34,074 nt of DNA from Desulfobacterales bacterium (GTDB lineage Bacteria > Desulfobacterota > Desulfobacteria > Desulfobacterales > JAHDSC01), in NCBI GenBank assembly GCA_016931455.1, contig JAFGES010000063.1:1-34074 (forward strand), read 5' to 3'. Made by a program: the position numbers and the translations under genes. Below, piece by piece: positions 1 to 34,074 of this stretch (positions are counted from its first letter, which is position 1; each line of letters opens with the position of its first letter). The notes under the pieces were generated by a model. It ran no database searches, was not told where the DNA came from, and saw only the letters and a list, made by a program, of their open reading frames with translations.

Positions 1-34
1 AAATTTCACTACACTAATTAAATTATTTTTTTAA

Positions 35-319
35 TTGTTTTCAATAGGTTATGAATGGGAAAATGACCTAAAAGGAAGATTCCGGTATGATATTTTACGC
101 AGTGGCCCTGTTGTACAAGCGGCACTTAACATAACTTGCGATAAAATGGTCATTGAGATGACCCATGCGGAAAATTTTTTGCAGAGGTTAGGCAGATTAG
201 ACCGTTTTGGTCAAAACACCAACGTGAATCAGTATGTGATTGCGATAACCGATGATGTTAAAAATGGGAAATCAAAAGGTGGCGGTTCAAGTACGGGCGG
301 CTTAGAAAATAGACAGTAA
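35..319 (+). pseudogene. Cas3 helicase fragment (motif V/VI region), fused to CRISPR repeat
   Basis: A 94-codon open frame begins at a TTG directly after an in-frame TAA (32-34), so nothing of the gene survives upstream. Residues 24-62 resemble the end of a Cas3 superfamily-2 helicase core. [10 protein letters not shown] fits motif V, and [16 protein letters not shown] carries the QRxGRxxR motif VI. The nuclease domain, the Walker motifs and the C-terminal domain are all missing. From about codon 83 the frame reads into a degenerate CRISPR repeat (residues TGGLEN come from the repeat) and stops inside the first spacer. It is therefore a recombination remnant and not a working helicase. From memory, type I-F Cas2-3 proteins have a different motif VI context (QLAGRxxRHR-like), so this piece may derive from another type I subtype. 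The subtype call is uncertain; the Cas3 assignment is fairly secure. Confidence 0.6.
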
Positions 320-789
320 CAATATCATCGGACACGCAAAGTTTACCGCCGTACAGGCGGCTTAGAAAGCAACAGCACCTACTACAGCTTTTTTTACACT
401 GTTTACCGCCGTACAGGCGGCTTAGAAATTCACCACTACAAGGCGTCCACCCATCTAATTGTTTACCGCCGTACAGGCGGCTTAGAAAGGCAAGTAGCAG
501 CAAAGTATTTCGATTCTGAGGTTTACCGCCGTACAGGCGGCTTAGAAAGACAACCTTTGCTACTGGCGCAAAATCAATATGTTTACCGCCGTACAGGCGG
601 CTTAGAAAGTTTTTTTGTCTTTTTTCAATCGATGATCCCGGTTTACCGCCGTACAGGCGGCTTAGAAACTTACCATAATCACTACCACCCGACCTTGCGC
701 CGTTTACCGCCGTACAGGCGGCTTAGAAAATCGGACAAGTCGCGGTCGTAGTTCATAATGAGTTTACCGCCGTACAGGCGGCTTAGAAA
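281..789 (+). CRISPR. Type I-F-like CRISPR array, 8 perfect repeats plus one degenerate
   Basis: Eight identical 28-bp repeats start at 341, 401, 461, 521, 581, 641, 702 and 762. Each begins GTTTACCGCC and ends GGCTTAGAAA. The central CCGCC/GGCGG arms form a hairpin around GTACA. This is the layout of type I-F repeats cut by Cas6f (Csy4), and cleavage would leave the 8-nt handle CTTAGAAA (the usual I-F handle is CTAAGAAA). A ninth, degenerate repeat at 281-308 keeps only its last 18 bases, with one change. It is exactly one 32-nt spacer before 341, so it is a true array member. Spacers are 32 nt, except 669-701, which is 33. The repeat polarity implies transcription on the plus strand with the leader at the left, but a cas3 fragment occupies that place. 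No leader, cas1 or effector genes are visible, so the array may be inactive for acquisition. Confidence 0.95.
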
Positions 790-808
790 CGTTCTTTTCA
801 GTCGCAGC

Positions 809-827
809 GTTTAGCAGGCGGCTGAAA
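809..827 (+). repeat. Internally deleted CRISPR repeat copy
   Basis: The 19 bases here keep both outer parts of the array repeat (GTTTA, then CAGGCGGCT and GAAA) but lack the left arm of the hairpin and two bases near the end. They lie 19 nt behind the last perfect repeat, shorter than a normal spacer. This is best read as a decayed terminal repeat that once extended the array to the right. Confidence 0.5.
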
Positions 828-855
828 GGGCGAGGTTATATTCTTTAAATTTGAT

Positions 856-1257
856 TTAAATAAATACTGCCGGAGACACTTTGAAACGTTTACTCAAGAT
901 TTTTATTTGATGGACATTTAGCTGACGTTTACCGGATAAAATTTCTGATACAACTCCCTGACTACCAATTTCATTCAGATCCGATTGTTTCAGACCATGT
1001 TCTTTCATCAAAGTTTTCAGAGCATCTATCGGATTACCCTCTACCTCTCTAATATATTGGGATTCATATGTTTCAATTAGGCTTCCAATGGTCTCCATCA
1101 GAGAAGCTAAGGAATGGTTCTCTTTATTCCCCACTTCATCAATAAGGCTGTCAAGGAGATTGACCAATTTATTATAGCCCTTCTCATTATGTGGCACAGA
1201 AAATATGGGCTGGATATCAGGCCAAACTTTCGCAATTTCTTTAAGTTGGATATTCAT
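856..1257 (-). CDS. higA: HigA-type antitoxin, HTH transcriptional regulator
   Basis: 133 residues. The C-terminal part (about 78-133) is a helix-turn-helix domain of the XRE/HigA type: LKTLMKEHGLKQSDL, then a recognition-helix region with VVSEILSGKRQL, and a final helix ending SPAVFI. The N-terminal 75 residues are helical and carry no motif I recognise; they probably bind the toxin. The gene lies directly downstream of the toxin gene. Its ATG shares one base with the toxin stop (TAATG), so the two are translationally coupled. Toxin-first order is the hallmark of higBA. The protein should neutralise HigB and repress the operon, probably at the palindrome 1554-1570. No truncation is visible and the pair looks functional. 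Confidence 0.85.
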   Translation of the reverse strand: MNIQLKEIAKVWPDIQPIFSVPHNEKGYNKLVNLLDSLIDEVGNKENHSLASLMETIGSLIETYESQYIREVEGNPIDALKTLMKEHGLKQSDLNEIGSQGVVSEILSGKRQLNVHQIKILSKRFKVSPAVFI

Positions 1258-1544
1258 TATTTTCTCGAAGATCCTCGATCATATTCTTTATGCGTAAAAA
1301 TATGCCGAATATAAATCCGATTAGTATCATAGTGTATGGCCGCAATCAGACGAGCTTTATTGCCACCAATATTAAAAACCGTTAAATTGCCGACTATATC
1401 AGCACTCGGAAAAGTTTGTCGAAGTTCTGCAAATGAATTGAAATCAGTGCGTTTAACGATCCGATACCAAGATTCGAGTACAGTGGAACAATCAGGATGT
1501 TTTTTAGAAAACTCAAGTAATCGCTTTCGAGTGATGATGTGCAT
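1257..1544 (-). CDS. higB: HigB-type mRNA interferase toxin
   Basis: 95 residues, the normal length for a HigB toxin of the RelE superfamily. Family features are visible: MHIITRKRLLEFSKKHPD at the N-terminus, SWYRIVKRTDF near residues 25-35, GNKARLIAAIHYD in the central strand and YIRHIFTHKEYDRG at the C-terminus. The conserved His and Tyr of THKEYD belong to the RNase active region. HigB toxins cleave mRNA on translating ribosomes. The gene opens the operon and is followed at once by the antitoxin gene. No Shine-Dalgarno sequence is seen before the ATG. The operator palindrome ends only 9 bases upstream of the ATG, so the transcript leader must be very short or absent. Confidence 0.88.
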   Translation of the reverse strand: MHIITRKRLLEFSKKHPDCSTVLESWYRIVKRTDFNSFAELRQTFPSADIVGNLTVFNIGGNKARLIAAIHYDTNRIYIRHIFTHKEYDRGSSRK

Positions 1545-1553
1545 AGGATTATT

Positions 1554-1570
1554 TATCTCAAATTGAGATA
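1554..1570. promoter_or_regulatory. Perfect 17-bp palindrome, probable HigA operator
   Basis: TATCTCAA-A-TTGAGATA is a perfect palindrome with 8-bp arms around one central base, 10-26 bp upstream of the higB start. Read on the minus strand, TTGAAA (1572-1577) could be a -35 element and TAAATA, 17 bp on, a weak -10. The palindrome would then lie in the promoter spacer, where bound HigA would block RNA polymerase. Autorepression through such palindromes is usual for higBA operons; the role here is inferred. Confidence 0.6.
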
Positions 1571-1621
1571 TTTTTCAATAAAAAAATATAAGGTAAAGCT
1601 AAGCCGGGCGAGAAACGATCG

Positions 1622-1634
1622 GCGACTGAAAAGA
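1622..1634 (-). repeat. 13-bp inverted repeat partner flanking higBA
   Basis: The 13 bases here are the exact reverse complement of positions 793-805 (TCTTTTCAGTCGC on the plus strand), so the two copies bracket the higBA module. They may mark the ends of an inserted cassette or be coincidental decay products of repeat-like sequence. The left copy lies between the last CRISPR repeat and its deleted neighbour. Confidence 0.4.
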
Positions 1635-1739
1635 CTGGTTCGCTGATCACCTACGCTGATTAATTCCTCTTGCCGGTTTTGGGGAGCAGGAAACAACTTT
1701 CTTTTGATGTACGCTTTGTTCGTCTTTCAACTTGCATAA

Positions 1740-1765
1740 GTCCCTGCGGGAGCGTGGATTGAAAC
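1740..1765 (+). repeat. Solitary type I-C-like CRISPR repeat remnant
   Basis: The sequence ends GCGTGGATTGAAAC, the conserved 3' part of type I-C repeats, preceded by the small hairpin TCCC-TGC-GGGA. The outer left arm no longer pairs, so the 5' side has decayed. No second copy occurs within one spacer length on either side and no cas genes are near. It is a single leftover of a second CRISPR type, about 950 bp from the type I-F-like array. Confidence 0.6.
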
Positions 1766-1766
1766 T

Positions 1767-1809
1767 GAAAAACCAAAAAGCCACTTACAAAAAAACAATG
1801 TAAGTGGCT
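1767..1809 (-). terminator. Intrinsic terminator of tRNA-Val
   Basis: A perfect 10-bp stem (AGCCACTTAC at 1779-1788 and GTAAGTGGCT at 1800-1809, 11-nt loop) lies 12 bases beyond the tRNA 3' end. On the minus strand it is followed by a T-rich tract (TTTTTGGTTTTT, 1778-1767). This is a classical rho-independent terminator for the tRNA transcript. Confidence 0.85.
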
Positions 1810-1821
1810 GATATTATTTAT

Positions 1822-1896
1822 TGGTAGGCGGTACTGGGTTTGAACCAGTGACTTCTACCGTGTGAAGGTAGCACTCTCCCGCTGAGTTAACCGCCC
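1822..1896 (-). tRNA. tRNA-Val (anticodon CAC)
   Basis: 75 nt including an encoded CCA end. Read on the minus strand, the acceptor stem is GGGCGGT/ACCGCCT (first pair G-U). The D stem is ACTC/GAGT. The anticodon stem CTACC/GGTAG holds the loop TTCACAC, giving anticodon CAC, which reads GUG. The T arm is ACTGG-TTCAAAC-CCAGT. All four stems close, so the gene looks functional. It has its own promoter (1942-1971) and terminator (1767-1809). Its 3' end faces the CRISPR/toxin-antitoxin region, which fits a tRNA used as an integration site. Confidence 0.96.
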
Positions 1897-1941
1897 GTTA
1901 TTTAGCCGATAAGCCATTAGACCCATCAATCATTGTAACGA

Positions 1942-1971
1942 AATATAATGAGTTGTCGGCTCTTAAGTCAA
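1942..1971 (-). promoter_or_regulatory. Sigma-70-type promoter for tRNA-Val
   Basis: On the minus strand TTGACT (1971-1966) and TATATT (1947-1942) are separated by 18 bp, a near-consensus pair. Transcription would start about 40 bases before the mature tRNA. The -35 element overlaps the scpB stop codon (1970-1968), so the tRNA promoter is embedded in the end of the upstream operon. Confidence 0.65.
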
Positions 1972-2567
1972 GCACTTTTTTCAACTTTACCGGCCGATAT
2001 TTTTAGATTTTTGAAGGCATTTTCATCCAATTGTTCAGCTGTTGAAGGGGTAAGATCTTCAATTTCCTTGGGTGTCGGCAGGTCTTTGAGATCCTTCAGG
2101 TCAAATAATTCAAGAAATTCTTTTGTGGTAGCATAAATTAAAGGCCGACCCGGTATTTCCTTTCTCCCCAGAACTCGGATCAACTTACGCTCAAGCAGCA
2201 TATGCAGGATACCGCCGCAGTCAACGCCACGGATATGTTCGATATCACTGCGTATCAATGGTTGTTTGTAAGCAATGATGGCCAATGTTTCCAAAGCGGC
2301 CTTGCTCAGTCGCGTGGAATGGGGTTTTTTCATCCGCTGGATCCATTCCTTGTATTCGGGACAAGTGCAGAACTGATAACCGCCGGCAACTTCACGCAAA
2401 TAAAACCCTCCCTGGCGGGCTTCATATTCATCTTGGAGTTCCTGTAAAGCATTTCGAATTTCCTGAATATCGGATTCCGACAAAATATTTTTGATAAACT
2501 TAACCGTCAAAGGCCCCTCGGCAACAAACAGCAAACTTTCAACGATATTTTTTAAATTCAACGTCAT
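1968..2567 (-). CDS. scpB: Segregation and condensation protein B
   Basis: 199 residues, the normal length for ScpB. ScpB dimers bind ScpA and the SMC ATPase to form the chromosome-condensing SMC-ScpAB complex on the nucleoid. Two winged-helix domains are recognisable. The first covers about residues 1-80 (KNIVESLLFVAEGPLTVKFI, GGFYLREVAGGYQFCT). The second covers about 88-165 (LSKAALETLAIIAYKQPLIR, DIEHIRGVDCGG, LIRVLGRKEIPGRPLIYATT). The C-terminal 35 residues are acidic and look disordered. The start codon overlaps the scpA stop by four bases (ATGA), so the two genes are translationally coupled. It is the last gene of the minus-strand operon. Confidence 0.95.
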   Translation of the reverse strand: MTLNLKNIVESLLFVAEGPLTVKFIKNILSESDIQEIRNALQELQDEYEARQGGFYLREVAGGYQFCTCPEYKEWIQRMKKPHSTRLSKAALETLAIIAYKQPLIRSDIEHIRGVDCGGILHMLLERKLIRVLGRKEIPGRPLIYATTKEFLELFDLKDLKDLPTPKEIEDLTPSTAEQLDENAFKNLKISAGKVEKSA

Positions 2568-3280
2568 AAATAAAGAAGTCGGATATCACCGGTTTGAACC
2601 TGCTGAAACATACTAATGATACAAAGTTTGGCCATTTCGAGAATTGCCAGAAATGTGATGATAATCTCGCTGTTGCCGGCATTTTTTGAATACAATTCAT
2701 CCAAACCCACGGATCCTTTTTTTTCTAGAATATCGACAAGTTCGGAAATCTTGTCTTTGATCGATATGGCATCGGTTGTCAAATCGACTCGATGCTGCTC
2801 GGACATTTGTGCAAATATTTTTTGAAAGGCCTGAATCAATTCAAACAGACCGACCCTTATCATCTCATTTCCTTTATCGATCGGGTAATCTTCCTCGGCA
2901 AAATTTCTGACAAAGGTATCGGCCCCCAAAAAATTTCTTTCAGCCAAAAATTCAGCCGCCGACTTCATTTGAAGATATTCCAGCAGCGGTCTTGTAATCT
3001 CTTGGCGGGGATCTTCTTCCGGCTCTTCATCGCCATGAATCGGCAGCAACATTTTTGATTTAATATGAACCAATGTGGCAGCCATTACGATAAAGTCGCC
3101 GGCAAGATCCACATCCATCGACTTCATCCATTTTAAATATTCAAGATACTGATCCGTTATCAGAGCAATCGGAATATCATAAATATTGATCTCATTTTTC
3201 GTAATCAGGTAAACCAACAAATCCATGGGGCCTTCAAATATATTCTCAAGCCTGATCTTATAGCATTCATCGATTATCAT
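2564..3280 (-). CDS. scpA: Segregation and condensation protein A
   Basis: 238 residues, a typical kleisin subunit of the SMC-ScpAB condensin. The N-terminal domain, which binds the SMC neck, has the signature FEGPMDLLVYLITKNEINIYDIP, interrupted here only by normal substitutions. ITDQYLEYLKWMKSMDVDLAGDF and VMAATLVHIKSKMLLP follow. The middle is acidic (HGDEEPEEDP) and linker-like. The C-terminal winged helix, which binds the SMC head, lies at about 165-238 (ITFLAILEMAKLC). The gene sits between trpS and scpB with ATGA overlaps at both ends, which indicates one transcript. This trpS-scpA-scpB order is, as far as I know, common in deltaproteobacteria. Confidence 0.95.
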   Translation of the reverse strand: MIIDECYKIRLENIFEGPMDLLVYLITKNEINIYDIPIALITDQYLEYLKWMKSMDVDLAGDFIVMAATLVHIKSKMLLPIHGDEEPEEDPRQEITRPLLEYLQMKSAAEFLAERNFLGADTFVRNFAEEDYPIDKGNEMIRVGLFELIQAFQKIFAQMSEQHRVDLTTDAISIKDKISELVDILEKKGSVGLDELYSKNAGNSEIIITFLAILEMAKLCIISMFQQVQTGDIRLLYL

Positions 3281-4263
3281 ATTTTCATCGCCGCCCTGAC
3301 CTCTTTCATAGTCAGCCGTGCCACCTCCCTGGCTTTTTTACCCCCCTGTAAGATGATGTCGTTGACAAGATCGGAATTTGCTTCATAATACGCTCGCTTT
3401 TCACGAATGGGTTCAAGGACCTTGATTAAGTTTTGAGCCATTATTTTCTTGCATTCAACGCAACCGATTTGCGCTACGCGACAAGTTTCATTGATCTGAG
3501 CGACTGACTCACTGTCGGAATACACCTTATGATATTCAAAAACATTACACACCTCCGGATTACCGGGGTCACTGCGTCTGGCTCTCTGAGGATCGGTGAT
3601 CATCCGGCTAACTTTTGCGGATATATTCTCAGGATTATCCGACAAATAAATGGCGTTATCGTAACTTTTGCTCATCTTGCGGCGGTCCGTCCCCAAAATT
3701 TTGGGTGTTTGGGTTAAAATGGCCTGAGGTTCCGGAAAAACCTCACCATAGAGATAATTAAATCTTCTGGCGATCTCCCGCGTAATTTCAATATGGGGAA
3801 CTTGATCCACACCCACCGGTACGCCATAGGCTTTATACATGATAATATCGGCAGCCTGAAGCACCGGATATCCTAAAAAACCAAAAGTTGAAAGGTCCTT
3901 GCTGCTGAGCTGGACAAGCTGATCTTTATAGGTGGGATTACGTTCAAGCCAGGGCACAGGTGTGATCATGGAAAGGATCAGAAACAGTTCGGCATGTTCC
4001 ATGATATCCGACTGTACGAACAAGGTACTTTTTTCAGGTGAAAGTCCTGCGCTTAACCAATCAAGCATCATGTTTTTGACATATTGTAAAATACGACTGG
4101 TGTCTTCATAGTCGCTGGTTAGAGCATGCCAGTCGGCGATGAAAAAAAAACAATCATATTCTTCCTGCATTTTTACCCAGTTTTCAAGCGCACCATGTAA
4201 ATTCCCCAGATGAAGCGGACCCGTGGGTCGCATACCGCTTAATATTCGTTTTTTTTCCGTCAT
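3277..4263 (-). CDS. trpS: Tryptophanyl-tRNA synthetase
   Basis: 328 residues, the standard bacterial TrpRS size. It charges tRNA-Trp in the cytoplasm. The class I signature HIGH appears as HLGNLHGA at about residues 18-25, after SGMRPTGPL. The KMSKS loop is exact (RRKMSKSYDNAI) near residue 197. Tryptophan-pocket segments such as LGYPVLQAADIIMYKA and GVDQVPHIEITREIARRFN are intact. The start ATG directly follows the TAG of the protease gene, with GGGAG at a good distance. No T-box or leader peptide is visible; as an internal operon gene it should be constitutive. Confidence 0.97.
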   Translation of the reverse strand: MTEKKRILSGMRPTGPLHLGNLHGALENWVKMQEEYDCFFFIADWHALTSDYEDTSRILQYVKNMMLDWLSAGLSPEKSTLFVQSDIMEHAELFLILSMITPVPWLERNPTYKDQLVQLSSKDLSTFGFLGYPVLQAADIIMYKAYGVPVGVDQVPHIEITREIARRFNYLYGEVFPEPQAILTQTPKILGTDRRKMSKSYDNAIYLSDNPENISAKVSRMITDPQRARRSDPGNPEVCNVFEYHKVYSDSESVAQINETCRVAQIGCVECKKIMAQNLIKVLEPIREKRAYYEANSDLVNDIILQGGKKAREVARLTMKEVRAAMKI

Positions 4264-4986
4264 CTAATTTCTCCCTATCATACCAAAAATAAAGACCATT
4301 CCTGAATTACCGAGTGTGAAATGAAGCAAAGGGGTTATAAAAAAAGCAATTAAACTCTGGAGCGAGTTTGTAATCAGCAATAAAATTAAAATGATCATAC
4401 CGAAGCGCTCAATTCGTAAAAATTTCGATCTTAAAGACGTCGGCAAAAACATCGCTAAAATACGACTGCCGTCCAAAGGTGGAATGGGGATCAAATTAAA
4501 AACAGCCAGAACGCAATTAATCACCGCACTGTACCCCAAGATCAGCAGCAAATCGATCATTACCGGGTAAAATATGGATACGTTCCATAAAGAGCTGAAA
4601 CGCAAAAAAACTTGCAAAAAAATTCCTGAAATAAATGCCAATGTCAAATTCGCCAGGACCCCTGCCGATGCCACCCAAATCGTACCTTTACGCGGATCTC
4701 TAAGATTGGCAAAGTTAACCGGAACCGGCTTGGCATAACCGAAAATAATGGGTGATCCTGAAAACTTGAGTATGATTGGAAGCAGAAAGGATCCAAAAAA
4801 ATCAAGATGCTTAATCGGATTCAAGGTAAGCCGGCCGGCCATCATGGCGGTGGGGTCTCCCATCCTATAGGCCACATAGCCATGCGCTACTTCATGCACG
4901 GTAACTGCAAAAAGCAAAGGAATAATGATCACAACAATTTGATTTAAATTATAAAACATATTCGCGCACAAAATTGAGTTCGTCAT
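4264..4986 (-). CDS. Site-2-protease-family zinc metalloprotease (M50)
   Basis: Up to 240 residues. A polytopic membrane protein with the zinc-binding HEVAH motif in its first membrane segment and the second family motif NLIPIPPLDGSRIL (NPxPxLDG type) in a later one. About five to six hydrophobic segments can be seen. Members of this small rhomboid-like M50 branch (YwhC/Rip-like) are intramembrane proteases, but the substrate is unknown for most. Two starts are possible: ATG at 4986, used here, overlaps the upstream gene by 38 bases; ATG at 4959 (MFYNLNQIV) overlaps by 11 and matches the usual family N-terminus. Neither has a strong Shine-Dalgarno sequence. The stop abuts trpS. Confidence 0.88.
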   Translation of the reverse strand: MTNSILCANMFYNLNQIVVIIIPLLFAVTVHEVAHGYVAYRMGDPTAMMAGRLTLNPIKHLDFFGSFLLPIILKFSGSPIIFGYAKPVPVNFANLRDPRKGTIWVASAGVLANLTLAFISGIFLQVFLRFSSLWNVSIFYPVMIDLLLILGYSAVINCVLAVFNLIPIPPLDGSRILAMFLPTSLRSKFLRIERFGMIILILLLITNSLQSLIAFFITPLLHFTLGNSGMVFIFGMIGRN

Positions 4987-7621
4987 CTCTGGACTTAAGC
5001 ACTCCGTTTAGTTTCGCATCAAGAACCGCCTCGAGAATCTCACCATAGATAGGACCGGGTTCAAGTCCCATTATTTTCAAATCATTTCCATTGATCGACG
5101 TGTTGATATATCTTAGTTTTGTAACATAATGAGATATGGATTTCTTTACTCTTTCCTTTTTGGTAGCTGCCATCATATACAAAACCAGCTCTGTTCTAAA
5201 ATCCGAAAGCCGTCTATAGAGCATGCTGTCTGAAACCCGGGAATCTCTTTCCAAGAGCAAAAGAGCGTTATCAGCGGCAAAACGCCGTTTACAGAAAAGT
5301 TCCATGTAGCGCGTAGGTAGTTCAAGGCGTTTGCAAACTTCATTGGAGCTTTCTTTTTCGCAATATCTGATCAGTGCAAGAAAATAAGTGACCCATTTCA
5401 TATAAAATTCTTCTAGAAAAAGCAAATCATACCACGATAATACTTTCTTAACCGCATTAAATAATGCAATAAGCTCATTATTAAGCGTTATTGACGGATG
5501 AATAACTTTTAATAAATCATAATCATGGAGTCGAATGATTATTGCAATCGGATTTTCTTCCTCTAGAATTTGACGCAGTTCCGCAAATAATCTCCGGCCG
5601 CTGAGTCTTTTGAAAAAATCCATTTTAACCGCGTTTTTTATCAACCCGGATGTCAGCTTTCCAATAGAAAAACCAAATCGTTGTTCAAATCTTATCGCGC
5701 GGAAAACACGGGTGGGATCCTCAACAAAACTTAAATTATGCAAGACTCGAATGACTTTTTCTTTAATGTCCTTCTGAGCTGCAAAAAAATCAATGAGTAC
5801 ACCGAATTTACCCGGATTCAACTGAACTGCCAGTGTATTTATCGTAAAATCTCTTCTGAAAAGGTCTAGTTTGATTGAACTCATTTCAACCGTCGGAAGG
5901 GCGGCGGGAAATTTGTAATATTCCAGTCTGGCGGATGCAATATCAATTTTGAAACCATCTGCAAAAATAATCACCGCCGTACCGAATTTTTCATGGGTAT
6001 GAATACGAGCATCAAACATGGATGCATATTTTTTTGCAAATGCAATTCCATCACCTTCGATGACGATGTCAATATCCTCATTGGCCCTGTATAGGAATAG
6101 ATCGCGAACAAAACCACCGATGACATAAGCATTGCAACCCATTTCACCGGCAACCTCACCGATGCTTTTCAGGATCTGGAAAATAGATACTGAAAGACGT
6201 TCTTGCATGAAATTTCGAATACTTCGAGTCCGGGGATGCATCGGCTCTTTAAGTTGATCGTTTGAATCCATGACGGTTTGTTGAGACTGTCTGACGAGTA
6301 TATTCAAAAGATCGGTCCGCGTAACAACCCCCTTGACAATACCGTTATCAATCACGGGCAGTATCCGCTGTTTATTTTCGATTATCTTTTCCTGTACTTC
6401 CAGAAGATTCGCATTCGAGGCAACCGATGCAAGTTCCGAGGTCATATATTCACTGACAGGAACTTGATCCAGTTTGTGATATATTGCTTTTTCGATAACT
6501 TGCCGAGATATAAAACCTAAAAGTAAGTCTTTGGAAACGTCTTTCTCCGTTACCAAAAGTGCGTTAATATTATAACGGGTCAACAACTCATTGGCATCTT
6601 GACAGGAAACATCGGGTCTCACCGTAATAGCCGGCGCAGACATCAGATCCTTTGCCTGCCGTCTGGATTTTATTTTATCATAAATGGCTTGAATTAATTG
6701 GTCTTGCGCCTGAGCCAAAGTTTTGCCTTTAATGGTTGCTGCAGCGGCATATGGGTGTCCGCCTCCGCCCAGAGGGGTAAGAATTGCACCCACATCAACT
6801 TCTTGGATGCGGCTTCGCGCAACGATGTAGATCTTATTTTCCATTCGCGCGATGGCAAAAATTGCGTCCAAATTTTCAATTTTAATCATCTTGTGAACAA
6901 GAAGCGCGAATTCGGGAAGGTAGTTATCCGTTGTTACGGTAGTTACGATAATTTCGATACCATCGACGTTGTAACGGTTTTCCGACTGAATCATCTCATT
7001 TAAGAGAGCCACCTGTTCCGGATTCAACTCTCTATCAATCAGATTGGAAATAGTATTCAAATTTGCCCCTTTTGAAAGAAGAAAAGCAGCCGCCGTAAGA
7101 TCTCTTTCAGTCGTTGATAGAAACATAAAGGAACCTGTATCCTCATATATGCCCAAACACAGCACCGTTGCTTCATCCGATGAGATAACGACTCCTTTTT
7201 CTTGAATGATTTCAGTAAGAATAGTAACCGCCGCCCCTGTTAGTTGATTGATTTCCAGATCTCCTTTGATATCATTTTCCATTGCAGGATGATGATCATA
7301 GATATGTATTTCCATACCCTTGCGATTCAAAAGCGATGCAAACTTTCCGATTCGGCCGGGTTGTTTGGTATCCACCAGAACCAGTCTTTTGATAGCCGAA
7401 AAATCAATATCTTTTATATCCGCCATATTAAAAAGATAGGCCATTGATTTTATAAAAAAATTTCTAAGATTTTTTTCCTGTGAACCTGGAAATACAGCTA
7501 TAGCATCCGGATATAATTTTTGAGCCGCAAGCATGGAAGCCACGGCATCAAAGTCGGCATTTATATGAGTGGTGATGACGGTAAGATCATCAAAATTCCC
7601 TGTTGTATTTAAAGTCACCAT
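4949..7621 (-). CDS. DHH phosphoesterase - CBS - tRNA nucleotidyltransferase/poly(A) polymerase fusion
   Basis: 890 residues with three modules. Residues 1-320 are a DHH/DHHA1 phosphoesterase: the first motif has H19, D23 and D25 (HINADFD), D84 follows (VLVDTKQ), then D109-H110-H111 in YDHHP, and GGGGHPYAAAAT near 285-296. Residues about 322-445 hold two CBS domains, which usually bind adenosine nucleotides. Residues about 465-890 are a class II nucleotidyltransferase of the CCA/poly(A) polymerase family: GGFVRD at 502-507, catalytic D516 and D518 in DIDIV, RRDFTIN at 589-595, DPTRVFRAIRF at 635-645. All catalytic residues are present. Such fusions occur in deltaproteobacteria and Aquifex, where homologues add CC or A to tRNA ends or polyadenylate RNA. 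Which reaction applies here is open. First gene of the operon; GAGGA precedes the ATG. Confidence 0.9.
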   Translation of the reverse strand: MVTLNTTGNFDDLTVITTHINADFDAVASMLAAQKLYPDAIAVFPGSQEKNLRNFFIKSMAYLFNMADIKDIDFSAIKRLVLVDTKQPGRIGKFASLLNRKGMEIHIYDHHPAMENDIKGDLEINQLTGAAVTILTEIIQEKGVVISSDEATVLCLGIYEDTGSFMFLSTTERDLTAAAFLLSKGANLNTISNLIDRELNPEQVALLNEMIQSENRYNVDGIEIIVTTVTTDNYLPEFALLVHKMIKIENLDAIFAIARMENKIYIVARSRIQEVDVGAILTPLGGGGHPYAAAATIKGKTLAQAQDQLIQAIYDKIKSRRQAKDLMSAPAITVRPDVSCQDANELLTRYNINALLVTEKDVSKDLLLGFISRQVIEKAIYHKLDQVPVSEYMTSELASVASNANLLEVQEKIIENKQRILPVIDNGIVKGVVTRTDLLNILVRQSQQTVMDSNDQLKEPMHPRTRSIRNFMQERLSVSIFQILKSIGEVAGEMGCNAYVIGGFVRDLFLYRANEDIDIVIEGDGIAFAKKYASMFDARIHTHEKFGTAVIIFADGFKIDIASARLEYYKFPAALPTVEMSSIKLDLFRRDFTINTLAVQLNPGKFGVLIDFFAAQKDIKEKVIRVLHNLSFVEDPTRVFRAIRFEQRFGFSIGKLTSGLIKNAVKMDFFKRLSGRRLFAELRQILEEENPIAIIIRLHDYDLLKVIHPSITLNNELIALFNAVKKVLSWYDLLFLEEFYMKWVTYFLALIRYCEKESSNEVCKRLELPTRYMELFCKRRFAADNALLLLERDSRVSDSMLYRRLSDFRTELVLYMMAATKKERVKKSISHYVTKLRYINTSINGNDLKIMGLEPGPIYGEILEAVLDAKLNGVLKSRDDELNFVREYVL

Positions 7622-8041
7622 CCGTCCTCAAAAATTTTTTATATAATTATATAAGAATGAAGCGCCACGCAAAGATCGGACTTTTTACAGCGCCGTTGAT
7701 TTTGGCATATATGATATGGCTTATCAAGCCAAGAATCAATGACTACATCCATAGAACGCACCATTTGGATATATTTTACTTAATCATAATAAATTCTAAA
7801 GATATTTCCCTTTAATTCCGATAGAAACACTAAATTTAATCTTTTTACAGATAATGTCTAACAAAGAATCCTCAAATATCAGGGCTAAACTTGCTCAGGG
7901 TCAAAAGATATCAAATCATGACATAAAAAATCGAACCACAAAAGCAGGATTCAACAACCGAATTTCATATCCGCGTTGGGTTACATACACGCAACGTATG
8001 CCCTGATATTTAAATACTATCAAAAAAAAGAGGAATTGATC
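7622..8041. other. Divergent intergenic region, 420 bp
   Basis: No convincing gene. The region separates the minus-strand operon from pilC and must hold both promoters. Close to the minus-strand start is a perfect AT palindrome (7639-7654), which includes -10-like TATAAT sequences in both directions. A dispersed repeat copy lies at 7674-7703. Short open frames on either strand (for example 7603-7815 plus) lack a Shine-Dalgarno sequence and protein-like composition. I see no sigma-54 (GG-N10-GC) site in front of pilC. Confidence 0.5.
7674..7703 (+). repeat. Dispersed intergenic repeat, copy 1
   Basis: GGACTTTTTA followed three bases later by CGCCGT. The same arrangement occurs on the minus strand at 30699-30727, and a related core (CTTT..CGAGTTC.TCA) at 27521-27558 and 30001-30038. 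All four copies lie between genes. Confidence 0.45.
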
Positions 8042-9250
8042 ATGCCGATCTTTCAATGGGAAGGGAAAAACAGGAAAAATGAGAAACAAGAAGGCGAATT
8101 GGAGGCCCCGAACGAGCAAGCCGTTCGATCCACCTTGAGCCGGATGAAAATTATTCCCACGAAGATCAAAAAAAAACCTAAGGATCTTTTTGCAAATGTG
8201 TCGTTTTTTCAGCCTAAAGTCAAGGAATCCGACATCATACTTTTTGCAAGGCAATTTTCAACCATGATCGACGCAGGGCTCCCCATCATCCAATGTCTGG
8301 ATATTCTTCAAGCTCAACAGGAAAATAAAACCTTTAAAAAAATCTTAAAGCAAATCAAGGAGTCTGTCGAAAGTGGAGAAACCCTGGCAGAAGCAATGAA
8401 AAAATATCCCAAAGAATTTGATAATCTTTTCGTCAATATGATTGCTGCCGGTGAAGCCGGTGGAATACTGGATACGATCTTAAGAAGACTTGCGGGGTAT
8501 ATGGAAAAAGCCGCAAAACTTAAAAAACAGGTTAAAGGCGCAATGGTATATCCCATCATAACCCTTGCCATAGCCTTAATCGTAGTTGCCGTAATCCTTG
8601 TTTTCGTCATTCCCGTTTTTCAGGAAATGTTTGCCGACATGGGAGGTCAGCTTCCGGCACCGACTCAAATAGTCGTAAATCTCAGTGAATTTGTAAAGAG
8701 CCATATTTTCTATATCATAGGTGCTATCGTACTTTTCATCTTTGCCTTTAAAAAATTTTATAATACCGAAAAAGGACGCGCCATATCCGATAACTTTGCC
8801 CTTAAGTTGCCTATTTTCGGAATATTGATACGCAAAGTGGCTGTAGCTAAATTCACGCGTACCATGGGTACGATGTTAAGCAGCGGTGTAGCTATCTTGG
8901 AAGCATTGGATATTGTCGCAAAAACCGCAGGCAATAAAACCGTTGAAAATTCTTTGTACGCCGTACGTTCGGGTATTGCTGAGGGACGAACCATGGCTGC
9001 CCCCCTTGTTGAAGCCAAAGTTTTTCCTGCAATGGTCTGCCAGATGATCGCCGTCGGCGAATCCACCGGCGCTCTTGATGCAATGTTGGAGAAAATTGCC
9101 GATTTTTATGACGAAGAAGTGGACCAGGCCGTAGAAAACCTGACGTCAATGATAGAACCTTTTATGTTGGTTTTTCTGGGCACAACCATCGGTGGACTTG
9201 TGATATCAATGTATCTGCCCATATTTAAGATGGCCGGACAAATCACTTAA
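8042..9250 (+). CDS. pilC: PilC/GspF-family inner-membrane platform protein
   Basis: 402 residues from the ATG at 8042, chosen because GAGGA lies 7 bases before it and the protein then starts MPIFQWEGKN, as PilC proteins do. A TTG 66 bases upstream would add an unlikely leader. PilC forms the inner-membrane platform of type IV pili, and GspF does so for type II secretion; it couples the assembly and retraction ATPases to pilin movement. Two T2SF domains are visible (about 60-185 and 265-390), each with the family core: FARQFSTMIDAGLPI and FTRTMGTMLSSGVAILEALD, then MIAAGEAGGILD and MIAVGESTGALD. Three membrane segments occur near 165-190, 215-235 and 375-395. PilB, PilT and pilins are not in the window, so pilus versus secretion use rests on the neighbouring PilS-like kinase. 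Confidence 0.9.
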   Translation: MPIFQWEGKNRKNEKQEGELEAPNEQAVRSTLSRMKIIPTKIKKKPKDLFANVSFFQPKVKESDIILFARQFSTMIDAGLPIIQCLDILQAQQENKTFKKILKQIKESVESGETLAEAMKKYPKEFDNLFVNMIAAGEAGGILDTILRRLAGYMEKAAKLKKQVKGAMVYPIITLAIALIVVAVILVFVIPVFQEMFADMGGQLPAPTQIVVNLSEFVKSHIFYIIGAIVLFIFAFKKFYNTEKGRAISDNFALKLPIFGILIRKVAVAKFTRTMGTMLSSGVAILEALDIVAKTAGNKTVENSLYAVRSGIAEGRTMAAPLVEAKVFPAMVCQMIAVGESTGALDAMLEKIADFYDEEVDQAVENLTSMIEPFMLVFLGTTIGGLVISMYLPIFKMAGQIT

Positions 9251-10621
9251 ATGAGCGCCCACCTTCTGAAAAAACCTGAAAGCGACCTTTGCCATAAGCT
9301 CAAATGGCTTATGTTTTATCGGGTTATTTTCACCACATTGTTACTCGGATCGACTATCATTCTGCAACTCAATGAAAGCCCCTCACCGCTTGCCAAACCG
9401 CTTTTGCTTCTTTACGCTTTCACGGGGGTGATTTTTCTGCTCTCATTTTTCTACGCTTTAATTCTCCAATTTTTAAAACATGAAATTTTTCTTGCTTATA
9501 CACAGTTGATCATCGACACTTTGCTGGTTACAGTCATTATTTTTGTAACCGGTGGATTTTCAAGTATTTTATTATTTCTTTATCTTGTTGTGATTATCTA
9601 TTCAAGCATGCTTGTCTTCAGGAAAGGCAGCATGATTATGGCTGCTCTTTGCAGCATTGAATACGGTATCATGGTCCATCTTGAATATTATACAATCCTT
9701 GAACCTTTTGTCTTTGAAGGGAAGCTCTCGGCCTCGTCCTATACAGCCGGCCAGGTATTTTATAAAATAATTACCACCATGATCGGATGTTTTGCAGTTG
9801 CTTTCTTGAGTAGTCTGTTGTCTGAGCAGGCCAGAAGAACCAAAAAAGAGCTTCTTGCCATGGAAGATCATATGAAGCGTGTCGAAAAGATGGCAGCCAT
9901 CGGTGAAATGGGAGCGGGGCTCGCCCATGAAATAAAAAATCCGCTGGCATCTCTTGCAGGTTCCATTCAGCTTTTGAGAGAAGATATCCATTGTGATCCT
10001 GATCATGACCGGTTGATGCAGATTATCTTACGCGAAGCCGATCGTTTAAACTCTCTTGTCAGTAATTTTCTTTTGTTTGCAAGACCGCCTGCCGGCAAAA
10101 TTCAGGCAATTGAATTGAGCCGGGCTTTATCGGAGACAATCGAACTGTTTGAAAAAGACAGCAATTGTTGTAAAAATATCGTCATTGATAAAAAGTTCAC
10201 CTCTGGAATCTGGGTGGCAATGGATCCCGTACACTTACATCAAATCTTTTGGAATCTTCTTCTAAACGCTGCTGAATCAATTGAAGACAAAGGTTTTATT
10301 GATTTTAAAATTTATGCTTCAAAAAATAAATACGTCAATATTGAAATCAGCGATAATGGTTGCGGCATACCAAGAGAAATAATAAAATCCATTTTCGACC
10401 CTTTTTTCACTACAAAGCCCAAGGGTACGGGATTAGGCCTTTCCATCGTTCACAATATTCTTGAATCTTACGAAAGTTGGTTTGATATTGAGAGTAAAGT
10501 AAATGCCGGCACAACCTTTAAGATACGCTTAAAAATGATTGATCCCCCCGTCAAATCTCCCCTCCTTTCGCCTGCCGTTTACCCTGCGCAACACCAACTT
10601 AGTCTTGACAGCCACCTTTAA
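9251..10621 (+). CDS. PilS/NtrB-like membrane sensor histidine kinase
   Basis: 456 residues. Six or so membrane helices fill residues 17-190, with no large periplasmic domain, as in PilS of the type IV pilus system. A HisKA domain follows with H226 in the H-box GLAHEIKNPLASL. The HATPase domain has the N-box FWNLLLNAAES, the G1 box DNGCGIP, the F box FDPFFTTKPKGTGLGLS and an intact G2. All ATP-binding and phosphotransfer residues are present. The ATG directly abuts the pilC stop (TAAATG), so it is cotranscribed with pilC. No response regulator follows; the next gene is lysS. PilS normally works with the sigma-54 activator PilR. The last 30 residues are Pro/Ser-rich (DPPVKSPLLSPAVYPAQ), unlike a normal kinase end, and may be a scar of a lost downstream gene. 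Confidence 0.82.
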   Translation: MSAHLLKKPESDLCHKLKWLMFYRVIFTTLLLGSTIILQLNESPSPLAKPLLLLYAFTGVIFLLSFFYALILQFLKHEIFLAYTQLIIDTLLVTVIIFVTGGFSSILLFLYLVVIIYSSMLVFRKGSMIMAALCSIEYGIMVHLEYYTILEPFVFEGKLSASSYTAGQVFYKIITTMIGCFAVAFLSSLLSEQARRTKKELLAMEDHMKRVEKMAAIGEMGAGLAHEIKNPLASLAGSIQLLREDIHCDPDHDRLMQIILREADRLNSLVSNFLLFARPPAGKIQAIELSRALSETIELFEKDSNCCKNIVIDKKFTSGIWVAMDPVHLHQIFWNLLLNAAESIEDKGFIDFKIYASKNKYVNIEISDNGCGIPREIIKSIFDPFFTTKPKGTGLGLSIVHNILESYESWFDIESKVNAGTTFKIRLKMIDPPVKSPLLSPAVYPAQHQLSLDSHL

Positions 10622-10712
10622 ATATCATATCAAATTTTGTTTAAACTTCCTTTTTAATTTACGCATTTTAAGGTATAAGACCTTTAAATTCTAACAACCA
10701 AGCAGGTATTGA

Positions 10713-12203
10713 ATGGATATAAAAAATACGAGTGACTTTATCGAAAAACGCAGAAAAAAACTTTTAGATTTAAAAGATAATAATATTAACCTGTTTCCAA
10801 ATAATCTTGAAGTTTCACATACCATCAAGGCAATCAAAGCGACGATCGACAATTCATCAGCGGAAATGAATGAAGATGGTCCTATTTTCGTCGTTGCCGG
10901 GCGCATGATGGCAATCAACCGCTTTGGAAAAACCTCTTTTATCAGATTCAAAGACCGGACCGACCAAATGCAGGCCTACTTGCGAAAAGATCAGATTGGA
11001 GATGAATCTTATAACCTCTTCAAGCAACTTGATATCGGAGATTTTATTTGGTTAAAAGGAGCAATGTTTAAAACCAAAACCGGCGAATGGACGCTGCTTG
11101 TCAAAGAATTCAAGCTTGTTTGTAAAACGACAAGGCCTTTGCCCGAAAAATTTCATGGACTTAAAGATCCTGAGAAACGTTATCGCCAGCGCTATATCGA
11201 TTTAATAATGAACGCGGATGTACGGGATATATTTGTAAAGCGCAGCCGGATCATTCAGGAAATTCGTAATTTTTTTCTCAGCCGCGAGTTCATTGAAGTC
11301 GAAACCCCTATGATGCAACCGATTCCGGGCGGAGCGGAAGCCGCCCCGTTTGTAACGCATCATAATGCTTTAGGCATGGATCTTTTCTTGCGTATTGCTC
11401 CGGAATTATATCTAAAGCGTTTAGTCGTCGGTGGATTCGAACGGGTATTTGAAATCAATCGAAATTTTAGAAATGAAGGCATTTCCACCCAGCATAATCC
11501 TGAATTTACAATGCTTGAATTCTACCAGAGCTATGCGACTTATGAAGATCTTATGGATCTTACGGAAGAAATGTTCAGACAGGTCGCGCTCGAGGTAAAT
11601 GGATCCGAATCTTTTACATATCAAGGCCATACGGTTTATACGGGAGAAAAATGGCGTCGAATGACCCTTGCTTCTTCTTTGGAGCAAATTGGAGGCATTG
11701 AACCGGATTTGCTCAATGATAAAAACCGGCTACTTGAATTTGCCTCCTCAAATGGCATTCAAATTACCAAAACCGGACGTCTCGGAAAAATTATTACCAA
11801 GCTTTTTGATGTTCTTGTGGAACCAAAACTTATACAACCCACTTTTATTACTGGATATCCGGTAGAAGTTTCACCACTTTCAAGGAGAAATGAGACTGAA
11901 ACCGACCTTACGGATCGTTTTGAGCTTTTCATTGCGGGGCGTGAAATTGCAAATGGATTTTCAGAACTCAATGATCCGGAAGATCAAAAACAACGTTTTT
12001 TACAGCAGGTCGCAGACAGAGATGCCGGTGATGAAGAAGCACACCCGATGGATGAAGATTATATAGAAGCATTGGAATATGGGATGCCGCCGACTGCCGG
12101 CGAGGGTATCGGAATTGATCGATTCGTGATGCTTCTGACGGATTGCGCTTCTATTCGAGAGGTTATCCTTTTTCCTCACATGAAACCGACGACTAAAAAG
12201 TAA
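10713..12203 (+). CDS. lysS: Lysyl-tRNA synthetase, class II
   Basis: 496 residues, standard for bacterial class II LysRS. It attaches lysine to tRNA-Lys in the cytoplasm. An N-terminal OB-fold anticodon-binding domain covers about 50-150 (VVAGRMMAINRFGKTSFIRF). The catalytic core contains DPEKRYRQRYIDLI, motif 1 around EVETPMMQPIPGGAEA, motif 2 FRNEGISTQHNPEFTMLE and motif 3 GIGIDRFVMLLT. The end motif REVILFPHMKP is also intact. An AGCAGG ribosome site precedes the ATG. The 91-bp gap to the kinase gene and the 80-bp gap to lolC leave room for separate promoters, but no strong one is visible. lysS in front of lolCD-bamA is, as far as I know, a recurrent deltaproteobacterial order. Confidence 0.97.
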   Translation: MDIKNTSDFIEKRRKKLLDLKDNNINLFPNNLEVSHTIKAIKATIDNSSAEMNEDGPIFVVAGRMMAINRFGKTSFIRFKDRTDQMQAYLRKDQIGDESYNLFKQLDIGDFIWLKGAMFKTKTGEWTLLVKEFKLVCKTTRPLPEKFHGLKDPEKRYRQRYIDLIMNADVRDIFVKRSRIIQEIRNFFLSREFIEVETPMMQPIPGGAEAAPFVTHHNALGMDLFLRIAPELYLKRLVVGGFERVFEINRNFRNEGISTQHNPEFTMLEFYQSYATYEDLMDLTEEMFRQVALEVNGSESFTYQGHTVYTGEKWRRMTLASSLEQIGGIEPDLLNDKNRLLEFASSNGIQITKTGRLGKIITKLFDVLVEPKLIQPTFITGYPVEVSPLSRRNETETDLTDRFELFIAGREIANGFSELNDPEDQKQRFLQQVADRDAGDEEAHPMDEDYIEALEYGMPPTAGEGIGIDRFVMLLTDCASIREVILFPHMKPTTKK

Positions 12204-12283
12204 TCTTCGTTTCATATATCAAAAATTCGGTACAGCGATGTGAAGATCCTAAAACTTTATCACCCAATACGATTAGCCGACGC

Positions 12284-13537
12284 ATGTCTTTTGAATTATT
12301 TATAGGCGGCCGTTATCTCAGGTCCAGACAAAAACAAACTTTTATATCATTAATCACCATTTTATCCGTTGCAGGCGTTACGGTGGGGGTAATGGCTCTG
12401 ATCATTGTCATTGCGGTGATGTCAGGCTTTGAGTCCGATCTCAAATCCCGTATTCTCGGTGTTGAATCACACGTAGTGCTAATGCGCCATGGCGGCCCTT
12501 TTTCCGATTACATTCCAACGCTTGAATATGTCGAGCAGACCGATGGCGTTGAAGCGGCAACACCTTTTATTTTCAGCCAGGTCATGCTGCGTTCACCAAC
12601 CGGTTTGTCGGGCGCCGTCTTAAGGGGTATTGATCCGGAATCAGTGGAAAGGGTGATAAAAAACTTCGATAAGACTTCTTTACAAAAAATATCGCAAATC
12701 CACCAAACCAATTCGGCAAAAAAAAACGAAGACATTTCCATTGAAACACCAGGCATTATTTTAGGCAAGGAGCTGGCCCGAAGCTTAGGTGTCCTGGAAG
12801 GCGACACCATTTATCTGATATCGGCCCGCGGTATAATTTCTCCGATCGGGCATCTACCGGCAATGAAACGATTTACCGTGACAGGCCTTTTTGAATCCGG
12901 AATGTATGAATATGACGGTTCCCTTGCTTACATCCACATTAAAGATGCTCAAAAAATACTGCACATGGAAAATTCCATAACCGGTATCGAAGTACGGGTT
13001 AAAAATATCTATCATGCAAAAGCTATCGCGGAAAAAATAGCTCAAGGCCTGGGATTTCCCTATTGGGCCAGAGACTGGATGCAAATGAATCAGAACCTGT
13101 TTTCCGCTCTTAAGCTTGAAAAAACAGTCATGTTTATAATCCTGACGCTCATCATTCTTGTTGCTGCATTCAACATTGCCAGCACGCTTATTATGATGGT
13201 GATGGAAAAAACTAAAGATATCGCCATACTAAAAGCGATGGGGGCAACTGATAAAAGCATCAAAAGGATTTTTGTACTCAAAGGAATGGTTATCGGTTTC
13301 ATAGGCACTATTTTAGGCGTATGTTTGGGATCTATAATTTGCTCATTGTTGAAGCATTACAAGTTTATTGAGCTGCCCAGTGATGTTTACTATATCACCA
13401 ATCTTCCTGTTCGCCTCGAAGCCTTAGATGTTTTTTTAATTGCTTCCGCCGCAATGGTCATCTGCTTTTTAGCGACGCTGTATCCGGCACGTCAAGCCTC
13501 AAAACTTAACCCTGTTGAAGCGATCCGTTATGGTTGA
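12284..13537 (+). CDS. lolC: Lipoprotein-releasing ABC transporter permease (LolC/LolE family)
   Basis: 417 residues. LolCDE extracts mature lipoproteins from the inner membrane and hands them to LolA. The protein has the family start FELFIGGRYLRSRQKQTFIS, a first membrane helix at about 25-47, a large periplasmic MacB-type domain (about 48-265) and a C-terminal FtsX domain with three helices (about 275-410). LAIL-like coupling text is present as TKDIAILKAMGA, and the end motif YPARQASKLNPVEAIRYG is exact. Only one permease gene is present, so the transporter probably uses a homodimer, as in genomes with a single LolC/E (LolF-type). The last 8 bases overlap lolD. A clear Shine-Dalgarno sequence is not seen. 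Confidence 0.93.
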   Translation: MSFELFIGGRYLRSRQKQTFISLITILSVAGVTVGVMALIIVIAVMSGFESDLKSRILGVESHVVLMRHGGPFSDYIPTLEYVEQTDGVEAATPFIFSQVMLRSPTGLSGAVLRGIDPESVERVIKNFDKTSLQKISQIHQTNSAKKNEDISIETPGIILGKELARSLGVLEGDTIYLISARGIISPIGHLPAMKRFTVTGLFESGMYEYDGSLAYIHIKDAQKILHMENSITGIEVRVKNIYHAKAIAEKIAQGLGFPYWARDWMQMNQNLFSALKLEKTVMFIILTLIILVAAFNIASTLIMMVMEKTKDIAILKAMGATDKSIKRIFVLKGMVIGFIGTILGVCLGSIICSLLKHYKFIELPSDVYYITNLPVRLEALDVFLIASAAMVICFLATLYPARQASKLNPVEAIRYG

Positions 13538-14279
13538 TATCGGTTTTTTTCCAGAAAGCAAATTCAATTGCAAGGACCGGCCGTTGCCTGATTCAAATCA
13601 CCTGATAATGGTCCGGGATCTATACAAGAGTTTTAACAGCAGCGGCAATCGTATCGATATACTAAAAAACGTAAATTTTGATTTGAATAAAGGGGAGACC
13701 GTTGCAATTGTGGGGGCTTCCGGAATCGGCAAATCCACATTTCTTCACATAATAGGTACACTTGACCGGCCTGATAACGGCAAAATTTGGGTGCAGGGTG
13801 AGGATGTCTTTCTTTTTGACAAGCACAAGCTCGCAAAATTTCGAAACGAATTTGTCGGTTTTGTTTTTCAGTTCCATCACCTTCTTCCCGAATTCAGCGC
13901 AATTGAAAATACAATGATGCCGGCACTTATAAACGGACAGAATAAACAAAGAGCCAGGGAGGCGGCGGAAAAAATACTTGTCAGGGTGGGATTGAAAGAA
14001 CGGCTGCGGCACATGGTCAACAAACTCTCGGGCGGCGAACAACAACGGGTTGCCCTGGCAAGAGCTTTAGTGCTTAAACCTCCCCTTCTTCTTGCGGATG
14101 AGCCGACCGGTAATCTCGATAAAAAAAAGAGTGAGCAGATTCATGAGCTGCTCTTGGAATTAAACCATGAATTTTGCATGACCCTAGTTGTCGTCACCCA
14201 CAACTTGGAACTGGCTGATTACATGTCGCGGCGTGTGACGATCATTGATGGACAACTCGTGGATGTGGATCGAGGGTAA
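13530..14279 (+). CDS. lolD: Lipoprotein-releasing ABC transporter ATPase LolD
   Basis: 249 residues from the ATG at 13530, which overlaps the lolC stop by 8 bases; a TTG at 13515 is less likely. The cytoplasmic ATPase powers lipoprotein release. The Walker A site is GASGIGKST, the Q-loop lies in FVFQFHHLLPEFSAIEN, the signature is LSGGEQQRVALARAL and Walker B is LLLADEPTGNLD, with the switch His in VVTHN. All are intact. FQFHHLLPEF is typical of LolD/MacB-type ATPases. The first 25 or so residues precede the usual LolD start (the family would begin near LIMVRDLYKSF, ATG at 13608), so a shorter form is possible. The stop lies just before bamA, whose ribosome site is inside the lolD end. Confidence 0.92.
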   Translation: MVDIGFFPESKFNCKDRPLPDSNHLIMVRDLYKSFNSSGNRIDILKNVNFDLNKGETVAIVGASGIGKSTFLHIIGTLDRPDNGKIWVQGEDVFLFDKHKLAKFRNEFVGFVFQFHHLLPEFSAIENTMMPALINGQNKQRAREAAEKILVRVGLKERLRHMVNKLSGGEQQRVALARALVLKPPLLLADEPTGNLDKKKSEQIHELLLELNHEFCMTLVVVTHNLELADYMSRRVTIIDGQLVDVDRG

Positions 14280-14283
14280 AACT

Positions 14284-16929
14284 ATGTTTAGTCGCTTAAC
14301 TCAGCTTTTAATCGCAATAATTTTTTGTTTTCCAACTACCGTTTATTCGCTGGAAGTCGTCCGTGTGGCCGTCTTACCATTTGAAATTCTATCATCGCAA
14401 GACTTTCAATATCTGCAGACGGAAATTCCGAATGTCATCAAGGAACAACTGAAACAACAAGGTGCGATCATAGTGGATTCGGAAAGTGTTGCCGCCTTTT
14501 CCCGGGAAACGGAAATTAAAAGTGCCGATACAATTCGTAATCTGGGTATTAAAATTACTGCTGATTATGTTGTCTGGGGAAGTTTGACCTGGATCGGCCC
14601 AAAGTTTAGTCTTGATGCAAAGATGGTTGAGTCTTTTGGAAAAACACATCCGGATGCTTTTTTTATGGAAGGTGAAAATATCGAAAATCTTTTGGGCATC
14701 GTAAAAGAACTTTCCCGCACGATCAGCATGAAGCTTTTTAAGCAGCAGACAATCGCCGAAGTGCTGATTACAGGTAATAAGCGCATAGAAAATGATGCGA
14801 TCAAAAGGATTATCAAAACTCAGGCCGGTGATCTCTATCTTCCTGAGAGTCTCTCTGAAGACCTTAAGGCGGTTTACGCAATGGGATACTTTGATGATGT
14901 CCGGATTGAATCTGAAAACGGAACCCAAGGAAAAATCATCACATTTATAGTCAAAGAAAAACCGACTATCCGGATGATTCGCATCAAAGGCAACCGAGTC
15001 TATGACGATGAGGAAATAAAGGAAAATCTAGATCTGAAAACCGGTTCAATTCTAAATATATTCAAAATACACGGTAATGTTAAACGAATCGAAGACCTTT
15101 ATCGTGATAAAAATTACCATAATGTCAAAGTTACCTATTCGGTCAATCTGCTGGAACATAATCAATCGGACCTGGAATTTGTTATTGAAGAAGGCGAAAA
15201 ACTCCAGATAAAGCAGATCGCATTTATCGGAAACACTGCCTATACCGGCGAAGAACTAAAAAAAATGATGAAATCTTCGGAAAAAGGGTTTTTTTCTTGG
15301 TTGACTTCTTCAGGAGAATTGAACACGGAAAACTTAAATCAGGATATCGCCAAAATTTCGGCTTTTTATCATAATAACGGTTATGTCCAAGCCAAATTGG
15401 GCGAACCTCAAATTCAATACGAGGGTGAATGGATAAATATCACGATCAAAATTGATGAAGGTCCACAATTTAAAGTCGGAAATGTCAAGCTTGCAGGTGA
15501 TTTGATTTTTTCCGAGGATGTATTGCAGAAAGACCTCAAAATCAATAAGGAAACATTTTTTAACCGCGAAGTTGTTCGTAAAGATATACTCATGCTGACG
15601 GATCTTTATTCGGATGAAGGTTATGCCTATGCAGATATATCGCCTCGGATTGATAAAAATCTTGACACATTAACCGTTGATATTACTTACAGCATTGAAA
15701 AAGGTAAACAAGTTTATTTTGAAAAAATTATTATCGATGGAAATACAAAGACCCGGGACAAAGTGATTCGGCGTGAGCTTACGGTTTACGAACAAGAACT
15801 TTACAGCGGAAAGCAATTAAAGAGAGGTATTCGTAATCTATATCGACTCGATTACTTTGAAGATATAAAGGTCGATACCCTTAAGGGGAGCAATGACGAT
15901 CAAATGCTTTTGAAAATCGACGTCAAGGAAAAGCCCACCGGTATTTTCAGCTTTGGAGCCGGTTACAGCAGCGTTGAAAATGTTTTTGTCATGGGTTCCA
16001 TCGCGCAACGAAACTTTCTAGGATACGGTCAAACACTTCAATTGAAAGCCGAGATTGGAGGCACAACCAATCGGTTCACACTTAGTTTTACCGAACCATG
16101 GCTTTTTGATATCCCCTTATCCGCAGGCATAGATGTCTATAATTGGGATCGAGATTATGATGATTATGATAAAAACAGTAAAGGCGGCGGCATCCGTTTC
16201 GGTTACCCGATTTATGATTTTACACGGGCATATCTTTCCTATTCTTATGAAGTAGCCGACATTTCCGACATTGAGGAAGATGCCGCACTTTCAATATGGG
16301 AATTAGAAGGAATCAATGTGACCAGCAGCATATCGGCTTCGGTGCGCTACGATTCCAGAGATAGGGTTTTTAATCCTACCGAAGGACAGGACCACAGTTT
16401 TACCGTCGAATATGCCGGGATCGGTGGTGACATTGCTTTTACAAAATATTTAGCTGAAACCGGATGGTATATTCCCTTATTCAAGGGTACGGTAGGATTT
16501 TTGCATGGCAAAGGCGGCTGGGTTGAAAAAAATTCCGGAGGAAAATTACCCGATTACGAAAAATTTTATCTGGGGGGTATGAATTCATTAAGAGGCTTTG
16601 ATTGGCGCGACATCTGCTTAACGGAACTTAACAGTGATGGGGAAGAAACTGAAGTCGGCGGCAATAAATTTATCCAGTTTAATCTCGAATTTATTGTACC
16701 CTTGATTAAACAAGCAGGCATCGTTGGGGTACTGTTTTTTGACGCCGGCAATGTTTATGGTAAAGAAAGAGATTTTGATTTCAGCAATCTGCGTGAAAGT
16801 GCAGGATTTGGTTTTAGATGGTATTCTCCCATGGGTCCGATCCGGATTGAAAACGGCTATATTCTTGATCCCGAAGAAGGCGAGAGCCGCAGCGGACGCT
16901 GGGAGTTTAGTATGGGCTCGGTATTTTAA
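14284..16929 (+). CDS. bamA: Outer membrane protein assembly factor BamA with extra N-terminal domain
   Basis: 881 residues from the ATG at 14284, chosen because GAGGG lies 7 bases before it and a clean signal peptide follows (1-22, cleavage after VYS). BamA inserts beta-barrel proteins into the outer membrane. Residues about 23-150 form an extra domain (VVRVAVLPFE, IKITADYVVWGSLT) that resembles TolB-N/FlgO-type alpha/beta domains and is absent from E. coli BamA. Five POTRA domains follow (about 155-545; starts at VLITGNKRI, IRIKGNRVYDDEEI, IAFIGNTAYTGEEL, VKLAGDLIF and IIIDGNTKTRDKVI). The barrel covers about 549-881, with the lock motif MNSLRGFDWRD in loop 6 and a terminal phenylalanine. 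Without the extra domain the length would be close to the family norm. It is followed by skp, its periplasmic chaperone partner. Confidence 0.95.
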   Translation: MFSRLTQLLIAIIFCFPTTVYSLEVVRVAVLPFEILSSQDFQYLQTEIPNVIKEQLKQQGAIIVDSESVAAFSRETEIKSADTIRNLGIKITADYVVWGSLTWIGPKFSLDAKMVESFGKTHPDAFFMEGENIENLLGIVKELSRTISMKLFKQQTIAEVLITGNKRIENDAIKRIIKTQAGDLYLPESLSEDLKAVYAMGYFDDVRIESENGTQGKIITFIVKEKPTIRMIRIKGNRVYDDEEIKENLDLKTGSILNIFKIHGNVKRIEDLYRDKNYHNVKVTYSVNLLEHNQSDLEFVIEEGEKLQIKQIAFIGNTAYTGEELKKMMKSSEKGFFSWLTSSGELNTENLNQDIAKISAFYHNNGYVQAKLGEPQIQYEGEWINITIKIDEGPQFKVGNVKLAGDLIFSEDVLQKDLKINKETFFNREVVRKDILMLTDLYSDEGYAYADISPRIDKNLDTLTVDITYSIEKGKQVYFEKIIIDGNTKTRDKVIRRELTVYEQELYSGKQLKRGIRNLYRLDYFEDIKVDTLKGSNDDQMLLKIDVKEKPTGIFSFGAGYSSVENVFVMGSIAQRNFLGYGQTLQLKAEIGGTTNRFTLSFTEPWLFDIPLSAGIDVYNWDRDYDDYDKNSKGGGIRFGYPIYDFTRAYLSYSYEVADISDIEEDAALSIWELEGINVTSSISASVRYDSRDRVFNPTEGQDHSFTVEYAGIGGDIAFTKYLAETGWYIPLFKGTVGFLHGKGGWVEKNSGGKLPDYEKFYLGGMNSLRGFDWRDICLTELNSDGEETEVGGNKFIQFNLEFIVPLIKQAGIVGVLFFDAGNVYGKERDFDFSNLRESAGFGFRWYSPMGPIRIENGYILDPEEGESRSGRWEFSMGSVF

Positions 16930-16946
16930 CGATAGAAAGGAGATAA

Positions 16947-17495
16947 ATGATGCGAACTTGTAAGATAGCTTTTATTGTGACGATATTTTCTTTTTTTTGT
17001 ATTTCGATGTCTTCTTATGCAGCCGATGTCGCTAAAATCGGTGTTGTCGACTTCCAAAGAATCCTTGAAACGTCAAGTGCAGGCAAAGACGCACAGATTG
17101 AAATCAATAAGCAGGGTAAAAAAATGGAAGCAGACCTTAAGGAAAAAGGAGATGAAATCGAAGAACTCAAAAAAAAACTTGAACGTGAAACCCTTGTTAT
17201 GAGTAAAGAGATGCGCGAGGAAAAAGAACGTGAAGTCAGAATTAAAATAAATGATTTTAAAACCCTTCAGAAAAAATATCTGGATGATTTCAAAGGATTT
17301 GAAGCCAAGCTTGTTAGAAGAATTCAGGAAGCGGTTTTCAATCTTGTTGACGATATCGGCAAAAAAGAAGGTTATCTATTGATCGTCGAAAAGCGTCAAG
17401 GCGGCGTATTGTATGCCCCGAATTCAATTGATATAACCGACCAACTGATACAGCAATATAACACTGAATTTTCGAAAACAGCTGATAAAGAATGA
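16947..17495 (+). CDS. skp: OmpH/Skp-family periplasmic chaperone
   Basis: 182 residues. Skp holds unfolded outer-membrane proteins in the periplasm and delivers them to BamA. A signal peptide is clear: MMRTCKIAF, a hydrophobic core, and cleavage after SSYA near residue 25. The mature part starts with the family strand VAKIGVVDFQRILETSSAGK, followed by a long charged coiled coil (about 50-135, Lys/Glu-rich), then the closing strand segment EGYLLIVEKRQGGVLYAPNSIDITDQLI. Two adjacent ATG codons (16947 and 16950) follow an AGGAG; the second has the better spacing. The place right behind bamA and before lpxD matches many Proteobacteria. Confidence 0.92.
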   Translation: MMRTCKIAFIVTIFSFFCISMSSYAADVAKIGVVDFQRILETSSAGKDAQIEINKQGKKMEADLKEKGDEIEELKKKLERETLVMSKEMREEKEREVRIKINDFKTLQKKYLDDFKGFEAKLVRRIQEAVFNLVDDIGKKEGYLLIVEKRQGGVLYAPNSIDITDQLIQQYNTEFSKTADKE

Positions 17496-17518
17496 ACTAA
17501 AGAAGGGTGCGTTTTATC

Positions 17519-18556
17519 ATGGAGATATCATTATCGGAAATCTCAAAAATTATTGAAGGTGAAATCAAAGGTGATCCGGAAAAAATCATTAGCGGGATTG
17601 CTCCTTTTGAGAATGCAACCCCAGACGAGATCACATTTGCCGGTAGTGCAAAATTTTTAAAAAAAATCAATGAAACTCGTGCCGGCGCCGTAATTGTACC
17701 TATCCATTTCAAGGAAACTTCTAAAAATATCGTCCAGGTCGATAATCCTCAGGTTGCTTTTGCTAAACTTTTGAACACTTTTTATCCGCCTTTTAAACCG
17801 AAATCCGGTATTAGTTCAAATGCCGATATCGGAAATAATTTTTCCTGTGGCAAGGAGGTCTATATTGCACCTTTTTGCGTGATTCAAGACAACGTCATAT
17901 TGGGTGATCGCGTCATTATTCATCCCAACGTCGTTATCGGCAACGATGTGGTCATCGGCAATGATGTGGAAATCTATCCGAATGTAACTGTGCTTGAACG
18001 CTGTCGAATCGGCTCGCATGTAAAAATTCATGCCGGCTCGGTGATCGGCAGCGATGGTTTCGGCTTTGCACATGACGGAAAAACCTATCATAAAATTGTT
18101 CACACAGGTATCGTTCAAATCGATGATGATGTTGAAATCGGTGCCGGTAATACCATCGATAGAGCGACTTTCGGTAAAACCTGGATTCAAAAAGGCGTCA
18201 AAACCGACAACCTCGTTCATATTGCCCATAATGTAACCGTCGGTGAAAATACCGTATTAGTCGCACAGGTTGGAATTTCCGGCAGCACGACCATCGGCAA
18301 AAATGCTGTATTAGCCGGTCAAGCCGGGGTTTCAGGACATTTGAAAATTGGAGATCATGTGACAATCGGCCCCCAAGCCGGAATAGCTAAATCGGTACCC
18401 AGTGGTATGGTGGTGTCCGGTTCACCTGAGATGCCCCATAAAGTATGGCTCAAAGTGCAGAATATTATTCCGAGACTGCCGGAACTTAAAAAAAAGCTTT
18501 TGGAATTGGAAAAAAAATTAAACAGTTTTGAAAAAAACAAAAAAACTGAAAAATAA
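17519..18556 (+). CDS. lpxD: UDP-3-O-(3-hydroxyacyl)glucosamine N-acyltransferase
   Basis: 345 residues from the ATG at 17519 (MEISLSEISKIIEGEI, the usual family start). A GTG at 17507 is possible but would overlap its own ribosome site. LpxD transfers a hydroxyacyl chain from acyl-ACP to the 2-amine of the UDP-sugar, the third step of lipid A synthesis, in the cytoplasm. The N-terminal uridine-binding domain (1-100) precedes a left-handed beta-helix made of hexapeptide repeats (about 100-310; IGNDVVIGNDVEIYPNV, VGENTVLVAQVGISG). The catalytic histidine lies in LVHIAHNV. The C-terminal helix is Lys/Glu-rich (KKLLELEKKLNSFEKNKK). It is part of the lpxD-fabZ-lpxA block. Confidence 0.95.
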   Translation: MEISLSEISKIIEGEIKGDPEKIISGIAPFENATPDEITFAGSAKFLKKINETRAGAVIVPIHFKETSKNIVQVDNPQVAFAKLLNTFYPPFKPKSGISSNADIGNNFSCGKEVYIAPFCVIQDNVILGDRVIIHPNVVIGNDVVIGNDVEIYPNVTVLERCRIGSHVKIHAGSVIGSDGFGFAHDGKTYHKIVHTGIVQIDDDVEIGAGNTIDRATFGKTWIQKGVKTDNLVHIAHNVTVGENTVLVAQVGISGSTTIGKNAVLAGQAGVSGHLKIGDHVTIGPQAGIAKSVPSGMVVSGSPEMPHKVWLKVQNIIPRLPELKKKLLELEKKLNSFEKNKKTEK

Positions 18557-18576
18557 GCGCTCAACGGAGAAAAAAA

Positions 18577-19026
18577 ATGAAAAAAACTTATGACGTTCGC
18601 GAAATCATGAATTTTCTGCCACACCGTTACCCTTTCATTCTCGTTGATCGAGTTATTGAGCTTTTACCCGGTGAAAAAATAGTTGCCCTAAAAAATGTTA
18701 CCATTAATGAGCCTTTCTTTCAGGGTCATTTTCCTGGGATTCCGATTATGCCGGGCGTTCTGATCATTGAAGCCATGGGCCAGGCAGGCGGTGTTCTCTC
18801 TTTTGCTTCCCTGCCGGAAGAAAAACAAGGTTCAATAATATATTTTATGGGCATGGACAAAGTAAAATTTCGCAAACCCGTCATTCCCGGCGATCAACTT
18901 ATTTTTGAAGTAAAAGTATTAAAACAACGGGCAAAAGCGGTTAAGATGGCCGGAATTGCTACCGTTGAGGACAATCTTGTCGCTGAAGCCGAACTTATGG
19001 CTACCATTGGAGAAAAAAACGAATGA
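18577..19026 (+). CDS. fabZ: 3-hydroxyacyl-ACP dehydratase FabZ
   Basis: 149 residues, standard length. FabZ dehydrates 3-hydroxyacyl-ACP in fatty acid elongation. It competes with LpxA/LpxD for hydroxyacyl-ACP, which explains its conserved place between their genes. The hot-dog fold motifs are intact: LPHRYPFILVDRV, then catalytic H51 in GHFPGIPIMPGVLIIEAMGQ, with E65 as the second catalytic residue, and KFRKPVIPGDQLIFE. A CGGAG ribosome site lies 10 bases before the ATG. The stop overlaps the lpxA start by four bases (ATGA), so expression of the two is coupled. Confidence 0.97.
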   Translation: MKKTYDVREIMNFLPHRYPFILVDRVIELLPGEKIVALKNVTINEPFFQGHFPGIPIMPGVLIIEAMGQAGGVLSFASLPEEKQGSIIYFMGMDKVKFRKPVIPGDQLIFEVKVLKQRAKAVKMAGIATVEDNLVAEAELMATIGEKNE

Positions 19027-19793
19027 TTCATCCTACCGCAATTATCGACCCAAAAGCAGAAATAGATTCTAATGTTCAAATCGGCCCTTACTCGATCATT
19101 CAGGGCAACGTTTTTATCGGATCGGGAACCGTTATCGGATCACATGTCGTTATTGACCAATATGTTACGATAGGTAAGGACTGTCGGATATTTCAGTATG
19201 CCGCCATAGGTGCCGCACCTCAGTCTTTGAAATTTCAAGGTGAAAAAACTTATGTTAAAATCGGACGGGGCAGCATTTTAAGAGAATTTGTGACGGTTCA
19301 CAGGGGCACCCAATTCGGAGGAGGAATCACTGAAGTCGGAGAGGAAAACTTTTTAATGGCCTATACCCATATTGCACATGATTGTAAAACCGGGCGAAAC
19401 GTTGTTATGGCCAACAATGCAACCCTGGCCGGTCATATCACCATCGGCAACTATGCAACCATCGGTGGACTGGTTGCAATTCACCAGTTTGTCAGAATCG
19501 GCGATTATGCTTTTGTCGGTGGAAAAGCTGCAGTGGTCAAAGATATTCCCCCCTATGTTATTGCAGCCGGAGACAGAGCTCGATTACATGGCTTAAACAG
19601 CGTCGGACTCAAGCGCCATGGGTTTTCACAAAGCACGTTATCGTTGCTCAAAAAAACCTACCGCATTATTTTCCGAATCGGACTAACGCTCAATGAAGCG
19701 CTTGAAAGAGTGGTAGCAGAGGTCGAGCAGACGCCTGAAGTAGTTAATTTTATAAACTTTATTAAAGCATCCCAACGAGGGATGACCCGTTAA
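19023..19793 (+). CDS. lpxA: UDP-N-acetylglucosamine acyltransferase
   Basis: 256 residues. LpxA starts lipid A synthesis by adding a hydroxyacyl chain to the 3-position of UDP-GlcNAc. Hexapeptide repeats of a left-handed beta-helix fill residues 1-190. The catalytic His is H119 in YTHIAHDC (E. coli H125), with H116 beside it. The substrate-binding and C-terminal helical parts are standard (ANNATLAGHI, PPYVIAAGDRARLHGLN, GLKRHGFS). If the dehydrogenase two genes downstream is a GnnA, LpxA here may accept a 3-amino sugar nucleotide, as reported for Acidithiobacillus ferrooxidans. The sequence alone does not decide this. Confidence 0.96.
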   Translation: MIHPTAIIDPKAEIDSNVQIGPYSIIQGNVFIGSGTVIGSHVVIDQYVTIGKDCRIFQYAAIGAAPQSLKFQGEKTYVKIGRGSILREFVTVHRGTQFGGGITEVGEENFLMAYTHIAHDCKTGRNVVMANNATLAGHITIGNYATIGGLVAIHQFVRIGDYAFVGGKAAVVKDIPPYVIAAGDRARLHGLNSVGLKRHGFSQSTLSLLKKTYRIIFRIGLTLNEALERVVAEVEQTPEVVNFINFIKASQRGMTR

Positions 19794-19813
19794 TCAATTT
19801 TAATCATAAAATC

Positions 19814-20623
19814 ATGATGCGAATAGGACTCATTGCGGGAGGCGGCCAATTTCCCATAATTTTTGCCAAAGCCGCCCAGTTAAAAGGTTTTGATGTTTAT
19901 GCCGTTGCTTATCTGAATGAGGCCGATGCAATTCTTGAAAATCATGTTAAATCGATTGAATGGATGCATCTTGGACAAATCAAACGACTGATAAATTTTT
20001 TTAAGCGGCACAAAATCGAGCAAGCAGTCATGATGGGCGGAATAAAAAAAACCGGAATGTTTTCCGATGTCAAGCCGGACATGAAAGCCATTGCTCTAAT
20101 TGCCGGTCTTGTACATACTCACGATGACGGCCTATTAAGGGCATTTGCAGGCATACTTGAAAAGTCAGGCATTCAAATAAAGGCAGCAACATTTTTACTC
20201 CCCGACCTTCTGGCTCCAACAGGTTGCTGGACCAAACGCAAGCCCAATCGATCCGACAAAGCCGATATCAAGCTGGGCTGGAATATTGCAAAGGAAATCG
20301 GACGCCTTGATATCGGACAGTGTGTCGTCGTCGGGGGGGGATCCATTTTGGCTGTAGAGGCAATTGACGGTACGGATGCCACCATCTTGCGCGGCGGAAA
20401 ACTCGGCAATGGAACTGCGATTGTGGTCAAGGTATGTAAACCCAACCAGGATATGCGATTTGATATTCCTGCCGTCGGTGCACAGACCATTGAAACCATG
20501 CATGCGGCGGGTGCCAAGGCACTTGCCGTTGAAGCTGGAAAAGCCGTTGTTTTTGATCGAAAAGAAATGATAGCGCTTGCCGATCAATTCGGTATTTCAA
20601 TTGTTGCCTTAAATAACGGTTAA
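19814..20623 (+). CDS. lpxI: UDP-2,3-diacylglucosamine pyrophosphatase LpxI
   Basis: 269 residues, the DUF1009/LpxI family. LpxI hydrolyses UDP-2,3-diacylglucosamine to lipid X and UMP and replaces LpxH in Alphaproteobacteria, deltaproteobacteria and others. The N-terminal domain starts MMRIGLIAGGGQFPIIFAKA. The C-terminal catalytic domain has GQCVVVGGGSILAVEAIDGTD, then RFDIPAVG with D217 at the place of the catalytic Asp225 of the Caulobacter enzyme, and ALAVEAGKAVVFD. No LpxH-type metallophosphoesterase occurs in the window, in line with this. ATG at 19814 or 19817 is possible; no ribosome site is evident. It lies between lpxA and the oxidoreductase. Confidence 0.93.
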   Translation: MMRIGLIAGGGQFPIIFAKAAQLKGFDVYAVAYLNEADAILENHVKSIEWMHLGQIKRLINFFKRHKIEQAVMMGGIKKTGMFSDVKPDMKAIALIAGLVHTHDDGLLRAFAGILEKSGIQIKAATFLLPDLLAPTGCWTKRKPNRSDKADIKLGWNIAKEIGRLDIGQCVVVGGGSILAVEAIDGTDATILRGGKLGNGTAIVVKVCKPNQDMRFDIPAVGAQTIETMHAAGAKALAVEAGKAVVFDRKEMIALADQFGISIVALNNG

Positions 20624-20664
20624 AAAGAAGGCTTACCTTAAATCTTTAAGAATTGGAAATTTCA

Positions 20665-21621
20665 ATGCAAAAATTCCGAGTCGGTGTTGTCGGTGTAGGA
20701 TATCTCGGCAAATTTCATGCTGAAAAATATGCACGTATGGATAATGTTGAGCTTGTAGCCGTTGTCGATACCGACAAAGCACAAGCTGAGGCGATTGCCG
20801 GCAAAAACGGCACAAAAGCGTACCAAAGCTATAAAGACATTTTCGGAAAAGTGGATGCAGTTAGTATTGCCGTTCCTACGCCGCTTCATTTTAATGTCGG
20901 CAAAGATTTTTTGGAAAACGATATCGATATTCTAATCGAAAAACCAATGACAATGACCCTTGAAGAGGCGGATGAATTGATACGGATTGCAGAATCTAGA
21001 GGTCTGATTATTCAGGTCGGACATCTTGAACGTTTTAATTCAGCCGTCATTGCTCTGCAGGATATTGTCAAAAAACCAAAGTTCATTGAATCACATCGCT
21101 TGAGTACATATAAGGATCGCTGCATAGATGTCAGCGTGGTACTAGATCTCATGATCCATGATATCGATATTATATCCAACTTTGTTGAATCGGATATCAA
21201 GCATGTCCATGCTGCCGGCATACCGGTTATCACCGAACATACCGATATTGCCAATGCACGCCTTGAATTTAAAAACGGATGCGTTGCCAATGTAACCGCC
21301 AGCAGAATCTCTACCAAAAATGAGCGAAAAATCAGGCTATTTCAGAAAGATGCTTATATATCCGTCGATTTTGCCAATCATGAGATAACGGTTATCCACA
21401 AAAACGGCAACGGCTTGGAAAGCCCGATACCCGGCATGGGTATGAACCAATTATGTTTTACAAAAGGAGATGCCCTGGAAGATGAACTGAAAGCATTTGT
21501 TCGATCCGTCATTGAAAGGGAAGTACCGAAAGTTTCAGGCCCGGTAGGACGTGATGCTCTAAAGATCGCACTCAATATCATGGAACAAATCCACATGACG
21601 AACAAACAATTTATGCGTTAA
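20665..21621 (+). CDS. Gfo/Idh/MocA-family oxidoreductase, possibly GnnA-like
   Basis: 318 residues from the ATG at 20665, with GGAA 6-7 bases before it; a TTG 12 bases upstream is less likely. The N-terminal Rossmann fold binds NAD(P) through GVVGVGYLGKFHAEKYARM. The family Lys lies in EKPMTMTLEEAD. The C-terminal substrate domain has VGHLERFN and LDLMIHDIDIISNF, with the usual Asp and His. These enzymes oxidise or reduce sugar hydroxyls. Its place between lpxI and lpxB suggests a UDP-sugar of lipid A. GnnA of A. ferrooxidans and Campylobacter jejuni, which oxidises the 3-OH of UDP-GlcNAc, is of this family and lies in lpx clusters. Its partner GnnB, a PLP aminotransferase, is absent from this window, so the function stays open. 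Confidence 0.85.
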   Translation: MQKFRVGVVGVGYLGKFHAEKYARMDNVELVAVVDTDKAQAEAIAGKNGTKAYQSYKDIFGKVDAVSIAVPTPLHFNVGKDFLENDIDILIEKPMTMTLEEADELIRIAESRGLIIQVGHLERFNSAVIALQDIVKKPKFIESHRLSTYKDRCIDVSVVLDLMIHDIDIISNFVESDIKHVHAAGIPVITEHTDIANARLEFKNGCVANVTASRISTKNERKIRLFQKDAYISVDFANHEITVIHKNGNGLESPIPGMGMNQLCFTKGDALEDELKAFVRSVIEREVPKVSGPVGRDALKIALNIMEQIHMTNKQFMR

Positions 21622-21627
21622 TATCCC

Positions 21628-22764
21628 ATGCCCATAAATTCTAAAAAAAAATGTGTCATGATCATAGCCGGTGAGGCTTCCGGCGACCATCACGGAGCGA
21701 TGCTGGTTGAGGCCATGCGCAAAAAAGATCCTAATCTTCTTTTTTTCGGCATCGGGGGTCAAGCGCTTAAAAATGCCGGCGTCAAAATCTGCATTGATGC
21801 CTCAGAGCTTTCGGTTGTGGGGATAACCGAAGCATTTTCCAAGTTGCCGTACCTTTTCAAGGCTGTTTCCACAGCTAAAAGACTCTTGAAAACATTGCAT
21901 CCCGATCTTCTTATACTGATTGATTTTCCGGATTTCAACCTTCATGTTGCCGCCCGTGCAAAAAAGCTTTCAATACCTGTTTTTTATTACATCAGCCCTC
22001 AGATTTGGGCCTGGAGATCCGGTCGTGTAAAAAAAATCAAAGCTCGCGTCAATCATGTGGCGGTTATCCTGCCCTTTGAAGAGAAATTTTATCGGCAACA
22101 TAATGTTCCCGTTACCTTTGTCGGTCATCCTTTACTTGACACCTATCGCCCTACCGGAGAGACGGCATATAACCCAAGCCCTATTCCGACGGTCGGCCTT
22201 TTACCCGGTTCTCGTGATAGGGAGATTGCCGGACACCTTCCCGTCATGCTTGATGCAGCCCGAATTCTGCTTAGAAAAGGCCGAAAGATAAAATTTATCA
22301 TTTCAGTTGCAGACACCGTCAAACGAGACTCTATCGAAGCAATCTTGAAGAACTATCCGGAGGCTGCGGATTTTGAAATGATAACGGATAATGTAAACAA
22401 AGTTTTTGAACGGTCTCATCTTGTTGTCGCTTCATCCGGGACGGTTACCCTTGAAGCCGCAATTTCCGGGATTCCAATGGTTATCATTTACAAAGTGTCC
22501 CCTTTCAGTTATTGGGTCGGCAAGAAGTTAATCAAAGTTAAAGACATCGGATTGGTGAATCTTATTGCAGGCAAAAGAATTGTTCCTGAATTGTTGCAGG
22601 AGCAGGCTACGCCATTAAACATCGCCGATAGGGTTGATAAGATGCTCAACGATACGACCGGCCTTGCATATCTGCGAGACGAACTCTTTAATATAAGAAA
22701 GATATTAGGGCAAACCGGTGCTTCAGAGCGCACAGCCGATATTGCCATGCAAATGTTATCATAA
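21628..22764 (+). CDS. lpxB: Lipid-A-disaccharide synthase
   Basis: 378 residues, normal length. LpxB, a family GT19 enzyme at the inner face of the membrane, joins lipid X and UDP-2,3-diacylglucosamine into the lipid A disaccharide. Conserved stretches are all present: AGEASGDHHGAMLVEAM at 12-28, FFGIGGQALKNAG, DFPDFNLHVA, YYISPQIWAWR, FVGHPLLD, LLPGSRDREI and VASSGTVTLEAA. The start ATG lies 7 bases behind the oxidoreductase stop. A short gap leads to the acyltransferase gene. No truncation is seen. Confidence 0.97.
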   Translation: MPINSKKKCVMIIAGEASGDHHGAMLVEAMRKKDPNLLFFGIGGQALKNAGVKICIDASELSVVGITEAFSKLPYLFKAVSTAKRLLKTLHPDLLILIDFPDFNLHVAARAKKLSIPVFYYISPQIWAWRSGRVKKIKARVNHVAVILPFEEKFYRQHNVPVTFVGHPLLDTYRPTGETAYNPSPIPTVGLLPGSRDREIAGHLPVMLDAARILLRKGRKIKFIISVADTVKRDSIEAILKNYPEAADFEMITDNVNKVFERSHLVVASSGTVTLEAAISGIPMVIIYKVSPFSYWVGKKLIKVKDIGLVNLIAGKRIVPELLQEQATPLNIADRVDKMLNDTTGLAYLRDELFNIRKILGQTGASERTADIAMQMLS

Positions 22765-22771
22765 ATTACAA

Positions 22772-23446
22772 ATGCGGAACAAAAAAGACCCCATTGAAAT
22801 CAAATGGAACCTGATCGGTATCCTTGGTAAGTTATTTATTGATCTTCTGTTTTTTACAACACGAATCGAGTCTGTCGGTTTGGAAAATTTGTTACCGATT
22901 ATCCAATCCAAGAAATTTATTTTTGCATTCTGGCACTCTAGAATTTTACTGGTAAGCTATATTTATAAAAACTACAATGGTGCAACTCTTGTCAGTCAAT
23001 CCAAAGACGGCGAGATAATTGCGCAGATACTGCAAAGGCAAGGCCACCAAACCATCCGGGGATCAACCAGTAAAGGCGGGCTTCGAGCTTTGGCTTGCCT
23101 TATCAAGGAAATTAAAGGTAAACAAAAGCCGGGTGCGGTAATTCCCGACGGCCCGCGCGGGCCCAGATTCAAAGCTCAGCCCGGAGTGATCACCTTGGCC
23201 AAAAAAACCGGATATCCGATTCTGCCGGTCAGTTACAGTGCAAAAAAAATAAAAATTTTCCAAAGCTGGGATCGCTTTATCCTTCCGTACCCTTTTACGA
23301 CATGCCGCTTTGTTTATGGTCATCCGTTGTATGTTCCTCAAGCGGCGGATAAGGATACCGAAAAGCAATATCTGATCCGCCTTGAAAATGAACTTTGCCG
23401 AATCACCTGCGCCGGCGACCGATATTTTGGACATAACATAACTTGA
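22772..23446 (+). CDS. DUF374 lysophospholipid acyltransferase-family protein (LpxJ-like)
   Basis: 224 residues from the ATG at 22772; a longer frame would run into lpxB. It has an N-terminal hydrophobic helix (about 10-28) and the acyltransferase motifs of the DUF374 group: FAFWHSRILLV with the catalytic His, SQSKDGEIIA, IRGSTSKGGLRAL, VIPDGPRGP and FKAQPGVITLAKKTGYPILPVSY. DUF374 enzymes of Helicobacter and Campylobacter (LpxJ) add a secondary acyl chain to lipid A, even before Kdo is attached. No canonical LpxL or LpxM is in this cluster, so this protein may supply the late acylation here. Its place between lpxB and msbA supports this; chain and position cannot be inferred. Confidence 0.85.
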   Translation: MRNKKDPIEIKWNLIGILGKLFIDLLFFTTRIESVGLENLLPIIQSKKFIFAFWHSRILLVSYIYKNYNGATLVSQSKDGEIIAQILQRQGHQTIRGSTSKGGLRALACLIKEIKGKQKPGAVIPDGPRGPRFKAQPGVITLAKKTGYPILPVSYSAKKIKIFQSWDRFILPYPFTTCRFVYGHPLYVPQAADKDTEKQYLIRLENELCRITCAGDRYFGHNIT

Positions 23447-23450
23447 AGCT

Positions 23451-25211
23451 ATGAAAACATTACCCACACGTAAATTAAAAACCCGCTACAAGAATTTATT
23501 AATTCTAATAAAGGAAAATTGGTTCAAGCTCCTATTTGCAATGGGATGCATGCTGGTAGTGGCGGCTGCCACTTCTGCTACCGCCTTTTTGGTCAAACCG
23601 GCATTGGATGATATTTTTTTCAAAAAAGACGTTCAGATGCTTAAACTAATCCCACTCGTGATTATCGTCATTTATTTATTGCGGGGAATCGGCATGTATA
23701 CGCAGGAATATCTGATGAATTACGTCGGACAAGTGATCATCATGCGACTGAGAAATGATTTATACGACCGCATTCAGGAACTTCCGATCGCTTTTTTCCA
23801 AAAGGAAAAGACCGGTGTTTTAATGTCGCGGATTACAAACGATGTAAATATCATTAAAAGCATGGTTTCCACTACCGTAACAGGCAGCTTGAAGGACTGT
23901 TTTACGATCATCGGTCTTACAGGTGTTATTTTTTATCGGGATTGGAAAATGGCCGTGTTTGCCTTTATTGTTTTGCCGATTGCGTTTTACCCGGTCGTAG
24001 AGTTCGGCAAACGGGTTCGACGGGTCAGCACGGGTTGCCAGGAAGCCATGGCCGAATTGAGTTCTTTTCTGCACGAAACCTTCGCCGGCAACAAGATCGT
24101 AAAGGCTTTTGGAATGGAGCGCTATGAAAAAAAACGCTTCTTTGATAAAACCCTTGCTCTGTTTAAATTAGAAATGAAAGCGGTGGTCGCCAAATCGCTC
24201 CCCTCCCCTATCATGGAATTTTTAGGCGGACTAGGAATCGCGTTTGTCATATGGTATGGGGGATACAAAGTGATCTCCGGCAATTCCACTGCCGGAACAT
24301 TTTTTTCATTTATGGCGGCCGTCCTTATGTTATATGATCCCGTCAAAAAGTTGAGCAAGGTCAACAACTCCATTCAAGAAGGTCTTGCGGCCGCAAATAG
24401 AGTCTATGATATTATCGAAACCGAATCCAATATCAAAGAGCAAGACAATCCTGTACAAATTCAACCCGGCCGTCATAGAGTAACTTTCCAAAACGTTTAT
24501 TTTAAATATGCCGACAACATGGTATTAAAAAAGATCAACTTAGATGTAGAAGCAGGTGAAATTTTAGCCTTGGTTGGAATGAGCGGTGGGGGCAAAACAT
24601 CTCTTGTAAACCTGATACCGCGTTTTTATGATGTTAGTGACGGTCAAATCCTAATTGATAAAATAGATATCCGCAACGCCTCGATCCATTCGCTTCGATC
24701 TCAAGTTGCAATTGTAACTCAGGAACCGATCCTTTTCAACGATACCATTCGTAACAATATTGCATACGGTAATCAAAACGCCTCCGACAAAAAAATTGAA
24801 ATGGCTGCAAAAGCCGCCTATGCGTATGACTTTATTCAATGCTTTCCGGATAAGTTTGAAACCACCATTGGAGAACTTGGAGGCCGTCTTTCGGGCGGAG
24901 AAAAACAACGTATTTGTATTGCCCGTGCATTGTTGAAAGACGCGCCGATACTGATCCTGGACGAAGCCACGTCTTCACTGGACACGGAAGCCGAATCGTT
25001 GGTTCAGAAGGCCCTTGAAAATTTAATGAAAGGCCGCACCACGTTTGTCATTGCGCACAGGCTTTCAACCATCAGCTATGCCCATCGAATTATTGTTCTT
25101 GTAAATGGGCAAATCGTTGAAGAGGGAAAACACGACGAACTCATCGCCTGTCAGGGAGAATACTACAAGCTCTATCAAATGCAGTTCGGTGATAATCAAA
25201 TCGGTAAATAG
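23451..25211 (+). CDS. msbA: Lipid A export ABC transporter MsbA
   Basis: 586 residues, the usual size of a fused permease-ATPase half transporter. A MsbA dimer flips lipid A-core across the inner membrane. The six-helix transmembrane domain covers about 1-310. The ATPase domain (about 345-586) has Walker A GMSGGGKTS, Q-loop VAIVTQEPILFNDTI, signature LSGGEKQRICIARAL, Walker B ILILDEATSSLD and the switch His in VIAHRLSTI. The lipid A context on both sides (lpxB, DUF374, lptFG, waaA, lpxK) makes MsbA much more likely than another ABC exporter. The ATG lies 4 bases behind the acyltransferase stop. Confidence 0.93.
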   Translation: MKTLPTRKLKTRYKNLLILIKENWFKLLFAMGCMLVVAAATSATAFLVKPALDDIFFKKDVQMLKLIPLVIIVIYLLRGIGMYTQEYLMNYVGQVIIMRLRNDLYDRIQELPIAFFQKEKTGVLMSRITNDVNIIKSMVSTTVTGSLKDCFTIIGLTGVIFYRDWKMAVFAFIVLPIAFYPVVEFGKRVRRVSTGCQEAMAELSSFLHETFAGNKIVKAFGMERYEKKRFFDKTLALFKLEMKAVVAKSLPSPIMEFLGGLGIAFVIWYGGYKVISGNSTAGTFFSFMAAVLMLYDPVKKLSKVNNSIQEGLAAANRVYDIIETESNIKEQDNPVQIQPGRHRVTFQNVYFKYADNMVLKKINLDVEAGEILALVGMSGGGKTSLVNLIPRFYDVSDGQILIDKIDIRNASIHSLRSQVAIVTQEPILFNDTIRNNIAYGNQNASDKKIEMAAKAAYAYDFIQCFPDKFETTIGELGGRLSGGEKQRICIARALLKDAPILILDEATSSLDTEAESLVQKALENLMKGRTTFVIAHRLSTISYAHRIIVLVNGQIVEEGKHDELIACQGEYYKLYQMQFGDNQIGK

Positions 25212-25215
25212 CCGC

Positions 25216-26442
25216 ATGGTCATAAGAATCAACTCAATTTTAAATAGATATATATTTAGAGAAATACTTCCGCCCTTTGTCATCAACCTGGTCTTTTTAA
25301 CCTTCGTTTTTCTGATGACAAAAATTCTGGATATTACAAACTTAATCGTAAACTACAGAATCAGCATCTTTGCCGTTCTTTTAATGCTTATTTACTCGAT
25401 CCCCTATTTCCTCATATTTGTGATTCCCATGTCGGTCATGCTGGCTGTCCTGCTCACCTTGCTGCGAATGTCGAGTGACAATGAAATCATTGCCCTTAAA
25501 GCCGGGGGCATCAGCATATACGCCCTACTGCCCCCTGTTTTTTTATTCTGCCTTCTGGGATACCTGTTTACCGCTTTTTTGACAATTTACGGTGTTCCCT
25601 GGGGAAATTTATCATTGAAAGATCTGACCTATAAAATTGCCGCCTCTAATCTGAATATCGGACTGAAAGAAAGAAATTTCAATGACGACTTCAAGGACGT
25701 GATGCTTTTTGTGAATAAAATAGATTTAAAAAATAAGACGCTGATCGATGTATTTATTGAAGATCAAAGAAATGAGAAAATGGTCAGTACCGTGATAGCG
25801 CCTAAAGGACAGCTGTTTAGTGAACCTGAAAATTTCACTATTCATTTAAAACTCTATGATGGAATCATCAATCAGGTCAACCTTGAAAAAAAGTCATTCA
25901 ATTCCATTCACTTTGACACTTATGATGTCGGTTTAGATCTTAAAAAGATGGTATCGGCGGTAAAAAACAGCTCTAAAGATGAAAAGGAGATGCAACTGTC
26001 CGAACTCAGGCGATATCTAAAAAATGCTCCGCGGAAAGATGCGAACTACTATTCGGCGTTGATTGAATTTCATAAAAAATTTTCAATCCCCTTTGCCTGT
26101 TTTGCTTTAGGTTTTATAGCCGTTCCCTTAGGTATACATTACAAAACAGCCAGAAGATCATTTGGATTGGGTCTAGGTCTGATTTTTTTCTTGTTTTATT
26201 ATTTGTTACTATCGGCCGGTTATGTTTTTGGAGAAGCAGGTGTTTACCCACCGGTTATTGGAATGTGGCTACCCAATATCGTTATGGGATGCCTTGGACT
26301 GTATTTTTTTAAAAGGGCGGTAAACGAGGGTCCGGTTCAGTTGACTTTTTTTTCAAATTCACTCCAACGGCTTCGGAAACGGTTTGTAAAATTAGACGAA
26401 TTACACTCTTCGAGCGAACCAAACAATGTCCATCATTCATAA
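25216..26442 (+). CDS. lptF: LPS export permease LptF (YjgP/YjgQ family)
   Basis: 408 residues from the ATG at 25216, which lies 4 bases behind the msbA stop; an upstream in-frame start would overlap msbA by over 100 bases. LptF and LptG, with the ATPase LptB, pull LPS out of the inner membrane. The N-terminal helix region begins INSILNRYIFREILPPF, typical of the family. Three helices (about 15-125) are followed by a periplasmic jellyroll-like domain (about 130-290), then three C-terminal helices (about 300-375; FSIPFACFALGFIAVPLGI). The tail after residue 378 is basic. lptB, lptC and lptA are not in the window. The stop overlaps the lptG start by 17 bases. Confidence 0.88.
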   Translation: MVIRINSILNRYIFREILPPFVINLVFLTFVFLMTKILDITNLIVNYRISIFAVLLMLIYSIPYFLIFVIPMSVMLAVLLTLLRMSSDNEIIALKAGGISIYALLPPVFLFCLLGYLFTAFLTIYGVPWGNLSLKDLTYKIAASNLNIGLKERNFNDDFKDVMLFVNKIDLKNKTLIDVFIEDQRNEKMVSTVIAPKGQLFSEPENFTIHLKLYDGIINQVNLEKKSFNSIHFDTYDVGLDLKKMVSAVKNSSKDEKEMQLSELRRYLKNAPRKDANYYSALIEFHKKFSIPFACFALGFIAVPLGIHYKTARRSFGLGLGLIFFLFYYLLLSAGYVFGEAGVYPPVIGMWLPNIVMGCLGLYFFKRAVNEGPVQLTFFSNSLQRLRKRFVKLDELHSSSEPNNVHHS

Positions 26443-27502
26443 ATACATCATTCGGCAAATTCTAAAATACCTTGCGATCGTACTGGTAATGGTCATCTGT
26501 ATTTATATTGCCATCGACTTTTTTGAAAAAATTGATGATTTTATTGAAGCCGGTCTTCCACTTTCAAAAGCCCTTCCCTATTTCATATTCAAAATTCCAT
26601 TTATTATCGCACAAATCATCCCGGTTTGTCTACTGCTCGCAGTTCTTATCACTTTTGGTTTGATGCGCAAAAATAATGAGATCATTGCCTTGAAAAGTTG
26701 CGGCATTAGTATTTACTATCTCGTAAAACCCATTTTGTTACTTGGAATTCTTGCCGGTCTTACTCTCTTTTTGCTTTTCGAGGTCCTGGTCCCCATAACC
26801 CTGGACAAAGCAAACAGAATTTGGATCGTTGATGTAAAAAAAAAATCACTGATCACATCAAAAGAAAAAAATATCTGGCTCAAAGACAATCGATTGATCA
26901 CACATATTCAATATTACCACCCGGAAGAAAAAGCGGTCTTTGGAATTTCACTTTACTATTTTGATAAGGATTTCAAATTAATAAAAAGAATTGATGCTAA
27001 AAAAAGTATTTATACGCAAAACAAATGGTTGTTTTATGACCTTATGGAATCTAATTTGGATCCTGAAAAAAAGACATACCAAGTTACATTTTATCAGCAA
27101 AAATTTGAAAATCTTAATCTACTGCCCGAAGATCTTAAACAGGTGATTAAAAAATCGGAAGAAATGACATTTAAAGAACTGCTTGCCTATATTAAAAAGA
27201 TCGAAGCGGAAGGATATGACGCCGCCACCTACCGAACGGATTTACATGCAAAGATCGCTTTTCCCTTTGTCTGCATCATCATGTGCATTTTAGGAACCGG
27301 TTTGGCGGTTAAAGGAAAAAAAGATGAAGGGATAACGCTCAACATCGCATATGGCATTGGTATTGCTTTTGTTTATTGGATTTTTTACAGCTTTTGCATA
27401 TCGCTCGGGTATGGAGATATGCTGCCGCCGGAAATTGCGGCCTGGATTGCAAACTTTGTTTTTTTATGTTTGGGTTTCTTTACTTTACTGCATGCACAAT
27501 AA
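26426..27502 (+). CDS. lptG: LPS export permease LptG (YjgP/YjgQ family)
   Basis: 358 residues, the length of LptG. It starts MSIIHKYIIRQILKYL and has the six-helix layout of the pair: helices near 13-33, 55-75 and 98-118, a periplasmic domain at about 125-265, and helices near 275-350 (LHAKIAFPFVCIIMCILGTGLAV). The segment NNEIIALKSCGISIYYLV matches NEIIALKAGGISIYALL of the preceding gene, the coupling region that contacts LptB. The 17-base overlap with lptF argues for coupled translation and equal amounts. Intergenic repeat copy 2 follows. Confidence 0.9.
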   Translation: MSIIHKYIIRQILKYLAIVLVMVICIYIAIDFFEKIDDFIEAGLPLSKALPYFIFKIPFIIAQIIPVCLLLAVLITFGLMRKNNEIIALKSCGISIYYLVKPILLLGILAGLTLFLLFEVLVPITLDKANRIWIVDVKKKSLITSKEKNIWLKDNRLITHIQYYHPEEKAVFGISLYYFDKDFKLIKRIDAKKSIYTQNKWLFYDLMESNLDPEKKTYQVTFYQQKFENLNLLPEDLKQVIKKSEEMTFKELLAYIKKIEAEGYDAATYRTDLHAKIAFPFVCIIMCILGTGLAVKGKKDEGITLNIAYGIGIAFVYWIFYSFCISLGYGDMLPPEIAAWIANFVFLCLGFFTLLHAQ

Positions 27503-27520
27503 TTAAACCTTCTACTTTGT

Positions 27521-27558
27521 CGTCTCAATTTTGCCTTTTTACGAGTTCTTCATAAATG
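27521..27558 (+). repeat. Dispersed intergenic repeat, copy 2
   Basis: CGTCTCAATTTTGCC, then CTTTTTACGAGTTCTTCA, aligns almost base for base with the copy at 30001-30038 (a 2-base gap and few changes). It fills the lptG-waaA gap and ends at the waaA start codon. Confidence 0.5.
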
Positions 27559-28842
27559 ATTATTTTATATAATATATTAATATTTCTAGGTATCATAATT
27601 TTCTCCCCGCTGATAATTCCTCTAATTATTACCGTTGATAAACGACGGCAAACTTTCCGGCCGAGAATGGGATGGGCCTCGATTCCAAAGCCTATGGATA
27701 AAAATCAGAAAGTGATATGGCTTCATGCTCTTTCGGTGGGAGAGATGATTTCAGCTCAGCCGATAATCAAGAAGATAAAAAATCGATTCATCGATAAAAA
27801 AATTGTCTTATCCGCTTCTACACAAACCGGTTTCGAGATCGCAAATAAGCTGTTCTTAAATGATGTGGATACTATCTTTTTCTACCCCTATGACGTATTG
27901 TTTTCCGTAAAACATATTGCTCGTAAAATAGACCCGGATCTTGTCATTATTGTTGAATCCGATATCTGGCCGAATTTTCTGTTTGAAATGAAAAGAAGAA
28001 ATGTTCCGGTACTATTGGTTAATGCCCGGATTTCAAAAAAATCTTTTGACGGATATAAGCGCTTTTCATTTTTTATGAAATCAGTATTTTCTACTTTCTC
28101 AAAAATTTGTACCCAAACGCATGAAGATGCTTACCGCTTTGAAAAACTCGGCCTTCCGCAAAGCATGCTCAGTATAACCGGAAACATCAAGTTTGATCAG
28201 CAATGCGAGCCTGTTTCACCGGCAGAGATAAAAAAATTAAGACGAGCCATGCAGATTGCCCCGGAACAAAAAATATTGCTTGCCGGCAGTACCCATCCAG
28301 GCGAAGAAGCCATCATTCTGGATGCTTTTTCCATGCTCAAAAATCAAATTTCCGATCTTTTTCTCATTATTACTCCCAGAGATCCGCAACGGGCAAAATC
28401 AGTGAGCCGGATATTTACGACGGCCGGTTTTTCGGTTGCATTGATGCAAGATTTGGATAAACCGGATTCGGGCGGAAAATTAGATGCAGTTATTATCGAT
28501 CGAATCGGCGTCTTGAGGCAACTTTATGCTGTCGCGGATTTGGCTTTTGTTGGTGGTAGCCTTGTAAATTTGGGGGGTCATAATCCGCTTGAACCTGCCG
28601 CATGCTGTAAACCGGTTCTTTTTGGACCGCATATGAGCAATTTCAAACAAATTGCACAAATGCTTCTGGAATCCGAAGGCGCTGTCCGGATACACGATGC
28701 AAAGAGCCTTTATCAGACTGCAATGATGCTCTTTTCCAATCATTCGAAATCTCAGCGGATGGGAGAAAATGCCTTTGCCGTATTTCGTGCCAATCAAGGT
28801 GCGGCTGAAAAAATCTTAAATATTGCTGAAAGTTTTCTTTAA
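27556..28842 (+). CDS. waaA: 3-deoxy-D-manno-octulosonic acid (Kdo) transferase
   Basis: 428 residues, family GT30. WaaA adds Kdo from CMP-Kdo to the lipid A precursor at the inner membrane. An N-terminal membrane anchor (about 1-25) precedes RPRMGWASIP, VIWLHALSVGEMISAQPII and IVLSASTQTGFEIA. The second half has ITGNIKFDQ, LLAGSTHPGEE, LIITPRDPQRA, and VGGSLVNLGGHNPLEPAA, the conserved GT30 end motif. All expected elements are there. Whether one or two Kdo units are added cannot be told. The gene sits behind lptG and directly before lpxK, with only 2 bases between them. Confidence 0.95.
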   Translation: MIILYNILIFLGIIIFSPLIIPLIITVDKRRQTFRPRMGWASIPKPMDKNQKVIWLHALSVGEMISAQPIIKKIKNRFIDKKIVLSASTQTGFEIANKLFLNDVDTIFFYPYDVLFSVKHIARKIDPDLVIIVESDIWPNFLFEMKRRNVPVLLVNARISKKSFDGYKRFSFFMKSVFSTFSKICTQTHEDAYRFEKLGLPQSMLSITGNIKFDQQCEPVSPAEIKKLRRAMQIAPEQKILLAGSTHPGEEAIILDAFSMLKNQISDLFLIITPRDPQRAKSVSRIFTTAGFSVALMQDLDKPDSGGKLDAVIIDRIGVLRQLYAVADLAFVGGSLVNLGGHNPLEPAACCKPVLFGPHMSNFKQIAQMLLESEGAVRIHDAKSLYQTAMMLFSNHSKSQRMGENAFAVFRANQGAAEKILNIAESFL

Positions 28843-28844
28843 AA

Positions 28845-29999
28845 ATGTCTCTTTTCACACGCCTGCAAAAAAAGATTCAGGTTATTATGCACCAAGGGGA
28901 CGGCAATCGGTCTTTCGATTTTGAAACTTTTTTATATATGGTTTCAATTGTTTATGGAGGTATGGCAAAATTCAGATCAACGCTCTATAAAAACGACTTT
29001 TTTCAATCCAGGCAGCTACCTTGCAAGTTGATTTCCATCGGCAATCTGACAATAGGCGGTACCGGTAAGACCCCCATGACGATTTATGTTGCCAAGCACC
29101 TTAAGTGCCTCGGTTATAAGGTTGCGGTGATCAGCAGAGGATACGGAGGAAAGGCTGAAATTTTAGGCGGAATCGTAAGTGATGGGCAAAAAATTTACAT
29201 GCAGCCTGAAACTGCAGGCGACGAGCCTTTTATGATGGCCGCCGGTCTGCAAAACATACCGGTTATCGTTGGAAAAAACCGATTTCAAGCCGGTATGCGT
29301 GCCATTGATGAATTTAATCCGGATGTTATTGTACTCGATGACGCGTTCCAGCATTATCAACTTGCACGCGACATTAACTTGGTGCTTTTAGATGCTGCCC
29401 GTCCTTTCGGAAATACCTGTCTGCTGCCGCGAGGTACCTTAAGAGAACCTGCTGCCGCCCTTTCACGAGCAGATGCATTTATTTTAACCCGCTGCAGCTT
29501 TGAATCAAATCCCGGCAAAACATTATTATCCAAAAAATATTCTCACCTTTTTCAAGGTAAACCGATCTTCCGATCGCGTCACGCACCTTATATTTCTCGG
29601 ATTGTACCCTGCAAAACAAGCGCAAATCAAATCCAATTCGACAACTCAGTTTCATTTGATCCAAAATTTTTGAATCAAAAAAAGGCATTCGCCTTTTCCG
29701 GACTTGCTAGAAATGATGAATTTCTAAGTACGGTCAAAGATTTCGGATGCAAGGTAGAAGGCTTTTTATCATTTCCGGATCACCACCCCTATTCCGGCAG
29801 CGATATTGATCAGATTTTCGAAGCTGCCCGAAGGACAAAGGTTGATTACCTGTTGACAACTGAAAAAGATTACGTCCGAATGGATTCAAGGCTTAAATGG
29901 CCTGTCGATCTGATGGTTATCGGGGTTAAAATCGTCTTTTATGATGATAAAAATAATTTTGATAATTTTATTAAAAACAGGCTGTCGGAACTTACATAA
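28845..29999 (+). CDS. lpxK: Tetraacyldisaccharide 4'-kinase
   Basis: 384 residues. LpxK phosphorylates the 4'-position of the lipid A disaccharide at the inner membrane. The P-loop is NLTIGGTGKTPM at about 66-77. Other family segments are VAVISRGYGGKA, GDEPFMMAAGLQNIPVIVGK, the catalytic region VLDDAFQHYQLARDINLVLLD and LLPRGTLREPAAALSRADA. The C-terminal half carries AFSGLARNDEF, FPDHHPYS and LLTTEKDYVRM, all family features. The first 45 residues include a membrane-associated helix. It is the last gene of the outer-membrane cluster; hairpins follow within 5 bases of the stop. Confidence 0.95.
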   Translation: MSLFTRLQKKIQVIMHQGDGNRSFDFETFLYMVSIVYGGMAKFRSTLYKNDFFQSRQLPCKLISIGNLTIGGTGKTPMTIYVAKHLKCLGYKVAVISRGYGGKAEILGGIVSDGQKIYMQPETAGDEPFMMAAGLQNIPVIVGKNRFQAGMRAIDEFNPDVIVLDDAFQHYQLARDINLVLLDAARPFGNTCLLPRGTLREPAAALSRADAFILTRCSFESNPGKTLLSKKYSHLFQGKPIFRSRHAPYISRIVPCKTSANQIQFDNSVSFDPKFLNQKKAFAFSGLARNDEFLSTVKDFGCKVEGFLSFPDHHPYSGSDIDQIFEAARRTKVDYLLTTEKDYVRMDSRLKWPVDLMVIGVKIVFYDDKNNFDNFIKNRLSELT

Positions 30000-30000
30000 T

Positions 30001-30038
30001 CGTCAATTTTGACTTTCTGCGAGTTCATCAAAATTGAT
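30001..30038 (+). repeat. Dispersed intergenic repeat, copy 3, with 10-bp inverted repeat
   Basis: TCAATTTTGA (30003-30012) and TCAAAATTGA (30028-30037) are perfect inverted arms around a 15-nt loop, starting 3 bases after the lpxK stop. The element matches the copy at 27521-27558. As a hairpin behind the last gene it could slow or stop transcription or protect the mRNA 3' end. Confidence 0.55.
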
Positions 30039-30069
30039 TTCTATTGGATATTACAAGTCAATCCATTAA

Positions 30070-30110
30070 CCGGGGCGGAGAAGACCTTCCGCCCCGGCGA
30101 TAAAAATTTT
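30070..30110 (+). terminator. Probable terminator of the lpx cluster
   Basis: A GC-rich perfect 10-bp stem (CCGGGGCGGA at 30070-30079 and TCCGCCCCGG at 30088-30097, 8-nt loop) is followed 9 bases later by a T-run (30107-30111). The spacing to the T-run is longer than ideal. The minus strand has no T-run, so it mainly serves plus-strand transcription. Confidence 0.65.
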
Positions 30111-30141
30111 TAGCATTTTGTCAGCGGATTTAAATCGCATC

Positions 30142-30429
30142 TCAATCAAACTCATAAACCTCGTATTTCGTTTTTTCTCCCAGCAAGGAATCGATCTTAG
30201 CTTGAATGGGAGCCCTTTCTTTGCTCAGCAGCCATTTATTCCAAGCATCCGCGGATTTCCATTTACTGATCACCAGGCTCCTGCCGGGTTTGTCCACCCG
30301 CCTTAAGGTTTCACCGGAAATATAACCCGGCTGGGCGGTCGATAGGACTCTCAGTTGATTGATCAGCGGGCTTAGTTCTTCTACCTTGTCATCGGGCACC
30401 TTTCGTTTAATCAGAACTCTAATCGTCAT
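30142..30429 (-). CDS. ABM-domain (antibiotic biosynthesis monooxygenase-like) protein
   Basis: 95 residues, the length of single-domain ABM/dimeric alpha-beta barrel proteins. Family features are the first strand TIRVLIKRKVPDDKVEE, the central PGYISGETLRRVDKPG and SLVISKWKSADAWNKWLLSKER, the last matching the W-x-s-xxxxxxW pattern. Such proteins act as cofactor-free monooxygenases or heme-degrading enzymes, or serve as stress proteins. The catalytic type cannot be assigned from sequence alone. A perfect AAGGAGG ribosome site lies 5 bases before the ATG, so strong translation is likely. It is monocistronic and convergent with the lpx cluster. Confidence 0.82.
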   Translation of the reverse strand: MTIRVLIKRKVPDDKVEELSPLINQLRVLSTAQPGYISGETLRRVDKPGRSLVISKWKSADAWNKWLLSKERAPIQAKIDSLLGEKTKYEVYEFD

Positions 30430-30671
30430 TTTACCTCCTTATTCCAATTTTTAGAACTTAAGGGGTTAAAAAAAAGTCGGTTTAAAAACGGCAAGGAAAG
30501 AATCATAAAAATGAGATCAATTATTACACTCATTGAAATACTAATATGGGACTATATAGTTGTCAATCTCGAACCTATTATCTCGCTGCAATCCCCTTAT
30601 CTTCGCAATGAAATTGAAATCGATTTAAAGGCTAATGATAAGGTATTTTCCTAAAAATTGAACCTTTGCTC

Positions 30672-30700
30672 TTGTTTAGACCTATTATTTGGTTTAAGAT
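30672..30700 (+). promoter_or_regulatory. Possible sigma-70 promoter for the MBL-fold gene
   Basis: TTGTTT (30672-30677) and TAAGAT (30695-30700) are 17 bp apart, about 60 bases upstream of the start codon. The match to consensus is moderate and unverified. Confidence 0.3.
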
Positions 30701-30727
30701 TGACGGCGTCATAAAAAGTCCAATTTC
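30699..30727 (-). repeat. Dispersed intergenic repeat, copy 4
   Basis: On the minus strand this reads GGACTTTTTATGACGCCGTC, close to copy 1 (7674-7703), and shares the GACTTTTTA and TCA parts with copies 2 and 3. It lies in a gap between divergent genes. Confidence 0.45.
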
Positions 30728-30763
30728 TACATTCAATCAAAAAAACAAAACTAGGTTGCCTTC

Positions 30764-31426
30764 ATGAAAATTACCAATGAGATTTATCAAGTCGGCGGTG
30801 GGACGCTTACTTCACCTGAAGATGCTGCAATTTACTTGATTAACTTTAATGACCAAGCCGCCCTTGTCGATGCCGGATGCGGTGGGGCTGAAAATAAATT
30901 ATTAAAAAATATTGCAGCATGCGGTATCCGACTTGAACAAATCCAATATCTTTTAATTACACACTGCCATTTTGACCATACCGGTGGTGCGAAAAGCTTA
31001 AGCGACAAATGCCGATGTAAAATCGTCGCCCATGAGTTGGATGCCGCATTTCTCGAAGAAGGAAACAATACTGTCACTGCAGCAAACTGGTATGGATCAA
31101 CCATTGCCCCCTTTATGGTAGATCGAAAATTAAAAGGCTCCCTCGAATCGATCAATCTGGGAGAAAGAACGATTCAGGCCATTCACACACCGGGGCACTC
31201 TCCGGGATCAGTCGTCTATCTGACTGAATCCGAGGGATTGAAGGTTTTATTTGCTCAAGATGTCCATGGTCCGCTTGATCGGAGTTTTATGTCCGTAAAA
31301 AAAGACTATTTGAAGTCTCTTGAGCTTCTTCTTTCCCTTGAGGCCGATATTTTATGTGAAGGACACTTCGGTATTTACAAAGGTAAAAAAAAAGTAAAAA
31401 ATTTTATTAAACAATTTTTAAAATAA
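30764..31426 (+). CDS. Metallo-beta-lactamase-fold hydrolase
   Basis: 220 residues, a single-domain MBL-fold enzyme of the glyoxalase II-like group. The metal ligands are all present: H67, H69, D71 and H72 in THCHFDHTGG, H145 in HTPGHSPGS, D166 in FAQDVHG, and a final His in CEGHFGIYKG. It should bind two zinc or iron ions and hydrolyse a thioester or related bond; the substrate is unknown. No signal peptide is seen, so it is cytoplasmic. AGG stands 8 bases before the ATG. It starts a small group with the DUF1232 gene (7-base gap) and the unknown 31759 gene (13-base gap). Confidence 0.88.
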   Translation: MKITNEIYQVGGGTLTSPEDAAIYLINFNDQAALVDAGCGGAENKLLKNIAACGIRLEQIQYLLITHCHFDHTGGAKSLSDKCRCKIVAHELDAAFLEEGNNTVTAANWYGSTIAPFMVDRKLKGSLESINLGERTIQAIHTPGHSPGSVVYLTESEGLKVLFAQDVHGPLDRSFMSVKKDYLKSLELLLSLEADILCEGHFGIYKGKKKVKNFIKQFLK

Positions 31427-31433
31427 ATTTTTT

Positions 31434-31745
31434 ATGCGCAAAACAAACTCAAAAACAAAAACGTTGAACAAACGCAATCTTTGGCTGCGAATCATAGAAG
31501 ATTTAAAGCTTTTGATTGCTTTAATCAAAGATTATTGTTTGGGAAGATATCGAAAAATCCCCTATTCATCCGTTATCATTATTGTTTTTACGATTCTCTA
31601 TGTTCTTTCACCCATTGATTTCATATCCGATTTCATTCCGGGACTCGGACAAATCGACGATACGGCATTGATATTTATTTGTTTATATTTAATCGAAACG
31701 GACTTATACCAATACCGAGATTGGAAAATAGAGCAAAAATCATGA
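31434..31745 (+). CDS. DUF1232 (YkvA-like) small membrane protein
   Basis: 103 residues. The DUF1232 signature is clear at about 43-85: IPYSSVIIIVFTILYVLSPI, continuing with DFISDFIPGLGQIDD and TALIFICLYLIETDL. One or two membrane helices are likely, with a basic N-terminus (MRKTNSKTKTLNKRN) in the cytoplasm. The function of DUF1232 proteins is not established. The gene lies 7 bases behind the MBL-fold gene and is probably cotranscribed. No partner in the lipid A cluster is evident. Confidence 0.85.
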   Translation: MRKTNSKTKTLNKRNLWLRIIEDLKLLIALIKDYCLGRYRKIPYSSVIIIVFTILYVLSPIDFISDFIPGLGQIDDTALIFICLYLIETDLYQYRDWKIEQKS

Positions 31746-31758
31746 TAAAAGGTATCTG

Positions 31759-32286
31759 ATGGCAGAGATCAAAAGCACACTCGATTTAATAATGGAAAAA
31801 ACCAAGCACCTAACCCTTACCCAAGAAGAAAAGGAGAAACAGACTTTCGAAGAATTTAGGAAAAAGCTAAACGGCTTATTGAAAAAATTTGAAGAAGGAA
31901 TCTATACAAATATCGAGTTTGACTCCGAATTGAAAGAACTTCAAAAGCACTATGAAATCACGGAAAAAAAGATTGTGATTCGCGCCATTGCCGACGAAAT
32001 CAATCTTGATCAGGATAACACGCTTTTATTGACTCTATTAAAAAATACTTACGGCTCGGACGTCAACCCCATCCAATCGGTATTGGATCATTATCAAACT
32101 GCAATCTACCAGATAACACAAGAAAGGATTCAGCAAATCAAAAAAAATATGGCTCGTGAGCATTCCATCTCAGGTTCAGCCGTTGTTCCCGATCTTGAAG
32201 AAGACGCTGTATGGCTGGAGGCCAATCAAACGATTCGTTCGAATTTCGATCAACTTCTATCCCAGGCCAAGGCTAAGCTGAAATAG
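31759..32286 (+). CDS. Hypothetical helical protein
   Basis: 175 residues; I do not recognise the family. It is highly charged (Lys/Glu-rich) and almost entirely helical by pattern, with likely coiled-coil stretches at about 20-70 (QEEKEKQTFEEFRKKLNGLL) and 115-130. No signal peptide, membrane segment, Cys pair or catalytic motif is seen, so it is probably a soluble cytoplasmic protein. The C-terminal part (EEDAVWLEANQTIRSNFDQL) looks conserved in type but gives no function. It starts 13 bases behind the DUF1232 gene, so the three genes may form an operon. The codon use is like that of its neighbours, and the ATG has weak ribosome signals (AAAGG). Confidence 0.75.
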   Translation: MAEIKSTLDLIMEKTKHLTLTQEEKEKQTFEEFRKKLNGLLKKFEEGIYTNIEFDSELKELQKHYEITEKKIVIRAIADEINLDQDNTLLLTLLKNTYGSDVNPIQSVLDHYQTAIYQITQERIQQIKKNMAREHSISGSAVVPDLEEDAVWLEANQTIRSNFDQLLSQAKAKLK

Positions 32287-32435
32287 CCGTTTAACATAAT
32301 TTGATTGTGATTTGAATCAAGGGTGGAAACCATCATTTCTGACGTCCGAAATCCTCAGCGAAAAGGCGAATATCAAAAACATCCACCACACCATTATCAG
32401 TAAAATCGAAGAAACAATTTTTTCCTACTCCATTT

Positions 32436-33716
32436 TTAAGCCGGAATACAAGGTATTTGTTTATCCTCTCCATGGGGTGGTTTTGCAGCAAATATGGTTA
32501 ATTTAAGCTCAGCATCATCCAGCAGAAGATACTCGGGTTTGCGTCCGGAAAGCTTCTCGCTTTCCGTGATAATAATCGGTACGCCTTCGCCGCGTTTATC
32601 CATAATAAAATTGCGCTGACTGCCGATGGCATTAACGTTCATGGGACAACGGGCCAACAGAGAGCTGAGCAATTCATTACGCGCGGATTGTCGTTCCGAA
32701 AGGCTGTCAATGGTCATTGTGTTGGGAATTGACCCAGGCGAGAAGATTTCCAACCTGTCACCAAACTGATGCAGTCTGATCTTTGATCCATAAAACGAGT
32801 AATCCCGGTGAACCACGGCATTCACGATCGCTTCAAAAACGGCATTCATTGAAAACTGAGGTGTCTCGATTCTGTTTGGCGCTTTGATGGCATATACACG
32901 CATATTCCGATCGACAAACCTGCAAGCTTCCTGAATCTGAATATCCAGAGGTCCTGTAATGTCTTTGGCATCCAGTTGATAGGCTGCATTCCGTTCGGAA
33001 CCACGATAGCAGACCGCCTGTATAAAGGCATTCGGCATAAACGACTCCGGCGCATCACCGGCCATCAAAATACCGCTTACCGTAGGGCGAAAAACATGAT
33101 CTTCATCCGTTGCAATCAGTTTCATCTTTTCCAAAAACTCCTGATCGTTGGTCGGGGAAATCACTGTTTTGAAACGCTTCCACAATTTTGGATTCAAATC
33201 ATCCATCTTAGCATTTGGAACAATCTGTTCATCGAATCGAATCAGCCGGACCTGGCTGCGTTGTTGAAAGAGGCGAGATAAGACATCCGGTCTCATCTGT
33301 CGTTTTGAACTGCCGATCCGCCGGAAATACCCACCCGGGCTTTGATGTACGAAAAGACTTCTGGGGACATCGATACGAATAATCACCTTTTCACTGCCAT
33401 TTTCCCCCATGATCGGCATCTTACGAATGATACAGTCCAACGGCGGCTCAATTAGGTCGTTGCAGATGCCCCGCAACCATGTTTCGACGATATCCAACTT
33501 GTCATGCGGTATGCCGTATATGGTCTTTGACTTGTCATCCACGCCCAGCAGGATAACACCGGTATGAGTATTAGCCATGGCAGCGAGTTCGTCCGCCATG
33601 CCGTTTCGGTGCGGACCTGTGATTTTATCCCCGCTGAATTGGACGGTTTTGAGCTCAAGGACGGAGTCTTCACCCAGTTTTATTTGCTTTATGATATCTA
33701 TTTTATTTTCAAACAT
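32436..33716 (-). CDS. AlbA_2/Schlafen-like ATP-binding protein
   Basis: 426 residues from the ATG at 33716, with GGGGAGG 6 bases before it. The N-terminal AlbA_2 (Schlafen-like) domain covers about 15-125: the core E of VLELKTVQF, ELAAMANTHTGVILLGVDD and IYGI. The C-terminal part (about 260-370) is a GHKL-type ATPase-like domain with AVFEAIVNAVVHRDYSFYGS and RLEIFSPGSIPN. The end GEGVPIIITESEKLSG is typical. Such proteins are usually annotated as putative transcriptional regulators or ATP-binding proteins, and relatives occur near defence genes. What this one does is unknown. It is convergent to the hypothetical gene, and no partner gene follows on its strand. Confidence 0.8.
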   Translation of the reverse strand: MFENKIDIIKQIKLGEDSVLELKTVQFSGDKITGPHRNGMADELAAMANTHTGVILLGVDDKSKTIYGIPHDKLDIVETWLRGICNDLIEPPLDCIIRKMPIMGENGSEKVIIRIDVPRSLFVHQSPGGYFRRIGSSKRQMRPDVLSRLFQQRSQVRLIRFDEQIVPNAKMDDLNPKLWKRFKTVISPTNDQEFLEKMKLIATDEDHVFRPTVSGILMAGDAPESFMPNAFIQAVCYRGSERNAAYQLDAKDITGPLDIQIQEACRFVDRNMRVYAIKAPNRIETPQFSMNAVFEAIVNAVVHRDYSFYGSKIRLHQFGDRLEIFSPGSIPNTMTIDSLSERQSARNELLSSLLARCPMNVNAIGSQRNFIMDKRGEGVPIIITESEKLSGRKPEYLLLDDAELKLTIFAAKPPHGEDKQIPCIPA

Positions 33717-33742
33717 AATCAACCTCCCCTTCCTCTCAGCAC

Positions 33743-33835
33743 TCAGTCATATTCCATGAAAAGTTTTGGATCTTCTTCGAGGATATTGTTCGTAATTTTT
33801 CCCGCCGCATTGATGATGGTGGCGTAGTTTCGCTG
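33743..33835 (-). pseudogene. Possible 3' remnant of a gene upstream of the AlbA_2 gene
   Basis: Thirty sense codons run from just after an in-frame TAG to a TGA 27 bases before the AlbA_2 ATG. They contain protein-like text (NYATIINAAGKITNNILEED) without a start codon, and may be the tail of a degraded upstream gene. The family is not recognised. Confidence 0.25.
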
Positions 33836-34031
33836 CTATAAATATAAATGCTCCTTGTAACATGACATCATTATTTTTTTTGGAAGTTACTTACACTTAC
33901 ACCTTTTGCTATTCCAAGTAAAGGGAACAGACTATTCAAAACTATGGCAACCCCTTAAAGCCGTATAACAAGTTATGGATTTCATTGACGAGCCGATCGC
34001 TTAACGTGTTGAAAATTTTTCTTAACAATTG

Positions 34032-34064
34032 ATCCCCCTATCGGGTAGAATCTGGTAGGGGGAT
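34032..34064 (+). repeat. Stem-loop directly before an ATG at the window edge
   Basis: ATCCCCCTA (34032-34040) pairs with TAGGGGGAT (34056-34064), extended by one C-G and one U-G pair, with a loop of about 11 nt. Five bases later stands ATG TCC, the last six bases of the window. Such hairpins precede REP-associated (RAYT) or IS200/IS605-type transposase genes, whose proteins often start MS. This reading is speculative, since only two codons are visible. Confidence 0.4.
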
Positions 34065-34074
34065 TTCTATGTCC

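Follow-up and report, generated by a model that had tools for sequence, protein, structure and literature searches.

A GnnA-type dehydrogenase gene in the lpx operon of a Desulfobacterales bacterium and its predicted role, with an unlinked aminotransferase and an altered LpxA, in 2,3-diamino lipid A synthesis

The stretch of DNA analysed here (the window) comprises 34,074 nt of contig JAFGES010000063.1 (assembly GCA_016931455.1) from a Desulfobacterales bacterium. Positions 17507-22764 carry, on the plus strand and in this order, lpxD, fabZ, lpxA, lpxI, a gene of the Gfo/Idh/MocA dehydrogenase family referred to below as gnnA, and lpxB. The upstream member, lpxD (17507..18556; PF04613), encodes the N-acyltransferase and is followed by fabZ (18577..19026; TIGR01750), the gene of the hydroxyacyl-ACP dehydratase, which overlaps lpxA by 4 nt. 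LpxA (19023..19793; TIGR01852, 9.8e-104), the acyl-ACP--UDP-sugar acyltransferase, is the presumed user of the GnnA/GnnB product. The UDP-2,3-diacylglucosamine pyrophosphatase gene lpxI (19814..20623; PF06230 and PF17930) and the lipid A disaccharide synthase gene lpxB (21628..22764; PF02684 and TIGR00215) frame gnnA (20665..21621). The gnnA reading frame is intact from an ATG at 20665 (an alternative TTG lies upstream at 20653) to 21621, leaving a gap of 41 nt from the ATG, or 29 nt from the TTG, behind lpxI and one of 6 nt before lpxB. The remaining part of this lipid A/LPS export operon (22718..29999, plus strand) includes genes for a DUF374 protein, an MsbA-like ABC transporter, LptF, a second LptF/LptG permease, a WaaA-like transferase and LpxK. 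The initial annotation had placed the dehydrogenase gene between lpxI and lpxB in a window devoid of an aminotransferase gene. The gene order bears this out, and none of the 28 open reading frames scanned, among the window's 34 of at least 120 aa, matched an aminotransferase family, the other six being antisense to annotated genes.

The placement of this gene in the lpx operon is not due to chance, since orthologues with 50-75% identity recur in 27 of 39 relatives. lpxB adjoins gnnA at 24 of these 27 loci and lpxI at 19, several loci running to contig edges, and the position of gnnA in the operon is conserved across many families. In two genomes (G007 and G032) the lpxI and gnnA frames are fused; these were set aside as proof of coupling, the linkers resembling short repeats.

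By structure and tree placement the gene encodes GnnA, and its product is predicted to oxidise UDP-GlcNAc. The protein carries PF01408 (3.9e-33) and PF22725 (2.8e-9). Its top structural match is 7bvj, titled GnnA of Acidithiobacillus ferrooxidans (Z 42.0, rmsd 1.3, 301 aligned residues, 35% identity), followed by 7bvk, also titled A. ferrooxidans GnnA (Z 41.3), while the next entry reaches only Z 35.5 and WlbA (3q2k) Z 33.9. Foldseek agrees with GnnA as the closest structure. In a FastTree of 125 rows, a branch with 99% support separates 110 sequences, including 7bvj and 36 GnnAs linked to gnnB, from 15 WbpB-type or other dehydrogenases. The window protein falls on the GnnA side, apart from the WbpB type, so that the earlier suggestion of a GnnA-like gene holds and no clustering with an unrelated dehydrogenase family is seen. 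A long-branched sequence encoded outside any lpx operon (L405, from genome G160) lies on the GnnA side as well. The EKP and MIHD stretches of GnnA are invariant in alignments of 12 and 28 sequences, and the best NCBIfam match is NF040723 (archaeal UDP-GlcNAc 3-dehydrogenase), at 221.2 bits and thus below the curated cut-off of 450. In A. ferrooxidans gnnB is adjacent to gnnA. Such adjacency within the operon occurs at 36 of 80 named loci and is absent at the window locus; it is no requirement for GnnA, since Mesorhizobium loti is reported to have gnnA and gnnB located apart (PMC5644692).

A search of the genome for gnnB yielded an unlinked DegT aminotransferase gene on another contig, C16 (9735-10862, minus strand), so that gnnA is unlikely to be a genomic orphan, the C16 aminotransferase being a candidate partner. 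The protein matches PF01041 at 3.4e-120, shows 44-47% identity to nine operon-linked GnnBs and has the same best PDB match as they do. The stretch SFFPSKNLG (S189-G197), which contains the lysine with the PLP role, is invariant in 13 sequences. The exact affinities of the C16 class depend on the tree. A quick DegT tree (which left out the duplicate loci L002, L041 and L069-L071) shows it as a separate clade with 100% support near that of the operon-linked GnnBs. A DegT FastTree (which left out L001, L003, L004, L090, L101, L172, L173, L200 and L201) places it elsewhere, with a different position relative to the GnnB clade and WbpE. In both trees the class lies outside the operon-linked GnnB clade.

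The distribution of this class was examined in 146 genomes of the order. It is present in 69 of 111 gnnA-positive genomes vs none of the 24 gnnA-negative genomes having LpxA (Fisher p 2.5e-9, kinship ignored). The whole-order table, which includes genomes without gnnA and LpxA, reads 69/42/1/34 (p 9.6e-11). Genomes with neither gnnA nor LpxA are uninformative (G001, G003, G028 and G030 of the 39 relatives, with more in the order set). Counting the C16 class and a WbpE-like class together, 92 of the 111 gnnA-positive genomes (69 + G075 + 22) have a lone aminotransferase. A gnnA that is an orphan genome-wide was thus rejected as the general case, the lone aminotransferases tracking gnnA. In nine gnnA-positive genomes no aminotransferase match surpassed 7.4e-84, three of them lacking one even at 1e-50; near-complete genomes, e.g. 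G085 (99%) and G082 (97%), are among the gnnA-positive ones with no good candidate. Among the possibilities raised initially, a gnnB located elsewhere is therefore favoured by the identity of the C16 aminotransferase to known GnnBs and by the way in which its class follows gnnA.

GnnA might act in the same pathway with another aminotransferase, for example a promiscuous surface-glycan enzyme, instead of the C16 gene product. The genome has 11 DegT matches, and 42 of the 111 gnnA-positive genomes are devoid of the C16 class, 22 of these having a WbpE-like lone aminotransferase. We nevertheless judge this improbable. Only four of the 11 matches are full-length and among those four the C16 protein alone belongs to its class, the other three presumably being PseC-like (beside a pseB-like gene) or of the WecE type. 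Outside gnnA-positive genomes the class occurs only once, in G001, where no LpxA was found. All 12 of the C16-class loci examined are without a dehydrogenase neighbour and 11 of the 12 lie beside a dnaE-like gene.

The operon LpxA provides a second line of evidence. It has Ser68 (codon 19224..19226, plus strand) at the position of E. coli Asp74, in the GlcNAc pocket, and retains E. coli Lys76 as its Lys70. Residue 74 (E. coli numbering) is Ser, Ala or Thr in 103 of 108 gnnA-positive vs Asp in all 24 gnnA-negative genomes, and ranks first of 255 LpxA columns for linkage to gnnA. This count includes every LpxA, among them those of G008 and G036, which come from the relatives set and lie outside the order set. 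It scores as gnnA-negative three f17 genomes (G146, G160 and G171) whose 43% GnnA-like gene is located away from lpxA. These three keep D74, and in G160 the gene adjoins its own aminotransferase gene. Five gnnA-positive genomes keep D74 (G002, G070, G077, G108 and G174); a broken gnnA as the explanation for G002 was rejected, its gnnA having no internal stop. In a test of correlated evolution with gnnA, applied to eight columns, residue 74 gave an LR of 48.7; the further seven, drawn from the nine columns that rank next after it, gave 4.0-19.1. A sign test on independent pairs across supported branches had 3 contrasts only and gave no significance. Four Geobacter-type gnnA-gnnB loci keep both D74 and K76, as does one Legionellaceae MAG, and LpxA K76 was rejected as a universal marker given that the Geobacter-type loci and several others keep both residues.

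That gnnA tracks lone aminotransferases and a change in the LpxA pocket agrees with what the ordinary GnnA/GnnB/LpxA route predicts, and does not support the original proposal that a conserved orphan would indicate another use of the 3-keto sugar or another lipid A sugar. A version in which the 3-keto sugar is not aminated, e.g. is reduced to the C3 epimer to give a different lipid A sugar, could draw on the nine genomes with no good aminotransferase candidate and on an LpxA change at residue 74 instead of at the Lys76 position as in L. interrogans. It has very little chance of being correct, since the gene is closest to GnnA and 92 gnnA-positive genomes do have a lone aminotransferase. Least probable of all is a dehydrogenase serving a surface glycan and only incidentally located in the lpx operon: dehydrogenase/aminotransferase pairs, probably for surface glycans, do exist outside the lpx operon in this order, but the operon position is widely conserved, LpxA residue 74 follows gnnA, and the three f17 genomes with their GnnA-like gene away from lpxA keep D74.

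Our preferred reading, which we hold with considerable confidence, is that split gnnA and gnnB genes supply UDP-GlcNAc3N, which is N-acylated by an adapted LpxA to give 2,3-diamino lipid A. GnnA would oxidise the 3-OH of UDP-GlcNAc with NAD+ to a 3-ketone, which its putative partner, the C16 aminotransferase acting as GnnB, would convert to the amine, giving UDP-GlcNAc3N. The operon LpxA, with Ser in place of Asp74, would then attach the first hydroxyacyl chain to the new nitrogen, and LpxC, LpxD, LpxI, LpxB and the following enzymes would proceed as usual to a lipid A with 2,3-diamino sugar and amide-linked primary chains, its backbone presumably all-diamino or mixed. More tentatively, though we still lean towards it, the replacement of Asp74 by Ser, Ala or Thr, accompanied by an unchanged Lys76 in the sequences inspected, may represent an undescribed tuning of LpxA for UDP-GlcNAc3N, unlike the Lys76 change of Leptospira and Legionella. 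With split gnnA and gnnB, and two clades of lone aminotransferases acting as GnnB, amide-linked 2,3-diamino lipid A would be usual in the order and largely predicted by one LpxA residue. The open-licence literature searched contained neither a lipid A structure for this order nor a role of D74 in UDP-GlcNAc3N use, and we found no lipid A chemistry or enzyme data for the order. The pathway itself is already known and split genes have a precedent; the novel aspects seem to be the occurrence in this group of hosts and the altered LpxA.

If this reading holds, gnnA and a single LpxA residue would suffice to predict the lipid A backbone across a large group of environmental bacteria, and the order would offer a natural series of gains and losses in which to study the choice of LpxA between oxygen and nitrogen acceptors. 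Such a backbone matters: GlcN3N lipid A is described as protecting Legionella from enzymatic breakdown (PMC7867332), and Campylobacter without gnnA or gnnB as showing altered TLR4 activation and peptide sensitivity (PMC8036547). The locus also illustrates that an absent operon neighbour does not imply an absent pathway step.

Known systems provide several points of comparison. In A. ferrooxidans GlcN3N is reported to require both GnnA and GnnB (PMC8036547). The window dehydrogenase is of the same clade and fold, but here gnnB is unlinked and the clade of the lone aminotransferase is distinct from that of the operon-linked GnnBs. The lipid A of Legionella is described as a chemically established GlcN3N disaccharide (PMC7867332). 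As in the window, its gnnA adjoins lpxB without gnnB alongside, and a lone aminotransferase match is found elsewhere in the genome (in a search given 30 loci and covering 29 genomes, two of them operon-linked controls). In contrast, the LpxA of two named Legionella species has Thr for K76 and keeps D74, and the lone aminotransferase lies on the WbpE-like side of the tree. The LpxA of Leptospira interrogans is reported to be selective for UDP-GlcNAc3N. Table 1 of PMC7072397 gives it Asp74 and a Gly at the Lys76 position. One GlcNAc-pocket residue in the 73-76 stretch thus departs from E. coli LpxA in both cases, but the window LpxA keeps Lys76 and has Ser for Asp74, so that the Leptospira-type pattern is not found. 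The WbpB/WbpE pairs of diacetamido sugar synthesis follow the same logic of a dehydrogenase and a 3-aminotransferase. Indeed the second class of lone partners in gnnA-positive genomes is WbpE-like, although WbpB-type dehydrogenases lie outside the GnnA clade and adjoin their own aminotransferase.

The lipid A operon lies on the + strand of the window in the order lpxD, fabZ, lpxA, lpxI, a Gfo/Idh/MocA gene, lpxB, DUF374, an msbA-like gene, lptF, a second LptF/LptG permease gene, a waaA-like gene and lpxK. The Gfo/Idh/MocA gene, read here as gnnA (+ strand, from ATG 20665 or TTG 20653 to 21621), is packed tightly between lpxI and lpxB. A scan of 28 of the window's 34 ORFs, the remaining six being antisense, revealed no aminotransferase. 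Gene order and scan bear out the initial annotation, which had described this gene between lpxI and lpxB in a window devoid of an aminotransferase gene. Elsewhere in the window, the product of 32436-33722 (-) carries both a Schlafen AlbA_2 and a RecG C-terminal-like domain and may belong to a mobile or defence element, and 4949-7621 (-) encodes an 890-aa protein in which a poly(A) polymerase head domain is joined to DHH/DHHA1 and two CBS stretches.

The solved structure closest in sequence to the window dehydrogenase is 7bvj (1.8e-60). The top structural matches of its AlphaFold model (pLDDT 93.9) are 7bvj (Z 42.0) and 7bvk (Z 41.3), with rmsd 1.3 and 35% identity, both entitled UDP-N-acetylglucosamine 3-dehydrogenase GnnA from Acidithiobacillus ferrooxidans; the entry after these reaches Z 35.5, and Foldseek agrees. 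A FastTree phylogeny of 125 rows places the window gene, 7bvj and gnnB-adjacent GnnAs on the 110-row side of a branch (99% local support), opposite 15 other dehydrogenases found mostly beside aminotransferases outside the lpx operon. One aminotransferase-adjacent dehydrogenase from outside the lpx operon (locus L405 of genome G160), which has a long branch, groups on the side of the GnnAs. Neither GnnA alignment shows any variation in the EKP and MIHD stretches. The best NCBIfam match is an archaeal model, with a score below its cut-off, and the close named relatives are Desulfobacterales and Deltaproteobacteria MAGs (L167, L138, L159), from which we place the host in the order Desulfobacterales. 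In G160 (family f17), the GnnA-like gene (44% identity) adjoins its own aminotransferase (L405:2444-4659) and LpxA D74 is kept.

Orthologues (50-75% identity) occur in 27 of 39 relatives, adjoined by lpxB in 24 and by lpxI in 19 of these 27 loci. Among 80 named loci kept from at least 589 matches, gnnA is followed by a DegT aminotransferase gene in 36, including four Geobacter-type loci, and by lpxB with no aminotransferase between in 26, including Legionella, a Bdellovibrionaceae MAG, Gemmatimonadota, Zixibacteria and Omnitrophota. Split gnnA/gnnB is therefore a common arrangement. Some frames are irregular: lpxI and gnnA form single open frames of 642 and 655 aa in G007 (L025:103-2031, -) and G032 (L031:1474-3441, -), with repeat-like linkers at the join, through either fusion or read-through of intergenic repeats; a 631-aa frame spans gnnA in G096; and G161 carries gnnA in two pieces about 1 Mb apart (L410:2547-3422, L411:6644-7216), one near lpxA, through rearrangement or an assembly fault.

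The window's genome contains 11 DegT matches. The candidate GnnB, on another contig (C16, 9735-10862, -), is encoded by a lone gene behind two which we take, from their sequences, to be mannose-1-phosphate guanylyltransferase-like and dnaE-like. Among 12 examined loci of its close homologues (the C16 class, cut at E 4.6e-158 or better, with following matches beginning at 4.8e-150), the dnaE-like neighbour is conserved in 11 and the guanylyltransferase-like neighbour in seven, and none has a dehydrogenase neighbour. The C16 enzyme shares 44-47% identity with nine operon-linked GnnBs; 7b0d is the best PDB match both for it and for an operon-linked GnnB, QdtB following among its own matches. Across 146 genomes of the order, the class is present in 69 of 111 with gnnA versus 0 of 24 that lack gnnA and have LpxA. 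The sole genome with the class but without gnnA, G001, yielded no LpxA.

Of the 42 gnnA genomes without this class, 22 carry a lone aminotransferase within a 30-row WbpE-like clade. Others have a more distant C16-class member (G075), an enzyme outside the tree whose score resembles those of the WbpE-like class (G091, G142), matches in pieces (G080, G088), another lone aminotransferase (G079, G114, G121) or just weaker or paired candidates (G143, G164, G170); nine have no aminotransferase match better than 7.4e-84. In the WbpE-like clade, all 25 members from gnnA genomes are without a dehydrogenase neighbour in the fetched flanks (some <1 kb), and three of four from genomes lacking gnnA have one. 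Together with the C16-class loci, these counts show that a lone dehydrogenase in the lpx operon usually goes with an aminotransferase that is likewise alone, elsewhere. Among 27 named split genomes, 24, including all three Legionellaceae, have a match at 2.8e-119 or better that does not adjoin gnnA, and G045, G060 and G065 have none away from gnnA at that threshold. A dehydrogenase neighbour is absent at 18 of the 24 matches and present at six, which may for that reason serve other pathways. In G064 a match lies about 1 kb from lpxA.

The GlcNAc pocket of E. coli LpxA includes Gln73, Asp74, Leu75 and Lys76, as listed in Table 1 of PMC7072397. The window LpxA has Ser at position 74 (E. coli numbering). 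Among 132 genomes with LpxA, 103 of the 108 with gnnA carry S, A or T here and 24 of the 24 without it carry D; of 255 LpxA columns, this one is the most informative about gnnA. On an LpxA gene tree built after removal of this column, a model of dependent change was favoured over independent change (LR 48.7, p 7e-10), against LR 4.0 to 19.1 for seven further columns that ranked high. A simpler pair test gave three well-supported contrasts, too few for significance, and 0 in the opposite direction. In eight genomes examined that lack gnnA, the lpxA, lpxI order is unchanged, with lpxB next in seven. A second column, position 104 in the E. coli numbering, is Phe in 89 of 108 genomes with gnnA versus 4 of 24 without (LR 19.1).

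In the pathway we propose, GnnA would oxidise UDP-GlcNAc, the C16 enzyme would aminate the product and LpxA, uncharged at position 74, would acylate the amine. Speculatively, loss of Asp74 would favour N-acylation because a carboxylate there might keep the 3-amine in a protonated, unreactive form. Searches confined to open-licence papers found no mention of diamino lipid A for this order, of two aminotransferase clades being used or of the Asp74 change, which is weak evidence that these are undescribed.

The L. interrogans LpxA retains Asp74 and has Gly in place of Lys76, according to a passage of PMC7072397. Two named Legionella have Thr at 76, whereas a third member, a Legionellaceae MAG, retains D74 and K76; a Bdellovibrionaceae MAG also has Thr at 76. 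Where a genome carries two lpxA genes (an Ectothiorhodospiraceae MAG, Simiduia and three Methylococcales), Ser or Gly stands at 76 in one of the copies. Both residues are retained at Geobacter-type loci and in many gnnA-bearing gammaproteobacteria, so that changes at 74 and 76 are informative rather than obligatory. Several gammaproteobacteria with gnnA-gnnB have two lpxA (L116, L098, L434-L437), one with Lys76 and the other with Ser/Gly, which look as if each served one sugar nucleotide. Both the pathway itself and a gnnA lying apart from gnnB are already known. As precedents for the split arrangement, passages of PMC7867332 and PMC5644692 describe, respectively, a GlcN3N disaccharide in Legionella lipid A and separate gnnA and gnnB in M. 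loti.
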